Shown piece after piece: positions 1 through 64,000 of a DNA stretch of 64,000 nt; position 1 is the first letter of the stretch, and every line of letters starts with the position of its first letter. The notes under the pieces were generated by a model. The model worked only from the letters and a program-made list of their open reading frames with translations. It searched no databases and was not told the DNA's origin. The position numbers and the translations under genes are program-made. Source of the DNA: Glycomyces xiaoerkulensis (lineage in GTDB: Bacteria > Actinomycetota > Actinomycetes > Mycobacteriales > Micromonosporaceae); NCBI RefSeq assembly GCF_002798405.1, contig NZ_PGGV01000033.1, positions 365,680 to 429,679 of the forward strand, given 5' to 3'.

Positions 1-2
1 GG

Positions 3-305
3 CTGATCGAGGTCATCGACCGCGATCCCTGGGGCACGACCGCCCGCCAGGTCGAGCACGTCTTGACCTACAGCCGACCGTACGGCGTAGCGAACTTGAT
101 GGAGCGGGTGCTGCGGAGCGCCAGAGCTCGGCCGGGACCGCTTCACTTACTAAGGGCGGCCGGTGGGCTCGGGCGGAGTCCAATCGCCGGAGCCGTTGCC
201 GGCGGACCGGCGGCCCTGCCTCCAGGTCTCCATGAGGTGCATTCCCAGCAGGTTGATGGCTACGCCCAACCCGAACAGGAGCCCGGCGCCCGGGATCGCG
301 AGTAG
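3..305 (+). CDS. Possible 3' end of a gene entering from the left edge
   Basis: An open frame runs in from the window edge and stops at 303-305. Its first 45 or so residues look protein-like (it begins LIEVIDRDPWGTT and continues with RQVEHVLTYS); the tail is Arg/Gly/Ala-rich and looks like noise. The last 155 bases lie antisense to the better supported small membrane gene at 150-440, so the true end may be earlier, with a frameshift, or the frame may be decayed. I do not recognise a family. Low confidence. Confidence 0.3.
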   Translation: MIEVIDRDPWGTTARQVEHVLTYSRPYGVANLMERVLRSARARPGPLHLLRAAGGLGRSPIAGAVAGGPAALPPGLHEVHSQQVDGYAQPEQEPGARDRE

Positions 306-440
306 GTAGGTCCCGTTGTTGTCCCCGAACCCCCCGAGGATCCCCAGGACCAGCGTCACCAACCCGAGCGCGAACATCCATCCGGCGGCTTTCCCGGCCC
401 GGTTCACGGCCTTCTCGATCTCATGGTCGAAATCCTTCAT
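150..440 (-). CDS. Small two-helix membrane protein, unknown function
   Basis: This encodes 96 residues. An N-terminal charged amphipathic stretch (residues 1-18) is followed by two hydrophobic segments, about 19-38 and 46-66, separated by a short Gly/Asn-containing loop. A polar Arg/Gly/Pro-rich cytoplasmic-type tail follows. No catalytic motif is visible. It stands alone on the minus strand and converges on the partial frame at the window edge. Probably a small integral membrane protein; function not recognised. Confidence 0.6.
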   Translation of the reverse strand: MKDFDHEIEKAVNRAGKAAGWMFALGLVTLVLGILGGFGDNNGTYLLAIPGAGLLFGLGVAINLLGMHLMETWRQGRRSAGNGSGDWTPPEPTGRP

Positions 441-911
441 CTGTCAAGCCTAATGAGCTCCGGGGAGCGCTCGACGCGACCGGTCAGCCGGTAGCGCGCA
501 GGTCGAGGAGCAAGGGGAGCCCGGCGCGGACGGTGAGGAAGGCGGCCGATCCCGCTGTGGAACGCAGTACCGCCGGGCGAAGCCGCGCGCTCGCCGGAGC
601 GGCTTTCGGCTACGTTGCCCGGTTCGCGGAGTCGGGTCGTGCCGTCCTGGCACCGTCTCGGCGAGTTCGCTCGTACCCTACCGGAGTGCCGGGTTTGCTA
701 GGTTGAGTCGAAGACAGATACCGAACGTCTCCGAGCGGTAGCGCTGTGGATCCCCGCCCCATGCCGGTGAACTCCGATTCCCGACCGGGACCGCCGTCCG
801 ATTCGGGGACCTCGCGTCCCGATCCCACCCCATCCCGTCCGAAGTCGACCAGACCGCGGCCGCCTGCCCGGCCGACACCTCGGACGCCGTGACAGACAGA
901 GGAGGAGCCCG
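441..911. other. Non-coding stretch upstream of the WXG-like operon
   Basis: Nearly 500 bases carry no convincing gene; the open frames here are Arg-rich shadows without ribosome binding sites. The stretch must hold the promoter of the plus-strand operon that starts at 912 or 992. I could not pick a promoter with confidence. Confidence 0.5.
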
Positions 912-995
912 TTGAACGACACCGCGACCGCAACCGCGCCACCGGCGGAGCCGTGTTCGGCCGTGCTCGAGCTCATCGCTCGGAGGTGGCGATGA
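912..995 (+). CDS. Possible 27-residue leader peptide coupled to the next gene
   Basis: A TTG codon at 912 lies 5-6 bases after a strong GGAGGAG-type ribosome binding site (about 899-906). The frame encodes 27 residues (begins MNDTATATAPPAEP, ends LIARRWR) and its TGA at 993-995 overlaps the ATG of the next gene at 992 in an ATGA arrangement. Site and overlap suggest a translated upstream frame that couples translation of the following gene. The peptide has no recognisable family, and the strong site could be incidental, so this is tentative. Confidence 0.35.
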   Translation: MNDTATATAPPAEPCSAVLELIARRWR

Positions 996-1393
996 GTGAC
1001 TTCAGCATCAGGCCCGAGGAAGTGCGTAGTGGCGCCACCGCGCTGTTCGACGCCTCTGAGGCAATCTACGAGGCGATGAACACGCTGGCAGAGGATTCGA
1101 GCGCGCTCGAAGGCACGCCCGAGGCCACCGAGTTCACCGGGATCGCCGAATGCCTTAAAGCCGCGGAAGTCTGGGAGAGCGACTACATCGCCGTGCATCG
1201 GGCCGACATCGAGGAGACGGCCAAGTTCGCCGCCGTCTGCGCCGAAACCGGCGAGGAAGTCGACGACTACGGCGCAACGATGTTCGACCAGTACGCCGAT
1301 GTCTACCTCGACGATCGCACCGCTCCCTCGCCGGAGCGCCCCGGCCCCGACCCGGCCGCACAGATCCCGCGCGGCGAGAGCCTGGCGGTGTAG
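992..1393 (+). CDS. WXG100/EspC-like small helical protein
   Basis: This encodes 133 residues, almost wholly predicted helix, acidic, beginning MSDFSIRPEEVRSG. The pattern resembles actinobacterial WXG100/DUF2580 (EspC-like) proteins that accompany type VII secretion substrates, but there is no clean W-x-G, so family placement is by pattern and context. ATG 992 is preferred to an upstream GTG in the same frame because GGAGGTGG sits just before it. The gene is followed after 2 bases by the hydrolase gene, whose N-terminus has a similar helical domain; the two may form a partner pair. A proline-rich tail (about 108-133) follows the helical part. Confidence 0.6.
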   Translation: MSDFSIRPEEVRSGATALFDASEAIYEAMNTLAEDSSALEGTPEATEFTGIAECLKAAEVWESDYIAVHRADIEETAKFAAVCAETGEEVDDYGATMFDQYADVYLDDRTAPSPERPGPDPAAQIPRGESLAV

Positions 1394-1395
1394 CA

Positions 1396-3111
1396 GTGGC
1401 CATCACCTACGGCCTCCTGCTCGAGGCCGATTTCACCGCGCTGGAATCCGTCGGCGAAGCCTGGATGGACCTGTACGGGAATCTCGACGACCAGGCCGCG
1501 ACGATCGGTGAGCTCAAAGCGAAGGACGTCGCCGCGTTCGGCGTCAACCATTGGGAGGGCCGGAACGCCGACACCGCCCGAGAACAGGTGCGGGACATCG
1601 TCGTCGATCTGGACGAACGAGCGGCCGCAGCCCGCCGCGTGTCGGTCTCGATCGCCGACGCGGTCGAAGAATTCCGGGCAGCGCAGTCGGATCTCAACGA
1701 GGCGGTCGCCGAGGTCGATCGTGAGCGGGCCACGGTGACCGACGCGGGCGCTGTCGTCCCGGACACCTCCCGGGGCACCGACAACATCTCCTACGCCCAA
1801 GGCATGAGCACCCGCATAAACGCGGCCCTGGACCGGGCGACCGAGGCGGACGAGGGGCTCAAGGCTGCGATCGGGGTTTGGGCCGAGACCTTCAGCGCGA
1901 GCGAACGCAGCGCACTGATCCAAGGAGCCGCCGATGAGGCCGAAGAGCTGCAAGAGCTCATCGACTCGGGCGCTTCCCCTCAGGCGATCAACGACTGGTG
2001 GAGCGGCCTCGACGAGGCCGAGCGCCTCGGCATCCTCGAAGGCAACCCCGGCCTCATCGCCGATGTGGACGGCATTCCGACCGAAGATCGCGACGCGGCG
2101 AACCGCGACCTGCTCGAGGCCGAGATCGACCGCTTCAGCCCTACGCTCGACGCGGACATCGCCGACCTCGAGGCCCAGTTGGAGGAGCTGGATGCCGCCG
2201 GCGACCGGTTCGACGAGGGCGGCGGGAATCTCGGGGTCCCGCATGAGACCAGCGAGTACCGGGAACTGCGGGAGCAGCTCGAAGCCCTGGAGGTCGAGCG
2301 GGACGATCGGGACTCGCTGGAGAAATTGCAGGACGCGATCAGCGGTCAAGCTCGCACGGACCAGGAGTACTTCCTGCTCGGCTACGACTCGGCCGAGGAC
2401 GGCAAGGCCATCGTGTCGGTCGGCAACCCCGACACCGCCGACAACACCGCGGTGTACGTGCCGGGTACCGGCGGCGACCTGGACGGCGCAAGTGGCGGAG
2501 ACCTGCAGCGAGCTGAGACGATGGCCTGGGACGCTGCCGCCGTTCCAGGCGGTGGGGAAACGGCAGTAGTGATGTGGTTGGACTACGATGCTCCGGACGA
2601 TGCCTTCCTTAATGCACCGAGTTCCTCATACGCGGAGGACGCCTCGGAGCCGCTCACGTCGTTCATGGGCGGGCTCGAGGCGACCAATCATGATCCTGAA
2701 GGAACGACGACGACCGTGATGGGGCACTCCTACGGGACGACGGTCATCGGTGAGGCCGCCAGCGAGAATGGGCTTGCGACTGATCAGATCGTCGCCGTCG
2801 CCAGCCCCGGCATGACGGTCGACCACGCGAGCGAACTCAACATTGACCCTGATGACTTCTACGCCACCACCGCTCCAGGAGACGCCATCCATGCTGCCGC
2901 TGAATCGTCCTTGATTCACGGTCCGGACCCGAGTGATACCGGTCTGAACCTCTCCGACGGACCCGGCTCCGGATTCGGCGGGACGTCGTTTGAGAGCGAC
3001 AGTATGAGTTGGAATCCCATGGAGATCCACAGCAACTACTGGGAAGACGGCAACTCTGCCCGAGACAATATGGCGAAGATCTTCACTGGGAATGGGGATG
3101 AGGTCAGATGA
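1396..3111 (+). CDS. WXG-like N-terminus fused to DUF1023 alpha/beta-hydrolase
   Basis: This encodes 571 residues from a GTG at 1396. Residues 1-120 form a helical WXG-like domain, followed by long acidic helical and coiled segments (about 150-330). Residues about 340-571 are an alpha/beta-hydrolase of the DUF1023 type, with the nucleophile elbow GHSYGT (Ser about 445), a later Asp-containing strand and a candidate His near IHSNYW close to the C-terminus. Such proteins are common in Streptomyces-like genomes beside WXG proteins and are thought to be exported or envelope-associated; the substrate is unknown. It overlaps the lipoprotein gene (ATGA at 3108), which implies co-translation. A role as a secreted effector is inference. 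Confidence 0.75.
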   Translation: MAITYGLLLEADFTALESVGEAWMDLYGNLDDQAATIGELKAKDVAAFGVNHWEGRNADTAREQVRDIVVDLDERAAAARRVSVSIADAVEEFRAAQSDLNEAVAEVDRERATVTDAGAVVPDTSRGTDNISYAQGMSTRINAALDRATEADEGLKAAIGVWAETFSASERSALIQGAADEAEELQELIDSGASPQAINDWWSGLDEAERLGILEGNPGLIADVDGIPTEDRDAANRDLLEAEIDRFSPTLDADIADLEAQLEELDAAGDRFDEGGGNLGVPHETSEYRELREQLEALEVERDDRDSLEKLQDAISGQARTDQEYFLLGYDSAEDGKAIVSVGNPDTADNTAVYVPGTGGDLDGASGGDLQRAETMAWDAAAVPGGGETAVVMWLDYDAPDDAFLNAPSSSYAEDASEPLTSFMGGLEATNHDPEGTTTTVMGHSYGTTVIGEAASENGLATDQIVAVASPGMTVDHASELNIDPDDFYATTAPGDAIHAAAESSLIHGPDPSDTGLNLSDGPGSGFGGTSFESDSMSWNPMEIHSNYWEDGNSARDNMAKIFTGNGDEVR

Positions 3112-3809
3112 GTGTCCGACCGGTACGACGCAGCGCACTCGCTGCGTGTACTGCAATCGTTACTATAGTCGCTCTAGGAGGATGCTCCATTATGTCGCGG
3201 AGTCTGCCAGAACTTGAATTCGATCTGAGTGAGGCCTTCATCCGAATGGACGAGGCTGTAGCGCAGACCATCGACGGGCTTCCCGACTTCCCGGGGTTCC
3301 ATAAACGTACGACACTGGCGCTCGACTGTCCGGAAGAGGGTCGCGAGTCCTACGAGATCGCTTATACCCTTCCTGAGGAAACGATCGGTTCCGACCTAGT
3401 CACCAAGGAGTACTTCGCGGTGCTCAAGGAGCATTGGCCCTCGTTGGGATGGGAGGTCCACGGTGAACGGGACGACGTTGACGGCAACATCGCAAATATA
3501 CAGGCGATAAGACCTGACGGTGTCAACCTCTGGTACCAGAACCAGATAGGGCAGATCGTAATCCACGCTCAGGTCGCCTGCGTGGAGGCTGAGGGGCATC
3601 CGGTGTGTGGTCCTCCGCTCGGTGGCGTCAAACCCGAGAACGACAGCACAAAGGACTGTATGGTTCTCAGTCGGGAGGAGTTGGAGAGCAAGACCGCGGA
3701 TGCAGTCGCTCCGTTCGAGGGCGGGCAGGCGGCGACGATCCCCTTCACCGCGAACGGCACACGCCGCGAGGCCATCGGTCGACCGGAGCCGACCGACAGG
3801 GAGACTTGA
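3108..3809 (+). CDS. Lipoprotein, third gene of the WXG/hydrolase operon
   Basis: This encodes 233 residues. A basic N-terminus, a hydrophobic segment and the lipobox LGGC (Cys about 26) mark it as a secreted, lipid-anchored protein. The mature part holds four further cysteines (about residues 66, 154, 163, 179), suggesting disulfides, and no enzymatic motif. Its start overlaps the stop of the hydrolase gene by four bases, so both are probably made together. A lipoprotein after a WXG-like/hydrolase pair could be an accessory or an immunity-type partner; that is inference from context. Confidence 0.7.
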   Translation: MSVRPVRRSALAACTAIVTIVALGGCSIMSRSLPELEFDLSEAFIRMDEAVAQTIDGLPDFPGFHKRTTLALDCPEEGRESYEIAYTLPEETIGSDLVTKEYFAVLKEHWPSLGWEVHGERDDVDGNIANIQAIRPDGVNLWYQNQIGQIVIHAQVACVEAEGHPVCGPPLGGVKPENDSTKDCMVLSREELESKTADAVAPFEGGQAATIPFTANGTRREAIGRPEPTDRET

Positions 3810-4221
3810 GGGACGACGGCCCGGCCAGCCATCGGGTCGTTGCCCACTCGGCCAAGGTCGAGGCCTCGGTCGGCGCGCGATACTGCTTGGCGTCGTGGGC
3901 GTGCGTCGCTTCGAGCGTGACACGCTCGCGGTGTCCACGGATCGCCCGATCACTGTGTTTGTGCCACAGAGAAATCAGAAATGATGCCGGGTCCGTCTGG
4001 ACGATGTCGTTGACAATGCGATGATCCTGGTTCATCATGCAATCACCGCGTGTGGAGTTCCCCCACAACGGCAACCATTTACGACTATTCCAGAAAAGGT
4101 TACGACAGAACCCTGAAAGAGAAACAAATTCATAAGGAAGCATCTCAAGCCGCCGCCCGGCGGTCCACGTTCGCTAAAACCAGTTCCGCCGGGCGGCCCA
4201 ACACAGAGAGAGCGAGCTCCC
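3810..4221. other. Intergenic stretch with AT-richer core and hairpin
   Basis: About 410 bases without a convincing gene. The middle (about 3960-4140) is distinctly AT-richer than its surroundings. It includes TTGACA at 4010-4015 with a weak CATCAT at 4033-4038 at 17-base spacing, a possible promoter for the gene at 4222. A strong hairpin is annotated separately at 4152-4197. Open frames here are short and lack ribosome binding sites. Confidence 0.45.
4152..4197 (+). promoter_or_regulatory. 12-bp stem hairpin just upstream of the 4222 gene
   Basis: Positions 4152-4163 (GCCGCCCGGCGG) and 4186-4197 (CCGCCGGGCGGC) are perfectly complementary, with a 22-base loop. The structure ends 24 bases before the GTG at 4222, so it lies in the probable 5' leader of that operon. 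It could act as an attenuator, a terminator for upstream transcription or an mRNA-stabilising element. No U-run follows. Function is inference. Confidence 0.4.
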
Positions 4222-4869
4222 GTGTCGTCAGTGACGATACGCCATTCCGGCGTACTTGAAAACACCCATTCGGCCGCCCGACTCGCCGCCGGGCAAGTCT
4301 GGAACTCCGCGCAGTATCCGCCGGGATTCGGTCCCGGCGAGCCGAGCTACGAACCGGCGCACCTGCGCCACCGGCCCGGCGACGACTGGAAGATCGGCGG
4401 CAGACCCCACGACCCCGACGACCCCGGCCCCTACGGCACTCCGGGCTGGAGGCCGGACCGCCGCATCGGCCGCCACCGGCGCGGCGAGCTGCCCGACCCG
4501 CTCCCTGAGGACCGAGCTTCGAGCACCGAGCGGCCGCAGCGGTTCTCCCGCCTCCGTGAAGACGCCTACCGGGCGTTCCTCCGCGACTCCGAAGAACTCC
4601 ACCAGGCGCACTTCGAGGCCCCCGAACCCAGCCTCGCGCTCGTCCGCGTCCGCTGGTTCCTCCGGGTCCTGCTCGCCGTCCTCTACTGGCGGGTCCTGCC
4701 CTTCCCCGAACGACCGAGCCGGGCTATGCGCCGACCTTCGCCGCGCCCTCACGACCGAACCGAGCGCCGGCCTCAAGTGCGGTTCGAAACCGGCGCCGCC
4801 GGACCGATACACCGTCCTGCGATCGGATCCAGACCGACCGGGCGCCGAGCGATCGGAGGCCGCGCCTGA
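4222..4869 (+). CDS. Unrecognised protein with one hydrophobic segment
   Basis: This encodes 215 residues from a GTG at 4222. The N-terminal half is Pro/Asp/Gly/Arg-rich and probably disordered. Residues about 111-133 are helical (REDAYRAFLRDSEELHQ), and about 147-160 form a short hydrophobic helix (VRWFLRVLLAVLYW). The C-terminal 50 residues are Arg/Pro-rich. Its stop shares one base with the ATG of the next gene (TGATG), so the two form an operon. This frame is preferred to the overlapping long frames because it has this coupling and a plausible hydrophobic helix. Family not recognised. Confidence 0.55.
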   Translation: MSSVTIRHSGVLENTHSAARLAAGQVWNSAQYPPGFGPGEPSYEPAHLRHRPGDDWKIGGRPHDPDDPGPYGTPGWRPDRRIGRHRRGELPDPLPEDRASSTERPQRFSRLREDAYRAFLRDSEELHQAHFEAPEPSLALVRVRWFLRVLLAVLYWRVLPFPERPSRAMRRPSPRPHDRTERRPQVRFETGAAGPIHRPAIGSRPTGRRAIGGRA

Positions 4870-5237
4870 TGAGGTCCCGAACCGCACCCGAAGCCGCCCG
4901 CCGCTCCTACCACCGCGCGCTGGTCGACCGCCCACTGCTCGCCACCGTTCCCGACCCGCCCGACCACCGGTCGCTGACCGTGCTCGGCGCGGCCCGGATC
5001 GGCGGGCGGACGGTCGCCTTCGCCACCGAAGCACTCCGCCCGCGCCTGTGGATCGTCACCGAACACGACCTGCCGCACGTGATCGGGTTCCTCACCGGAC
5101 TCGTCCACTCCCGGCCCGACCTGTGGATCTGCGACCCCGACGCCTGGGCCTGGATCAACACCGACACCGTCAGCGCCGACATCAAAGCCGCCGCCGGACG
5201 CGTCTGGACCGACTGCCGGAAGGAATGCGACCGCTGA
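4869..5237 (+). CDS. Unrecognised small protein, coupled to upstream gene
   Basis: This encodes 122 residues, mixed alpha/beta in character (LTVLGAARIGGRTVAFATEAL, then LWIVTEHDLPHVIGFLTGL), with two cysteines in the C-terminal tail (DCRKEC) and one near WICDPD. No membrane segment or signal peptide. Translation is probably coupled to the gene ending at 4869. A strong terminator-like hairpin follows at 5246-5262. I do not recognise the family; an immunity-like or regulatory partner of the upstream protein is possible but unsupported. Confidence 0.6.
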   Translation: MRSRTAPEAARRSYHRALVDRPLLATVPDPPDHRSLTVLGAARIGGRTVAFATEALRPRLWIVTEHDLPHVIGFLTGLVHSRPDLWICDPDAWAWINTDTVSADIKAAAGRVWTDCRKECDR

Positions 5238-5245
5238 AACCGACC

Positions 5246-5262
5246 GTGCCCCGCCGGGGCAC
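5246..5262. terminator. Bidirectional terminator-like hairpin
   Basis: GTGCCCC (5246-5252), a three-base loop and GGGGCAC (5256-5262) form a perfect 7-bp GC stem. It lies between the stop at 5237 and the convergent stop at 5330, the expected place for a shared terminator. There is no clear U-tract, as is usual in high-GC actinobacteria. Confidence 0.55.
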
Positions 5263-5329
5263 GCACGTGTTCTCCCGGCGGCCGCCCCGTCGACCGGGTG
5301 ACCAAGCCCTGCCGACCCGGGCGGTACTC

Positions 5330-7165
5330 TCAACCGCTGGCCATGTCGGCCTCCGGCGAGACCCCGAGGGCTTTCATCAGACGATCTCTGATCTTGTGCT
5401 TCCGTGCCTCATAGAACTCCAAGAAGTCCGTGAGGTCGAGCGGTAGGCCCTCGAGGTCGTTCTCCACCGCGTAGGTCGTCCGCTTCTCCTCACTCGGGAA
5501 GGCCGATGCGATCCAGTCGGCCGGAAGGGTGTCCTGTTTCTCGATGTTGGCGGTACCCGCGAGCAGTTGCAGGTTGGGCAGGAGGTTGACGGCGGCGCGG
5601 AACTCCTCGATCCGATCCGGAGGCACTCCGGCCGTGGCGAGCTTCTTCGGCGTGAAGCGGGATTTCGGGAAGACATGGTCCTCGTGGAACTGCTTACTCA
5701 GATCCAAGCCCGGGTAGAGCACCGAAAGGACGGAGAAGGTCCGCCTCCCTCCGTACTTGAGGTTCAGCAACTCGTCGATCTCAGCGGTGTCGAAGGTCAG
5801 TCCCTTTCCGACGGCCGTCATCGCCGCTTCCACGGCCCCGACCGGAAACCCCGAGGCCGAGTCCGCGCGCAGCGCATCTCGGATACGGGTGAGCAGGGTG
5901 TCGAGGCCCGATCCCCAGATGCCTCGCTTGATCAGCGAGCGGGTGACCCAGTGCTGGAGGGCGAGCCGGTCGGCAGCGTGGGCACTGGAGTCCATGTAGG
6001 CATCTCCGGCGCCCCGCAGGTGCAGGTAGTGCGCGATCGGGACGATGACACTGGCCGCGGTCAGGTTCCGTTCGTTGTAGCCGAACTGCTGGAGCAGTGT
6101 GGCCGCGCGCAGCAGGGCGTTCTTGACCTCCGGCCAAGCGGCCTCCACCCTCGCCATGTTCGCCTGCGTGAAGTTGGTGACCTTGAACCGGACATCCACA
6201 TCCGCGATGGTCAGCGCGGTTTTGAGGACGACGTCCTTGGAGAAGGAGAACTGCCGGCCGGCGTTGCCGTTCAGGTCACTGACGAGTGCCCGGACCTCCT
6301 CGCGGGCGTCGAGTTCCCGCCACTGGTTGGTGGCCATCGACAGCAGCAGATCCGAGTACGAGAGCTGCGTGCCGCCGCTGTTGACCCGGACGAAGATCTC
6401 CAGCACCTTGTCGGCGTCCTGATCGGTGACCAGGAAGTAGTTCATCGGTTTGAGTTCGCGGGTGGCCCAAAACAGGTCGTAGAGCCGCTGGAACGCGTCC
6501 CCGGACCCCGCTATGCCGCGCCGCTCCAGCTCCTTCATGATCGCCGGACCCGAGTTGGCGAGGTCGAGAACCTCCCCGACCCGGAACCACTTGGGATTCG
6601 CAGCGGCATCGGTGTCGGTGAGGAACCGCAGGTCGTACTTCAGGCCGAGTTCTTCGTTCTCGGGATCCTCGGTGAGGTTGAGGTAGAGGCGCTTGACCGG
6701 GAACGCGTCCGGATGGTTCCACCAGGCGTACTTCCTCTTCTCGGCGAAGCTGCCGTACAAGGCGATGTTCAGCGACGTGAGCCGCTGCTGGCCGTCGAGC
6801 ACCGCCGTGGTCCCACCCCCGGCCGGGACGGTCGCCTTGCCGGCGTACGGATTATCGCGCTCGTGGTAGTTGGTCAGGAATTCATAGAAGGTGTACGACT
6901 GCGCGGTCTCAGGTTCGACCTTCCACAGGAGGAAGGACCCGATGGGGTACCCGCGCATCAGGCTGTCGACGATTCTGGTGATCTGACCGGCGTCCCAGAC
7001 GAACTCGCGTTGGATCGCCGGCATGAGGTACTCATGCTTGTGGATGGCGGTGAGCATCTCCTCGATGCTGAGCGGGGTTTGGAACGACAATGCGATGCTG
7101 CTTTCATTCTCGGCTGGGGGTGGATGCGGCCATAGAACGGAGATCGTCTCCCCGGCGGGGGCCAC
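5330..7165 (-). CDS. DUF262 + HNH (DUF1524-type) nuclease, GmrSD/SspE-like
   Basis: This encodes 611 residues. The N-terminal DUF262 (GmrS-like, NTP-dependent) domain shows IQREFVW (51-57) and DGQQR (124-128), the ParB-like nucleotide-site motif. The C-terminal domain is of DUF1524/His-Me-finger type with HEDHVFPKS (His494, Asp496, His497) and a later NLLPNLQLL...NIEKQ segment. Fused DUF262-DUF1524 proteins include GmrSD (type IV restriction of modified DNA) and SspE, both anti-phage nucleases. It is the last gene of the four-gene operon, 13 bases after the AIPR gene. The annotated GTG at 7165 has a poor ribosome site; a later start near residues 26-37 is possible. Defence nuclease is a strong inference; its trigger is unknown. 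Confidence 0.85.
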   Translation of the reverse strand: MAPAGETISVLWPHPPPAENESSIALSFQTPLSIEEMLTAIHKHEYLMPAIQREFVWDAGQITRIVDSLMRGYPIGSFLLWKVEPETAQSYTFYEFLTNYHERDNPYAGKATVPAGGGTTAVLDGQQRLTSLNIALYGSFAEKRKYAWWNHPDAFPVKRLYLNLTEDPENEELGLKYDLRFLTDTDAAANPKWFRVGEVLDLANSGPAIMKELERRGIAGSGDAFQRLYDLFWATRELKPMNYFLVTDQDADKVLEIFVRVNSGGTQLSYSDLLLSMATNQWRELDAREEVRALVSDLNGNAGRQFSFSKDVVLKTALTIADVDVRFKVTNFTQANMARVEAAWPEVKNALLRAATLLQQFGYNERNLTAASVIVPIAHYLHLRGAGDAYMDSSAHAADRLALQHWVTRSLIKRGIWGSGLDTLLTRIRDALRADSASGFPVGAVEAAMTAVGKGLTFDTAEIDELLNLKYGGRRTFSVLSVLYPGLDLSKQFHEDHVFPKSRFTPKKLATAGVPPDRIEEFRAAVNLLPNLQLLAGTANIEKQDTLPADWIASAFPSEEKRTTYAVENDLEGLPLDLTDFLEFYEARKHKIRDRLMKALGVSPEADMASG

Positions 7166-7178
7166 AGTATTGCAGTGC

Positions 7179-8900
7179 TCAGTGGGGCTCCTGGACGGCG
7201 CGCAGGAAGCGGTCGGTGAAGCCCTTGGTGCGGACCAGCTCGGCGAGGCGATGTCCCGGTGCTTCGCTTCTCCAGTGCCGATCCAGGTCGGGGATCAGCG
7301 CTTCGACGCAGCGTTCGACCTTCTCGCGGTCCCAGATGCGCTCCAGGAGTTCATCGCAGTAAGCCTTCGTCTTCCGCGGGGTCGCGGGCGGTCGCCGTCC
7401 GCCTGAGAGCCGGTGTACCGCCGCGGCCATGAGCAGGAACCGCGCCGGTTTCCAGATGCGGTCGACGCGGTTGTTGCGCAGCAGCCAGTCGACCTGGTAC
7501 CAGATCGAGGCCGCGGTGTAGTAAGCGATCGGTGGAGTGTCGGTGCGGTAGACGGCGAGCTTATCGTCCTTGAGGAGCTTCGCCGGCCTGGTCGCCTCGT
7601 GTACGCGGTTGCGGAACACCGCCGCGTAGGACTGGGTGAGCTGGTTCTGGTTCAGCACCCTGGTCCTGGTGACCGACCGGTCGCCGTCGAACTGCCCGGC
7701 CCGGCGCTCGTAGTAGAGGTCCCGGGGCGGCACCGAGGTACGGAAGTACGCCTCGATGTTCCGGTGGATCTGCGGGTCGGCGGCGAGGCTCTCCTTGGCG
7801 ATCAGCGTCTGGCGGTTGGTGGCCTGAGTGATGGCCTCGGCGATGCTCTCGTCCTCGGTCTCGATCACGGTCAGCTTCACCTGGACGTCGTCTGTCAACT
7901 GGTGGCGGTTCTCGAACAGGACGTGCCCGGTCTGGCAGCCGTTGACGATCTGGAAATCGGCCAGGGTGCAGTTCTCCCCGGAGGCGTCGAAGCTCTCGGC
8001 GATCACGGTGATGCCGTTGTTGAGCACCGCGAACCGTTTGCGCTGCGCCTCGTCGGCCAGGGTCCGGGCGATGTCGTCGTTGATCTCGTTCGATTGGCCC
8101 AGATACTCGCGGAGGTTGTCTTCGAACAGGAATTTCCGGATGCTGCCGCCCTCGTCCACCAGGATCCTGCCGACCAGCTCCGAAGCGGGCAGCATCCCGG
8201 TCCACGCCTGCTTGACGCCGTCCATCCCCGCCATGCCGATCTTGGACGGCCAGTCGAACGAGGCCCGGACCTTCCGGTTGGAGCGCTGGTAGAGGCGCTG
8301 CACACGTCGTGAACCGGCGACCTCGAAGCTGACCGACTCGAACCGGTCCAGCGCCTCCACCGTCCGCTCGGCCGAACGGCATTTCGCCAGCAGGTCCTCG
8401 TTCGGATCCCCGCCGCAATGCACGTACCACGCCTCCAGGCGGGGACTGCCGACGGCGTTCCTGTCGTGGTGGTCGTAGAGCACGTGCAGCGCCTGCTGGA
8501 GCTCCAGGATCTCCGGCGAGGCGGTGTAGGCGATCGGTTCGCGGCCGCAGATCTGCCGCAGGTTGTCGGCCAGGTCCGCCACCACCTTCCCCTCGGCGCT
8601 GGTGCTGGTCTTGGCCTGGACGGCCACGACCACGACGTTCATCTCTCGGAAGCTCTCCGCGGCGTTCTTGACACCGTCAAGATCGTGGTATAGCTCGCCG
8701 TTGACGACGATTCCCCAGGCGTCGACCCCGAGGTCGTTCCCGCCGCCGGTCTGGTGGGCGTCCGGCGCGAAACGCTCCTCGTGGAACTGGTGCAGGACGC
8801 AGTGGGCGGCGAAGACCTCGAACAACTGCGGCTCGTCCAAGTCGGGCAGTTCGCGCTCGGCTTGGAAGTGGCGGAGTCGCTCCTGGACGATCTCGTTCAC
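7179..8900 (-). CDS. AIPR-family protein with PD-(D/E)XK-like N-terminus
   Basis: This encodes 573 residues from a GTG at 8900 preceded by GAGGAG. The AIPR (abortive infection phage resistance) core is visible as DNLREYLGQSNEIN (261-274), NNGITVIA (294-301), FQIVNGCQTG (316-325) and the later ATNRQTLI. The N-terminus has GGGNDLGVD (Asp60), then a strand ending AVQAK (Gln95, Lys97), which reads as the D...QxK active site of Mrr-like PD-(D/E)XK nucleases. AIPR proteins occur in Abi and composite defence systems; their biochemistry is poorly known. It lies 16 bases after the ATPase gene and 13 before the DUF262-HNH gene. The nuclease assignment rests on motif reading only. Confidence 0.85.
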   Translation of the reverse strand: MNEIVQERLRHFQAERELPDLDEPQLFEVFAAHCVLHQFHEERFAPDAHQTGGGNDLGVDAWGIVVNGELYHDLDGVKNAAESFREMNVVVVAVQAKTSTSAEGKVVADLADNLRQICGREPIAYTASPEILELQQALHVLYDHHDRNAVGSPRLEAWYVHCGGDPNEDLLAKCRSAERTVEALDRFESVSFEVAGSRRVQRLYQRSNRKVRASFDWPSKIGMAGMDGVKQAWTGMLPASELVGRILVDEGGSIRKFLFEDNLREYLGQSNEINDDIARTLADEAQRKRFAVLNNGITVIAESFDASGENCTLADFQIVNGCQTGHVLFENRHQLTDDVQVKLTVIETEDESIAEAITQATNRQTLIAKESLAADPQIHRNIEAYFRTSVPPRDLYYERRAGQFDGDRSVTRTRVLNQNQLTQSYAAVFRNRVHEATRPAKLLKDDKLAVYRTDTPPIAYYTAASIWYQVDWLLRNNRVDRIWKPARFLLMAAAVHRLSGGRRPPATPRKTKAYCDELLERIWDREKVERCVEALIPDLDRHWRSEAPGHRLAELVRTKGFTDRFLRAVQEPH

Positions 8901-8916
8901 AAGCGCGTGCTCCTCT

Positions 8917-11900
8917 TCAGTCCGAGGCCCTCACCGAGGCGAGGATCTCCTCGGCGGTGGGGGCGGTCGGCGGATGGTGGCTCAGGCACATCGGGACGTC
9001 GACCCGTTCGGTGGCCTTCCCGTCTGCGGCGAGGTAGAACTGTCCGGCCCGCAGGTGGGCGAGGTCCACGGTCGACCCTCCCTTGTTCTCGGCCACCTGG
9101 GTCGCGGCCGAGATCTGGGAGGGCGAGTTGATGCGTCCGTACCAGTGGGTGGCGCAGTTGCCGACGATCCGGTTGTGGATCCCCTTGGGGGCCTGGGTCG
9201 CGAACACCATGCCGAGGCCGTACTTCCGGGCCTGCGACACCAGGGCGAGCGTGGAGTCGAGGCAGACGGTCGATCCCGAGGAGGGGGCGATCGTCTGCGC
9301 CTCGTCGATCACGAACAGGGCCGAGAGCGGCCGGTCGACCGCCGGGTTCCGCTTGGCCCAGGAGAACAGCGCCAACTCCAGTTGGTTGACGAACCCTTGG
9401 CGCTGCTCCTCGGTCGGCAGCCCCAGGAAGTTGACCACCGAGACGCGGGTGCGTTTGCCCGGGCTCGGCCGCAGCAGCACCGCCGGATCGAGCGGCTCGC
9501 CGGTGCCGCCGAAGACCCGGTCGTTGATCATCGCCGCTCGCAGCGTCGCCGCGACCTTGGCGGCGATCTCCTCGGCCTTCGGAAGGGTGCTGACGCCTTC
9601 GGGCAGCTCGTCGAGGAAATCGAGGAAACCGCCGAGGTCCGAGGCGCCTCCCCTCGCGTAGAAGGCGAGAGCCTCCCGGAGCACGGCCCGGGCGTGGTCG
9701 TCCTTGGAGGCGGCGCGGGCGATGCGCGCCCGCGGCACCAGCGAGGCCACCGCCGTGTCGACGGCGATCTCCATCTCGTCCGGGTCGTCGGCGACGGCGG
9801 CGAAATCCGGCAGCGGGCGGAAGCTCAGCGGACGGCCCCCGGTGCGTCCGGGCGTCCACACCGTGACCTCCACGCTGCTCATGTATTGGGCGGCCGCCGC
9901 CTCATCCCCGGGAAGCCAGTGCTCGGGCGGCTCCGGCCAGGCGCTGCCGAGCCGCGAGAGGTCGTTGTTGGGATCGAGGACGATCGCCGGGACGCCCTGG
10001 AGCGCCGCGGCCTCGATGATGCGGCGCAGCAGCACGGTCTTGCCCGAACCCGACCCGGCGAACACGCCGGTGTGCTTGGGCATCGATCCGGTATCCAACC
10101 GGACCGGCTCGCCGTCCGCTCCCCGCCCCACCGGCAGCCGCACCGACTCCGATGAAGCCTGGCCGCCGGTCCCGGTGCGCGGGGCCGCGGCCCGGCCGCC
10201 CGCCTCGGGTCTGGTTCTCGGGCCGGACAGGGGGAAGTCGAGGATCCGCCCGGCCCCGGACGGCGGCAGGTCCGGCCGTACCGGCTCGGGCTCGGGCGGT
10301 GCCGACTCCTCGGGAGGCGGCCCGAACACGTGCTGGAACAGGACGGTCCGCGAGGCGGGTCGGCGCGCCCGCAGCCACGCCTCCAGGCCGGGCCGGCGCT
10401 GCCGGTGCAGATGGTGGAGCGCGGCGAACACCCGCAGGTCGTCCTCGGTAACCATGATGACGGTGCCTTCGCGTTCGAATTCGGCGAGAGTCTTTGCCGC
10501 CTTCGTGTTCCGGCCCCAGGACCCCCACTCGCCCGATGGGGCGGTCACCCACAGGACCGCCCGGCTCCGGTGGAGGCGGTTGCTCCGCCCGATTCCGGCC
10601 CTGGCCGAAAGGCCCGCGACCCGATGCTGCACCGCGTTCGGGTTGGTCTTCGAGATCGCCAGGAAGCTCCAGCTCCTCCGGGGCTCGGCGTCCTCGTCGT
10701 GCAGCTCGGCGTGGAACGCCTGGCGCTTGCCGACCGGCAGCCCCACCTGGGACGCGGCGGGGTCCCGGCCCGACTCCACCTGGAAGGACCTGAGCGCGGC
10801 ATCGAGGAGCTGCGGCATCCGGGTGTCCACGGTGTCGGGGGAGCGGGCCGTGTCGATATCGGCCATCGCCCTGTAGTTCTCGAAATCGGCGTCCAGGCCC
10901 TCGCCGGGGGCGGGCGAGGCCGCCTGCGGCCTGCCCTCCTTCTGATCGGGCGCCACGAGCTCGGTCGCCTCGGTCACCTCGCCCAGCTCCACGCACCGGT
11001 TCAGGTGGGCCGAAGCGCTGCGCAGCAGATCACGGGGGCTGAGCAAGGCGGCCTTCCCCAACGCGGCGTCGCCGAACGGGTAGGACGGATAGGGCGGCTC
11101 GAAGCCCGACCGCCGGTACACCGGCTCCAGGACCGCCTCCAGGAGCGCGGCCGCGACCTTAGGATCCGGGAGGGTGTTGTCGAGCCAGATCTTGGATTCG
11201 AACCGCTGCAGAACGGTGTCGACCGTCGCCCGCGTGAACTCGCTCCAGGTCGTGTCCAGGCAGGACAGCAGTACGGTGCTGCGGCGGGTGACGTCCCGCA
11301 GCTCGGTCAGGCCACTGCCGAGCATGTCGAGCAGCTCGACGGTGGACTCGGCCCCCTCGGCCGCGGCGGTGCGTTGGGAGGAGCGCACGATGTCGTCGAC
11401 CTGGTCGACGGCGATCACGGTGGCCCCGCAGAGCGCCATGAGCTGCGACAGGTCCCTGACCAGCTCGATCGGGCTTCGCGGGGGTGCCGTGCCGAATCCG
11501 GGAAGCGATTCGACGTCGAATTCTCCTCCGGCGAGGTAGGCGTCGGCCGGGGCGGCCCGCCGCTCGTCGTTCGAGTGGAGCAGCAGGAGGGCGCGCAGGG
11601 TGTTCCGGGTGCCGGCCAGTGAGCGGTCGATCCCGCGCACCGACTCGGTGAACTGGGCGACCGAGTCGGGGTCGGGCAGCCTCGACTCCAGCAGCCGGTG
11701 CCGCAGCCCCTCCGGAAGGTCGGCCAGGTCGGCCAGGCGCTCGAGGAGGTGCGCCAGGCCCGATTCGGCCGACCGGTGCGGCATGTCGAGGGCGTACACG
11801 AAGCTTCCGGCCAGGTTGGCCCAGAAGTCGCGCACGTCGACGATGTTGAGGCGCACGAAGAACCCGCCCCGGTCCTGGACGTCGCGCCGCGCCCGCCCCA

Positions 11901-12120
11901 GCAGGTGGCTCTTGCCGCTGCCGCCCTCGCCCACCAGCGGGAGTCCGGTGACGCTCGACCGGGGGCTGTTCTCGGCGGCGGCGATGCGCGCCTCTATTGC
12001 CCGGAGCGCGGGTTCGTTGATGCCGTTGACGTGCGGCCGGGACCGGTCGTCCCAGATGTCGTCGGGAGTCACCGCGAAGTCGCTGGGGACGCTGCGGAGC
12101 GCCTCGAGGGCGGAGATCAC
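8917..12120 (-). CDS. Two-ATPase protein: N-terminal AAA, C-terminal HerA-like
   Basis: This encodes 1067 residues from a GTG overlapping the upstream stop (GTGA). The N-terminal P-loop is GEGGSGKS (64-71), with a Walker B-like TVIAVDQVDD near 235-245. After a linker of about 250 residues comes a HerA/FtsK-type motor: Walker A AGSGSGKT (688-695), Walker B ALFVIDEAQ (Asp939, Glu940), sensor FATQAPKG and a candidate arginine finger in HWYGR. HerA ATPases partner nucleases in defence (Sir2-HerA, DUF4297-HerA, DptH). The fused AAA module resembles conformational sensor ATPases. Probably the DNA-engaged motor or sensor of the cassette; oligomeric state unknown. Confidence 0.85.
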   Translation of the reverse strand: MISALEALRSVPSDFAVTPDDIWDDRSRPHVNGINEPALRAIEARIAAAENSPRSSVTGLPLVGEGGSGKSHLLGRARRDVQDRGGFFVRLNIVDVRDFWANLAGSFVYALDMPHRSAESGLAHLLERLADLADLPEGLRHRLLESRLPDPDSVAQFTESVRGIDRSLAGTRNTLRALLLLHSNDERRAAPADAYLAGGEFDVESLPGFGTAPPRSPIELVRDLSQLMALCGATVIAVDQVDDIVRSSQRTAAAEGAESTVELLDMLGSGLTELRDVTRRSTVLLSCLDTTWSEFTRATVDTVLQRFESKIWLDNTLPDPKVAAALLEAVLEPVYRRSGFEPPYPSYPFGDAALGKAALLSPRDLLRSASAHLNRCVELGEVTEATELVAPDQKEGRPQAASPAPGEGLDADFENYRAMADIDTARSPDTVDTRMPQLLDAALRSFQVESGRDPAASQVGLPVGKRQAFHAELHDEDAEPRRSWSFLAISKTNPNAVQHRVAGLSARAGIGRSNRLHRSRAVLWVTAPSGEWGSWGRNTKAAKTLAEFEREGTVIMVTEDDLRVFAALHHLHRQRRPGLEAWLRARRPASRTVLFQHVFGPPPEESAPPEPEPVRPDLPPSGAGRILDFPLSGPRTRPEAGGRAAAPRTGTGGQASSESVRLPVGRGADGEPVRLDTGSMPKHTGVFAGSGSGKTVLLRRIIEAAALQGVPAIVLDPNNDLSRLGSAWPEPPEHWLPGDEAAAAQYMSSVEVTVWTPGRTGGRPLSFRPLPDFAAVADDPDEMEIAVDTAVASLVPRARIARAASKDDHARAVLREALAFYARGGASDLGGFLDFLDELPEGVSTLPKAEEIAAKVAATLRAAMINDRVFGGTGEPLDPAVLLRPSPGKRTRVSVVNFLGLPTEEQRQGFVNQLELALFSWAKRNPAVDRPLSALFVIDEAQTIAPSSGSTVCLDSTLALVSQARKYGLGMVFATQAPKGIHNRIVGNCATHWYGRINSPSQISAATQVAENKGGSTVDLAHLRAGQFYLAADGKATERVDVPMCLSHHPPTAPTAEEILASVRASD

Positions 12121-12752
12121 AGCGCCTCGATCGCGATCAGGTGCCGGTCCTTGTTCGCGAGCCGCACCGCGGCCCGGTCGTCGGCCTCGGTGAGGGTCTT
12201 CTGATTCGACTCGGGGATCAACCGGATCTCGTGTGCGGCGAGCAGCTCGCCCAGGACCGAGTCGACCTCCTCGCGCTCGATGTCATCGAGTAGCTCGCGC
12301 AGTCGGCGCAGCGGCACCCAGTCGGAGGCGCCGCCGACCAGTTCGGTGTAGGCCTTGCGGATCCGGTCGGCGGTGGAGGGCTCGACCCGGGCCGGGTAGA
12401 GATCGGCCAGCTCGGTGCCGGTGCGGTCCATGTGGGCCGAGAAGTCGCCGATGAACGCCCACAGGATCCGGGCGGTGCGCTGGCTGACTCCGGAGGGGGC
12501 CTTCTCGGACAGCAGCCGCCGGGCGGCCAGCCAGCCGGCGTCGGTCAGCTCGTAGGCGTACGGTCTCACCGTTCGGTCGATCGACACCAGGCCGTGTTCG
12601 GTGAGCTTGCGCTGCGCGGGAGTCTCGACCTTGTCGAAGCCGAAGGCGGCCTTGAAATCCTTGGTGGTGCCGGTGCCGCGCAGGTGCACCAGCGTCAGCA
12701 GCAGGTTGAACTCGGGGACGGTGAGCTCGAGGTCGGCCATGGGGGGTTCCAT
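12117..12752 (-). CDS. Winged-helix protein heading the defence-like operon
   Basis: This encodes 211 residues. Residues about 5-75 read as a MarR-like winged helix (LLLTLVHLRGTGTTKDF, then QRKLTEHGLVSIDRTVRPY as recognition helix and wing); the rest is helical with an acidic second half. It is the first gene and shares four bases with the ATPase gene. It may be the operon's own repressor, for which the GACGTC repeats at 12895-12940 are candidate sites, or a structural DNA-binding subunit, since analogous BREX and HerA loci carry such small proteins. ATG 12752 is used; ATG 12740 is an alternative. Role is inference. Confidence 0.75.
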   Translation of the reverse strand: MEPPMADLELTVPEFNLLLTLVHLRGTGTTKDFKAAFGFDKVETPAQRKLTEHGLVSIDRTVRPYAYELTDAGWLAARRLLSEKAPSGVSQRTARILWAFIGDFSAHMDRTGTELADLYPARVEPSTADRIRKAYTELVGGASDWVPLRRLRELLDDIEREEVDSVLGELLAAHEIRLIPESNQKTLTEADDRAAVRLANKDRHLIAIEAL

Positions 12753-12894
12753 TCCGTGACGTAGGCGTGCGGTGGATCAGACCGATCTGCGCACGATATC
12801 GCTTCAGTCACGTGCTGTCAGCCCTCAAAGTTGCGCCCAGCGGCCGATAGTCGGAAGACCGACAGATCGGCCGCCGAGAACCTTCACCTGATGT

Positions 12895-12940
12895 AACTGA
12901 CGTCACTGACGTCCGACGTCACTGACGTCGCGCGTCAGTT
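12895..12940. promoter_or_regulatory. Cluster of GACGTC units inside an inverted repeat
   Basis: ACTGACGTC occurs three times (12896-12904, 12905-12913, 12921-12929). GACGTC-centred units recur about every 7-9 bases (starting near 12898, 12907, 12914, 12923), ending in a degenerate GCGCGTCA. The whole block is flanked by AACTGACG (12895-12902) and CGTCAGTT (12933-12940), a perfect inverted repeat. It lies 143-188 bases upstream of the winged-helix gene, in position for an operator array. Which protein binds is unknown; the cassette's winged-helix protein is the first candidate. Confidence 0.6.
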
Positions 12941-13145
12941 GGCTTTCACGAGTCGAGCGAGACCGCCTCCGGGCTACCGAGGCGCACCGCGGCGGCCGAC
13001 CAGCCGCCGCATGAGCGACCGCAATCAGCACCCGAACCCCGAGGAGGTGCTTGAGCGCCTCGAGCACATGGAGCGCGAACCGGAGCGAGCGCGCGCGAAG
13101 TACGGGGAAGCAATTCGGTGCCTTGACGGAGTCTGGGGTGCCACG

Positions 13146-13184
13146 CTCCGTGGGACTCTTGCCCGGCGCGCAGGAAGCGGTCGG
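13146..13184 (-). pseudogene. Remnant of an AIPR gene 3' end
   Basis: Positions 13165-13184 are identical over 20 bases to 7197-7216 in the AIPR gene, and about 13 of the 18 preceding bases also match. Read on the minus strand in the same frame it gives SDRFLRAGQESH, against TDRFLRAVQEPH-stop at the AIPR C-terminus, with at least one silent difference. This looks like a leftover of a second, diverged AIPR gene at the upstream border of the cassette. It is too short for certainty. Confidence 0.4.
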
Positions 13185-13219
13185 AGTTGCGAAGGGGAGG
13201 ACCGCCTGAGAGGTCGCGG

Positions 13220-13642
13220 TCACAGCGCTTCGGCGGCCCTGGCGAGCAGGCGGCGCAGCGTCTCGCGCTCCTGCGGCGTGAAGGCGTCGGCCAGGCGCTG
13301 CTCCACCGATCCGGCGCGCTCGTCGGCCTCGGCCAGGACCGTGCGGCCCTGATCGGTCAGCGTCGTCTCGGTGGCGTGGCGCAGCCACGGGTGCGGGGTG
13401 CGTTCGACGAGCCCGCGTTCGGTCAGGGTCTTCAGCACCGAGTTGATCGCCTGCGGCGTGACCAGGCACTCGCGTGCCAGCCCGGCGGGGGAGATCCCGG
13501 GGGTCCGGTCGATCGCCAGGAGCGCGGCGTAGGCGGCGACGCTCAGGTCGAGGTCGCGCAGGGCGCCGGACTTCGCCGACATGAGGTGTTGCTCGGCCCG
13601 TTTGATGTCGAGTCCGAGCCGCTGATCGACGGGGATGGTCAC
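13220..13642 (-). CDS. MarR-family transcriptional regulator
   Basis: This encodes 140 residues, the normal MarR length. The winged helix is clear: ISPAGLARECLVTPQAINSV as helix-turn-helix, LTERGLVERT and a basic wing with DQGRTVLAEA, flanked by N- and C-terminal dimerisation helices. It diverges from the SDR gene at 13714 across an AT-rich 70-base gap, the usual layout for a MarR protein controlling a neighbouring detoxifying or metabolic enzyme. The ligand is unknown. Confidence 0.9.
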   Translation of the reverse strand: MTIPVDQRLGLDIKRAEQHLMSAKSGALRDLDLSVAAYAALLAIDRTPGISPAGLARECLVTPQAINSVLKTLTERGLVERTPHPWLRHATETTLTDQGRTVLAEADERAGSVEQRLADAFTPQERETLRRLLARAAEAL

Positions 13643-13677
13643 GAAATGACTGTACAGGGTCGTCGCTCTGTAAGGAG

Positions 13678-13706
13678 CTTGTTAGTTATAAAGAGTTTGA
13701 TAGTGT
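13678..13706 (+). promoter_or_regulatory. AT-rich MarR/SDR divergent promoter region
   Basis: Between the divergent starts at 13642 and 13714 lies a strikingly AT-rich run. TTGTTA (13679-13684) with TAGTGT (13701-13706) at 16-base spacing is a possible weak promoter for the SDR gene, and the run contains AGTTATAAAGAGTTTGATAG with imperfect symmetry, a candidate MarR site. Only the base composition and position are firm. Confidence 0.35.
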
Positions 13707-13713
13707 GGTGTGC

Positions 13714-14568
13714 ATGAACGATCTTCTCTTCCCCATGCACGGCAAGCACGTCCTCATCACCGGCGCCACCCGCGGCCTCGGGCTGCGCCTGGCCGAACGA
13801 CTCGCCGAGGCCGGAGCCGTACTGCTCCTGCACGGCCGCGACCCCGAACGCCTCGACGCCGCCGCCGACCGCATCGAACGCGAGCGGCCCGGCGCGGAGA
13901 TCCACCGCTTCCTGGCCGACCTGAGCGACCTCGACCAGGTGGCCGCGCTGGCGAAGTCGGTCGCCGATCGGGCGCCCCGGCTCGACGTCCTGGTCAACAA
14001 CGCGGTAGTCGGGGGCGGCTCCGACACCGCCCGCCGGGAGGTGAGCGCCCAGGGCCACGAGCTGCGGCTCGCGGTGAACCACCTGGCGCCGCTGCTGCTG
14101 GCCCGGTCGCTCGGCCGCCTGCTCGCGGCGAGCGCGCCGTCCCGGGTGGTGAACGTCGCCTCGCTCGGCCAGGCGCCACTTGACTTCGACGACGTGATGC
14201 TGGAACGCGAGTACGAGGGGGTACGGGCCTACTGCCAGAGCAAACTCGCCATGATCATGTCCACTATCGACATGGCCGAGCGGTTCGAGCCGCAGGGCGT
14301 CAGCGTGAACGCGATCCACCCGGCGCACCTGATGGACACCGAGATCGTCCGCCAGAGCGGCTTCACGCCCCTGGCCGGCGTCGATGAGGGCGCTGAGCCG
14401 ACCCTCCGCCTGATCGGCGATCCCGCGCTGCAGGAGGTCACCGGCCGCTACTTCGAGCAGTCACAGCCGACGAAGGCCCACGACCAGGCATACGACCCCG
14501 AAGCGCGCGCCCAGCTCGCGGCGGTGTCGGAGCGGTTGATCGCCCCGTACGCACCCGGGGACGGCTGA
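13714..14568 (+). CDS. Short-chain dehydrogenase/reductase (SDR)
   Basis: This encodes 284 residues from ATG 13714. Classical SDR features are present: TGATRGLG nucleotide-binding loop near the N-terminus, HGRDPER after beta-2 (suggesting NADP preference), DVLVNNA, a Ser in NVASLG and the YCQSK catalytic pair. The C-terminus has the INAIHPAHLMDTE-type segment of retinol-dehydrogenase-like SDRs. Substrate unknown. It is divergent from the MarR gene and probably its target. GTG codons at 13705 and 13708 are possible but less likely starts. Confidence 0.9.
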   Translation: MNDLLFPMHGKHVLITGATRGLGLRLAERLAEAGAVLLLHGRDPERLDAAADRIERERPGAEIHRFLADLSDLDQVAALAKSVADRAPRLDVLVNNAVVGGGSDTARREVSAQGHELRLAVNHLAPLLLARSLGRLLAASAPSRVVNVASLGQAPLDFDDVMLEREYEGVRAYCQSKLAMIMSTIDMAERFEPQGVSVNAIHPAHLMDTEIVRQSGFTPLAGVDEGAEPTLRLIGDPALQEVTGRYFEQSQPTKAHDQAYDPEARAQLAAVSERLIAPYAPGDG

Positions 14569-14584
14569 CCCCGGCCGCTCCGTC

Positions 14585-14605
14585 GGGCCTCAGGAGGTGA
14601 GGCCC
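14585..14605. terminator. Shared terminator hairpin between SDR and bcp genes
   Basis: GGGCCTCA (14585-14592) and TGAGGCCC (14598-14605) form a perfect 8-bp stem with a 5-base loop. It sits between the convergent SDR stop (14568) and the bcp coding end (stop at 14590), overlapping the last codons of bcp. Position and symmetry suggest a bidirectional terminator. Confidence 0.55.
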
Positions 14606-15063
14606 AGCTCCTTCTTCAGGCGGCCGACGTGGCCGGTGGCCTTGACGTTGTACCGAGCCAGCTCGATCGCGCCCTCCTCGTCGATGACGAAGGTCGAGCG
14701 GATCACGCCCTGCACGGTGCGGCCGTAGTTCTTCTTCTCGCCCCACGCCCCGTACTCCTCGAGCACCTTGTGCTCGGGGTCGGACAGCAGCGGGAACGTC
14801 AGGCCGTCGCGCTCGACGAACTCCGCGAGCTTGCCGGGCTCGTCGGGGCTGACCCCCAGCACCGCGTAACCGGCCTCCTGCAGTTCCGAGAGGCTGTCGC
14901 GGAAATCGCAGGCCTCCTTCGTGCAGCCGGCGGTCATCGCCCTCGGGTACGCGTACAGGATCACCCTGCGCCCCCGCAGGCTCGACAACGTCACCGTGTC
15001 GCCGGTGTCGGTCTGCAGCGTGAAGTCGGGAGCCGTCTCGCCTGGCTGAAGTCGTACGTTCAC
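14590..15063 (-). CDS. bcp: Thiol peroxidase, Bcp/PrxQ type
   Basis: This encodes 157 residues, typical for Bcp. It reduces hydroperoxides with thioredoxin as donor in the cytoplasm. The active-site block TAGCTKEACDFRD holds the peroxidatic Cys47 and resolving Cys52 (C-x4-C, as in atypical two-Cys Bcp). TFVIDEEG and the C-terminal GHVGRLKKELG region are also family-typical. The residue before the Cys motif is Ala (TAGC) where many Bcp proteins have Pro (TPGC). It stands alone and converges on the SDR gene. Confidence 0.93.
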   Translation of the reverse strand: MNVRLQPGETAPDFTLQTDTGDTVTLSSLRGRRVILYAYPRAMTAGCTKEACDFRDSLSELQEAGYAVLGVSPDEPGKLAEFVERDGLTFPLLSDPEHKVLEEYGAWGEKKNYGRTVQGVIRSTFVIDEEGAIELARYNVKATGHVGRLKKELGLTS

Positions 15064-15156
15064 GAGTCAGCACACTACCGCCCGTACCTGACAATCGTCT
15101 GGGAGCTCCCTTGGCGGCGGCTGCGTGCCGTCCCCGACTGGACAACCACCCCCTTG

Positions 15157-15179
15157 CTATTGCAAAATAATTGCAATAG
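15157..15179 (+). promoter_or_regulatory. Nur-type (nickel) operator upstream of cbiM
   Basis: CTATTGCAA (15157-15165), five bases AATAA, and TTGCAATAG (15171-15179) form a perfect 9-5-9 palindrome. Its core, TTGCAA-N5-TTGCAA, matches the published consensus for Nur, the nickel-responsive Fur-family repressor of Streptomyces coelicolor. It lies about 85 bases before the GTG of the ECF transporter operon, in a locally AT-rich spot, as expected for an operator over the promoter. This points to nickel rather than cobalt as the imported metal. Confidence 0.75.
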
Positions 15180-15263
15180 TCCAACGGTGGGCTGTTGATT
15201 CCAGACGTCGGCGCCCGGCATCCAGCCCGGGCCCGGCCACCTCCCGGCCGAAAGGCATCGCCC

Positions 15264-15971
15264 GTGTCAGACACCGCCCTCCACATCCCCAACGGGATCA
15301 TCGGCATCCCCACCTCGCTCGGCTTCGGCCTGGCCGCCGTGCTCGCGGTCGCCGCCTGCGTCGCCGCCGCCCGCCGCGGCCTCGACGACCGGCTCGTGCC
15401 GCTCGCCGGGCTCGCCACCGCCTTCATCTTCGCCGCCCAGATGCTCAACTTCCCGATCGCCGCCGGCGTCTCCGGCCACCTGGTCGGCGGCGCCCTCGCC
15501 GCCGCCCTCCTCGGGCCCTGGCTGGGCGTGCTCTGCCTGACCGTCGTCGTCGCCGTCCAAGCACTCCTGTTCGCCGACGGCGGCGTCACCGCGCTCGGCC
15601 TCAACATCGTCAACATGGCCGTGATCTCGACCGTCGCCGCCTGGGCCGTCATCGCCCTCGCCCTCAAGGTGCTGCCGCGCACCCGCGCCGGCCTCACCGC
15701 CGCCGTCTTCGCCGGCTCGGTCGTCAGCGTCGTGGCCGCCTCGGCCGGATTCCTCCTCCAGTTCGCCCTCGGCGGCGAACCGATCGGCCAGTCCTTCGCC
15801 GCGATCGCCGCCGCCCTCCTCGGCACCCACGTCCTCATCGGCGTCGGCGAGGCCGCCATCAGCGCCGCCGCCGTCACCGCCGTCGCCCTCACCCGCCCCG
15901 ACCTCGTCCACGCCCTCAACGGCGGCCGCCTCGACCAGCCCGGGGACGGCCTCGCGAAGGAGACCGCATAA
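15264..15971 (+). CDS. cbiM: ECF metal transporter S component, CbiM/NikM type
   Basis: This encodes 235 residues from a GTG at 15264. It is a membrane substrate-binding (S) component for Ni2+ or Co2+, with seven or so hydrophobic segments, the signature LHIPNGIIG near the N-terminus and later conserved GHLVGG and GTHVLIG His residues. In studied CbiM/NikM proteins a His at position 2 and the free N-terminus chelate the metal; here the His is residue 6 and the usual Asp/Glu before Gly is Asn, so the site may be built differently. It heads a four-gene operon with a PDGLE protein, CbiQ and CbiO. The Nur box upstream argues for nickel. Confidence 0.85.
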   Translation: MSDTALHIPNGIIGIPTSLGFGLAAVLAVAACVAAARRGLDDRLVPLAGLATAFIFAAQMLNFPIAAGVSGHLVGGALAAALLGPWLGVLCLTVVVAVQALLFADGGVTALGLNIVNMAVISTVAAWAVIALALKVLPRTRAGLTAAVFAGSVVSVVAASAGFLLQFALGGEPIGQSFAAIAAALLGTHVLIGVGEAAISAAAVTAVALTRPDLVHALNGGRLDQPGDGLAKETA

Positions 15972-16319
15972 ATGAAGACCTCCAGGTTCGTCCTCGCCGG
16001 ACTCACCATCGCCCTCGTCCTCGCTGGCGGCCTCGTCCTCTACGCCTCCTCCGAACCCGACGGCCTCGAATCGGCCATGCTCGAAGGCTGCCGGACCGGT
16101 GCCGACGGCGAGATCAGCGGCGGCACCTGCGTCGCCCAGCAGGAGGCCGACCACGAGATCGGCGGCCCGCTGGCCGACTACGGCATGAGCTTCCTCGACA
16201 ACGACACCCTCGGCGGCTCCCTGTCCGGCATCGCCGGGGTCGCCCTCGTGCTCGCCGTCGCCTGGGGCCTGTTCACGCTCCTGGCCCGCAAGCGCGGCAC
16301 CGGCGGCGAGGGCGAATGA
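15972..16319 (+). CDS. PDGLE-domain protein, CbiN/NikN-like component
   Basis: This encodes 115 residues with an N-terminal membrane helix (about 6-26), the PDGLE motif in SSEPDGLESA, an external loop with two cysteines, and a second helix near 83-105. PDGLE proteins take the place of CbiN or NikN beside CbiM and are needed for Ni/Co uptake in ECF transporters. The ATG directly follows the cbiM stop, and its own TGA overlaps the cbiQ ATG at 16316. Substrate is probably nickel from the Nur box upstream. Confidence 0.85.
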   Translation: MKTSRFVLAGLTIALVLAGGLVLYASSEPDGLESAMLEGCRTGADGEISGGTCVAQQEADHEIGGPLADYGMSFLDNDTLGGSLSGIAGVALVLAVAWGLFTLLARKRGTGGEGE

Positions 16320-17073
16320 GGGGCGGCGACGGGCTCCACCGGCCCGGCGACACGCCCCTGCACCGGCTCGCCCCGCAGGTGAAGCTGGTCGCGCTCGCAG
16401 CGTTCACCTTCGCGGTCGTCGCCACCCCCCGCGAAGCGGTCTGGGCCTTCGGCGGCTGCGCCGCCGCCCTGCTCGCCCTGTTCGCCCTCGCCCGGATCCC
16501 ACCGAAGTGGATCGCCGCCCGCAGCCTCGTGGAGGCCCCGTTCGCCCTGCTCGCGCTCGCCTTCCCGTTCCTCGCCGGCGGCGAGACCGTCGAATGGGCT
16601 GGGATCGCGCTGTCGGTCGAGGGCCTGTGGGCCGGCTGGAACCTGCTGGCCAAGGCCACCCTCGGCGTCTGGGCCGCGCTCCTGCTCGCCGCCACCACCC
16701 CCGTGGCCGACCTGCTCGCCGGCCTCTCCCGGCTGCGCTGCCCCGAGATCCTCCTCCAGATCACCGCCTTCGCCGTCCGCTACGCCCACCTCACCGCCGC
16801 CGAGGTCGCCCAGATGCGCCGCGCCCGCCTCGCCCGCTGCGACGACCCCCGGTTCCTCTGGCAGGCCGGGGCGCTCGCGCGCAGCCTCGGCGTGGTCTTC
16901 ATCCGCTCCTACGAACGCGGCGAACGCGTCTGGCAGGCCATGGCCGCCCGCGGCTACACCGGCCGGCTCCCCATCGACGTCGCCCCGGCCGGGGCCGGAC
17001 CGGGCCAGTGGAGCGCCGCCATGACCGCCCCGGCCCTCGCGGCCGGACTCGCCGTCTGGGCGGCGGTGGGCGC

Positions 17074-17077
<4 letters not shown>
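16316..17077 (+). CDS. cbiQ: ECF transporter transmembrane T component, CbiQ type
   Basis: This encodes 253 residues. It is the scaffold membrane subunit that transmits ATP hydrolysis to the S component. Several hydrophobic helices are visible, as are the two Ala-Arg-Gly-type coupling motifs: QMRRARLAR and the C-terminal MAARGYTGR. The ATG at 16316 overlaps the PDGLE gene stop, and the TGA at 17075 overlaps the cbiO ATG, so the operon is translationally coupled throughout. Longer upstream extensions of this frame run through cbiM in a wrong frame and are discarded. Confidence 0.88.
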
Positions 17078-17823
<746 letters not shown>

Positions 17824-17824
17824 G

Positions 17825-18550
17825 TCAGGACTCGGCCGCGATCGCGGCCTCGACCTCGTCGGCGAAGGCGGCGAGCTCGACGTCCTCGCCATCGACCCTC
17901 GCGGTCGGCGTGCCCTGCACGCCCTGATCCGACGTGGCGTGCTCGGTGCCCTCGCCGACCCAGCCGGCGTAGGACTCCTCGTCCACGCACGCCTCCCAGT
18001 CCGCGCCCAGGCCCACCCCGGAGCCGACGGCCTTGATCTCCTCATCGGACAGGCCCGGCGTGTTCTCCGCCGGCTGGCCCTCGTACATGGCGACGGTGAA
18101 ATCGAGGAACTCCTGCTCTCCGACGTCGGCCGCGCACACCGCCGCCGAAGCCGCCCGGGTCGAGTACTCCGTGCCCTCGCTGAGCCGGTCCAGGATCGCG
18201 ATCGGGTGGTAGTTCACCGTCACCGACCCGTCGTCGACCCACCCCTGGAGGTCCTCGGCATAGGTCGCCTCGAACTGCTTGCACGCCGGGCACAGGTAGT
18301 CGACGTACAGGTCGACCACGACCGGGCCGTCGCCGACCCGGACCGCGTAGTCCCCGGTCGTGGCCGCCGACGGCTCGTTGATCTCGCGCTCGGGCTCCCG
18401 GTTCAACCAGATGCCCACCGCCAGCAGGCCCCCGATGAGGAGCACCGCGGCGCCGATCGCCACCCCGAAGACCGTCTTCCTCCGCCGGGCCTCGGCCGCC
18501 TGCTGCCTGCGCCAGGCCTCGGCGGCCCGCCCGCGCTCGGACTTGCCCAT
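17825..18550 (-). CDS. Membrane-anchored DsbA-like thioredoxin-fold protein
   Basis: This encodes 241 residues from ATG 18550. A basic N-terminus (1-26) and one membrane helix (about 27-48) anchor a secreted DsbA-like (Thioredoxin_4) domain. The redox motif is YLCPACKQF (CPAC), with a cis-Pro segment near the C-terminus (VQGTPTARVDG). Two further cysteines (AAVCAA, WEACVD) occur in the helical insert. It probably catalyses disulfide formation in exported proteins. It is divergent from the copper protein gene at 18603 with only 52 bases between, so they may share regulation. Confidence 0.85.
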   Translation of the reverse strand: MGKSERGRAAEAWRRQQAAEARRRKTVFGVAIGAAVLLIGGLLAVGIWLNREPEREINEPSAATTGDYAVRVGDGPVVVDLYVDYLCPACKQFEATYAEDLQGWVDDGSVTVNYHPIAILDRLSEGTEYSTRAASAAVCAADVGEQEFLDFTVAMYEGQPAENTPGLSDEEIKAVGSGVGLGADWEACVDEESYAGWVGEGTEHATSDQGVQGTPTARVDGEDVELAAFADEVEAAIAAES

Positions 18551-18602
18551 ATCCTTCAAACGCCTCTCTGTGAACTGAGGGGGCTTCGGTACGCTCGGCG
18601 GC

Positions 18603-21110
18603 GTGCTCCGCCACCTCTCCACCCGCCTCGCCTGGTTGTCAATCGCAGTGGCGACCGCCGTCGCGCTCTGGGCCTCCCCGGCCGCGGCGCACGCCCTCGC
18701 CACGGGGACCGCGCCCGCCTCGGACGAAGTCGTCGACTCGCCGCCGAGCGAAGTCGTCGTCGAGTTCAACGAACCGGTCACACCAGTGGACGCGGCCACC
18801 GGGGTCGCCGCTCCCAATGGTGACCGAGTCGACAGCGACGTCTCCAGAGGCGACAGCCCCTCGGTCCTGGTCATCGAGATCGACGCCGACCAGCGGGGCA
18901 CCTACCTCGTCGGCTACCGCGTCGTCTCCGACGACGGCCACCCCGTCGCCGGCACCTTCACCTTCTCGGTCGGACAGCGCACCGAAGCGCCCGGCGCCGA
19001 CACCCTCATCGGCGACACCGACGGCCTCGTCCAGGCACTGCTCTACACCGGACGCTTCCTCGGCTACGCCGGGCTCGCCCTCGCCCTCGGCGCCGGGGTG
19101 CTCCTGGCCGCCGGAGCCCGCCCCCGCGCCTACACCGCCCGCCTCATCGCCGCCGGACTGTCCGCCGTCGCCGCCACCGCCGTGCTCGGCATCCCCCTCC
19201 AGGCCGCCTACGAATCCGGCGTGCCGCTGACCGCGCTCGACGCACCCGCCCTCCAGACGGTCATGGAATCACCGGTCGGCCTCGCCGCGCTGCTACGCCT
19301 GCTGCTGGTGCTGCTGGCCCTGCCGCCGCTGCGCGGCCTCATCACCGCCGCCGAACCCGGCCGCGGCCACCTCGCCGGGCTCACCGCCGTGGGACTGGCC
19401 ATGGTCGCCACCTGGCCCCTGGCAGGCCACCCGATGGCCACCGACCCGGTGCCGGTCGCCTTCGCCGCCGACGGCCTCCACCTCGCCGCCGCCCTCACCT
19501 GGGCCGGCGGCATCGCCGCGCTCCTGGCGATCGCGATCAAACGCGGCGCCTGCACCCCGGCCGCGACCCGCCGCTTCTGGGTCGCGCTCGTGCCGTGGCT
19601 GCTCGGCACCGTCGTCGTCGCCGGAACCGCCACCGCCCTGCTGCACATCGACTCGATCGCGGCGCTCACCGACACCCGTTACGGCCGCCTGGTCGCGCTC
19701 AAGGCGCTCCTGCTGACCGCGATCGTCGCCGTCGGCCTGCTCACCCGGAAGGCCCTGCTGCGCGACGGCGGCGACGGCACGAAGGCCCTGCGGCGGCTGG
19801 TAGGCGTCGAACTCGCGCTGGCCGCGGCGGTGCTGGCGGCGGTGGTGGTGCTGGTGCAGGCCGTCCCGGCGAAGACCGCGCTGCTGGAGGGCGCCGGAAC
19901 CGCCGAGCAGGCCGAGACCGCCGCGCTGGTCACCACCGACCTGTATTCGGGGCAGTTGATCCTCGAACCGGGCCGGCCGGGACCGAACTCGGTGCGGATC
20001 CTCGTGTCCGACTCCGACGGGGAGCCGCTCGAGATCGCCGAATGGGAGGCCGAGTGGGGCCTGGAGGGCGAGCCGGCCGAACCGCTGCGGCTGATCGAGC
20101 TGCGCGGGGGCATCCTCGGCGGCGAGATCAGCGTTCCCGAAGCCGGCCGCTACGTCTTCACGTTCACGCTCACCGACGCCGAGGGGCGCGCCGCGACCGC
20201 GGAGACGGCGCTGGAGGTGGCGTTACCAGTCGCCGAAGGCCCGCCGGGAGTTCTCGGCCAGTTGGAGGCACCACTTCTCCAGGTCCCGGTCGAGGTGCTC
20301 GGCCAGGAATCGGGCGGTGTAGGCGGTCAGGGCCGGGTGGTTGCGGTGGCCGCGGACCGGCACCGGCGCCATGAACGGGGCGTCGGTCTCGACCAGCACC
20401 GCCTCGGCCGGGGCGGCCGCGGCGGCCCCGCGCAGCATCGCGGCGTTCTTGAACGTGACGTTGCCGGCGAAGCTCATGAAGTAGCCGCGCCGGGCGCACT
20501 CGGCCGCGAACGCGGCGTCCCCGGAGAAGCAGTGCATCACCACCCGCTCCGGCGCCCCTTCCTCGTCCAGGACCGACAGGACGTCGTCGTGGGCGTCGCG
20601 GTCGTGGATGACCAGGGCCTTGCCGCGGCGCTTGGCGATCTCGACGTGGCCGCGGAAGGACTCGGCCTGCGCCGCGCGGCCGGTCTCGCCGGTGCGGTAG
20701 TAGTCCAGCCCGGTTTCGCCGACCGCGGCGACCCGAGGCAGTGCCGCCAGCTCGTCGATCGCCGCCAGCGCCGCGTCCAGGTCCGCCGTCAGCGGCGCCT
20801 CGTTGGGGTGCAGCGCCACCGCCGCCAGCACCCGGTGGTCGGCCGCGGCCAGGTCGCTCGCCCAGCGGGACGATTCGAGGTCGGTGCCGACCTGCACCAT
20901 GGTGCCGACGCCGGACGCCTCGGCCCGGTCGATCAGTTCGCGGACGGCCGCCTCGCCGGGTTCGGGGGCGCCCGCCCCGTCCTCGGGGTCGCGGCCGGCG
21001 ACGATGTCGAGGTGGGTGTGGCTGTCGCAGACGGGGGCCGGGAGCGGTTCGGGCAGCGGGGCCGGTTCGGATCTGTGCACGCCTCCACGATAAGGATCCG
21101 GCTGCCGTAA
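18603..21110 (+). CDS. CopC-CopD fusion with an overlong 3' extension
   Basis: The frame starts with a GTG at 18603. A signal peptide (to about AAA in residues 25-29) is followed by a CopC domain starting AHALATGTAPASDE, with FNEPV and SDDGHPVAG supplying typical copper-ligand residues. A CopD membrane domain of about eight helices (about 140-430) and an extracytoplasmic domain to about residue 540 follow. That is a normal full length. However, no stop occurs at 20222 and the frame stays open 890 bases further, antisense to all but the first few codons of tatD, with low-complexity Gly/Arg/Val content. The true end is probably near 20220 and the extension a lost stop or sequence error. Function: copper binding or uptake across the membrane. 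Confidence 0.7.
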   Translation: MLRHLSTRLAWLSIAVATAVALWASPAAAHALATGTAPASDEVVDSPPSEVVVEFNEPVTPVDAATGVAAPNGDRVDSDVSRGDSPSVLVIEIDADQRGTYLVGYRVVSDDGHPVAGTFTFSVGQRTEAPGADTLIGDTDGLVQALLYTGRFLGYAGLALALGAGVLLAAGARPRAYTARLIAAGLSAVAATAVLGIPLQAAYESGVPLTALDAPALQTVMESPVGLAALLRLLLVLLALPPLRGLITAAEPGRGHLAGLTAVGLAMVATWPLAGHPMATDPVPVAFAADGLHLAAALTWAGGIAALLAIAIKRGACTPAATRRFWVALVPWLLGTVVVAGTATALLHIDSIAALTDTRYGRLVALKALLLTAIVAVGLLTRKALLRDGGDGTKALRRLVGVELALAAAVLAAVVVLVQAVPAKTALLEGAGTAEQAETAALVTTDLYSGQLILEPGRPGPNSVRILVSDSDGEPLEIAEWEAEWGLEGEPAEPLRLIELRGGILGGEISVPEAGRYVFTFTLTDAEGRAATAETALEVALPVAEGPPGVLGQLEAPLLQVPVEVLGQESGGVGGQGRVVAVAADRHRRHERGVGLDQHRLGRGGRGGPAQHRGVLERDVAGEAHEVAAPGALGRERGVPGEAVHHHPLRRPFLVQDRQDVVVGVAVVDDQGLAAALGDLDVAAEGLGLRRAAGLAGAVVVQPGFADRGDPRQCRQLVDRRQRRVQVRRQRRLVGVQRHRRQHPVVGRGQVARPAGRFEVGADLHHGADAGRLGPVDQFADGRLAGFGGARPVLGVAAGDDVEVGVAVADGGRERFGQRGRFGSVHASTIRIRLP

Positions 21111-21122
21111 CACCAACTTCAC
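20223..21122 (-). CDS. tatD: TatD-family metal-dependent hydrolase/DNase
   Basis: This encodes 299 residues. The TIM-barrel amidohydrolase motifs are in order: CDSHTHLD, VGETGLDYYR, a His in LVIHDRDAHDD, MHCFSGD and LVETDAPFMAP. TatD proteins are 3'-5' exonucleases with roles in DNA repair and degradation. An Arg/Pro-rich N-terminal stretch precedes the domain; a GTG about 15 codons in could be the real start. It lies downstream of metG on the same strand, the common actinobacterial order, but an unrelated plus-strand gene lies between. Its entire length is covered antisense by the copC-copD frame extension. Confidence 0.9.
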   Translation of the reverse strand: MKLVLRQPDPYRGGVHRSEPAPLPEPLPAPVCDSHTHLDIVAGRDPEDGAGAPEPGEAAVRELIDRAEASGVGTMVQVGTDLESSRWASDLAAADHRVLAAVALHPNEAPLTADLDAALAAIDELAALPRVAAVGETGLDYYRTGETGRAAQAESFRGHVEIAKRRGKALVIHDRDAHDDVLSVLDEEGAPERVVMHCFSGDAAFAAECARRGYFMSFAGNVTFKNAAMLRGAAAAAPAEAVLVETDAPFMAPVPVRGHRNHPALTAYTARFLAEHLDRDLEKWCLQLAENSRRAFGDW

Positions 21123-21242
21123 GTGCGCGATATCCGCATCTGACAGCCCGGGCCTAGATTCGGCCGTCAGCCGCCTACCGGCGGTGGAGGCACCGCACCC
21201 CGCCGTGACCGCCGTCCCTCACCGCGTCGAATCGAGCCGCCC

Positions 21243-22352
21243 ATGACACGTGACCTCGCGTCCCGCCGGAACCGAGCCGCGGCACTCCGGCAGCGCCGCC
21301 CCGAACCGCGACCCCGGCAGGAGGCACCGGTCACCGTCGAATGGCGGGGGGAGAAGTACCCGGGGCTACCGTACGCCGACGGCGCCGCCTGGGAGCTGCT
21401 GTCGGCGCTGCCGCGCCCGGACTTCGTGCCGAATCCGAGGCCGGGCACCGACTATCCGCACCGGTGGTTCGTGCCCGCCGGGGAGGTGCTGCGCGACGGG
21501 GTGCCGGTCGGCGTCGCCGACGACCGGGCGCCGACGGTGCCGCTCGCGGTGGGCCTGGATCTGGAGTACGTGCGCCGCCTGACCCAGAGCCCGCACCTCG
21601 ACCCGGCCGCGCGGGCGCTGCTGGACCGGGTGCGGCGGTCCTCGCCGGTCGGCGAGGGCGAGCGGATGGAGCGGCCGGTGACCGGCGGGCAGGCGGCGCG
21701 GCTGCTGGAGACCGCCGCCGTCCCGGGCGGATTCTGCTACCGGCGCCGCGACGTCGCGCACCTGCGCACGCCCGCCGCGCGCAGCGTCCTGGGCGGGGAG
21801 ACCGAGCCGGGCGAGCGCGCGGTGCTGGCGCTGCGCTGGGACGCGGCCGCCCCGGGTGATTTCGACGCGCCGGTCTCGCCCGACTACGAGGGGCTGACGG
21901 CGATACCGTCGTCGGAGCGGCGCGGGACGCCGGTGCTGGGCACCGGGTTCGCGCTGTCGGCGGCGCACCTGCTGCCGGAGCACGTCACCGCCGACCTGAC
22001 CGACCTGCCGCTGCCCGAGGGCGCCGAGCTCGTCGCCTGCACCGGCGACGGCTCGGAGTCGGTGCTGTACGTCTACAACGGGAGGCAGTGGACGCCGGTG
22101 GACGCCGACCACCGCCTCGACCTGCCCGGGGTCGAGCCGGGCCGGCCCGTGCCGGTGCGGCGGGTGCTGCGCGAGCCGGCCCGCGTGGTGTGGAAGGGCG
22201 TGCCGGGTTCGCTGGTGGACGCCGACGAGGATTGGGGCCTGTTCCGGCTCGCCCGGCCCGGCCCCGATGCGCTGTCGCGCACCGCGGCCGAACCGGTGCG
22301 ACGCGGCGTCTACGAGAAATGGGTCCCGCGCGGCGAACTCGCCCACGCTTAG
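21243..22352 (+). CDS. Unrecognised 369-residue protein
   Basis: The N-terminus (1-30) is basic and Pro-rich; the remainder is soluble and mixed alpha/beta with no signal peptide or membrane helix. Visible blocks include WRGEKYPGLPYADGAAWELL, VPAGEVLRDGVPVGV, VYNGRQWTPVDADHR and a C-terminal YEKWVPRGELAHA. The C-terminal part looks like repeated small beta modules and could be a ligand-binding or toxin-like fold, but no family is recognised. ATG 21243 is the first plausible start. It sits on the plus strand between tatD and metG and converges tail-to-tail with metG with 4 bases between stops. Confidence 0.65.
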   Translation: MTRDLASRRNRAAALRQRRPEPRPRQEAPVTVEWRGEKYPGLPYADGAAWELLSALPRPDFVPNPRPGTDYPHRWFVPAGEVLRDGVPVGVADDRAPTVPLAVGLDLEYVRRLTQSPHLDPAARALLDRVRRSSPVGEGERMERPVTGGQAARLLETAAVPGGFCYRRRDVAHLRTPAARSVLGGETEPGERAVLALRWDAAAPGDFDAPVSPDYEGLTAIPSSERRGTPVLGTGFALSAAHLLPEHVTADLTDLPLPEGAELVACTGDGSESVLYVYNGRQWTPVDADHRLDLPGVEPGRPVPVRRVLREPARVVWKGVPGSLVDADEDWGLFRLARPGPDALSRTAAEPVRRGVYEKWVPRGELAHA

Positions 22353-22356
22353 GCGC

Positions 22357-24147
22357 CTACTGCTCGAGGCGGGCGAGCTCCTCGTCGACGATCGACGGGT
22401 CGAGCTTGGCGAACATCGGCGTCGGCTTCTCCAGCGGCGTACCGGCCGCGACCGGCACCGACTCCCACGGCGGCGCGCCGGAGTAGTCGCCGGTCAGGAT
22501 CGGGTAGGACCCTTCGGTCGCCCCGCCGGAGTCGAGGTCGTCGACCTGCTCGATGCGCGGCATCGGCGCGAACACGCCCTCGCCGCCGAGCAGCTCGTGC
22601 ACCCGCTGCGCCGAATGCGGCAGGAACGGGCTCAGGATCGTCTTCAGGTCGCTGACCGCCTGCAGGACCGTGTGCAGGACCGTGCCCTGCCGCTTCGGGT
22701 CGTCCTTGAGTTTCCACGGCGCGGTGTCGGCCAGGTACTTGTTGGCCGCCGCCACCGTCCGCATCGCCTCGGCCGTGGCCGCGCGGATCCGGTTCGACCC
22801 GATCAGGTCGCCGACGGCGTCGAACGCCGCCCGCGCCGTCTCCAGCAGCTCCCGGTCGACCCGCTCCAACTCGCCGGCCTCGGGGATGGCCCCGAAGTTC
22901 TTCGCGGCCATCGTGATCGACCGGTTGACCAGGTTCCCCCACCCGGCCACCAGCTCGTCGTTGTTGCGCCGCAGGAACTCCGCCCAGGTGAAGTCCGAGT
23001 CCTGGTTCTCCGGGCCGGCCGCGCAGATGTAGTAGCGCAGCGCGTCCGGCGAGTACCGCTCCAGGAAGTCCCGCACGTAGATCACCACGCGCCGCGACGA
23101 GGAGAACTGCCGGCCCTCCATGGTCAGGAACTCGCTCGAGACGACCTCGGTCGGCAGCTCCAGGCGGCCCAGCGCGCCCGGCTCGCCCCCGGCGGCACCG
23201 GAGCCGTTGTTGCCCAGCAGCATCGCCGGCCAGATCTCGGAGTGGAAGACGATGTTGTCCTTGCCCATGAAGTAGTAGGAGACCGCCTCCGGGTCCGACC
23301 ACCACCGGCGCCACTTCTCGGGCTCGCCCAGCCGCCGCGCCCACTCGATCGAGGCGCTCAGGTAGCCGATGACGGCGTCGAACCACACGTAGAGGCGCTT
23401 GTCGGGCCGCTCCCGCCAGCCCTCGAGCGGGATCGGCACACCCCAGTCCAGGTCCCGCGATATCGCGCGCGGCTGGATGTCCTCGAGGAGGTTCTTGGAG
23501 AACTTGACCACGTTGGTGCGCCACCCGGTGCGGGTGTCCAGCCAGGCGCTCAGCGCCTCGGCGAACGCCGGCAGGTCCAGGAAGAAGTGGTCCTCCTCGA
23601 CGAACCTCGGCGTCTCGCCGTTGATCCGCGAGACCGGGTCGATCAGGTCGGTCGGGTCGAGCTGCCTGCCGCAGTCGTCGCACTGGTCGCCGCGGGCCGA
23701 CTCGAACCCGCAGTGCGGGCAGGTGCCCTCGATGTACCGGTCCGGCAGCGTCCGCCCCGTGGACGGGCTGATCGCCCCGGGCGTCTTCCGCTGCAGGATG
23801 TAGCCGTTGTCGTACAGCGTCTCGAACAGTTGCTGGACGGTCCGGTAGTGGTTCCCGGTCGTGGTGCGGGTGAACAGGTCGTACGACAGGCCCAGCGCGT
23901 GCAGGTCCTCGACGATGACCCGGTTGTACTTCGCGGCGGCCTCGCCGGGCGGCAGGCCCTCGGCGTCGGCCTGCACCAGGATCGGAGTCCCGTGCTCGTC
24001 GGTGCCCGAGATCATCAGCACGTCGTGACCGCGCATGCGCATGTACCGGGCGAAGACGTCGGCGGGCACCCCGAAACCGGCTACATGTCCGATGTGGCGC
24101 GGGCCGTTGGCGTAAGGCCAGGCCAGCGCGGTCAGTACGTGTGTCAT
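22357..24147 (-). CDS. metG: Methionyl-tRNA synthetase
   Basis: This encodes 596 residues from ATG 24147. It charges tRNA-Met in the cytoplasm. The class I HIGH region is [11 protein letters not shown], a zinc knuckle [17 protein letters not shown] lies in the connective peptide, and the KMSKS loop appears as the variant RQFSSSR, a form seen in other actinobacterial enzymes. The anticodon-binding helical domain ends without the C-terminal dimerisation module. The long frame upstream of 24147 is Arg/Gly-rich and overlaps the divergent membrane gene, so the first canonical Met ([15 protein letters not shown]) is the start. Confidence 0.95.
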
Positions 24148-24282
24148 GGCCCCAATGCTAGCGGCCCGGCATTCGGGACGGCACGGGCGTATTCCCGGTG
24201 AGGCGCACCGGAGGCGTCCACCGACACGGCGAGTCTTCCCCGATTCCGCCTCCCGGGGCGCTTTCGGTGATGCAATACCCCT

Positions 24283-24924
24283 ATGTCCAGAACACACCGC
24301 GCGGCCGAGACCGACCCCGCTCCCCGCGTAGCCTCCCAGCGCAGCCCCATCGGCTCCCAGGTCGAGGGCATGGAGGCGATCCGCGCGGTGTGGGAGCGCG
24401 CCGGACGGCCCGAACGCAGCCGCCCCCGTCCCGGACCGGGGCCGCGCCGGCGGCCGGCCCGCCTGCTGCCGGCCCTGCTGGGCACCCTGGTGTGTGCCTG
24501 CCTGCTCATGTTCTTCGCCTGGGTGGCCGCCCCGGCCCTGTGGATGTCCATGGGGCACGGCCACAGCGGCACCGTCACCGTCACCGAGTGCGGCGGCGGC
24601 TTCGCGCCCGGCTGCACCGGCGAGTTCGACACCGGCGACTGGACCAAGGAACTGCACCTCACCGGCGAGGTCAGCGCCGCCGACGTCGGGACCGAGCGGG
24701 AGGCCCGCGCCACCGGCCCCGACGCCCACAGCGCCTACGTCGGCGACCGGGCCGGCCTCATCCTGCGCTGGGCCGGCCCCATGGCGCTGTACCTGGCCTG
24801 CGGTTTCGCGCTCGTCGCCGCCAGCGGCGCCACCCGGCTCTACGAGCGGCGCGGGGCCGCGATCGGCCTGTGCTGGACCGCCACCGGCGCGGTCCTCGCC
24901 GCTGCGCTCGCCTTCGCCTGGTGA
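24283..24924 (+). CDS. Membrane protein with extracytoplasmic Cys domain
   Basis: This encodes 213 residues. A basic disordered N-terminus (1-58) leads to a membrane helix (about 59-82), an exposed loop holding a CGGGFAPGC pair that could form a disulfide, a second helix (about 160-182) and a short Arg-rich turn followed by a third (about 192-213). The topology and loop recur in actinobacterial hypothetical proteins of unknown role. It is divergent from metG, 135 bases apart. Confidence 0.65.
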
Positions 24925-25108
24925 ACCGCGCCGTGTAACCGCCCCCACCGGACGGCGGACGCGGCCGCACCGGACCGCGCCGCCGTCGTAGAGTGAGGCC
25001 CGCCCCCGGTGCCGAGCCCGAGACGACTCGGCGACCGGTCCGCTCCGGCGGGCCGCGCCCCAAGGAAATGACCGTCATTCCCCGCATGCAGGGCCTTCGG
25101 GAGACAGC

Positions 25109-27256
25109 GTGAGTGCATCTTCGAAACCGGTGGCGCAGACCTGGTTCGGACCCATCACCGACGCGCAGCGGCGCGCCATGGCCGCACTGGGGCCGACCGC
25201 CGTCGCGCTCGGCCTGGTGGTCGCCCTGGCGTTCCTGCCGCTCGCCAGCGCCTTCGGCGGCGCCGCCAAGGCCGGTTCGGAATCGGTCCTCGAGCTGCCC
25301 GGCGACCTCGTGCTGCCGCCGGCCCCCGAGTCGTCCACCCTCTACGCCGACGACGGCGAGACCGTCATCGCCACCTTCGGCGACCAGTACCGCGTCGAAC
25401 TCGAATACGACCAGATCCCCGAAACGGTCGTGCAGGCCCTGATCGCCACCGAGGACTCCAACTTCTTCGAGCACAACGGCATCGACCCCGAAGGCGTCGT
25501 GCGTGCCCTGGTCGCCAACCTCTCCGCCGGGGAGGCGGCCGAAGGTGCCTCCACGATCACCATGCAGTACGTGCGGCAGGTGCTCTCCTACACCGCCACC
25601 ACGCCCGAGGAGGTCGCCGCCGCCAGCGAGGTCACCGTCGAACGCAAAGTCAAGGAGATGGGCTACGCGCTCGCCCTCGAAGAAGAGATGTCCAAACAAG
25701 ACATCATCACGAACTACCTGAACACGGTGTACTTCGGCCACGGCGCCTACGGCATCGGCGCGGCCGCCCAGGTCTACTACGGCAAGGTCCCCGCCGAACT
25801 CACCGTCGCCGAAGCCGCCCTGCTCATCGGCCTGGTCAAGTCGCCCAGCGAATACGACCCCATCGACGGCTCCTCCGAAGCGGCCAAGACCCGCCGCGAC
25901 CACGTCATCGACCGCATGAGCGCCGTCGGCTTCCTCACCGCCGCCGAAGGCCGCGCCGCCCGCGCCGACGACCTCGGACTGAACCCGCAGAACGCCAACA
26001 ACACCGCCGGCGGCGCCATCGACTCCGAGTACGGCTTCTTCGTCGACTACTTCGAACGCTGGTGGGAGCAGCAGGAATCGTTCGGCGAGTCCGAAGCCGA
26101 ACGCAAGGCCCGCCTCTACCGCGGCGGCTACGAGATCGTCTCCACCCTCGACGCCGACCTCCAGCAGACCGCCGAAGCCGCCGTCGAAGCCCAACTCGAG
26201 ACCGGCTCCGAGTTCGCCCTCGGCTCGGTCGTCGTCGAACCCGGCACCGGGGCCGTCCAGGTCATGGCCGTCAACCGCGAATACTCCAACGACATCTCCG
26301 ACAACGGCCCCAACACCGCCGGCGCCGAATACGGCAAGGGCACCTACCCCAACACCACCAACCCGCTCCTGACCGGCAGCCCCGCCGCGCCCGGATACCA
26401 GGCCGGATCGTCGTTCAAACTGTTCACCCTGCTGGCCGCCCTCGAGGCCGGCATGCCGCTGAACACCACCATCTACTCGCCCTACCAGTACACCAGCCAA
26501 TACGTCGCCAGCCCCGGGCCCGCCACCTGCGGCAACCACTGGTGCCCCCGGAACGCCTCATCGTCGCTGGTCGGCAACTACAACATGTGGACCGCCTTCG
26601 GCCACTCGGTCAACACCTACTTCGTCCAACTCATCGAACGCGTCGGCTCCGAGCACGCCATCGACGTGGCGAAGCGCCTCGGCCTGGAGTTCCACAGCGC
26701 GCTCGACCTCGACCACACCAGCGGCGAGAAGGCCGAGCACTACGGCCAGTTCACCCTCGGCGTCACCCAGAACACCCCGATGGAGATGGCCGCCGCCTAC
26801 GCCGCCCTCCCCGCCGACGGGATCTACTGCGCCCCCGTCCCCGCCACCACCGCGGTCACCGGCACCGGCAGCACCATCGAATTCGGCACCGACTGCGAAC
26901 AGGCCGTCGACGCCGAAGTCGCCCGCGCCGCCGTCGACGCCGCCCGCTGCCCCACCGGCTACGGCGCCGCCGCCGGCCACTGCACCGGCGGCACCGCCGG
27001 GATGGTCGGCGCCGCCGTCGACGGACCGGTCGCCGGCAAGACCGGCACCACCGACGGCAACTCCACCAACTGGTTCATCGGCTTCACCCCGAACGCCTCC
27101 GCCGCGGCCTTCGTCGCCGACCCCGACAGCCCCGAGCATTACGTCGGCAGGCAGAACCTCGGCAAACCCGCGCACGCCGCCGCCGACATCCTCGCCGCCC
27201 AATGGGAGCTGCGCGGCGAAGGCGAGTTCACGCCCCCTACCGCACTGGTGGACTGA
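25109..27256 (+). CDS. Class A penicillin-binding protein (GT51 + transpeptidase)
   Basis: This encodes 715 residues from a GTG at 25109 after a GGGAGA site. A membrane anchor (about 25-50) is followed by the GT51 glycosyltransferase domain with catalytic Glu115 in ATEDSNFFEH and the EGASTITMQYVRQ block. The transpeptidase has SSFK (Ser434, Lys437), the SVN motif in GHSVNTYF and KTGT (Lys644). It polymerises and cross-links peptidoglycan outside the membrane. Cys residues near the TP domain suggest disulfides. It is followed after 18 bases by the Pmt gene, likely one transcript. Confidence 0.93.
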   Translation: MSASSKPVAQTWFGPITDAQRRAMAALGPTAVALGLVVALAFLPLASAFGGAAKAGSESVLELPGDLVLPPAPESSTLYADDGETVIATFGDQYRVELEYDQIPETVVQALIATEDSNFFEHNGIDPEGVVRALVANLSAGEAAEGASTITMQYVRQVLSYTATTPEEVAAASEVTVERKVKEMGYALALEEEMSKQDIITNYLNTVYFGHGAYGIGAAAQVYYGKVPAELTVAEAALLIGLVKSPSEYDPIDGSSEAAKTRRDHVIDRMSAVGFLTAAEGRAARADDLGLNPQNANNTAGGAIDSEYGFFVDYFERWWEQQESFGESEAERKARLYRGGYEIVSTLDADLQQTAEAAVEAQLETGSEFALGSVVVEPGTGAVQVMAVNREYSNDISDNGPNTAGAEYGKGTYPNTTNPLLTGSPAAPGYQAGSSFKLFTLLAALEAGMPLNTTIYSPYQYTSQYVASPGPATCGNHWCPRNASSSLVGNYNMWTAFGHSVNTYFVQLIERVGSEHAIDVAKRLGLEFHSALDLDHTSGEKAEHYGQFTLGVTQNTPMEMAAAYAALPADGIYCAPVPATTAVTGTGSTIEFGTDCEQAVDAEVARAAVDAARCPTGYGAAAGHCTGGTAGMVGAAVDGPVAGKTGTTDGNSTNWFIGFTPNASAAAFVADPDSPEHYVGRQNLGKPAHAAADILAAQWELRGEGEFTPPTALVD

Positions 27257-27274
27257 CCCCATAGACTCACACCG

Positions 27275-28825
27275 GTGAGCGCCACCGCAGTCCGGCCCGC
27301 AGCGCCGCCCGCCGAATGGCGGCCGGCCCTGCCCTCCGGGGCCTCGCCCCGCGTCAAGGCCCGATTCCAGACCAGCCTGCCCGACGACCGCCGCCGCGCC
27401 GCGCTGGTGACCATCGGGGTCACCGCGCTGGCCGCCGTGCTGCGGCTGATCGGCCTGAACCACCCCAAGGGCCTGATCTTCGACGAGGTCTACTACGCGC
27501 AGGACGCCAAGTCCCTGCTCGAACACGGCGTCGAATGGGACCACGTCGGCGGCGCGGGCGCCTACGTCGCCCACCCGCCGTTCGGGAAGTGGCTCATCGC
27601 CGCCGGCGAGGGCGCGCTCGGGTTCGACGAGACCGGCTGGCGCATCAGCGCCGTCCTCGCCGGCGTGGTCGGCGTGGCGCTCCTGGTCCGCCTCATGCGC
27701 CGCCTGACCGGCTCCACACTCCTGGGCGGGACCGCCGGACTGCTGCTGGCGGTCGAGGGCAGCCACTTCGTGCTGTCCCGGACGTCGCTGCTCGACATCT
27801 TCCTCGCCACGCTCATTTTGGGAGCGATGTACTGCCTGGTCCGCGACCGGGACTGGCGGCGGGAGCGCTGGCTGGCGGCCATGGAGGAGGGCATGGACGC
27901 GGCCCGCCGGAGGCCGCGGCTCGGGCTGCCGTGGTGGCGGATCGCGACCGCGGTCCTGCTCGGCCTGGCCATGTCGGTCAAGTGGAGCGCCCTGTGGTTC
28001 ATCCTGCTGGCGATCGTGCTGTTCGTCGTCTGGGACTGGCGGCTGCGGGTCGACGCGGGCGCGCGGAAGCCGCTGCGCGACACTCTGATCTACGAGTTCG
28101 GGCAGAACCTGTGGTTCGGCCTGCTCGCCATCGGCGCCTACCTGGCCACGTGGGCGGGCTGGTTCGCCAACGACGAGGGCTCCTACCGGCACTGGCTGGC
28201 CGAGAACGACCACAGCGAGCCGCCCGTGATCGGTCCGCTCGTCAACTGGTTCCAGTACCACTTGAGCGTCTACGACTTCCACGCCGGCTTGTCCTCGGAG
28301 CACTCCTACCAGTCGACTCCGCTGGAGTGGCTGTTCAACCTGCGCCCGGTGGTGTTCTTCTGGAGCTCCGACGTCCCGTGCGGGGCCGACCGGTGCGCAG
28401 CGGAGATCCTCCTGCTGGGCACGCCGCTGCTGTGGTGGGCGTTCGTGCCGGCGACGCTCGCGCTGCTGGCGTGGGCGCTGTACAAGCGCGACTGGCGCGC
28501 CTGGTTCCTGCTGGGCGGCATCGCCGCCGGCATCGGGCCGTGGTTCGCCTACCCCGAGCGGACCATGTTCTTCTTCTACACCGCCCCGGCGGTGCCGTTC
28601 TTCATCGGAGCGGTCACCTGGTGCCTGGGGGCGATCATCGGCCGGCACCGGCGCGGCGGGGCGGCGACCGCCGGCCCCGAGCGCCGCCTGACCGGCGGGC
28701 TCATAGCGGGCGCCTTCGTCGCGGTGGTGGTGCTGTGCTTCGCCTACTTCTGGCCGATATACACCGGCGAACCGCTCGACTACTCCGATTGGCGGGCCCG
28801 CATGTGGCTCGACTCGTGGATCTGA
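27275..28825 (+). CDS. Protein O-mannosyltransferase, Pmt/GT39 family
   Basis: This encodes 516 residues from a GTG at 27275. A polytopic GT39 enzyme that transfers mannose from polyprenyl-phosphate-mannose to secreted proteins during Sec export. The catalytic loop IFDEVYYA (Asp-Glu) follows the first membrane helix, and YVAHPPFGKWLI and the later FFFYTAPAVPFF helix pair are family-typical. About ten to eleven hydrophobic segments are seen. It follows the penicillin-binding protein by 18 bases and precedes tRNA-Ala. Confidence 0.9.
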   Translation: MSATAVRPAAPPAEWRPALPSGASPRVKARFQTSLPDDRRRAALVTIGVTALAAVLRLIGLNHPKGLIFDEVYYAQDAKSLLEHGVEWDHVGGAGAYVAHPPFGKWLIAAGEGALGFDETGWRISAVLAGVVGVALLVRLMRRLTGSTLLGGTAGLLLAVEGSHFVLSRTSLLDIFLATLILGAMYCLVRDRDWRRERWLAAMEEGMDAARRRPRLGLPWWRIATAVLLGLAMSVKWSALWFILLAIVLFVVWDWRLRVDAGARKPLRDTLIYEFGQNLWFGLLAIGAYLATWAGWFANDEGSYRHWLAENDHSEPPVIGPLVNWFQYHLSVYDFHAGLSSEHSYQSTPLEWLFNLRPVVFFWSSDVPCGADRCAAEILLLGTPLLWWAFVPATLALLAWALYKRDWRAWFLLGGIAAGIGPWFAYPERTMFFFYTAPAVPFFIGAVTWCLGAIIGRHRRGGAATAGPERRLTGGLIAGAFVAVVVLCFAYFWPIYTGEPLDYSDWRARMWLDSWI

Positions 28826-29598
28826 CGCCGAGACCCGGGCCACACCGCGCCCCCGCGGCACCGGTCCGAGCCTGTGCTAGAGTAGTGCGCGCTTGGGGCT
28901 TTGGCGCAGTTGGTAGCGCGTCTCGTTCGCAATGAGAAGGTCAGGGGTTCGAATCCCCTAAGCTCCACCATCGCTGACTTATTAGAGACACTGGCCCGCG
29001 AGGGCCAGGTCAGCTCTAGCAGGTCAGTGAGGGAAACATCCTCAGCGTTAGCCCTGTTCTCGGTCACGAGGACAGGGCTTCCTGCTATCTGAGAGCGGGT
29101 GCGCTGGCCTCGCGCCCCTTTCTTGGGCCTCGTGCCGTCTGGAACGAGCCCGACCTCTCGGAGGTAGACCTTGACCGCCTCGCGCTCCATAGCGCCTGTC
29201 AGGGCGTCGAAGGGCTCTTTCAGCTCGCCCCCGACGATCTTCGAACCATCCACCAGGAACTTTTGGAAGAACGCCTTGTTGATGTTTCGCTCGAACTTCT
29301 CGCCAACTTCTTTTCCAACTATCTCTCGGAGGCGTGTAATAGCGTCGTTCGGACCACAGCTATCGAAGTCAGAAGCCTCGAACTTGTCACGGCGTGCTGA
29401 GCCAGGGTTCTTGAAGACCAAGGACCAATGTTCTTCGATCAGGCGTACCTTAAGGAGTACTTCGGCGGCGGCCTGGAGGTGTAGCACGGCATACTTGAGA
29501 TCCTGCGGTTCCGGCTCCCCACTCAGATGATTGACAACACTGAGTAGGTGGTCCATCCCATTAGGCACTGGCGGAAAGTGAAAGCTGTTGTTCGCCAC
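28780..29598 (-). pseudogene. Truncated gene running into the tRNA-Ala locus
   Basis: From a GTG at 29598 the first 140-150 residues look real: a helical domain with LKYAVLHLQAAAEVLLKVRL and DAITRLREIVGKEVGEKFE that recalls HEPN-like helical proteins, then a basic tail. From about 28970 downward the frame reads the tRNA antisense (VELRGFEPLTFSL...), then into the Pmt 3' end, which is never genuine protein. The natural C-terminus has thus been lost or altered at the junction with the tRNA. Function unknown; HEPN-like is a weak impression. Its joint with the tRNA suggests a recombination boundary. Confidence 0.6.
28895..28970 (+). tRNA. tRNA-Ala (CGC anticodon)
   Basis: The 76-base cloverleaf is complete. 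The acceptor stem pairs GGGGCTT (28895-28901) with AAGCTCC (28960-28966), including the G3:U70 wobble that identifies alanine tRNAs. The anticodon stem TCTCG/TGAGA encloses TTCGCAA, giving CGC. The T-arm is AGGGG-TTCGAAT-CCCCT. CCA is encoded (28968-28970). Its 3' end marks the left edge of the accessory region, consistent with use as an integration site, although no integrase gene or second copy of the 3' end was found by eye. Confidence 0.95.
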
Positions 29599-29661
29599 TG
29601 CTCGACTTCTTTCCGGGTTGATCGGGTCGTTCGGTGCTATCCTCTGCCAGGTAAGTTGGTG

Positions 29662-30378
29662 CTAGAATCTTTCGGCCAATACTGGAATGGCCTCAATCTT
29701 CTCCGGGTCTAGCTCTCCCCAAAGGAGCCCGACAGGCCGGCGCGCTGGTTCACACCGAATGACCTCATTCGGGGTAACGATCAAGTCCACGCTGAAATCG
29801 TGTTCTGTCTCGGGCAGCTCCTCATCAACCACCTGCAAGGAATGCACGGTCGTCACGATGACCGTCTTCTCCGAGATGAGTCCAGCCTCCTGAAGCAGCG
29901 CCACCTCGATGTCCGAGTACCCCGCACCCTTGCCAAGCCGTACTCCATCGCGGTTGACCGCCACACTCCCGCACACGATCAGGTCCACTGGTCGCATCTC
30001 ATCTGCGCCGACCGACCGTCCGACAGACACCGCAACTTTATTCGACGCTGCTTCGCTCGGCGGAACGGTCAGCTCGGACGGGTTAAGTAGGTAGAACGGC
30101 TTCGCTTCGGCCAACTTGGGAACGGCCATGTAAAGCAGCTTCCCCTGTTCGAGAGCTCGCGCCCGTGCTGGCTCTTGCGCCTTGTCTGGCACGGCCTTAA
30201 CCACCCGCGCCTGCTGCCACACATCCAGTCCCGCAAGCCGTTCAGCTGCCATCTCGGCCCCGAAGAAAGCCGGAATCCTGCCATGAACCCTTGGTGGAAC
30301 GGCGCGCTCGTTCTCGAGCAGCGTCCAGACCCGTTCGCGGATCGCATTCTTGGCCCGGTCAACATCAGTGCTGGTCAA
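29662..30378 (-). CDS. 5-formyltetrahydrofolate cyclo-ligase family protein
   Basis: This encodes 238 residues from a TTG at 30378, chosen because AAAGGAG lies 5 bases upstream. Family enzymes convert 5-formyl-THF to 5,10-methenyl-THF with ATP. The conserved late block DGVRLGKGAGYSDIE and the preceding VDLIVCGSVAVN, plus KLLYMAVPKL, fit the family; the N-terminal ATP loop is less standard than in housekeeping enzymes. It is 10 bases downstream of the XRE-TPR gene, so the two are an operon. Accessory copies like this recur beside such regulators in Streptomyces; their physiological substrate may differ. Confidence 0.85.
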   Translation of the reverse strand: MTSTDVDRAKNAIRERVWTLLENERAVPPRVHGRIPAFFGAEMAAERLAGLDVWQQARVVKAVPDKAQEPARARALEQGKLLYMAVPKLAEAKPFYLLNPSELTVPPSEAASNKVAVSVGRSVGADEMRPVDLIVCGSVAVNRDGVRLGKGAGYSDIEVALLQEAGLISEKTVIVTTVHSLQVVDEELPETEHDFSVDLIVTPNEVIRCEPARRPVGLLWGELDPEKIEAIPVLAERF

Positions 30379-30388
30379 CGCTGCTCCT

Positions 30389-31555
30389 TTAGGTTGTGGC
30401 CATGAGGTTCATCAGGCGGTCGTATACATCCTGTACCTCGGCGACCTGACGCCACGGCCTGAGTTCGCGACCGGCGCCGAACACGATGTTCAACCCGCCA
30501 CCACCCCAGGTTTGTTCCACCACATCGATAGCACTGTGCAACGCCCCCGTCGCTTCATCGAGTTTCCTCTGGCGGATCAGGGCCAGCGCCAGATTCCCCA
30601 GGGCTATGGCCTGCGACTTTGAGCGATCACGGAGTTCCTGGGCGGTCGTCTCCAGAATCGGCTGCGCTTGCTTTGCATCATCGAGGAAGAGGTAGCACGA
30701 CCCGGCGAGTCGGCCGTGCTGAGTGGGCGAGAACAGGTCTATCGCGGCGTCAGTATCGGCGATGTGCTCGAAGTAACCTTCGGCATCGCTCAGGGCCTGC
30801 TCGCACTCCCGACGCTTGCCGAGCATGGCGTATGCCTCAGCCGCGTGCAGAGTTCCGAGGCCAGCAAGAACCATGCTGGTGCGCTCGGCCGTTTCGGCGG
30901 TCTGCATCGCCAGCGTCAGCCCGGCTTGCGGGTTCTTCTCGCCGTAGAGAGCGACGAAGCTGGTTCGAAGTAGCCCCAGGCTCTCGGTGCTGGTGTCATG
31001 AATCTGTCGCGCTGCCTCGACAGCCTGGCCGAAGTAGCCGCGGGCCGTGTTGTGGTCGCGGCGCTGCGAAGCGTCCCAGACCAGCTGGCCCATCAGGATG
31101 CCAGCTTCGGCCTCGACAGCGAAGAGTTCGCGCCGTATGCGATTGGTCGATGCGTGGGCGCGCAGGAATGACACTTGGCCGAGGGCCTGCCCGGTGTCGG
31201 CAAGCAGTGCAGTCGACGGCTCCTTGTCGTACCGAAGGTCAAGTTCGAGCACCTGATCCCGTATCCGCGCTACGGTCAGATGGTCAACGCTGCGTGGGTG
31301 TTCCAGGGCGAAAGCCAGTCGTTCATCTGGAGGTACTTCGGGCTCACCAGCTTCGGCCAGCAGTTCTTCAAGCTGTTCAGCGGAGACTTGGAGGGCGCGT
31401 GCCACCTTCGAGCGAATCCATGGCACCGGCTCAGACTCACCGGCCTCCCAGCGATACACCGTTGAGCGATTAGCCCCTACACGCTCGGCAAACGACTCTT
31501 GGCTGAAGCCCATAGCCTTGCGGCGCTTGACGAAGTGCTTCCTCGGCCTGCCCAT
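30389..31555 (-). CDS. XRE helix-turn-helix regulator with TPR-like domain
   Basis: This encodes 388 residues from ATG 31555. Residues about 1-60 form an XRE-type helix-turn-helix (KAMGFSQESFAERVGANRST). The rest is a helical TPR-like repeat domain with many Ala/Leu-rich pairs, as in Streptomyces XRE-TPR regulators that bind small ligands or peptides. It sits divergent from the plus-strand operon at 31870 and upstream of the cyclo-ligase. It is the natural candidate regulator of both directions. An inducing signal is not evident. Confidence 0.85.
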   Translation of the reverse strand: MGRPRKHFVKRRKAMGFSQESFAERVGANRSTVYRWEAGESEPVPWIRSKVARALQVSAEQLEELLAEAGEPEVPPDERLAFALEHPRSVDHLTVARIRDQVLELDLRYDKEPSTALLADTGQALGQVSFLRAHASTNRIRRELFAVEAEAGILMGQLVWDASQRRDHNTARGYFGQAVEAARQIHDTSTESLGLLRTSFVALYGEKNPQAGLTLAMQTAETAERTSMVLAGLGTLHAAEAYAMLGKRRECEQALSDAEGYFEHIADTDAAIDLFSPTQHGRLAGSCYLFLDDAKQAQPILETTAQELRDRSKSQAIALGNLALALIRQRKLDEATGALHSAIDVVEQTWGGGGLNIVFGAGRELRPWRQVAEVQDVYDRLMNLMATT

Positions 31556-31869
31556 GTCTCGACCTCCAGAAGTTCTCAGCTTCGTTTGCACTGGTCAGAA
31601 GCGGTGTTGCAGCAGCGATGCAGCAGGATTGCGGCATTCACGCTCTGGTCCGAAGTCACTATCCCCGGTTCCATAAAGGTTACGGCGCTCACAACTGCCG
31701 CGACAACGGAGGCAACGGACATGCGCGAATGCTCCAGGACGCTCATCAAGGGTGTTTGTCGTATCCGAGTCGTTGGCAGCGCGGGTGATTCCGTCCCGAT
31801 AGGGCCGGGTCGGCGCGACGGCCCCCAACCACGCCCGGCCCGGTCCGCTACCGAGTTGCGGAGGTGACC

Positions 31870-32199
31870 ATGCAGACCACAGCGCTCGGCTATCTCCGCG
31901 TACCGACCTCCACGTCAGACGAGCGGGTTAGCCAGCTTGAGCGAGACATCTACGCATACGCCGAGCGACAGGGCATGAAGCTCTCCACGCTATTCGCCGA
32001 CCGTTCGGACGAGCAGACCAGTGGCTTCTCGTTGCTGGTTGACGCTCTCGAGCGCAAGGAGTCGCAGCACGTCATCGTGCCGGCGCTGCACCACTTCGCT
32101 CATTCGCCTGGAATGCGCCTGGCCATCAAGGAGCTGCTGGAAGACAGGACTGGCGCCGAGGTCATTGTGATGCATCCCAGTCCCGAGGAGCCGTCATGA
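31870..32199 (+). CDS. Degenerate serine-recombinase N-terminal domain
   Basis: This encodes 109 residues from ATG 31870, with GGAGG at 31860-31864. The fold reads as the resolvase/invertase catalytic domain (ALGYLRVPT, DIYAYAERQGMK, ADRSDEQTSGFSLLVDAL), but the catalytic Ser of the YxRxS motif is Pro and the DRLxRS helix is replaced by HHFAHS, so it cannot cleave DNA in the known way. There is no DNA-binding domain. It overlaps the next gene by ATGA and heads the coupled operon, so it has been kept for some other role, perhaps structural or regulatory. This reading is by motif only. Confidence 0.65.
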   Translation: MQTTALGYLRVPTSTSDERVSQLERDIYAYAERQGMKLSTLFADRSDEQTSGFSLLVDALERKESQHVIVPALHHFAHSPGMRLAIKELLEDRTGAEVIVMHPSPEEPS

Positions 32200-32837
32200 C
32201 CACTGCACTTGCCGAGAGACCGGTATCTGCTGTGACCAGCCAGGAACGGCGTCGACTCATCGCCGTAGACCAACTGAGGCTAGTGGCCGCGCCGACCACC
32301 GCGAGCTGTGCGCGCATGTTCGTGGAGTTCGTCTTCCGGCGCTGGCACCTCCCCAGCAACCATCTCGAGAATGCTGAACGTCTGGCAGCTGAGCTGGTTA
32401 GCCACGCAACTGAGTCTCGCAAGCGAACGGAACTTGCTTCAGAGCAGACGCTTTCTAAGCAGCGCTTGCAGTTCATCGGGCTTCGCCTGGCGCTGTTTGA
32501 GAACGGCTTGGTCATCGAGGTTTGGGACAGCGACCCTCACCCACCCGGACTTCCCACTCAGCCAGAGCGGCAGGAGCAGGAGTGCCTGGCACTCGTGGCC
32601 CAGCTAGCCCGTCGCTGGAACTACTACCCAGCAGCAAGCGGCAAGGTCGTCTGGTGCGAACTTGCACTTGAACCAGCCTCGATCGAGGATGCCACCTTCC
32701 CGCTGCCGCAACAGCTCCCGTGTCGCCGGCGCTACGACGGCCCAGTGGAGCCCATTGAGGTCATGAGTGACCCCGACGTGCTCAAACGTCTCCTCGATGG
32801 TCTACATGCTCTCGATGACTTCGGAGGGCACAAGTGA
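32196..32837 (+). CDS. HATPase-like regulatory protein (anti-sigma-kinase type)
   Basis: This encodes 213 residues. A central region resembles the HATPase_c_2 anti-sigma/serine-kinase fold of Streptomyces (ARMFVEFVFRRWHLPSNHLENAERLAAELVSHA, then LRLALFENGLVIEVWDSDPHPP), which covers the N-box and G1-box positions in diverged form. A tail of about 60 residues follows. Many actinobacterial regulators of this type pair with XRE proteins. The start overlaps the recombinase-like gene and the end the kinase gene. ATP binding is likely but not demonstrated. Confidence 0.6.
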   Translation: MTTALAERPVSAVTSQERRRLIAVDQLRLVAAPTTASCARMFVEFVFRRWHLPSNHLENAERLAAELVSHATESRKRTELASEQTLSKQRLQFIGLRLALFENGLVIEVWDSDPHPPGLPTQPERQEQECLALVAQLARRWNYYPAASGKVVWCELALEPASIEDATFPLPQQLPCRRRYDGPVEPIEVMSDPDVLKRLLDGLHALDDFGGHK

Positions 32838-33523
32838 TGCTCGTTTCCTTCGAGGGCCAAGACGGTGCGGGCAAGACTTCGCTGCTCGACGCGACACTTG
32901 AACTGCTCCAACAGCAGGACGTTCCAGCTGTGAAGATCGAGGAGTTCTCCGACAGCCCGCACGGTCAGCGACTGCTTGAAGCCCTCTCTCAAGACAAGTT
33001 TCTCCGGCCTATGCCGGGCGAGGCCGCGACTCCGATCACCAGGGCGCTGGACATCGTGGCTGACCTGTATTACCAGGACGATCGGACTATTGGGCCAGCT
33101 CGCGGTCACGGTCATGTGGTTCTCAAGGATCGTCACCTTGACACCGTGGTCTACGCCCTCGCTCCCGCGTTGGTCAGCGCCGACTCAGTTTCGAGCGAGG
33201 CTCAAGCTGTTGCCTGGCTGGCGAACCTATGCAGTCAGCTTCGGCACGTTCCCGACCTCACCGTCTATGTGGATGCTCCACTGTCGGTTCGCATCGAGCG
33301 CATCCAAAGCCGCCAGCGCCACCTGAGCGAAGACCGTGCCAACCGGGTCAGTCCCGACGACATCGAGGTCTTCGAGGCACGGGACCGCATCGCCCACCAG
33401 CTCATCGCCAAGGAGCCCGATCGCTTCTTGGTGCTCGACAACACCAACCAGCCCATCGCCGAAGGAGCAGAGCAAATTGTCGACCACATCCTTGCTCGAC
33501 GCGACCAGACAGGTAGCCCCTGA
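32837..33523 (+). CDS. Thymidylate-kinase-like nucleotide kinase
   Basis: This encodes 228 residues from ATG 32837, whose first base is the last of the upstream TGA; GGAGGG precedes it. The P-loop GQDGAGKT (7-14) and the DRH motif in VVLKDRHLDT match the dTMP-kinase family, with an Arg-rich lid (RQRHLSEDR). It phosphorylates a nucleoside monophosphate, but whether dTMP or a modified nucleotide cannot be told. The gene lies between the HATPase-like protein and the Gfo/Idh oxidoreductase in a tight operon, suggesting participation in a nucleotide or sugar-nucleotide pathway. Confidence 0.85.
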   Translation: MLVSFEGQDGAGKTSLLDATLELLQQQDVPAVKIEEFSDSPHGQRLLEALSQDKFLRPMPGEAATPITRALDIVADLYYQDDRTIGPARGHGHVVLKDRHLDTVVYALAPALVSADSVSSEAQAVAWLANLCSQLRHVPDLTVYVDAPLSVRIERIQSRQRHLSEDRANRVSPDDIEVFEARDRIAHQLIAKEPDRFLVLDNTNQPIAEGAEQIVDHILARRDQTGSP

Positions 33524-33524
33524 C

Positions 33525-34583
33525 ATGATCGAGCAACTTCTCACCAGCACGTCGCTGATTCGACTCGACGGTTCCAATGGTCAGCGCCGCAACAAACTCC
33601 GGGCCGGCGTCGTCGGCCTCGGCAAGCAGGCGATGGAAGACCACATCCCTGGACTGCGCGGCTCGGACGGCGCCGAACTGGTCGCCATCTGCGATGAGAG
33701 CGCCGAGCTGATACACGAGTACCAGTACCAGCTCAAGGTTCCCGGTTACACCGACTTCCGAGAGATGTTCCGGCAGGAACAGCTCGACCTGGTGATCGTC
33801 ACCGTGCCGCACCACGTCGGCCGAGCGGTCATCGAGACGGCGACCGAGGCACGAGTCCACGTGCTCAAAGAGAAGCCCTTCGCCACCAGCATGAGCGAAG
33901 CGCGCGAGCTGGCCCAGCGCTGCGACGAGACCGGCGTCCAGCTAATGGTCACTCTCCAGCGCCGCTTCAACCCGATCTACACCAGCTTCATGCAGCTGGC
34001 CGACCAGATCGGCACGCCGTTCGTAGTCGACGGCCAGTACACGTTGCACGTCGAGGACCCCTCGGACGGCTGGCGCGGTCAGACCGCGATGGCCGGCGGC
34101 GGCTGCATCATCGACATGGGTTACCACCTGGTCGACATGATCCTCTGGTACTTCGGCCTACCCGACCGCATCCTGTGCGACCTGTCGGTGTCCGCTCGCC
34201 CCGATCGCAGCTACGACGCCGAAGACACTGCGCTCATCCACTTCGGCTACGACAGCGGGCTGTACGGCTCGCTGCTGCTCTCGCGGTTCATCGGGCCGAA
34301 GACCGAGCAGATTCGACTGGTCGGCAGCAAAGGCGTCGTACATCTGGAGCGTGGTCGTCTCCGCCGCCTGACCAACGGCGGGGAGGTCATCGAGTCGCTT
34401 TCCCGCGAGCAGGCATGGCCCTCGGCCGCCGCCAGCCAGATCGACTACTTCTGCCGCGTCATCGAGGGACTTCGCCCCAACGTAAGCAGCCCGCAGGAGA
34501 ACTTGGCACACATGAGCTTCATCGCGGCCTGCTACGAGTCGGCCAAGACCCACAGCTACATCAACCCGAAGGAGATGAATTGA
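33525..34583 (+). CDS. Gfo/Idh/MocA-family oxidoreductase
   Basis: This encodes 352 residues. The Rossmann N-terminus (AGVVGLGKQAMEDHI) and the catalytic-lysine motif EKPFA (Lys117) are clear, followed by the C-terminal GGGCIIDMGYHLVDM block that supplies the substrate-side residues. Family members oxidise or reduce hydroxyl groups of sugars, inositols or sugar nucleotides with NAD(P). It begins one base after the kinase stop and its TGA overlaps the TTG start of the aminotransferase, so the two enzymes may work in sequence: oxidation, then transamination. Confidence 0.9.
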   Translation: MIEQLLTSTSLIRLDGSNGQRRNKLRAGVVGLGKQAMEDHIPGLRGSDGAELVAICDESAELIHEYQYQLKVPGYTDFREMFRQEQLDLVIVTVPHHVGRAVIETATEARVHVLKEKPFATSMSEARELAQRCDETGVQLMVTLQRRFNPIYTSFMQLADQIGTPFVVDGQYTLHVEDPSDGWRGQTAMAGGGCIIDMGYHLVDMILWYFGLPDRILCDLSVSARPDRSYDAEDTALIHFGYDSGLYGSLLLSRFIGPKTEQIRLVGSKGVVHLERGRLRRLTNGGEVIESLSREQAWPSAAASQIDYFCRVIEGLRPNVSSPQENLAHMSFIAACYESAKTHSYINPKEMN

Positions 34584-35833
34584 GTTCCCAACTGGCACTC
34601 CTCTGCGGCACTGCCGCCGTCGAGCAGGACGGATCACACTTCACCTGGCCACCGATCACCGAGCGCACCAAGGCCGCGCTGCTGCAACAGCTCGACCAAG
34701 GCGTTTCGATCTACGACCGCTCCGGCGTCATCGAGCGACTGGAAGACGAACTGTGCGAGTACCACGGCGTCTCCCGCGCGGTGCTCACCAGCTCGGGAAC
34801 AGCGGCGCTGTACTCCATGTACGCGGCCCGCGGCATCGGGCCAGGCGATCAGGTCATCGTGCCGGCCTACACCTTCTTCGCCACCGTAACGCCGCTGCTT
34901 CACCTCGGCGCCGTGCCGGTCCTGGCCGACTGCGATGAGACCGGCAATCTCGACCCGAAGCAGATCACCCAGTGCATCACGCCGCGAACCAAGGCCGTCG
35001 TGGTGACCCACATGTGGGGACTTCCGGCCGACATGGCGAGTTTGAAGGCCATCGCCGAGGAACGCGGCCTGATGCTGCTGGAGGATGGTTCGCACGCCCA
35101 CGGTGCCAGTATCGACGGACAGAAGGTCGGCACCTTCGGCCAAGCCGCGGCCTTCAGCATGAACGGTCCCAAGCCCCTCTCGGCAGGGGAAGGTGGCTTC
35201 GTCCTCACCGATGATGACGAGACCTACTACCGCATCCTGCTTCACGGCCAGTACAACAAGCGCTGCCGCAACGAACTGCCGGAGGATCACGAGTTCTACC
35301 GCTACGCCGTCACCGGCATGGGACTCAAGCACCGCATTCACGCGCTCGCTGCCCGCATCGCACTTGACCAGCTCCGCGACCTAGACACGTACCTCGAAGG
35401 TCGGGCAAACGTCGCCAACTACCTGTGCGAGCAGCTCAGCGAACTTCCGGGCATCGCCGTGCCGCAGCTGCCGCTCGACGTTCGCTCTTCCTGGTACGGC
35501 CTGATACTCCGCTACTGCCCAGACGAACTCGACGGCCTCTCCATCGAGCGCTTCTACGAAGCCTTGCACGCCGAAGGATGCCGCGAGGTCGACCGCCCCG
35601 GCTCAACCTGCCCGCTGAACCTGCTCCCGCTGTTCCAAGACCCAGCACCGCTGATGCCGGCTTACGGAAGCAAGCTGGCCTACGCTCCAGGAGACTTCCC
35701 GGTGGCCGAGGCCGTCCACCATCACACGCTCAAGCTGCCGGTCTGGCACCGCGAGGAAGACCTGCCGCTCGTTGACAGCTACATCGAAGCGTTCCGCAAA
35801 GTCACGTCCAACTACCAAGAGCTACAAGGATGA
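34580..35833 (+). CDS. DegT/DnrJ/EryC1/StrS PLP aminotransferase
   Basis: This encodes 417 residues from a TTG at 34580, set by AAGGAG at 34569-34574 and the overlap with the previous stop. The PLP-binding Lys198 is in SMNGPKPLSAGEGG, and the SSGTAAL phosphate-binding block and EDGSHAHGA aspartate region fit the sugar-aminotransferase/AHBA-synthase family. It would transfer an amino group to a keto-sugar or keto-cyclitol made by the oxidoreductase. Its end overlaps the NUDIX start (ATGA at 35830). Confidence 0.92.
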   Translation: MSSQLALLCGTAAVEQDGSHFTWPPITERTKAALLQQLDQGVSIYDRSGVIERLEDELCEYHGVSRAVLTSSGTAALYSMYAARGIGPGDQVIVPAYTFFATVTPLLHLGAVPVLADCDETGNLDPKQITQCITPRTKAVVVTHMWGLPADMASLKAIAEERGLMLLEDGSHAHGASIDGQKVGTFGQAAAFSMNGPKPLSAGEGGFVLTDDDETYYRILLHGQYNKRCRNELPEDHEFYRYAVTGMGLKHRIHALAARIALDQLRDLDTYLEGRANVANYLCEQLSELPGIAVPQLPLDVRSSWYGLILRYCPDELDGLSIERFYEALHAEGCREVDRPGSTCPLNLLPLFQDPAPLMPAYGSKLAYAPGDFPVAEAVHHHTLKLPVWHREEDLPLVDSYIEAFRKVTSNYQELQG

Positions 35834-36285
35834 ACACCATGATCGACAACTCGCTCCTTACCCGCCTGACCGCTGACGCCGACCTCGACGGCGTACAGCA
35901 ACTCGTCGTTGGCGCTGTCGTCCAGCACGAGGGTAAGGTCCTCTTGCTCCAGCGCCCAGCGGACGACTTCATGGGCGGTATCTGGGAGCTTCCCAGCGGC
36001 AAGGTCGAAGGTGGCGAAGCGCTCGACGCCGCCCTCAAGCGTGAGGTCGAGGAGGAGACCGGCCTCAAGGTAGCGGTCATCCAGCACTACCTCGGCCACT
36101 TCGACTACAACAGCGGCAGCGGCAAGAAGAGCCGCCAGTTCAACTTCGCGGTGGACGTGGCCGCGCCAGCTCCAGTCGCTCTCACCGAGCACGACGCCTA
36201 CGAGTGGCGAGCACTCGCCGAGGACCTAGCGGTGACGGACTCGGTTAAGGAAGTCCTGAAGCGGTACCAGGAACTACAGGAGTAA
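35830..36285 (+). CDS. NUDIX hydrolase
   Basis: This encodes 151 residues. The NUDIX box runs from Gly57 to Leu79 (GKVEGGEALD then REVEEETGL), complete with the REVxEETG core. The fold hydrolyses nucleoside diphosphate linkages; the exact substrate cannot be read from the box. It is the last enzyme of the coupled operon and may trim a nucleotide-linked intermediate or remove a damaged nucleotide. The next small gene starts 6 bases later with an AGGAG site inside this gene's end. Confidence 0.88.
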   Translation: MNTMIDNSLLTRLTADADLDGVQQLVVGAVVQHEGKVLLLQRPADDFMGGIWELPSGKVEGGEALDAALKREVEEETGLKVAVIQHYLGHFDYNSGSGKKSRQFNFAVDVAAPAPVALTEHDAYEWRALAEDLAVTDSVKEVLKRYQELQE

Positions 36286-36291
36286 CCGCAA

Positions 36292-37068
36292 GTGACCACG
36301 ATCGTGGCGTCCGTCGAAGTCGAGGCTACCGCCAGCGCACGGCGAAAGCTCACGTTCTCGGTCGAGTTCAACAACACCACTGCCGTTGTCCGCTACCGCT
36401 CAACCTTCCTGGTCAACGAAGTTGACGTGGTTCTCACTACCTCTCACAACGGCGGACGAATCTGCCAGGTGAGTTGGAACCAGCACTGGTGGCGCTACCT
36501 GGCTCCCTCCATCCGCAGCAAGCTCCTCGGGCAGGTGCAGCAGCTCCTCAAGACGCAGCACCGCAAGCCCCAACTTGACCGCCGACCCTGCTGCGAGCAG
36601 CGCCGTGCCTGGTTCCCTCGGCGCTGCTCAATCCTTCTGGCTGGAATCAGGTGCTGCGGTGGGGCAGTCGCCAGCCAGGAGAAGGCCCGTCGCGTCTCAG
36701 GACTGGCGGGTGGCCCGGTCGTAGTGGCGGGTACGGCCGGGCATTTCATCTTTCCGCCGAGCTGCCCCCCGGAAGCCATGAGTCTGACCGAACTCCTCAA
36801 GAACGTCATTGACCAAACCGTCCAAATCTTCCGTGACTCCAGCGGCCTGCTCGAAATGCGCGACTTCTGGTGGGTCGCCTTGGCGCTGGCCGTCCTCGCG
36901 CTGTACTACCTGATCCACTCACTCATCTATCCCTGGCGGCGCTGCTTGCGCTGCAACGGCACCGGCAAGAAGCACGCTGGCGTCTGGCCGAGGCGGGTCT
37001 GGCGGATCTGTCGCTGCTGCGCCGGCTCGAGCAGGGCGTGTGCGAGATTCGGTTTTGACCGGGTGTGA
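36292..37068 (+). CDS. Fused ORF after NUDIX: small protein + truncated Cys gene
   Basis: A GTG start at 36292 follows AGGAG. The first 90 or so residues (VEVEATASARRKLTFSVEF, then WNQHWWRYLAP) look like a small beta-rich protein. The middle (about 90-160) is Cys/Arg-rich and unlike a domain. From residue 163 (ATG 36778, same frame) comes a second unit with a membrane helix and CxxC motif. The frame then reads into an IS element at 37032 and stops at 37068. Whether it is one protein or two adjacent genes is uncertain. Confidence 0.45.
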   Translation: MTTIVASVEVEATASARRKLTFSVEFNNTTAVVRYRSTFLVNEVDVVLTTSHNGGRICQVSWNQHWWRYLAPSIRSKLLGQVQQLLKTQHRKPQLDRRPCCEQRRAWFPRRCSILLAGIRCCGGAVASQEKARRVSGLAGGPVVVAGTAGHFIFPPSCPPEAMSLTELLKNVIDQTVQIFRDSSGLLEMRDFWWVALALAVLALYYLIHSLIYPWRRCLRCNGTGKKHAGVWPRRVWRICRCCAGSSRACARFGFDRV

Positions 37069-38385
37069 CGGTCGGTGATCGGTTGGGTCGCATAGGAAAG
37101 CAGGCACGACCTCGAGCATCATGAGAGTGTCGAATTCCTATGGCGCTCAAGGAGAACCGTGCCTGCAGCCTCATCGTCTCAAAACGCTTCCGGTCTCCCC
37201 TCGGCAGGGGAACTCGCCCTCGGCGACCTCACTGACTTGTGTTCGTACCTCGATGCGGTCCCCGATCCCTGATCGCGTCGGGGCCGGTGGTACCCATTGC
37301 CCGGGCTCTTGGCGATCGCGGCGGTCGCCGTGGCCTGCGGAGCGGTCACCCTCCGCGAGATCGCCGAATGGTCCCGAGAACTGCCCGCTGATCTGCTGTC
37401 CTGTCTCGGGTTTCGCCACCACCCCTTGCGGCTGCGTCGCGCACCGTCCCGCTCCTGCTTCACGCGCCTGTTCGCGCAGCTCGACGGCGATGCCCTCGAC
37501 GCCGCGATCAGCCGCTTCCTAACCCACAGGGCCGCAGCACAGGCCAGGGAGCACGACCAGGATAAGCGGATCCCGGCCAAGGCCGTGGACGGCAAATCCC
37601 AACGAGGCTCGACCCGCCTGGGCCAGCCGCGCCGCCATCTGCTCTCGGCGGTCGACCACGACGACGCACGCACCCTCGCCCAGGTCGAGGTCGCAGCCAA
37701 GACCAACGAGACGGCCGGGTTCAAACCCCTGCTCGACCCGCTGCCACTGGAGGCCACCGTGGTCACCTTCGACGCAATGCATACCGTCAACGAACTCCTG
37801 CGGTGGCTTCATGAGGACAAGCACGCCTACTACATCGCGATCGTCAAAGCCAATCAGCCGCTGCAACGCGCCGCGATCGAAGACCTCCCCTGGTCACAGG
37901 TCCCGACCGGACACAAAACCTCCGAGCAAGGACACGGCCGCACCGAATCCCGGTCGGTAAAGGTCACCGCCGTGGACGCGGCCCTCGGCGCTCTGCACTT
38001 CCCCGGAGCCACAGTCGCCATCCGAGTCCACCGGCGCCGCCAGGAGGCCAGTTGCAAGCAGACCCGCGAGACCGTCTACGCCATCGCAAACCTCCCACTG
38101 AGCAGGGCCGATGCCGAGCACGTCAACGCCTACATGCGAAACCACTGGTCGATCGAGAACAGATCGCATCACGTTCGCGACCGGGTCTTCGGTGAAGACG
38201 CCTCGACTATCTCGGTCGGATCAGCCCCACGCACCATGGCCAGCCTGCGCAACCTGGTCATCGGCGCTCTCAGACTGGCTGGCGCCACCAACATCGCCGC
38301 CACCAGCCGCTACAACGCCAAAAACCCATCACGAGCACTACCAGCACTCGGAATCAGCACATAACCGAATCTCGCACACGCCCTG
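37032..38385. mobile_element. ISAs1-like insertion sequence, first copy
   Basis: The element is 1354 bp. Ends carry a perfect inverted repeat of 23 bases: 37032-37054, starting CAGGGCGTG, against 38363-38385, ending CACGCCCTG. It is flanked by CCGGCTCGAG (37022-37031) and CCGGCTCGGG (38386-38395), a 10-base target duplication with one mismatch, in line with an older insertion. It carries a transposase gene with a nonsense codon. It is a different element from the one at 41314-42683. Confidence 0.85.
37159..38364 (+). pseudogene. ISAs1-family transposase, interrupted by a nonsense codon
   Basis: The intact reading starts at GTG 37159 after AAGGAGA and runs YLDAVPDP before a TGA at 37270-37272 (codon 38). 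The intact second transposase in this window reads VPDPRSR at that point, so a CGA-to-TGA change is likely. After it the frame is open to 38364 with DDE-type blocks AVDGKSQRGS, VVTFDAMHT and NHWSIENRSHH. A downstream start could give a product without the N-terminal region, but full activity is unlikely. Confidence 0.8.
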
Positions 38386-38625
38386 CCGGCTCGGGGCGGC
38401 ACCCACGGTTGGCAAGCAAGGTACTCTGCAGTTGGGGCGACCGATTTCCCTGATTTTGTCGTTCTATGGGTCAAAAGGTAGGACCTGACCTTATGCCGGT
38501 CGCTTCGCCCGAAGCTGACGGAGCTGTGCCGCAGGTTGAACCCTGGATCTAGCAATGAGTTCACTGGGTTACACTCTGAGTGAGAGTAGTCACATTGGCG
38601 TTGTGCTAGTTCGCATGGAGGTTGT

Positions 38626-39402
38626 ATGAGCGCATTAAGAACCAAGTCGCTGGCGCTCGTGTCGATTCCCCTTGCATTGTTGGGGGCGCTAGGTTCGATT
38701 GCTAGCATTGCATCTGGGTACGGTCTTAAGGGAGCTATAGGTGTCATTCTCCTTGCGTCTACAGTAGCATTTGGCTGCTACTTGATACTCAAACCAATGC
38801 TCGCCAAGAACGAACGCGGTGTGACTCTATTGCAAGCGATCAATTCGGCCGGACTCGTCGATATCGAGAATCGGATTGACTCCCACAACCCTGTAGCGCC
38901 CAGTGCTTTCATGGCCTCCGCTAAGCAGGAGATTGCAATATCAGGAATCAGTCTCTCACTAACCTTCAGGCTCCACCTTGATCTTATACAGAAGATGCTG
39001 CGGCGGGGCGTAAAGGTTCGGGCCTTGTTGCTGCATCCAGATACAGCTACGACTATAGGCAGTACAGATAGACGCGCTGATATAGCGGGAGTGATAAACG
39101 TGATCAATTCATCCGGACTCGTTCTACATCCAGGGTTCGCTGTTCGATTTCGAAAGAGTATCCCCCCTTTTACGGCGATTATGGTTGACGGCGACATCGA
39201 GCCGACTGGGGAACACCCGAATGATAAGCTTGGGCAAATTCGGATTCAACCGTCCACCGCGCACAGTCCTCTTCAGAGTGGCACTGCACTTCGATTTAGG
39301 CGAACTATAGGGAGCGCTTCTTCATATGATTTCTTTGCCAATGATCTAAGAAGGCAATGGCAACTTGACAGCATTTCCTGCCCAGAGCTACTATCAGAAT
39401 AG
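38626..39402 (+). CDS. Membrane-anchored PLD-like protein without HKD motif
   Basis: This encodes 258 residues. Two N-terminal membrane helices (about 8-30 and 35-57) precede a soluble domain with KQEIAISGISLSLTF and GVKVRALLLHPDT, a pattern seen in PLD-superfamily-like domains of DUF5919 type, but no catalytic HxKxxxxD is present. Local GC content is clearly lower than in the core genes. It is followed after two bases by a 2H-phosphoesterase-like gene, so they form a unit. A role as a membrane effector or nucleotide sensor in a defence-like pair is inference. Confidence 0.6.
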   Translation: MSALRTKSLALVSIPLALLGALGSIASIASGYGLKGAIGVILLASTVAFGCYLILKPMLAKNERGVTLLQAINSAGLVDIENRIDSHNPVAPSAFMASAKQEIAISGISLSLTFRLHLDLIQKMLRRGVKVRALLLHPDTATTIGSTDRRADIAGVINVINSSGLVLHPGFAVRFRKSIPPFTAIMVDGDIEPTGEHPNDKLGQIRIQPSTAHSPLQSGTALRFRRTIGSASSYDFFANDLRRQWQLDSISCPELLSE

Positions 39403-39404
39403 TC

Positions 39405-40151
39405 ATGTACGATACAATGCCTAACGGATTCGCCGCCATAAAAGGGACTTCGCTAGTTGCTTTTTATCGGCATCTTCCCAGCTCATTGTCACACCTGGTG
39501 GAAGGTATCCAAGCGCGCTTGTGCTCTATGCTGCCGGTTGGTAGTTACGAACCGCAGCCAGCAGCCCAGATTCATGCGACCATAATACGCCTCGGTACAG
39601 CATTGGATGTCGGAATCCATTCATCTCGATCCGATGATGACGACTCTATGCTACCTATAGCTGAGGTGCATGAAACTATAAGCGCTAGCAGTGCACTGCC
39701 CTTCTCGATACAGTTCGGTGGGTACAACAAGAGCCAAGACTACGGATTCGAAAGCGACAGTCGATCTCCTTACGACCGTTCATTCGACATCAGGGGCGAC
39801 CATGTCGTACTTATTGGATGGCCAGAACGGAGAGACTGGAATGGGGTGACGCCACTAGGTTCTCTACGAGCCGAGTTCGAGAAGCGAGGTTTCGCGCACA
39901 AGTATTCGAAGGGCATCGGCGACATTGACAATGATATGTATATTACCCTTGGCCATGTCAACCGAGTCATGCTAGAAGACGATGCTGTTTCGAATCTTGT
40001 GGTAGCAATGCGTGAAATGATTGCTTCCTTCAAATCTGTAGTAGAGCTGACCTATGATGATCTTGCAATCGTGTCGTACTCTGACAAGACTCTTCCAATT
40101 GGCTCTACGAGAGTCTTCAAACTGGCCAATTCCCAAGGAAAGAGCCATTGA
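39405..40151 (+). CDS. 2H-phosphoesterase-like protein
   Basis: This encodes 248 residues. Two candidate catalytic motifs are spaced as in the 2H superfamily: QIHATI (His57, Thr59) and TLGHVN (His184, Asn186, where Thr/Ser is usual). Known 2H enzymes cleave 2',3'-cyclic or 2'-5'-linked nucleotides. The second motif is atypical, so this is a tentative assignment. It is coupled to the membrane PLD-like gene and is likewise low in GC, suggesting a joint recent origin. Confidence 0.5.
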   Translation: MYDTMPNGFAAIKGTSLVAFYRHLPSSLSHLVEGIQARLCSMLPVGSYEPQPAAQIHATIIRLGTALDVGIHSSRSDDDDSMLPIAEVHETISASSALPFSIQFGGYNKSQDYGFESDSRSPYDRSFDIRGDHVVLIGWPERRDWNGVTPLGSLRAEFEKRGFAHKYSKGIGDIDNDMYITLGHVNRVMLEDDAVSNLVVAMREMIASFKSVVELTYDDLAIVSYSDKTLPIGSTRVFKLANSQGKSH

Positions 40152-41313
40152 TATATGGTGGTTCCAGCTTTCGCAAATGTAATGCCGAGTCTTCTTATAG
40201 ATTGCAATGAAACACAAACATCCCACCATCATGGCTGGCCATCCCATACATTTCAATCTCGGAATCTCTAGCAAGCATCTCCACATCAATCTTAGCGTAC
40301 GGCCTTAACCACGCTGGCACGAATTCCATGAATGACTAGGCGTCGCTCTCCTCAAGCAGGTGCTCAACGTACGCCTCGGTGCTCTCGAAGTGGCCAAGGT
40401 AGTGATCCTCGAAGTTCTCCAGTGCCTCCTCGTTGTACTCGCCAACGTAGGCGACCCAGTGTGAGAACGCCTCACCATGCTCGGCGATGCCCTGTGCTAA
40501 CCGGCTGACCGTCTCCAGCGACTCGTACGCATCGATCTGCGCCCCGCCGAAGCCGCTGTAGTCCATGATCGCCCACTCCTCGGCGTCGGGGTCATGCCCA
40601 TTGCGCAGAATGAACGACGCCGCTGCGGACAACTCATCCGGCTCCATCGTGGCATCTAGCCACTCTCCGTGCAGCCGACCGTTGTTGTAGTCGCTGAGGT
40701 TCCCGATCCAGATCTCGGGCTGGAAGGTCTCCATTCTATCCACCGGGTCCGACTCGGACCGGACGCTGCTACCGGCACGCGCCCGTCCGGTGGCGTAACA
40801 AGCCTGCTCGTTGGTGATCGTCTCCCACCGTTGCCGCAGCTCATCATCCGAGTACATCTCCCAAACCCGCTGTCGTCCGTACATGTTCTGCGAGAGGATC
40901 ATGCCGCCACTACGCTCGCGATCCGTCAGCAAGCCGAACCAGCCCATATCCTCGGCGTTGCCCACTTCCTCAGATGGAGTCCGAGAGAACAGCTCATCTA
41001 GGTAGTCCTGGTGCGTCTCGTACTCAGCAAGCTCTGGCGACCAGCGTGCCGAGTCGTGCCAGGGGAACAGATCCTCGTCATCTGATGCTGTGTCTTCCGG
41101 TGAACTGCCAACATCCACGAGAGCGACCTGACCGAGAGTGGTCACCACCACCGACTCCAGCCGTTCCAAGAGCTGCCAGCGAGCCGTCTCTTCGTCTTCG
41201 TCGCGTTCTGCTGCTGCCGCTGATGCCGCCCAGCTTGACACTGATCCCTTGTCCTCACGGCTTGCACCGTACGAGTCCAGCCAGTCAATCCACCATTGCA
41301 CCTGGGCAGACTG

Positions 41314-42683
41314 CAGGGCTCGTTCAAGTTCCTGAAGGGTTCGGTTGGTGGCTGATGCCCAGGATCGGCAGGGCTCGTTCCGGTTCGGCTCCGATTGCCC
41401 TGGTGGCTTTGGCGATGTTGGTCGCGCCGAGGATCTTGAGGGTGCCGATGGCGAGGTTCCTGAAGGCGGCCATGGCGCGCGGGGCGGTTCCGGTGTGAAC
41501 GGTTGAAGCATCCTCGGCGAAGGTGACATCCTGGATGTGGTGGGAGGAGTTTTCGATCCCCCACTGGCCGCGGCGCAGTTCAGCGAGTGTTGCGGGGTTG
41601 GCCTGGTGAGCGTCGAGGCTGGTGACGGCGTAGTCGGTCCGGCGGGTCTCCTTCTTCCCGGTTTCCTTGCGGCGCCGGTGGATCCGGATGGCGAGCATCG
41701 CGTGGGGGAAGGCGATGCCGCCGAGGTGGTCCGCGATGGCCATGGTTTTGATCGAGCGGGACTCGGCCCGGCCGTGCCCGGTCTCGGAGGCCGTGTGCTG
41801 GATGTCAATGGCGTGCCAGGGTAGGCCGGCCACCTGCCGGTATGCATTGCGCTGGTTGGCCTTGATGACGGCGATGTAGTGCGCCTGCTTCGTCTCGACC
41901 AGCCAGGTGATGTTGGCTTTGACCGAGTGGAGAGCATCGAAGGTGACCACGGCCCCGGCCAGGTCCAGGGGCGCCAGGAGAGGCTGGAAGTGCCTGGTCT
42001 CATTGGTCTTCGCTCCGATCTCGGCTTGGGCGAGGGTGACCACGGTGCCGTGAGTGACCGCCGAGAGCAGGTGGCGGTGTTTCCGGTCGAGGTAGGCCGA
42101 GCTTTTCAGTGCTTTGCCGTCCAGCGCTATCGCGCGCAGCGGCCGTCTCGTCCGTGCCGGAGCGTCTCCGGTGTCGGCGCGGTGTCGGTCGGCCAGGTAG
42201 GCGCCGATCGCGGCATCGAGGGCATCGCCGTAGAGGTGTTCGAGGACGCGCCCGATCGTCGCGTTCGAGGGCGAGCGGCGCCAGTGGAGCAGATGGCGGC
42301 GGACGCCGATCGTTTCCAGCAGCTCGATCCCGGCGCGGTGGCCCCATTCGGCGAGCTCGTCGATGCTCGTGGCGCCCGAGACCGTTGCGGCCGCGCATAC
42401 CAGCAAGATCGCGGTTAAGGAGTACCACCGGCCCTGCCGCGACCGGGGATCGGGAACGGCGTCGAGGTAGGGGCGCAGGTCAGCGATCCGGTCGGCATCG
42501 AGCGGACCCAGTTTCGCCAGCACGGCAGGGATCGGAGAGGATACATCGGCAGGCACGGGCAGCTTTCGTGATCGTTTGGCTTCAGCACCACAATGATCAC
42601 GAATCCCGTGTCTGCCTTGCTATGCACCCCAAGTCGTCTCGACCCGGCCTTTCTACGCGACTACGGAACTTGAAACCGCCCTG
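41314..42683. mobile_element. ISAs1-like insertion sequence, second copy, in ardA
   Basis: The element is 1370 bp. Ends start CAGGGC (41314) and finish GCCCTG (42683), with an imperfect inverted repeat of about 18 bases sharing TTCAAGTTCC. The flanks are the 9-base direct duplication GGCAGACTG (41305-41313 and 42684-42692). It carries an intact minus-strand transposase. The exact duplication suggests a more recent insertion than the copy at 37032. Confidence 0.85.
41324..42556 (-). CDS. ISAs1-family transposase, intact
   Basis: This encodes 410 residues. ISAs1 (H-repeat-associated) hallmarks are present: PYLDAVPDPRSRQGRWYSL at the N-terminus, IALDGKALKSS, VVTFDALHS and WGIENSSHH, giving the DDE-type acidic residues. 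Its stop lies within the terminal repeat of the element, usual for the family. It is uninterrupted and could be active. The protein differs throughout from the transposase at 37159, so these are separate elements. Confidence 0.93.
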   Translation of the reverse strand: MPADVSSPIPAVLAKLGPLDADRIADLRPYLDAVPDPRSRQGRWYSLTAILLVCAAATVSGATSIDELAEWGHRAGIELLETIGVRRHLLHWRRSPSNATIGRVLEHLYGDALDAAIGAYLADRHRADTGDAPARTRRPLRAIALDGKALKSSAYLDRKHRHLLSAVTHGTVVTLAQAEIGAKTNETRHFQPLLAPLDLAGAVVTFDALHSVKANITWLVETKQAHYIAVIKANQRNAYRQVAGLPWHAIDIQHTASETGHGRAESRSIKTMAIADHLGGIAFPHAMLAIRIHRRRKETGKKETRRTDYAVTSLDAHQANPATLAELRRGQWGIENSSHHIQDVTFAEDASTVHTGTAPRAMAAFRNLAIGTLKILGATNIAKATRAIGAEPERALPILGISHQPNPSGT

Positions 42684-43132
42684 GGCAGACTGCTGCTCGC
42701 GTTCTCGCGCCAAGGCGTGCTGAACCTCTTCCGGCACTGCGCCAGTGGAGGCCAGACCGCAGAGCGCTGATGCCTGCCCGCCGTGCAACTGCGAGGCGAT
42801 GCACCGGGCCGTCCGGTCGTCGATTTCGCGCTCTTCACGTAACGCCTCAGCGATGCCTTCCCGAATCACCCGTTCGTCCGTAGATTCGTCGGGAGGCGGA
42901 ACTAAGAATTGCTCGTGTTCCTCTTGGTGAGGCCACACTTCCATGTCGTTGTCTCCGTCTACATGCTTGCCCATGCCCGAGCCGCTCAGCTCTGGGCACC
43001 ACGAACCAGGCCCACCGCTACAACGGCAAGCTAGCTCTGAAGGAGATGTGCGCACAGTCCCTACTTGTTGTTATGCGTCGCATTAGCGCGACAGTCAAGA
43101 GTGCTGGTGTTGTGGAATGAACAACCGATACT

Positions 43133-44053
43133 CTAGGAGTCTAGGGACTTATATGGCGCCAAGATCCTATATATCTCTATACCCAGGTAAACGAAGAAGA
43201 TGACCAGACTTAGAACGAAAAGTGAAGCATAAGTAGTACGTTCGGTGTCCGAGAGTGGAACCTTGCCTGTAGTCATCTCTACCAGAGGCACGACTATACC
43301 GCTAATCGAGATTGCAGCAAGGATAGAAACGGCCCAAACAACACCACGTGGCCGGCTCAAAGAAGCAAGAGCGCGCTGTGTGTGCTTGAGTTCCATCTCA
43401 GCGTCAGTAAACTCAGCCTTTGAGCGAGCCTCGGTGCGGATTAGATCCTGATATTCAATCGCACTAGCAGTCTGGAATAGGTGATCAAGTCGTGGAGTCT
43501 CGAACTCGGGGAGGGGAACGTTAAACGGGCCTTTCGGTTCCTGAGACTTCCAGTGATTTTCAACGATATCGATGAGCCTCTCGGCAATTGCCTTCTCGAG
43601 CTGATCGGCGAATTGCTGAAGTAGTTCAGCGCGTGCTTCCGTATCCCACGATGCCGGCTTTCGCAACGATAGTTGTTTTATGTTAAGAGTTTCAGAGACA
43701 TGCTGGACAGCTTGTACTAGCTGATTAAAGTACGGGCGCAGCTCGTCACTCGTTCGATCTGTATCGTATTCCCGGTAGAAGTCTTCAAACTCCCTTCCTG
43801 GTTCATCAAGGAATTCATCAAGAAGATACCAGATGAAGCTTCTTCCATCTTCCTCTAGCAATGCTTGACGCGCTGCATCGAGATCAATTCTCCTCTGTTT
43901 GACGATCTCTTTCAACTCTTTAACTCGTCGCTCCAATGAGTGACGTTCGCCAGCAACGGCAACGATACGTGCCACAAGTAGACCACCGATAATTGCAGCG
44001 AGCGTTGCTGCCGCTTGGATAAGCGTTGCTAGGAATGTAGAGTCATCCGTCAT
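43133..44053 (-). CDS. Three-helix membrane protein coupled to a TIR gene
   Basis: This encodes 306 residues. A membrane helix (about 7-33) is followed by a charged coiled coil (about 38-70), a soluble helical domain (about 70-230), and two C-terminal helices (about 238-262 and 275-299). No enzyme motif or Macro, SLOG or Sir2 domain was recognised. It overlaps the TIR gene by four bases (44050-44053). In Thoeris-like systems a TIR protein makes a nucleotide signal sensed by a partner that is sometimes a membrane protein, so this could be the effector. Lower GC than core. Confidence 0.7.
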   Translation of the reverse strand: MTDDSTFLATLIQAAATLAAIIGGLLVARIVAVAGERHSLERRVKELKEIVKQRRIDLDAARQALLEEDGRSFIWYLLDEFLDEPGREFEDFYREYDTDRTSDELRPYFNQLVQAVQHVSETLNIKQLSLRKPASWDTEARAELLQQFADQLEKAIAERLIDIVENHWKSQEPKGPFNVPLPEFETPRLDHLFQTASAIEYQDLIRTEARSKAEFTDAEMELKHTQRALASLSRPRGVVWAVSILAAISISGIVVPLVEMTTGKVPLSDTERTTYASLFVLSLVIFFVYLGIEIYRILAPYKSLDS

Positions 44054-45141
44054 CGTCGCCTCAGCATGCGTCGGCGAACTTTCCTCAACTCTTCGGAGTA
44101 GGTCGATACGGCCTGTCTGTCAACTGTGAGATTAATCATGAGTTCCTTCTCTATAGGCTCGCCTGTCTCCAGTAGCTCTGGTAGTGCGTCAAATTCAACC
44201 AACAGAAGGTTGGCAAACTCGCGGATTTCCGATAGGGGTTGGTTCGTGAGCTGAGCAGCTAGTTCGAAAAGTCTCTTGAGTTCATCACTTACTCCTAGGC
44301 CACGGATTTGCGCAGCCTGGTCCATCAGATCTTCGTATATTCCGACGAATCTTATCGCCAAGTGCTCGATTCTTGTGGGATCGCCAGGTTCGCCGGGGGC
44401 TCCAAATGCCAATTCCATGAAACGTTCATTAAAGATGGAATTCATGGTATCGGTATGCGACTCTATGTCGCTCAGAATATTGCTAATGGCTTCGGTGGCA
44501 TCGATATCGGTCAGGTGTTTACCTGACCTACGGGCATAACCCATCTCATGGTCGTGCCACTTTGTCTCCAGGCGCTGAATTCTCTGCCAGATCATCCCGG
44601 CATACAGCATGTATTCCCAACCATAAGGTCGTTGCGCAAGGAGTTCACGCTCCTGGTCTGGAGTTCTCGGTACACGGAGCTTGGGAGTAGAAGTAGACAG
44701 AACTCCAGGGCTTGTGGCGAGCTTCTGCTCAATAAGAGCGGCGAGCTGATCTTCCGATGTGCTTCTAGCGTCAATGTAGCCAACTGTCGGACGTAGGCCG
44801 GGCAACTCGCTATCATCCAGGCGCACAGGCAAGAAGTACGGATCTCGCTCGACCAGCGCGCGAGCCTGTGCACTTTGGCGTTCGTGATGTGTCCAGGGCT
44901 TGCTGACGTAGTGTCGTGAAACGAATGCGACAGTATACCGGGCGCGGTTCCGATACACCTCATCGAGAACGACGTATAGATCGCTGCCCCACAGTTCAGC
45001 TTGCATGTATTCGTCATAAAAGACACGTATGCCTCGTTCGCGCAGCAAGTTCGCCAGGCTCTGGACGTACGAGCGGTCTTCCCCTGCGTAGGAGAGTGCA
45101 ACGTCAAAATCGTAGATGTGAGGATCGCCCGAGGTGTTCAT
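44050..45141 (-). CDS. TIR-domain protein with helical C-terminus
   Basis: This encodes 363 residues from ATG 45141. The TIR domain (about 9-141) shows FDVALSYAGEDR (box 1), FYDEYMQAELWGSDL (box 2), FVSRHYVSKPWTHHE (box 3) and FLPVRLDD. The likely NADase Glu is residue 87. The remaining 220 residues are helical with no recognised domain. TIR proteins cleave NAD+ or make cyclic ADPR-type signals in anti-phage and immune systems. The downstream membrane gene is coupled. Function in defence is inference; the TIR fold is strongly supported. Confidence 0.85.
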   Translation of the reverse strand: MNTSGDPHIYDFDVALSYAGEDRSYVQSLANLLRERGIRVFYDEYMQAELWGSDLYVVLDEVYRNRARYTVAFVSRHYVSKPWTHHERQSAQARALVERDPYFLPVRLDDSELPGLRPTVGYIDARSTSEDQLAALIEQKLATSPGVLSTSTPKLRVPRTPDQERELLAQRPYGWEYMLYAGMIWQRIQRLETKWHDHEMGYARRSGKHLTDIDATEAISNILSDIESHTDTMNSIFNERFMELAFGAPGEPGDPTRIEHLAIRFVGIYEDLMDQAAQIRGLGVSDELKRLFELAAQLTNQPLSEIREFANLLLVEFDALPELLETGEPIEKELMINLTVDRQAVSTYSEELRKVRRRMLRRR

Positions 45142-45223
45142 GGCAAGAGTATAGGGCGTCCTGAGCCGGGCTAGGGACATGGAACACCGCAGGGCCGTGG
45201 CTGGAGGAGCCATCTTGTTCTCT

Positions 45224-45511
45224 TCAGCGGCGCACCCCAAGCTTCCGCAACAGTCGCTGGATAGTCTTGGGGCTGAGCCCGTATGCCTCGGCTAGCTGCT
45301 GTTTTGTGGCACCTTCCAAGAAAGCTTCTCCGATGGCCCTCTGCTGCTCTCCGGCAACTCGGTCTTGCGCAGACCACGTTCGCGGCTTGCTTTGCACGCT
45401 CCTACGGTTCGTAGCTGGCTCGTCGCGGGAGCGCTTGAGAGCTTGTAGAGTTCTCTTCAGGTCTTCTTGCACGTCGGAGCGTTTCGAGTATCGACGAAGG
45501 ATGTCCACCAT
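45224..45511 (-). CDS. Small helix-turn-helix protein upstream of the TIR gene
   Basis: This encodes 95 residues. A basic N-terminal region is followed by a Hin/resolvase-type helix-turn-helix at the C-terminus (KQQLAEAYGLSPKTIQRLL), which resembles the DNA-binding tail of serine recombinases or small transcription factors. It is on the same strand as the TIR and membrane genes, 82 bases upstream. It may regulate them or be a fragment of a recombinase. No catalytic domain is present. Confidence 0.65.
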   Translation of the reverse strand: MVDILRRYSKRSDVQEDLKRTLQALKRSRDEPATNRRSVQSKPRTWSAQDRVAGEQQRAIGEAFLEGATKQQLAEAYGLSPKTIQRLLRKLGVRR

Positions 45512-45775
45512 CGGCCCCCCATGGGGCCCATGCTCTCCGCAGTTTTCGCGACTCGTGCTCGTATCAAGGAGCCGGGCGGGTCAAGGATGTGCCGGACCCG
45601 TAGAGGACCCCCTGAACCCTCACGCCGACCCCTGCACGCGGTCGGGGTTCCGGGCGACGGAATCGTCGTCGCGACGGGCGGTTCGACGTGGAGACTCGGC
45701 GGTCGTGCCGGTAAGCGAACGGTGACGCGCGAGGCCCGTTCGGACCCACGCGCCACCGGACGTCACTCGTGAGGA

Positions 45776-46933
45776 TTACTTGTTCAGGCCCGGGGGCGTC
45801 CGCGGGGACCTGCCGGGGGTGGCATCCGAGAGGCTGTCGCGCAGCGCGAAGTACGCCGGCTTCCTCTCGAACTCCTCGGTCATGATCGTCGCGTAGCCTT
45901 CGTCGAAGACTCCCGGCACCCAGGAGCGCCCGTCATCGAAGCCCCAGACCGTGAAGCTCGTGCAGGCCGGGACGTTGATGCACGCCTGGAGCATGGCGTC
46001 GTACCGCTCCGCCTGCAGCGCGATCTGCTCCTCGGTCGGGTTGCCGTCCTCGTCCAGCGGCATCCGGACGTCGGCCTCGGTGACGGCCACCTTCAGCCCG
46101 AGATCGGCGAACCGCTCGAAGTTCGCCTGGATCGAATCGTCGAAGCCGTACATCAGGCTCAGGTGGCCCTGAGCTCCGAATCCTTGCAGCGGCGCGCCGT
46201 CGGCGAGCAGCTCCTGCGCCAAGGCGTAGTAGGCGTCGGTCTTCTCGTTGATGCCCTCGGCGTTGTAGTCGTTGAGGAAGAGCACCGCCTCGGGGTCCGC
46301 CTCGTGCGCCCAGCGGAAAGCATCGCCGATGAGGCCGACCGGATCCTCCGAGCAGGCGCTGAGGAAGGGGTTGACCTCGGTGCGCAGCCTGACACCGCCC
46401 TCGTCCCAGTCGTCCTGGATGAGCTCGTTCGCCACATCCCACTCGTAGACGTCGCCGGCGTAGCGGCCGACGACGGTGCGGATGTGGTCTTCGAGGAAGC
46501 CGCGCGCCTCCTGGCAGGTCCAGTCTTCACTGCCCTCGGTCACCCAGTCCGGGTTCTGGCTGTGCCAGAGCAGCGTGTGACCGCGCACCTCCTGGCCGTT
46601 GGCTTTGGCGAATTCGACGATGGCGTCCGCGCCGGAGAAGTCGTAGACGTCGGGCTCGGGGTGGATCTCGGCCCATTTCATGTCGTTCTCGGCGGTAATT
46701 GAGTTGAACTCGCTGCCGAGAATGCTCTGGAATTCATTGGGGTCCGCGGGGTCGTAGTCCAGCAGCTCGTTCTGGCCCCAGACGGCGCTGCCGACCTTCA
46801 GATCGATCGGCGCTTCGCCGCGCAGGGTCGGCTCCTTCGGGTCGGCCTCGGCCGTAACCCCCGTCAACGCAACTGCTGCAACGGCTGCCGCCGAGACGGC
46901 GGCAACCCGAATATTGGTCCGTGAATCGGCCAT
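45776..46933 (-). CDS. Secreted GH10 endo-1,4-beta-xylanase
   Basis: This encodes 385 residues from ATG 46933, with AGAGGAA upstream. A signal peptide (about 1-31, cleavage near AEA-DPK) precedes the GH10 barrel. Acid/base Glu170 is in WDVANE and nucleophile Glu286 in VTEADVRM; NSITAENDMKW and GHTLLWHSQNPDW are family-typical. It hydrolyses xylan outside the cell. No carbohydrate-binding module is attached. The GH6 cellulase gene lies next on the same strand, 228 bases upstream. Confidence 0.93.
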   Translation of the reverse strand: MADSRTNIRVAAVSAAAVAAVALTGVTAEADPKEPTLRGEAPIDLKVGSAVWGQNELLDYDPADPNEFQSILGSEFNSITAENDMKWAEIHPEPDVYDFSGADAIVEFAKANGQEVRGHTLLWHSQNPDWVTEGSEDWTCQEARGFLEDHIRTVVGRYAGDVYEWDVANELIQDDWDEGGVRLRTEVNPFLSACSEDPVGLIGDAFRWAHEADPEAVLFLNDYNAEGINEKTDAYYALAQELLADGAPLQGFGAQGHLSLMYGFDDSIQANFERFADLGLKVAVTEADVRMPLDEDGNPTEEQIALQAERYDAMLQACINVPACTSFTVWGFDDGRSWVPGVFDEGYATIMTEEFERKPAYFALRDSLSDATPGRSPRTPPGLNK

Positions 46934-47161
46934 GGTCGTTCCTCTCGTATCGGGCTCCCACGATCGAGGTGAGGGCACGCCGTGGAACTTCCCTGAGGCT
47001 AACGACGTGGACAACGTGGCGCAAGCGTCTCACCGGCATCTCTCACACCTCGAGACGCAATGCGGCCGCGAGGGAACTCCGTCCTCGTTACCAGGCTGAT
47101 GGGTCGACTACAGGCGAACGGACCGGTTGCCTCGGTGTGGCGCAATCGTCGGTCGAAGGTT

Positions 47162-48847
47162 CTATTCGGTGACCGGCTCCAGTGGCGGCCAGGCGTTTCT
47201 CAGGAGTTGGTCGAAGTGCCCCTGGAACCACTCCCCGCGCGGCGGGGCGCCTTGCAGCGAGCCGTATTCGGGGGCGCAGGTCGAATCGTAGCCTTGGCCG
47301 GGGACCAGGACGGGGCCGTCGCTGCCGTCGGACAGACCCGGGGGTTTGATCCAGGCGTAGGCGTGCAGGTTCGGGTCGGCGATCGGTTCGGCCTGGGGCC
47401 GGGCACCGAGCCCCGCGCCGTCCTGGTTGCAACGGTCCTGCTTGCTGATCCGGCGGTCGATGCGTGATTCGTCCACATAAGCGGCGGGGTCCGAGCTGCC
47501 GCTGGTGGCTGTGGGCCGGTCGGGTCCGCCCCAGCCGTTGCGCGAGGTGTCGATGATGATGCCGAGGTCCTGGTCGAATCCCTCATCGACGACCGCGTTG
47601 CGGAGATCGGAGGCGAAGTCGTATTCGTCGATGTAGGAGTTGAAATCGATCCAGTCGGTCTGGGTGACCGGCGTGCCGCCGACCACGTCGTCGGCGTCGA
47701 AGTACGGTTCCACGGTCGCGGCGTATCCGGCGGTGTTGGTGGCGATCCCGTCGACGTCGCCGGGGTCGACGCCCATGGAGAGCATCTGGCCGAACAGCTC
47801 GACGGCGTTGCCGAATTCATCGTAGGCGGGGTTGGCGTCATGCCATCCGATCGCGGCGTGGTCCGCCGCGTCGAGGTAGTTGTAGACGCCGACGTCGGCG
47901 AGCTCGGTGACGGCGTAGGCGATGCCCTCCATATAATTCCCGTTGTCCCCCATCACGTCGCACTCCTCCGTGGCAAAGGGGCTGGGGTCGGTGTGGGCGG
48001 CCAGGTTGGGGATCGCATACGGCTCCACCACCGCCACGACGTCCAGTCCCTCGTACACCGGGTCGCCGATGATGTCGGCGATCGGGTCCACGAACTCGGA
48101 TTTGTAGACGTCGATCTCGTCGGGGGCGAGCTCCCCGTCCGGATCCAGGGCGGCGCAATCCCGGCCGGGGAGGTTGTAGAGGACGATCTGGACCAGGTCG
48201 GCGCCTTGGGCCACCGCCTCGTCGAGGTGGTCCGCCAGCCCCATGCCGACGGCGCCCTCACCGGCGATCGCACCGATGCCGTCGAGCCACACGGCCGTCG
48301 CCTGGTCGGCGACCTCGGCGGGTGCGCCGCCGCTGGAAGCCTGGGCCGACCAGTCGAGGTCGACGTAGACCTCGGCGTCCTGGTACGGGTTCGCCGGTCC
48401 GGGGGCTTCGGTGCCGCCGAGATCGCAGTCCTCGCCGGCGACGGCGAGGGTGATCGAAGGCGCTCCGCCTCCGCCGGAGGCGACGAACCCGAAGCCGGTC
48501 CGGCCGCCGGGAGCTATGGTGCCGTTCCACGCCGTGCTCTCGAACACGATGGTGTGAGGATCGATCGGGACCGGACCGGTGGCGCCCCAGCCGGGGTTGC
48601 CGACCGTGACCGGCTCGGGGTACGTCAGCGTGACCCGCCATCCGTCGATCGAGGTCTCGCCGGTGTTGTCGATCGTGACCCGGGCTTGGAAGCCGGAGCC
48701 CCAGTCGGCGACGACGGTGTGGTCGACTTCGGCACGGCAATGGTCGTCCGCGTCGGCGGGAGCGGCGGTCGAGAAGACCGTGATGAGGCTCGCCGCGAGT
48801 ACGGCGGCGACGATCAGGGGCGCGGTTTTTCGGCCACAAGGGAACAT
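47162..48847 (-). CDS. Secreted CBM2 + GH6 cellulase with altered active site
   Basis: This encodes 561 residues. A signal peptide (about 1-34) is followed by a CBM2 domain (about 36-141, with one Cys pair) and a GH6 domain (about 155-561) with LYNLPGRDCAALDPDGEL, SRNGWGGPDRPT, CNQDGAGLG and WIKPPGLSDGS. Cellobiohydrolase-type GH6 enzymes carry the catalytic acid Asp in E-(P/I)-D-S-L-P-N-L; here the same block reads EPYAIPNL (Tyr277 for Asp). If this holds, the usual acid is missing and activity may be lost or changed. The codon TAT differs from GAT by one base. Extracellular cellulose binding is still likely. Confidence 0.88.
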   Translation of the reverse strand: MFPCGRKTAPLIVAAVLAASLITVFSTAAPADADDHCRAEVDHTVVADWGSGFQARVTIDNTGETSIDGWRVTLTYPEPVTVGNPGWGATGPVPIDPHTIVFESTAWNGTIAPGGRTGFGFVASGGGGAPSITLAVAGEDCDLGGTEAPGPANPYQDAEVYVDLDWSAQASSGGAPAEVADQATAVWLDGIGAIAGEGAVGMGLADHLDEAVAQGADLVQIVLYNLPGRDCAALDPDGELAPDEIDVYKSEFVDPIADIIGDPVYEGLDVVAVVEPYAIPNLAAHTDPSPFATEECDVMGDNGNYMEGIAYAVTELADVGVYNYLDAADHAAIGWHDANPAYDEFGNAVELFGQMLSMGVDPGDVDGIATNTAGYAATVEPYFDADDVVGGTPVTQTDWIDFNSYIDEYDFASDLRNAVVDEGFDQDLGIIIDTSRNGWGGPDRPTATSGSSDPAAYVDESRIDRRISKQDRCNQDGAGLGARPQAEPIADPNLHAYAWIKPPGLSDGSDGPVLVPGQGYDSTCAPEYGSLQGAPPRGEWFQGHFDQLLRNAWPPLEPVTE

Positions 48848-48867
48848 GGGTCGAGTGTCCCAATCCT

Positions 48868-48883
48868 ATTGATAGCTGTCAAT
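48868..48883 (-). promoter_or_regulatory. ATTGA-N6-TCAAT operator upstream of the GH6 gene
   Basis: ATTGATAGCTGTCAAT has 5-base inverted arms around TAGCTG. It ends 21 bases before the GH6 start, in a locally AT-richer spot, where a LacI-type cellulose-regulator operator might lie. It does not match the TGGGAGCGCTCCCA-type CebR/CelR site. The xylanase upstream region lacks a copy, so any control would be of the cellulase alone. Tentative. Confidence 0.35.
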
Positions 48884-49027
48884 CTCCAGTGGTCGTTCGT
48901 GCTGTGCGAGGAAGGATGGCCCGCTCCGGCGAGCCTCGGCACGGGACTTCGGGTCACGGGGGCGGTCGACCGCCCCGCCGGACCGCGATCGGTCAGGGCC
49001 GGTCCAGGCCGCTCACGCGCAGGGCGA

Positions 49028-51256
49028 TCAGCCCTCCCGCAATGCCTCGGACGTGACAGTGCCGGTCATGTGCGCGACAGGGCCTTCGTAGAGGACCCGG
49101 CCGCCATGCCTGCCCGGCCCCGGACCGAGGTCGACGATCCAGTCGGCGCGTCGGATCACGTCGGGGTTGTGCTCGATGACCATGACCGTGTGTCCGCGAT
49201 CGACCAGCTGATCGAGCACTTGGACCAGGGTGTCGATGTCGCGCAGGTGCAGCCCGGTGGTGGGCTCGTCGAGGACGTAGAGGGCCGGTTCGGCGGCTTC
49301 GCGCAGCTCCTTGGCGATCTTGACGCGCTGGCATTCCCCGCCCGAGAGCGTCGTGAGCGGCTGGCCGAGGCGGAGATAGCCGAGCCCGACCCGTTCCAGG
49401 TGGTGCAGTGCCTCGCGGATCGCCTTGTCCGGCAGCAGGCCGAGGGCATCGGCGATGGTGAGGTCGTCGACGTCGGCGATCGACAGGCCGTTGACGCGGT
49501 GGCGAAGCACCTCACCGGTGAAACGCCTCCCGTCACAGGTCTCGCAGACCGAATCGCGACCGTCCATGAAGGCCAGGTCGGTATGGATCACTCCCAGGCC
49601 ATCGCATGTGGGGCAGCCGCCCTCGGAGTTGGCGCTGAAGCGTTTGGCGGGCAGTCCGCTCCGCCGGGCGAAGAGCCTGCGGACGGCAGCGGCGATGCCG
49701 GTGTAGGTGATGGGCGTGGAGCGCCGGTTGGTGCCGACGGGTTTCTGGTCGATGACGACCGCGTCGTGCTGGTCGACCAGTTCCCCGGCGAGGCTGGACT
49801 TGCCCGATCCCGCGACGCCGGTGAGGACGGTGAGAACCCCGGTGGGGAAGTCGACGGTCAGGTTCTGAAGATTGTTGCGGGAGGTCTCTTTCACCGTGAC
49901 GGTGCCCGACGGCGCTCGTGGTTCGGTCGTGAGCGGCGCCCGCTCGGCGAGCACCGTCGACGTCGGGGTGCGCGCCGTCCGCAGTGCTTCGAAGGTGCCC
50001 TGGAAGACCAGCCTCCCGCCGTCGGCCCCGGCATCGGGGCCGATCTCGACGACCTGGTCGGCGATGGCCATGACGGCGGGGTCGTGCTCGACAACGAGGA
50101 CGGTGTTGCCCTTGTCGCGCAGTTTCCGCAGCAGCGCGGTCATGGAGTCGATGTCGTGCGGGTGGAGGCCGACGGTGGGCTCGTCGAAGACGTACACCAT
50201 CTCGACCATGCTGCTGCCGAGGTGTTTGACGGTCTTGATCCGCTGCGACTCACCGCCGGAGAGGCTGGTGGTGGTACGTCCGAGCTGGAGGTACCCGAGT
50301 CCTATCGTGATCATGGCCCGCAGCCGGTCCACGAGCGCGTCCGCGACGGGCGCGATAGTCGGGTCGTCCAGGTGCGACACGAGTTCGGCGAGTTCGCTCA
50401 CCTCCATGAGAGCCGTTTCCCCGATCGTCCGGCCGAGGACGGTGACACTGCGGGCTTGGTCGTTGAGGCGGTCGCCGCGACAGTCGGGGCAGGCCTCTGA
50501 GCGGGTGAACCGGGCGATGGTCTCCCGCTTTCGGTCCGACAGGTTGTCGGCGGTGCGCAGGTGGATCCGCTCGAACCGCTCCACAACGCCCTCGTAATGC
50601 TCCGGCGGCCTGGTCCCGAGGCGGGCGGCGTGCTCGCCGCCGTAGAGCAGGGCGCGGCGCTCGGTCTCGGTCCACTCGCGGAGGGGAGTGTCGGCCTCGA
50701 AGCCGCCGATGTCGGCGTACTGGGAGTACCAGTAGCCGCCGTTGCCGAATCCCGGCACCAGGATCGCGCCTTGGGAGAGGGACCGGTCCAGGTCCAGGAC
50801 GCGGTCGACGGCGGTCGCCACGATCTCGCCGAGTCCGGAGCAGGTCGGACACATGCCCGCGGGGTCGTTGAACGAGAACCGGTTCGACTCGCCCACATGG
50901 GGTGTGCCGATCCGCGAGAACAGCAGCCGCAGGTAGGTCCAGGTATCGGTGATCGTGCCGACTGTGGATCGGGCGTTCCCGCCGATCCGGCGCTGATCGA
51001 TCAGCACCACCGGGGACAGTCCTTCGATCTCGTCGGCTTCGGGCCTCGTCCATTTCGGGAGCCGGTTCCGGGCGAAGGGCGGGAACGTCTCGTTCAGCTG
51101 ATGGCCGGCCTCGGCCGCGATCGTGTCGAACACGAGCGACGACTTGCCCGAGCCCGACACGCCGACGAACACGACCAGGTTACCGCGCGGGATGTCCACG
51201 TCCACGGACTTCAGGTTGTTGGTTCGGGCGCCTCGGATACGGATTCGCTTCGTCAT
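49028..51256 (-). CDS. UvrA-like ABC ATPase, drug-resistance class
   Basis: This encodes 742 residues, shorter than housekeeping UvrA (about 950). It has two ABC modules: Walker [10 protein letters not shown] and GVAGSGKSS, signatures LSGGESQR and LSGGECQR, and paired CPTC/CPDC/CETC zinc motifs. The short length and absence of the UvrB-binding insertion fit the UvrA2/DrrC-like class found beside resistance loci, thought to act on intercalated drugs or damaged DNA. It diverges from a WYL regulator across a perfect palindrome at 51278-51298. Confidence 0.88.
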
Positions 51257-51277
51257 AAAGTCGACGCTATGACCAGA

Positions 51278-51298
51278 TGCGGACGGTATCCGTCCGCA
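51278..51298. promoter_or_regulatory. Perfect palindrome between UvrA-like and WYL genes
   Basis: TGCGGACGG (51278-51286), TAT, CCGTCCGCA (51290-51298): a 9-3-9 perfect inverted repeat. It lies 22 bases upstream of the UvrA-like start on the minus strand and 20 bases upstream of the WYL start on the plus strand, so one site could control both. The adjacent WYL regulator is the obvious ligand-responsive binder. Confidence 0.7.
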
Positions 51299-51318
51299 AT
51301 TTGAGCGAACATGACGGC

Positions 51319-52272
51319 ATGGCCGACGTCACGCAACGCACACTCGCCCTGCTGACCATCCTCCAGACCGGGCGGACGTTCAGCGGCGAGGAGCTCGCCG
51401 CACGACTCGGCGTCAGCCCGCGAACCGTGCGGCGCGACGTTGATCGTCTCCGCGGCTACGGATACCCGGTCGCGACCCGGCCCGGCCCGGGCGGCCACTA
51501 CCGGCTCACCGCTGGAGCCGCTCTGCCGCCGCTCATGCTCGGCAACGAGGAGGCGATCGCGACCCTCCTCGGCCTGGCCGCCCTCGCCGCCACCGGCAGT
51601 GCGGCCGAAGGCAGTCTGGACGACGCGGCCACCCGGGCCTACGGCAAGATCGAGCAGTATCTGCCGAAGCGCCTGCGATATCAGGCGGCACGCCTGCGGG
51701 CGAGCTTGGAGACCGACACGGCCCCGGCCCCGAGCGCCACTGCGGGGGTCCTGGGCAGCCTGGCCGAGGCGATCCAGCACCGGCAGGTCGTCGGTTTCCG
51801 ATACGAACGCAAGGACGGCGAGGTCACTTCGCGGCGCGTCGAACCGTACCGGCAGATTCACCTCAACCTCCGCTGGTACCTGCTCGCCTGGGACCGCGAC
51901 AGGCGCGACTGGAGGGTCTATCGCATCGACCGGATCACCGCCCTCCGGGCCTCGACGGACGTCTTCACGCCGAGGCCGCTGCCCTCCGGCACCGCAATCG
52001 ACTACCTCAAGGAAGGGCTCCACCGGCACCGCGAGCGCGTCGTCCTCACCGTGGAGGCGCCGGTGGCCGCCGTCGCCGACGCGTTCAGATACCAGGAGGC
52101 CGAGCTCGAGTCCTTGGGCGAACGACGGACCAAGGTGCTGCTGTGGCTCGATACCTGGGAGTGGCTCCTGCCGAGCCTGGCCTTCCTCGACGTCGACTTC
52201 ACCGTCGACGAACCGCCTGCCTTCCGGGCCGCCGTGGCGGATTTCGGGGCGCGCCTGCGCGGTTGCGGATGA
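51319..52272 (+). CDS. WYL-domain transcriptional regulator (YafY type)
   Basis: This encodes 317 residues from ATG 51319. A DeoR-like helix-turn-helix (ERF position: LAARLGVSPRTVRRDVDRL, about 26-44) is followed by a WYL ligand domain around RWYLLAWDRDRRDWRVYRID and a C-terminal helical part. WYL regulators often control defence or DNA-repair genes and bind DNA or nucleotide ligands. The divergent UvrA-like gene shares the palindrome and is its likely target. GTG 51277 is an alternative start but would cover the palindrome. Confidence 0.88.
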   Translation: MADVTQRTLALLTILQTGRTFSGEELAARLGVSPRTVRRDVDRLRGYGYPVATRPGPGGHYRLTAGAALPPLMLGNEEAIATLLGLAALAATGSAAEGSLDDAATRAYGKIEQYLPKRLRYQAARLRASLETDTAPAPSATAGVLGSLAEAIQHRQVVGFRYERKDGEVTSRRVEPYRQIHLNLRWYLLAWDRDRRDWRVYRIDRITALRASTDVFTPRPLPSGTAIDYLKEGLHRHRERVVLTVEAPVAAVADAFRYQEAELESLGERRTKVLLWLDTWEWLLPSLAFLDVDFTVDEPPAFRAAVADFGARLRGCG

Positions 52273-52512
52273 GAGCGCTCGGAGGCTGTCGATCAGCCTC
52301 AGGCGCGTTCCGTGTACCCGCAGGTTGCGGTGTCTCGGGTCAGGCGTCCGGCGCTGGGGGCGCTGATGCCGGACCGTGTTGCGAGCGTGCTCCGGAGGAT
52401 TGCGGACCCGTACTCGACGGCGATCGAGTGCCCAAGGGTGGTCGGAACGGTGATGGCGGGGGACGCACGGGTTCGGGCGGGGTCGGGATCCGGGCCAGGC
52501 TTGGTTAGCAGC

Positions 52513-53166
52513 TCAGGGCGGGTGCAGGCCGCTGACGCGAAGTGTGATGTTCAGACGTCCGGTCAAGTCGAGACCTGCCGGGGCGGTGCCGGGCAGGACG
52601 CGCGGGACGCCGTGGAAGGCCATGCGGGAGGGCCCGCCGAACACGAACAGGTCGCCGCTGCGCAGCTCCAGGTCGGTGTAGGGCCTGGCACGCGACTCGG
52701 TGTTGCCGAACCGGAAGACGCACGTGTCGCCCAGGCTCAATGAGACCACCGGGGCGTCGGAGTGCTCCTCCTTGTCCTGATGCATGCCCATGCGGGCGCC
52801 GGAGTCGTAGAAGTTGATGAGCGCCACGTCGTATTCGGACGATCCGGCCTCGCCGTACGCGGCTTCGGTCGCCCGGCTGGCGAGTTCGCCGAGCCGGGGC
52901 GGGAAGGGCTTCACCGCCCGGCCGTCGCAGTCGTCGATCGTGGTGGAGTAGCGGTACGGGTACCAGTGCCAGCCCAGGCAGACCTGTTTCGCCGTCATGA
53001 CACCGCCGCCGGGGGTGCGGACCGTGCGCATCCCCGCCGGAGGCCGCGCCCACTCCCGGCATGCCTCCACCAGGTCCCGCTGGCGGTCCAGGTCGAGCCA
53101 ATCCGGTACCAGGACCGCGCCGGGGGCCACCTCGTCACGCTCGCGGGGAATCAGCTCGCCGCCCAT
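52513..53166 (-). CDS. AlkB-like 2-oxoglutarate/Fe(II) dioxygenase
   Basis: This encodes 217 residues. It reverses alkylation damage on DNA or RNA bases by oxidative demethylation. Iron ligands His129 and Asp131 (MHQDKE) and His185 (AFHGVPR), plus the oxoglutarate-binding Arg pair in GRLNITLR (Arg204, Arg210), match the family. The nucleotide-recognition lid region (about 45-75) has WHWYPYRY. It lies downstream of the ABC permease on the same strand with a 49-base gap, so it may share the exporter transcript. Confidence 0.93.
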   Translation of the reverse strand: MGGELIPRERDEVAPGAVLVPDWLDLDRQRDLVEACREWARPPAGMRTVRTPGGGVMTAKQVCLGWHWYPYRYSTTIDDCDGRAVKPFPPRLGELASRATEAAYGEAGSSEYDVALINFYDSGARMGMHQDKEEHSDAPVVSLSLGDTCVFRFGNTESRARPYTDLELRSGDLFVFGGPSRMAFHGVPRVLPGTAPAGLDLTGRLNITLRVSGLHPP

Positions 53167-53215
53167 GGGACCGGAGTCTAACGCCGGGGTGCGACGGCGG
53201 CACCGACGCGGCCCG

Positions 53216-54037
53216 TCAGTCCTCCAGCGCCCGGTACCGCCTGACCGCGAGCGGGAGGAAGATCGCGGTCAGCACCGCGGGCCAGACGATCGCGAGCACG
53301 AGCGCGTGCTCGGCGGCCCAGTGCTGGGCGTTCCAGTCGGGGTCGCCGAACAGTCCCCGGATCGCGGTGGCCGTGGCCGAGAGGGGATTCCAGGCGCCGA
53401 TGGCGCCGAGCCAGGCCGGCATCGTGCCGGGGGACACGAACGCGCTGGACAGGAAGCCGACCGGCCAGACCAGGATCTGCACGGCGACGGCCGATTCGGG
53501 GGTCTTCAGCAGCAGTCCGAGGTAGATCCCGATCCAGGTGAAGGCGAATCTGAGCCAGAGGAGCAGCCCGAGGCCGGCCAGTGCCAGTGGGAGGCCGCGA
53601 TCGGCCCGCCAGCCGACCAGCAGGCCGGTGGCGACCATGACCGCGAGGCCGACGACCGCGTTGAGCAGGTCTGCGGTGCTGCGGCCTGCGAGAACCGCCG
53701 TGGCCGCGACGGGCATGGCGCGGACGCGCTCGGTGACGCCCTTGGCGTTGTCGGTGGTGACGGCGACGACCAGGGATTCGAGTCCGAACAGCATGGTCAT
53801 GGCGAACATGCCGGGGATCAGGAAGTCCATGTAGCGCCCGTCGGGCACCGTCATCGCGCCTCCGAAGAGGTAGCCGAACATGAGGACCATCAGGACCGGG
53901 AACATCAGGTTGAGGAAGATCGACGCGGGCCGGTGGCGCCAGTGCGTGAGGACGCGCCCGGTCAGGGTGGCGGCGTCGCGGAGGCCGGTCGCCGGTCGGG
54001 TCGGGCGCGGCGCGGTCGTCGGGGCGGTGGCGGTCAT
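53216..54037 (-). CDS. ABC-2 type permease of a drug exporter
   Basis: This encodes 273 residues from ATG 54037. Six hydrophobic segments fit an ABC-2/DrrB-type permease, with the late motif AWNPLSATATAIRGLFG near the end. It overlaps the ATPase gene by four bases. The pair probably exports a hydrophobic drug or lipid. The longer frame upstream of 54037 runs antisense-shadow through the ATPase gene and is discarded. Confidence 0.9.
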   Translation of the reverse strand: MTATAPTTAPRPTRPATGLRDAATLTGRVLTHWRHRPASIFLNLMFPVLMVLMFGYLFGGAMTVPDGRYMDFLIPGMFAMTMLFGLESLVVAVTTDNAKGVTERVRAMPVAATAVLAGRSTADLLNAVVGLAVMVATGLLVGWRADRGLPLALAGLGLLLWLRFAFTWIGIYLGLLLKTPESAVAVQILVWPVGFLSSAFVSPGTMPAWLGAIGAWNPLSATATAIRGLFGDPDWNAQHWAAEHALVLAIVWPAVLTAIFLPLAVRRYRALED

Positions 54038-54855
54038 CGCCGGTCCTCCGTGGTGCGGTCGGCGGCCGGTTGGCCGGTGAGGTGCAGGAAGACCTCGTCG
54101 AGGCTTGGTTTGCGGGTGACGGTCTCGACGCGGTCGGGTCCGACGGCGGCCTTCAGCTCGTCGGGGGTGCCTTCGGCGACGACGCGTCCGGCGTCGATCA
54201 GGGCGATCGTGTCGGCCAGTTGGTCGGCCTCCTCCAGGTCCTGGGTCGTCAGCAGCACGGTCGTTCCCGATCCGACCAGGCCCCTGATCGACTCCCAGAC
54301 TTCGATGCGCGAGCGCGGGTCGAGGCCGGTGGTCGGCTCGTCCAGGAACAGCACCTGGGGACTGAGCAGCAGGCCGGCGGCCAGGTCGAGGCGTCGGCGC
54401 ATCCCTCCGGAGTATTCGGATGCGGGCGTGTCGGCCGCTTCGGTCAGGTCGAACCGCTCCAGCAGCTCGTCGGCCCGGTTCCGGGCCTCGGCGGCGGGGA
54501 GGTGGTAGAGCTTGCCGAACATGACCAGGTTCTGCCGGCCGCTGAGGACCTCGTCCACCGACGCGTACTGGCCGACCAGCCCGATCCGGTAGCGCACCCG
54601 CGTCGGGTCGGTGCGCAGGTCGCATCCGGCGACGGAGACGGCGCCGCCGTCGGCCCGCGTCAGCGTGGACATGATCCGGACAGCGGTGGTCTTGCCCGCG
54701 CCGTTGGGTCCGAGCAGGCCGCACACGGTGCCGGCCCGGACCCGGAGGTTGAAGCCGCTGAGTGCGGTCCGGTCCTTGTAGTGCTTGCGGACGTCGACGG
54801 CTTCGATCGCGAGATCGCCGCGGGGGAGCGGCGGAACCTTTTCTTCGTATGGCAT
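54034..54855 (-). CDS. ABC exporter ATPase, DrrA type
   Basis: This encodes 273 residues from ATG 54855. Walker A GPNGAGKT, Q-loop GQYASVDE, signature YSGGMRRRL, Walker [13 protein letters not shown] and an H-loop replaced by Gln (TTQDLEE) are seen; the Gln is common in DrrA-like drug ATPases. The C-terminal RKPSLDEVFLHLTG is the DrrA-type tail. It forms the exporter with the overlapping permease. A TetR regulator gene diverges 60 bases away, with a palindrome between. Confidence 0.92.
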   Translation of the reverse strand: MPYEEKVPPLPRGDLAIEAVDVRKHYKDRTALSGFNLRVRAGTVCGLLGPNGAGKTTAVRIMSTLTRADGGAVSVAGCDLRTDPTRVRYRIGLVGQYASVDEVLSGRQNLVMFGKLYHLPAAEARNRADELLERFDLTEAADTPASEYSGGMRRRLDLAAGLLLSPQVLFLDEPTTGLDPRSRIEVWESIRGLVGSGTTVLLTTQDLEEADQLADTIALIDAGRVVAEGTPDELKAAVGPDRVETVTRKPSLDEVFLHLTGQPAADRTTEDRR

Positions 54856-54873
54856 ACGGAGAAGCGTACCCCA

Positions 54874-54889
54874 TACACCGTACGATGTA
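54874..54889. promoter_or_regulatory. TetR-type operator between exporter and regulator
   Basis: TACACCGTACGATGTA is a palindrome around CGTACG with one mismatched pair. It lies between the minus-strand ABC ATPase (starts 54855) and the plus-strand TetR gene (starts 54916). A wider imperfect symmetry includes GTACC and GTACC at 54866 and 54887. A classic self- and exporter-repressing layout. Confidence 0.55.
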
Positions 54890-54915
54890 CCAAGTATTTC
54901 GGCTATGATCGAGCC

Positions 54916-55686
54916 ATGGCGACCGAGATCAGCAATGTAGGCGACCCGGCGCGATCGGTCGCCACGCTGTGGGGCACCCGGCGGCTTCCGCGGCGCGGCC
55001 CCAGACACTCGCTCACGACCGCGCAGGTCGTCGACGCCGCCGTCGAGATCGCCGACGGCGACCAGGACCTCGACCGCCTGTCCATGCGGCGCGTCGCCCA
55101 AGCGCTCGGGGTGGGCACCATGTCGCTCTACACCTACATCGCCTCCCGGGACGACCTGCTCGACGCCATGCTCGACTCGGTCCACGGCGAAGCGGTCGAG
55201 CGGCTCGGCGAACCCGACCACGCCACCTGGCAGGACGGCCTGCGGAGCGTCGCCCGAGCCGGATGGGACCTGCACATGCGCCACCGCTGGGTGATGCAGG
55301 TGTTCACCGGCCGCCCCCCGCTGGGGCCGCACTCGATCGCCAAGTACGAGCGCGAACTCGGCGTCGTCGAAGGGATCGGACTCACCGACGTCGAGATGGA
55401 CGCGGTCATCACGCTCGTCCACGACCACGTCGAAGGCGTGGCCCGCCGCCGGGTCGAGGCCGACCGGGCCGTCCGCCGCACCGGGATAGGCGACGAGGAA
55501 TGGTGGCGGGCGGCCGGACCCGAACTCGAAGCGGTGCTCGACCCCGCCGCCTTCCCGATAGCGACCCGCGTGGGCGAGGCGGCCGGACGGGCGCACCGGG
55601 CCGGCCAGAACCCCGAGCACGCCTACGAGTTCGGCCTCGACCGCCTCATCCAGGGCATCGAGGCCCTGATCCACCGGCGGGCCTGA
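54916..55686 (+). CDS. TetR-family regulator of the divergent ABC exporter
   Basis: This encodes 256 residues. The TetR helix-turn-helix is SMRRVAQALGVGTMSLYTYI, preceded by TTAQVVDAAVEIAD. The ligand domain fits the TetR_C (TetR/ActR-like) type with HxxH-like LHMRHRWVMQV. ATG 54916 is the natural start; upstream extensions run antisense through the ABC gene. It is expected to repress the DrrAB-type exporter until its substrate drug binds. Confidence 0.9.
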   Translation: MATEISNVGDPARSVATLWGTRRLPRRGPRHSLTTAQVVDAAVEIADGDQDLDRLSMRRVAQALGVGTMSLYTYIASRDDLLDAMLDSVHGEAVERLGEPDHATWQDGLRSVARAGWDLHMRHRWVMQVFTGRPPLGPHSIAKYERELGVVEGIGLTDVEMDAVITLVHDHVEGVARRRVEADRAVRRTGIGDEEWWRAAGPELEAVLDPAAFPIATRVGEAAGRAHRAGQNPEHAYEFGLDRLIQGIEALIHRRA

Positions 55687-55764
55687 AGCCGATGCGGCCC
55701 TGAACCGCCCGAGGCGGTCCGGCCCGGAACGGACCGGCGACCAGGTGCCGCCGAACCGAAACGC

Positions 55765-57519
55765 CTACGCGGCGACGCCCTTCCACGCCTCCCACAGATC
55801 CGCGTAGACGCCGTCGGCCTCCAGCAGCTCCCGCTGGGACCCCTCCTCGACGATGCGGCCGTCCTCCACGACCGCGATCCGGTCGGCCGCCTCCGCGGCC
55901 TGCAACTGGTGGGCGATCGCGATCACGGTGCGGCCGTGGAGCGCGGCCGCCAACGACGCCTCGACGCCGCCGGCGCTGCCCGGGTCGATCCCCGCGGTCG
56001 CCTCGTCCAGGATCACCACATCGGGATCGGCCAGGATCACGCGGGCGAGCGCGAGCTGCTGGGCCTCGGCCAGACTCAGTGAGCGGTGCTCCTCACCGAC
56101 CATCGTGTCCAGACCCGCGGGCAGGTCGACCGCCCAGCGGGCGTCGACCGCCTCCAAAGCCGCGACCAGCTCCGTCTCGGTCGCCTCCGGGGCCGCCAGG
56201 TTCAAGTTGTCGCGCAACGTCGCCGTGAAGACATAATGCTCCTGAGTCACCAGGATCACCCTCCGGCGCAGCTCCTCCAGGGCGATGTCGGCCACCGGCA
56301 CCCCGCCGAGCGTCACCGACCCCGAGCGCGGCCGGTCGATCCCGGCGATCAGGCGTGCGATGGTCGACTTGCCCGCCCCGGACGGCCCGACCACCACCAG
56401 CCGCTCACCGGGCCGCGGATGCAGACTCAACTCGTGCAGCACGTCCGGGCCGTCCCCGTAGCCGAACGTGACCTGCTCGAGCCGCACCTCCGCGCCACGG
56501 GGCGCCGCGTCCCGCTCGTCATCGGGCAGCAGGTGGACACCCTCGACGCGGGCCAGCGCGGCCCCGCCCATCTGGAACTCGCTCAACGACATCATCGACC
56601 TGAACACCGGCCCGTCCAGGCGCAGCGCCAGCATCGCCACCGCCACCACCTCGCCGACGCTCACCCCGCCGTTCATCGACCAGAGCCCGCCGACGACGGT
56701 CACGACCACCGCCGGGGTCAGGAACGCCAAATCGGTGGCGGGAAGGAACCAGCTCTGGAGCCGCACGATCCCCTTGAGTCGCCCCAAGTGCGTCGCGGCC
56801 CGACCGAAGCCCGCCCGGCGGCGCTCGTCCTGCATCCGGTAGGAGGCCACGGTCCCGGCCCCCGCCGCGGACGCGGTGAGCGTCTCGGCGATCTCGCTCA
56901 TGGCGGCCCGCTCGGACAGGAAGACCGGGCTGGCCAGCCGGATGTAGCGGCGCCCGGCGAAGTACAGCACCGGCGAACCGATCAGGAACAGCAGCCCCAG
57001 CTTGAGGTCGACCACGAACGCCGCCACCGCGATCACCGCCACCTCGATGGCGGCCACGGCGACCTCGGGCCCGGTCTTGCGCAGCAGCTCGGCGACCGCG
57101 CTGACGTCACCGGCGGTGCGGGTGGCGAGGTCGCCGGTGCCGGCGCGTTCGACGGTGCCCAGCGGCAGGCGCAGGACGCGGTCGATGAACGATTCGCGCA
57201 GCCGCGCTGCCGCGCGTTCACCGAGCCGGTAGCCCAGGCGCCGCCCGGCGCGCATGAGGACCAACTGCAGCACCACGCAGCCGGCAATCGCACCGCAGAC
57301 CAGGTCGACCCGCGTGGTGGTCCAGCCGGTGCCGATGCCGTCGATGACCTCGCCGAGCATCACCGGCAGGGCCGCCCCGGCACCGGCCGCGGCGATGTAC
57401 AGGCCGATCACGGCGACGAACCGGGGCCGGTCGTCGAGGACGAGCCGCCCTACCGCGCGCATCATGGTGGCGCGGTCGGCGATCGGCAGCCGGGAGTCGG
57501 CGGTGGACTGGTCGCTCAT
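55765..57519 (-). CDS. ABC transporter (type I exporter), canonical half
   Basis: This encodes 584 residues from ATG 57519, which overlaps the stop of the partner gene. A six-helix exporter domain precedes the nucleotide-binding domain: Walker A GPSGAGKS, Q-loop VTQEHYVF, signature SLSLAEAQ (degenerate LSGGQ), Walker B VVILDEATAGID and H-loop IAHQL. It is a half-transporter that probably pairs with the upstream gene, whose Walker A is lost; between them one composite site could be complete. Substrate unknown; small peptide, lipid or drug export are candidates. Confidence 0.88.
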   Translation of the reverse strand: MSDQSTADSRLPIADRATMMRAVGRLVLDDRPRFVAVIGLYIAAAGAGAALPVMLGEVIDGIGTGWTTTRVDLVCGAIAGCVVLQLVLMRAGRRLGYRLGERAAARLRESFIDRVLRLPLGTVERAGTGDLATRTAGDVSAVAELLRKTGPEVAVAAIEVAVIAVAAFVVDLKLGLLFLIGSPVLYFAGRRYIRLASPVFLSERAAMSEIAETLTASAAGAGTVASYRMQDERRRAGFGRAATHLGRLKGIVRLQSWFLPATDLAFLTPAVVVTVVGGLWSMNGGVSVGEVVAVAMLALRLDGPVFRSMMSLSEFQMGGAALARVEGVHLLPDDERDAAPRGAEVRLEQVTFGYGDGPDVLHELSLHPRPGERLVVVGPSGAGKSTIARLIAGIDRPRSGSVTLGGVPVADIALEELRRRVILVTQEHYVFTATLRDNLNLAAPEATETELVAALEAVDARWAVDLPAGLDTMVGEEHRSLSLAEAQQLALARVILADPDVVILDEATAGIDPGSAGGVEASLAAALHGRTVIAIAHQLQAAEAADRIAVVEDGRIVEEGSQRELLEADGVYADLWEAWKGVAA

Positions 57520-59261
57520 CGGGGCTCCTGTCGAGAGGTCAGGCTGCGGTATTCGCGCTCGGTGGACAGCTCGGCGTGGGTACCGGTGGCGCGGATCTTC
57601 CCGTCGACCATCCAGGCGACCCGGTCGGCGCGGGCGAGCCACAGCGGGGAGGTGGTGGCGACGGCGGTGGTGCGGCCGGCCCGTTCGGCGGCGACCCGCT
57701 CGGCGACGAGGGACTCGGTGTGGGCGTCGACCGCGGAGGTGGGCTCGATCGCCAGCAGGGTCTCGGCGTCGGCGGCGACGGCGCGGGCCAGGCGGAGCCG
57801 CTGGCGCTGGCCGCCGGAGAGGTTGCGGCCGCCGTTGGTGATCTCACCGTCCAGGCTGGATCCGAGGCTGGAGTGGACGTCTCCGGCGCAGGCGACCTCT
57901 ATCGCCCGCAGCGCGGCCTCCGGATCGACGCGCAGGGTCGCCCCCAGCGACTGGGCGAACAGGTAGTCCTCGCGCAGCAGCAGGATCCGCTCCCGCAGCA
58001 CCTCTAGGTCCACCTCGGACATCGGCGTGCCGCCCCACAGCGCCCCCGAGTCCCGGTGGCGGGCGAGCCGTTCGAGCGCGGCGGCGGCCGGTTCGTTCTC
58101 GGCGCTGACGATGACCGTCAGCCGGCCGGGCTCGATGGCCAGGCCCGTGTCCGTGTCCCGCAGTTCTCCGCCGGGCTCGCGTTCGGTGCCGCTCGCGTCG
58201 ATCTCGCTCGCGGTCTTGAAGAACGCGGTGAGCCGCCGCGAGGAGACCCGGGCGGCGATGAACGCCTGCGCCAACCCGATCAGCCCGCCGGCGTGCTGGG
58301 CGAGCAGTGCGGTCATCCCGAAGGCGGCCGACAGCTCGCCGACGGTGATGGTCCCGGCCAGCGCCAGCCGGGCCCCGACCCAGGTGGTCCCGGCTATGAG
58401 CGCCAGCGGCAGGCTGGTCCGCAGCCCCTGGATCCACGAATCGGACGCGGCGACGGTGTACCCGGCTTCCCGCAGGTCGGTCGAGGCCCGCCGGTAGCGC
58501 TCGGAGAACCGGTCCTCACCGCCGATCCCGCGCAGGACCCGCAGGCCGCCGACTACGTCTGCGGCCTGGCTGGTGAGGGTGGCGACGCTGGAGCGGTAGG
58601 CGATCTGGTGCCGCTGCAGCCGCGACAGGAGGGGGCCGACGAGGAACCCGATCACGAACGTCCCCGCGGCGGCCGTCACCCCCAGGGCCGGGTGGGTGCC
58701 CCACAGGACCGCGGTGCCGACCACGAGCATCACCACGCCCATCCAGCCGAAGCCGAGCTGGAAGATGAACGAGCCGGTCTTGTGGGCGTCTTCGGTGGAG
58801 AGGTTGACCATCTCCCCGGGGGAGACGGCGCCGCTCACGCCGGTGCCGGCCGTGTTGAGGTGGTCGGTGAGTTCGTGGACCGTCCGCACGCGGGAGTGGG
58901 ATTCGGCCATGAACAGGAACCGGTAGCCGAGGGTGAAGATCCACGAGCTGGCGATCGCGGTGACCACCAGGAGGATCGTCCACGGCAGGAGCGGCTCGGT
59001 GGTGCCGGCGATGACCACCTCGTCGATGACGCGGGAGATGACCCAGGGGAGCAGCACCCAGGCGCTGCCCGAGACGCTCAGCGACAGGAACCCGAGGGCG
59101 ACCCGGGCGGTCTGGGCTCGGGCCACCCGTACCAGGTACTTCCATGGGGAGGTGGGAATCCGGGCGGGGGAGGGAGGGGCGGGACGCAGCGGGTTGGGCT
59201 TCACACCTGTTAAACCTATGCGCGGGCGCTCGGCCCCGGCAATGGGTTTCCCCGTGGGCAC
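57516..59261 (-). CDS. ABC transporter (type I exporter), degenerate half
   Basis: This encodes 581 residues. The six-helix exporter domain is intact. The nucleotide-binding domain lacks a P-loop: the position reads RLTVIVSAENEPAAAA, with no GxxGxGK(S/T). LSGGQRQRL is intact, Walker B is altered (ETLLAIEPTSAVD) and the H-loop region reads ATTSP. Such asymmetric partners occur in heterodimeric exporters with one degenerate site, so this may be the regulatory half of the pair with the 55765 gene. GTG 59261 is used; GTG 59204 is an alternative and neither has a strong ribosome site. Confidence 0.85.
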   Translation of the reverse strand: MPTGKPIAGAERPRIGLTGVKPNPLRPAPPSPARIPTSPWKYLVRVARAQTARVALGFLSLSVSGSAWVLLPWVISRVIDEVVIAGTTEPLLPWTILLVVTAIASSWIFTLGYRFLFMAESHSRVRTVHELTDHLNTAGTGVSGAVSPGEMVNLSTEDAHKTGSFIFQLGFGWMGVVMLVVGTAVLWGTHPALGVTAAAGTFVIGFLVGPLLSRLQRHQIAYRSSVATLTSQAADVVGGLRVLRGIGGEDRFSERYRRASTDLREAGYTVAASDSWIQGLRTSLPLALIAGTTWVGARLALAGTITVGELSAAFGMTALLAQHAGGLIGLAQAFIAARVSSRRLTAFFKTASEIDASGTEREPGGELRDTDTGLAIEPGRLTVIVSAENEPAAAALERLARHRDSGALWGGTPMSEVDLEVLRERILLLREDYLFAQSLGATLRVDPEAALRAIEVACAGDVHSSLGSSLDGEITNGGRNLSGGQRQRLRLARAVAADAETLLAIEPTSAVDAHTESLVAERVAAERAGRTTAVATTSPLWLARADRVAWMVDGKIRATGTHAELSTEREYRSLTSRQEPR

Positions 59262-59300
59262 GGCTGTGATCCCCCACCCACATCATCCGGGGCCGGGCGG

Positions 59301-61070
<1,770 letters not shown>

Positions 61071-61090
61071 GCCTCCAGCGTCCCACAGCT

Positions 61091-61904
61091 TCAGCCGAGC
61101 GTCTCATAGCTGTCGCACAGGTCCTGCGCTAGGAACGACAGCGAGGCGGCGGTGGTTTCGGGATCCGCCAGAACGCCGACTGCTTGCGCCGACAGCGCCG
61201 CCAACGCACCGCGGGTATGGGTCCCCTCAGCTCGCAGGAAGTTCAGCGCGGTGCGGGTAACTTGAGCCGTGAGTGGATCGGTCTCAAGTCTGTGCAGCGT
61301 GGTCGCCATCGTCTCGGCTTCGGTGGCCTGCAGGATTCGCAGTACGTCGAGTCCGTCCTTGGCCGCAAGCCGAGCAGGGGATTCGAGTCGTTCCCCGATC
61401 TTGATGAGTTTTGCAACCAGCAACGCGGTCGGTCCGGCCACTCGAATGACGAACCGACGCTCGTCTTCTGCGTTGATTGCGCTCATGACGGCCGGCGAAT
61501 TGTCGATGATCGCCGGTTCGAGGCCCGAGGTTTTTCGAGCAGCGTGGTTTCCATGGGGCGGAAGGCGGGCCCCGCGTCGACCTGCAGGACCCGCGAGAAG
61601 TTCAGGCACCATTAGATCCAGTTGCACGGTTGCGGGGGCTGTACCAGGTACCAGGGTTTCGACCGGGTGTGAATCCGGCCTCGCAGAGTGCTTCACCCAG
61701 GAGTGGACGGTCGCCGAGATGGTTCGTATCGAGTGCGATGTCGGCATCGGTGGTGGTCGGTGCCACTGAGAACTCGGCCTCGCCGGTGTGGAGGTATACG
61801 GCTTGTGCTCCCACCAGGACGAGGGCGTCGAGATGAGGTTGGAGTGCTTCCAGTCCGTCCAGCAGCACCCGCCGCGCCATGACGTACTCTTCCTGCGGCG
61901 TCAT
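61091..61904 (-). pseudogene. AbiEii-like nucleotidyltransferase toxin, frameshifted
   Basis: From ATG 61904 (AAGGAG upstream) the N-terminus reads as a nucleotidyltransferase-like domain (LVLVGAQAVYLHTG, TTTDADIALD). After GTWYSPRN it leaves frame and stops near 61602; the +1 frame takes over with VQLDLMVPELLAGPAGRRGAR and continues to 61091. A single extra base in the G5 run at 61634-61638 (plus strand; a C run in the gene) explains this: removing one gives GTWYSPATVQLDLMVPEL in one frame. It could be a true mutation, a phase-variable tract or a sequencing error. With the upstream gene it forms an AbiE-type toxin-antitoxin pair, toxin disabled as read. Confidence 0.75.
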
Positions 61905-63007
61905 AGTGACCACTCCTTGTCGTTCTGTGCGAGCACCTCGATGAGTTGTTCGGCCTCCTCGGGTCCCCGGCCTGGGCTCGTCAGAAGGTCAACTACGGTC
62001 TGGCTCGGTGCCGAGTACCGGTGCCCGTCGATGTCCCGAGTTCGTTGAAGCACGGCTTGATCGAACGGTTCTATCAGCAGGACATTGGCACCCCGCTCGG
62101 TATTTCGGAGCCGTAGCTCTCGCTGAAGTGCCGGCGTCTGCTCTGAGTAGATCGCAAGCAGTGAAAGCGGAGTCACCGCCGGGATCCCTTCGGGGAGATA
62201 ACGACGGAGCGCGGCTGAACCGGTCAGTACATGGGGCAGTCGTCGCTCGGCGAGCTGCTCCACTACCCAGTCGAGACCGCGTGGTGCGAGCACGGTGGTC
62301 GTGTGGTTTGTCCTGGTAATGCCGTAGTCGCGCGCCCAGGCGCGCACGAGTGAGCGTTTGTGAACGCGCCGCACCGTTGCATGCTCATCGCGTTCCACCA
62401 GATGCTCCTGGGCCAGGTATCCGAGGACCCGCGCGCTGGTGGCCGCGCCTACATTCGCGTTTGCAGCCAGCGCGTGGACCCGGGTATCGCTTGCGCCGTC
62501 GAGCAGTGCCCTGACCACTCGCGCCGCCCCTGGGCCTCGAAGCGATTTCTTCCGACGGTCCTCCGTGTCGGGGTTCGGGTCTTGATCGGCCCCGGACTGC
62601 CTGATGAACAGGGATGGCCGATCGGTTTCGACCTTCGTGTTGCCGGTGGGGTCGAACCACCCGATCCCGGCGGCTTCCAATAGTTCTTGCGAGCGCTTGG
62701 AGATGAAGTTCGAGACGATCACGGCCTTCGTGGACGCGTGCGGACCTCCGCGCAGTGCGGCTTGGACGTCGCGGAGTTTCGCTGCCATGCGGGGGACGTT
62801 CGCCGGGCTAACCTGAACCTTTGCCTCTACGGTGATAAGGGCCTGGTTGCCGTCCGGACCTGTGATGACGTAGTCGAATCCCTGGTCGCTACCGGATCGG
62901 TCCGCAGGGATCAGCTCCAGATCCCAGCCCTCAGGAAGCGTCGAATCCAGGAAATGTTCGAAGACGTCTCTCAATTCTGATCCGCTTTTGGCTCTGATCC
63001 GCGTCAT
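61901..63007 (-). CDS. AbiEi-like antitoxin with PD-(D/E)XK-like N-terminus
   Basis: This encodes 368 residues, longer than typical AbiEi (about 200-300). Residues 1-110 resemble a restriction-endonuclease fold: FDYVITG (Asp45) and ITVEAK (Glu61, Lys63). A winged helix follows (AARVVRALLDGAS, VGAATSARVLGYLAQEHLVERD), then the AbiEi C-terminal region (VLTGSAALRRYLPEG). Antitoxins of this family bind their own operator. It overlaps the toxin gene by four bases. The nuclease-like domain could be catalytic or a leftover; motif only. Confidence 0.75.
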   Translation of the reverse strand: MTRIRAKSGSELRDVFEHFLDSTLPEGWDLELIPADRSGSDQGFDYVITGPDGNQALITVEAKVQVSPANVPRMAAKLRDVQAALRGGPHASTKAVIVSNFISKRSQELLEAAGIGWFDPTGNTKVETDRPSLFIRQSGADQDPNPDTEDRRKKSLRGPGAARVVRALLDGASDTRVHALAANANVGAATSARVLGYLAQEHLVERDEHATVRRVHKRSLVRAWARDYGITRTNHTTTVLAPRGLDWVVEQLAERRLPHVLTGSAALRRYLPEGIPAVTPLSLLAIYSEQTPALQRELRLRNTERGANVLLIEPFDQAVLQRTRDIDGHRYSAPSQTVVDLLTSPGRGPEEAEQLIEVLAQNDKEWSL

Positions 63008-63418
63008 ATGGATCAGTGTGCACTGCGGATCATAATTTGTCCGAGAGGCACCACGGTGATGTCGACGATCGGTGGCAGGTCAAGTAGCCGACGCCGACCG
63101 GCCGTGGGATGTAGCGGTGTCCGGCACCGGATCGCGCCGGCCCGCGGCGCCGTCTCACCGGCCGGTGACGCCTCTGACCGTCTCCTCCACATACGGGGCG
63201 CGTCGGCGAGTGGATGGCGGTCGGATGACAGCGGTCGTTGTAGGTCCTAACGTTGCCGATGACCGGCTCGCAGGTGAGGTCGGGCGGCCCCCGGTCTCAT
63301 GCCGTTCGGGCACCGCCGTGGTAGTGCTGGCTGTACCGGGACGCGGGGGCAGGCAAGGCGCTGAAGTGGGGCGTCGGCGTTACTGCATCGGCGGCCTTCT
63401 CCGGCGAGGCTGGAAAGC
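63008..63418. other. Gap between AbiEi and DUF998-like genes
   Basis: About 410 bases with no convincing gene. It contains the promoter of the minus-strand AbiE pair (63013-63040) and must hold the promoter of the plus-strand gene at 63419. The rest is ordinary GC-rich sequence with short Arg-rich frames; I see no repeat or RNA gene in it. Confidence 0.45.
63013..63033 (-). promoter_or_regulatory. Candidate promoter and operator of the AbiE pair
   Basis: On the minus strand TATGAT (63028-63033) is a good -10 box, 20 bases before the AbiEi ATG. Next to it CAGTG-TG-CACTG (63013-63024) is a short inverted repeat between the -10 and the start codon, a fitting place for AbiEi autoregulation. No convincing -35 box is seen. 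Confidence 0.4.
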
Positions 63419-64000
63419 ATGATCACCGCCGCGCCCATGCGAAATCGTGAAATCGTCCTGAAGCGACTGACGCTGGCCGGGTTCGCCGGGATCGGGCTCG
63501 GCCTGGCCGCGATGGTCGTCCTGCACGCCACCTCCGGGCTCAACCCGGCGCACGCGGTGATCAGCGCGCACCTCTACACGCCGCACGGGTGGCTGCTGCC
63601 GGTCTCGCTGTGCCTGTTCGCGGGCGGCGCCTGCGCGTTCGCCGCGCTGGCCCGGTCGGTCGCGGCACCGCGCTGGATGGCGCCGCTGCTGGCGGCCTGG
63701 GCCGGCCTGCTGCTGCTGGTGGCGGCGTTCCCGTCGGATCCGCCCACCGCCGGGCCCTACTCGGCGGTGCATTTCGTGCACCGGTACGCCGCGTTCGCGG
63801 CCTTCTGCGTCATGGCCGCGCTCGCCATCGCGTTCGGCCGGTGGGCGCGCGGCGCCTGCCGCTGCGCGCGGATCGTGTCGGCGTGCGGCTGGGTGGCGCT
63901 GGGATCGCTGGCGGTGACCGCGCTGCCCTACGCGCTGGCGTGGTTCGACCTGGCCTCGCCGTGGTGGGCCGCGGCAGGGGGCCTGAACCAGCGCATGACG
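63419..64000 (+). CDS. DUF998-like membrane protein, 5' part
   Basis: The frame is open from ATG 63419 to the window end (194 codons, no stop), so the gene is partial. At least five hydrophobic segments are visible, with loops holding HATSGLNPAHAVISAHLYTP and FPSDPPTAGPYSAVHFVHR, a layout seen in DUF998 family membrane proteins of actinobacteria (unknown function). No ribosome site clearly decides the start; GGAAAG lies 5 bases upstream. Confidence 0.75.
   Translation, partial: MITAAPMRNREIVLKRLTLAGFAGIGLGLAAMVVLHATSGLNPAHAVISAHLYTPHGWLLPVSLCLFAGGACAFAALARSVAAPRWMAPLLAAWAGLLLLVAAFPSDPPTAGPYSAVHFVHRYAAFAAFCVMAALAIAFGRWARGACRCARIVSACGWVALGSLAVTALPYALAWFDLASPWWAAAGGLNQRMT

What the first reader, a model, noticed from the sequence alone, without database searches (positions are those of the whole stretch)
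5330..12752. Four-gene wHTH / AAA-HerA / AIPR / DUF262-HNH operon: candidate new defence system
Four genes on one strand with 4-, 16- and 13-base junctions encode a winged-helix protein, an ATPase with both an AAA and a HerA motor, an AIPR protein with a nuclease-like N-terminus, and a GmrSD/SspE-like nuclease. Each part is known from defence loci (HerA with Sir2 or DUF4297; AIPR in Abi and Mza; DUF262-DUF1524 in GmrSD and SspE), but I do not recall this exact set as a named system. A sensor/motor with two possible nucleases could be a multi-component restriction or abortive-infection machine.
Basis: partly seen in the sequence, partly recalled or inferred. Interest (0 to 1): 0.9.

Follow-up and report, generated by a model that had tools for sequence, protein, structure and literature searches.

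The report
Modular HerA defence core, swappable effectors
Three of the four genes form a mobile unit, probably an anti-phage one, built on a conserved DNA-motor core that related bacteria pair with different killing enzymes; the fourth gene looks like a separate, already known enzyme.

Summary
The four ORFs are real, but they are not one four-part machine. In 84 loci (the best 80 of 347 relatives, three plasmid records, the window) an AAA+-HerA fusion follows a small wHTH-like gene. The pair has mutually exclusive partners: AIPR/AbiU (19, two of them remnants), a DUF559 nuclease (31), TIR plus a ParA-like ATPase (22), DUF4365 plus PDC-M02B (3), or none recognised (9). A possible fifth, CARF-HEPN, lies beside the core in four loci of this genus, one in this genome. 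Empty sites show wHTH-HerA-AIPR moving as a unit. A DUF262 relative is in none of the 83 other stretches; the window's matches BrxU, a Type IV restriction enzyme. Best reading: a HerA-centred anti-invader module whose sensor-motor core switches on an exchangeable effector, here AIPR with an invariant D..QxK nuclease-like motif (27 of 27). The closest described kind is the 'HerA-FtsK capture' systems with Orc/CDC6 ATPases; a defining domain (iREase) could not be shown. New variant of a known kind. Defence is inferred from context, not tested; no structure prediction finished.

The parts
12117..12752 (-). wHTH-like protein, 211 aa (core gene 1); overlaps the HerA start by 4 bases
   Evidence: ORF and translation; a relative lies upstream of HerA on the same strand in 84 of 84 loci, by my gap rule in 81; winged-helix assignment weak
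8917..12120 (-). AAA+-HerA fusion ATPase, 1067 aa (core gene 2)
   Evidence: AAA_16 and DUF87; PADLOC HerA and mad8; PDB HerA profile hits; Walker residues conserved in 55 aligned sequences
11131..11964 (-). AAA+ domain (about residues 53-330): Walker A GEGGSGKS, AVDQxD strand, invariant RF 306-307
   Evidence: no solved relative by phmmer
10261..10848 (-). middle region (residues 425-620); possible iREase, not shown
   Evidence: alignment A9; no PDB hit better than E 0.16; no hhalign support
9019..10140 (-). HerA motor domain (residues 661-1034): AGSGSGKT, DEAQ, QARKYGL
7179..8900 (-). AIPR/AbiU effector, 573 aa; AGAGGAG precedes its GTG
   Evidence: AIPR 138 bits; PADLOC AbiU 331 bits over residues 2-570; junction sequence
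8301..8900 (-). AIPR N-terminal nuclease-like region with invariant E28, D56, D60, Q95, A96, K97
   Evidence: 27 of 27 aligned proteins; fold not confirmed
5330..7165 (-). BrxU/HEC-05-type Type IV restriction enzyme (DUF262-HNH): neighbour, not part of the conserved unit; start may be 7090
   Evidence: PDB 7p9k 535 bits; HEC-05 715 bits; no relative in the 83 other fetched stretches; motifs RIVDS, DGQQR, DHVFP in the translation
123..14598 (.). variable island holding the operon; conserved flanks 1-122 and 14599 onward

Best explanation
wHTH-HerA-AIPR (7179-12752) is a three-gene, mobile anti-invader module of a modular family. SHOWN: the wHTH-like gene and the AAA+-HerA gene are a constant core; the core is paired with one of several mutually exclusive partners; in this window the partner is AIPR with an invariant D..QxK nuclease-like N-terminus; at one chromosomal site the three genes are present or absent together. 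INFERRED: the core is a ring-forming ATPase that senses invading or abnormal DNA (the fast-evolving wHTH protein and the AAA+ domain giving recognition or loading, HerA gripping and moving along DNA), and on engagement it switches on the bound effector. Here the activated AIPR nuclease would cut DNA and stop the phage or kill the cell; in sister loci the same core would switch on a TIR NADase, a DUF559 or DUF4365 nuclease, or perhaps HEPN RNases. The BrxU-like gene would add an independent layer against modified phage DNA.
For: Core constancy: a wHTH relative upstream of HerA on the same strand in 84 of 84 loci, 81 of them by the gap rule. Exclusive partners with operon-like spacing: median gaps HER-AIPR 19, DUF559-wHTH 4, TIR-ParA -1, ParA-wHTH 14.5 bases. 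In 101 family genomes 13 of 16 AIPR places above 390 bits adjoin a HerA match (my reading). The triad persists at 27-41% identity (L140-L143). Unit mobility: at the fdhD site L156 has 116 bases between flanks that are about 6.8 kb apart in L097. Nuclease-like motif invariant in 27 of 27. Effector motifs kept: TIR WCxxE in 22 of 22, ParA-like KGGVGR in 22 of 22, DUF559 ExD in 22 of the 22 longer proteins aligned. Defence neighbours in some loci: pPIWI-RE, type I RM, type I-G cas genes, DrmC-like and CARF-HEPN genes. Working analogue: HerA-DUF4297 (abstract and outline of PMC11291478).
Against: No phage challenge or biochemistry was seen. No structure prediction finished, so complex formation, the iREase and the nuclease fold are unproven. 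Profile comparison gave no support for the middle region or the AIPR N-terminus as nuclease folds. Nine of 84 loci have no recognised partner, so the core may act alone or with an effector elsewhere. Three of 16 strong AIPR places do not adjoin a detected HerA match (one at a contig start, one broken), nor do four weaker ones. In 396 phylum genomes only 6 had a strong match, all in the window's order; 39 others had weak ones, mostly to parts of the HerA domain. Defence neighbours were looked for in chosen loci, with no enrichment control. HerA and effector distances correlate (r 0.93-0.97), but without a species-tree control.
Confidence: 0.6

Rival explanations
1. Pump-to-nuclease ('capture') model: HerA physically pulls invader DNA through the ring into the attached nuclease, as proposed for HerA/FtsK capture systems.
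For: This is the published proposal for Orc/CDC6-HerA-wHTH-REase neighbourhoods (PMC10853773 sections 22 and 26); AIPR, DUF559 and DUF4365 partners are nuclease-like.
Against: The same core is paired with TIR plus a ParA-like ATPase in 22 of 84 loci and lies beside CARF-HEPN-type genes in four; such effectors need activation, not DNA delivery.
Confidence: 0.22
2. One reading: a sensor/motor with two nucleases, AIPR and DUF262-HNH, acting together.
For: All four genes lie on one strand with short gaps.
Against: DUF262 relative in 0 of 83 other fetched stretches; 1 of 3 family BrxU-like genes adjoins HerA; BrxU cuts modified DNA as a purified enzyme (PMC8565348 abstract and passages); uncertain start and no RBS seen.
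Confidence: 0.04
3. A DNA-maintenance or mobile-element module (segregation, conjugation or integration) rather than defence; the effectors would be addiction or processing enzymes.
For: HerA/FtsK motors and ParA-like ATPases occur in segregation (PMC10853773 and PMC7159879, passages); the unit is mobile; three relatives are in records labelled plasmids, one of them 11.9 Mb long.
Against: The recurrent partners that I annotated are effector-type and interchangeable; no relative confirmed in viral contigs. I did not search for integrases or relaxases as such.
Confidence: 0.12
4. The wHTH-like gene is only a transcriptional regulator of the operon and no part of the machine.
For: It is the first gene in the AIPR-type operons; small, possibly winged-helix; near-palindromes lie upstream in the window.
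Against: In the DUF559, TIR and DUF4365 types it sits inside the operon, after the effector and directly before HerA; the palindrome is not seen in 14 other upstream regions. It evolves fast (mean column identity 38% over 42 sequences, against 49% over 55 for HerA).
Confidence: 0.2

Closest known systems
'HerA-FtsK capture' systems with an Orc/CDC6 AAA+ ATPase (Rakesh, Aravind, Krishnan 2024, PMC10853773)
   Same: HerA motor coupled to an AAA+ ATPase, a wHTH and a nuclease in mobile neighbourhoods; predicted anti-invader role (sections 22 and 26)
   Different: Here AAA+ and HerA are one polypeptide with a constant separate wHTH-like gene, and partners include AIPR, DUF559, DUF4365 and TIR/ParA. 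The words AIPR and DUF559 do not occur in that paper's main text; its supplements were not read; iREase not shown here
HerA-DUF4297 and HerA-Sir2 (Nezha, name recalled) two-gene systems
   Same: HerA ATPase with an enzymatic effector; HerA-DUF4297 is a dsDNA-cutting abortive-infection complex (PMC11291478, abstract and outline)
   Different: Two-component systems with other effectors and no wHTH gene; that their HerA has no fused AAA+ domain is recalled. PADLOC and NCBIfam HerA models match the window protein only weakly
BRC, BREX-related capture (PMC12839542, passages)
   Same: HerA/FtsK with an Orc/Cdc6-like ATPase and a wHTH-type protein
   Different: BRC has PglZ, DUF6079, STAND and DUF4007 components; none is among the Pfam hits of the four operon proteins
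AbiU / AIPR
   Same: The effector is a nearly full-length AbiU-model match, 331 bits
   Different: PADLOC treats AbiU as a single protein (recalled); here it goes with the HerA core. A 2012 paper gives AIPR an N-terminal HEPN domain (PMC3506569 passage); this family shows D..QxK instead
BrxU, GmrSD-family Type IV restriction enzyme
   Same: The DUF262 protein, 535 bits to 7p9k over residues 30-601
   Different: Nothing notable; not part of the module
MADS (mad8)
   Same: HerA domain matches the mad8 model at 75.6 bits
   Different: None of the other three operon proteins matches another mad model

Membership tests
HerA-FtsK capture, Orc/CDC6 class | HerA/FtsK motor domain | tested here: met
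HerA-FtsK capture, Orc/CDC6 class | AAA+ ATPase of the Orc/CDC6 family | tested here: inconclusive
   AAA_16 over its cut-off; Orc/CDC6 clade not resolved; no solved relative
HerA-FtsK capture, Orc/CDC6 class | inactive REase between the AAA+ core and a C-terminal wHTH | tested here: inconclusive
   a conserved middle region exists but neither hhalign nor PDB searches identify it
HerA-FtsK capture, Orc/CDC6 class | wHTH component | tested here: inconclusive
   weak winged-helix hits in a minority of 42 members and in L004
HerA-FtsK capture, Orc/CDC6 class | active REase | tested here: inconclusive
   nuclease-like motif in AIPR 27 of 27, fold unproven; DUF559 in 31 of 84 loci, but TIR/ParA in 22 of 84
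HerA-DUF4297 / HerA-Sir2 | DUF4297 or Sir2 partner gene | tested here: not met
   no such Pfam hit in the four operon proteins
MADS | mad1-mad8 gene set (recalled) | tested here: not met
   of the four operon proteins only HerA matches a mad model, mad8; most flanking genes were not scanned with PADLOC
MZA | MzaE equivalog | tested here: not met
   38.4 bits against a cut-off of 1050
AbiU (PADLOC model) | full-length match to the AbiU profile | tested here: met
   331 bits, protein 2-570, profile 3-535 of 537
BrxU / GmrSD | DUF262 with DGQQR motif and DUF1524/HNH with DHIYP-type motif | tested here: met
   RIVDS, DGQQR and DHVFP in the translation, compared with the motifs named for GmrSD homologues in PMC8565348; 535 bits to 7p9k
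BrxU / GmrSD | cleaves modified-cytosine DNA | not testable with these tools
   needs biochemistry
SspE | match to SspE models | tested here: not met
   at most 22.4 bits, against 715 for HEC-05

The most novel reading that the evidence does not exclude
An undescribed type of defence platform of actinobacteria: one conserved wHTH plus AAA+-HerA sensor-motor that acts as a general activation switch for unrelated effectors (AIPR, DUF559 and DUF4365 nucleases, a TIR NADase with a ParA-like ATPase, and perhaps CARF-HEPN/CBS-HEPN RNases), rather than as a pump that feeds DNA to a nuclease.
Probability: 0.4. Interest if true: 0.78.

Novelty: new variant of a known kind. Interest (0 to 1): 0.6.

Why it matters
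If right, a system common in this bacterial family (62 of 101 sampled family genomes have a strong HerA relative; 6 of 396 in a phylum-wide sample) has gone unnamed: its parts match PADLOC proteins with unrelated names. Because nucleases and a TIR domain are paired with the same core in related loci, it is a natural experiment on an open question about HerA/FtsK defence: does the motor feed DNA to a nuclease, or does it sense DNA and switch on whatever effector it carries? Swapping effectors between cores in a laboratory host would answer it directly.

Tried and rejected
Rejected: a four-gene system (DUF262 not conserved); SspE-like identity of DUF262; MADS and MZA membership. A5 against the PDB gave calmodulins from E 5e-5 (best 60 of 239 shown): implausible and discarded as compositional. 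Searches that led nowhere: viral contigs (174 pattern matches, no relative confirmed), the AIPR profile against the PDB (none at E 1), terminator scan (4 found, 3.7 expected) and promoter scan (1 found, 0.4 expected), hhalign among all modules, the palindrome upstream of wHTH (not conserved). A self-alignment of P0004 (A7) was made only so that the genome search would take it as an alignment.

Limits: the 80 genome loci are those most similar to the window protein out of 347, so partner frequencies are biased. Six of the ten window ORFs scanned lay outside the operon; four of these (12906-13469, 13642-14328, 14441-16009, 4228-5034, all minus) are not among the genes called later, so most true flanking genes were not scanned with PADLOC. 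Genes were called with my own codon-usage caller, which missed five DUF559 genes later found by tblastn and cut some others short. Absence of a partner means absence from the fetched stretch. One search used 83 of 84 loci (L040 too short as called); one search dropped 12 rows of 96 that I judged near-redundant. One search used E 1e-20 and E 1e-40 as limits, so weaker relatives were not seen. No paper holds three of AIPR, HerA, DUF4365, DUF559, phage defence. Of 26 papers holding HerA and AIPR, 25 were listed; by title only PMC3506569 and PMC9122126 concern defence. I read passages of the first; of the second only the listing.
Full report
WHAT IS THERE. The four ORFs exist as described, on the minus strand. 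Pfam gives AAA_16 and DUF87/HerA in the 1067-aa protein, AIPR in the 573-aa protein, GmrSD_N with a sub-cut-off GmrSD_C in the 611-aa protein, and nothing in the 211-aa protein. PADLOC gives AbiU (331 bits), HEC-05 (715 bits) and mad8 (75.6 bits) with weaker HerA models, and nothing for the first gene. NCBIfam gives only sub-cut-off hits.

THE CORE AND ITS PARTNERS. A profile of the HerA protein found 347 relatives in the genome collection; the best 80 were kept. With three plasmid records and the window this makes 84 loci. A wHTH relative lies upstream of HerA on the same strand in all 84: 81 by the gap rule, while in L031, L040 and L048 the wHTH match ends at 9977 and the best HerA segment starts further in. 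The rest of the operon differs and is mutually exclusive: AIPR downstream in 19, of which L030 keeps only about 24 residues and L031 about 106 and L012 is cut by the contig end; a DUF559 protein upstream in 31; TIR plus a KGGVGR ParA-like ATPase upstream in 22; DUF4365 plus a second protein (PADLOC PDC-M02A and PDC-M02B for L043) upstream in 3; none recognised in 9, of which L014 ends inside HerA and L080 has a TPR-type protein upstream. L052 also has a ParA-like match, far from the core. Median gaps: HER-AIPR 19, DUF559-wHTH 4, TIR-ParA -1, ParA-wHTH 14.5 bases.

A POSSIBLE FIFTH PARTNER, IN THIS GENOME. The window's genome has a second core copy (L095). With three other genus genomes (L104, L105, L106) it shares two genes beside the core. 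One is CARF-HEPN (Csx1/Csm6-like) by PADLOC in L105 and L106, and by similarity to these in L095 and L104. The other, in L106, has CBS domains and a sequence that I read as a HEPN RxxxxH motif; its L105 counterpart has no Pfam hit and they are only 22-25% alike. In L095, L104 and L105 both genes point away from the core; in L106 the CBS gene is in line with it. So the pairing is suggestive only. Near L105's core are DrmC-like, Druantia-type and GajB-like matches.

THE TREE. In a HerA tree of 83 loci the TIR types form one clade, AIPR types need 6 changes, DUF559 types 8 (before correction for missed genes), and the whole labelling 15 changes against a shuffled mean of 47. A second tree of 84 rows (13 rows added, 12 dropped), with divergent AIPR and CARF types, gives 13 changes against 46.8. 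Partners are thus mostly inherited with the core and have changed several times. The root is unknown, and L141, L004, L106 and L003 are long branches. Pairwise distances of HerA correlate with those of its partners (r 0.83 for wHTH, 0.93-0.97 for effectors); without a species-tree control this is not proof of interaction.

AIPR IS TIED TO THE CORE. In 101 family genomes 70 have a HerA match, 8 of them only at E 6.5e-6 or weaker, leaving 62 strong. The AIPR profile has 16 strong places (over 390 bits; split genes counted once, for G038 by inference across two contigs). By coordinates 13 adjoin a HerA match; G047:C74 begins near a contig start, G047:C75 has none detected, and G115 is broken and stands alone. 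Four weaker places (100-140 bits) do not adjoin HerA. The triad holds at 27-41% identity (L140-L143). In 27 aligned AIPR proteins 35 columns are invariant; they include E28, D56, D60, Q95, A96 and K97, a D..QxK pattern as in PD-(D/E)xK nucleases (pattern recalled), and parts of NNG, VNGxQT and NxQT motifs. hhalign and PDB searches did not confirm the fold.

THE UNIT MOVES. In the genus 13 of 22 genomes have a strong HerA match and one a weak one. In 6 the triad lies within about 3 kb of fdhD; in the window's genome, G011 and G019 it lies elsewhere. Of six genomes without it there that I fetched, four (G017, G002, G009, G012) keep both flanks and two (G021, G001) show only the left one. In L156 116 bases separate flanks that are about 6.8 kb apart in L097; the right flank resumes about 35-180 bases beyond the AIPR stop, and part of the roughly 1 kb left of wHTH is also present in genomes without the triad. 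At the window's own site, sequence right of 14599 matches all 21 other genus genomes, 20 of them over long stretches, at 77-86%. The left flank 1-122 is found 2.2, 4.9 and 6.2 kb from it in G020, G013 and G019, and 0.7 kb away (87 bases) in G004; not in the G011 stretch. The operon therefore lies in a variable region of about 14.5 kb.

THE FOURTH GENE. The DUF262 protein matches PDB 7p9k over residues 30-601 at 535 bits. 7P9K occurs once in the text of the BrxU structure paper; that passage was not shown, and that 7p9k is BrxU itself is recalled. The paper describes BrxU as a GmrSD-family Type IV enzyme that uses nucleotides and cuts 5mC, 5hmC and glc-5hmC DNA (PMC8565348: abstract and passages). 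The GmrSD motifs named there (RLFDS, DGQQR, DHIYP) appear as RIVDS, DGQQR and DHVFP. No relative is in the 83 other fetched stretches, and of three in 101 family genomes only the window's adjoins HerA. In the plasmid studied there, brxU likewise sits inside a BREX operon without being part of canonical BREX.

SURROUNDINGS. Some core loci lie beside known defence genes: pPIWI-RE (L020), type I RM (L016) and type I-G cas genes (L057; L059 shares the same gene clusters). These loci were chosen by eye and no enrichment test was run. Of the nine partnerless loci, L014 is cut and L080 has a TPR-type gene; neighbours that I scanned for L023, L029, L044, L070 and L073 look like housekeeping or unrelated genes.

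RANGE. Phylum-wide, 6 of 396 genomes have a strong match, all in the window's order; 39 more have weak matches, mostly to parts of the HerA domain; only two candidates a genome were scored. The named loci lie in several actinobacterial families, and one plasmid relative is in Methylobacterium. No relative was confirmed in viral contigs.

HOW IT MAY WORK. HerA-DUF4297 is the nearest characterised analogue: effector layers stacked on a HerA hexamer, both enzymes activated by assembly, dsDNA cleavage and abortive infection (PMC11291478 abstract and outline). The 'HerA-FtsK capture' proposal (PMC10853773 sections 22 and 26) has Orc/CDC6 and HTH domains for localisation and HerA for bringing DNA to a nuclease. 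The window module fits that class in parts, but a TIR effector on the same core suggests a switch rather than a feeder. I take 'DNA-sensing motor that activates an exchangeable effector' as most likely (0.6 for the whole statement); sensing, complex formation and killing are inferred.

NOVELTY. In the library I found no description of this core with AIPR (listings, with passages read of seven papers). The main text of PMC10853773 has no mention of AIPR or DUF559, but it does describe Orc/CDC6-HerA-wHTH-REase neighbourhoods and related Orc/Cdc6 proteins fused to TIR. A remark on unpublished observations in PMC9503650 notes HerA systems with an endoDNase in place of sirtuin. Effector exchange around HerA is therefore a known theme; this core and its set of partners look like a new variant.

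Noticed in passing
G000:C2:37598-40702 (L095): A second wHTH-HerA core in the same genome, beside a CARF-HEPN-type gene and a second conserved gene, with large helicase-like genes nearby.
   Followed up: partly
window 12899-12929: Two adjacent near-palindromes (GACGTCAGTGACGTC type, at 12899 and 12915) upstream of the wHTH gene; not seen upstream of wHTH in 14 relatives.
   Followed up: partly
window 13219-14574: A MarR-family gene and a divergent gene that match, as a block at 79%, a different place in the close relative G013 (C79); the relative's second gene reads like a short-chain dehydrogenase.
   Followed up: partly
window 992-5237: Within the same variable island, plus-strand genes including a 571-aa protein with an Abhydrolase_8 domain, preceded by a small protein.
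   Followed up: no
L003 (NZ_LR134464.1): The DUF559-type module, with a VapB/PIN pair and a DEAD helicase, sits between rplN and rpsQ, splitting a ribosomal-protein gene cluster; the record is labelled a plasmid, perhaps wrongly.
   Followed up: no
L057 13859-21945; L059: Type I-G cas genes (Cas7g, Cas56g, Cas3g, Cas8g, Cas4-Cas1g in L057) downstream of the DUF559-type module; L059, another genus, shares the gene clusters.
   Followed up: partly
L030, L031: AIPR has decayed to a short C-terminal remnant behind HerA: natural effector loss.
   Followed up: partly
several genomes (e.g. G038, G055, G071, G105): HerA protein matches split into two pieces within one open frame, suggesting a long insert near profile position 620 between the AAA and HerA halves.
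   Followed up: no
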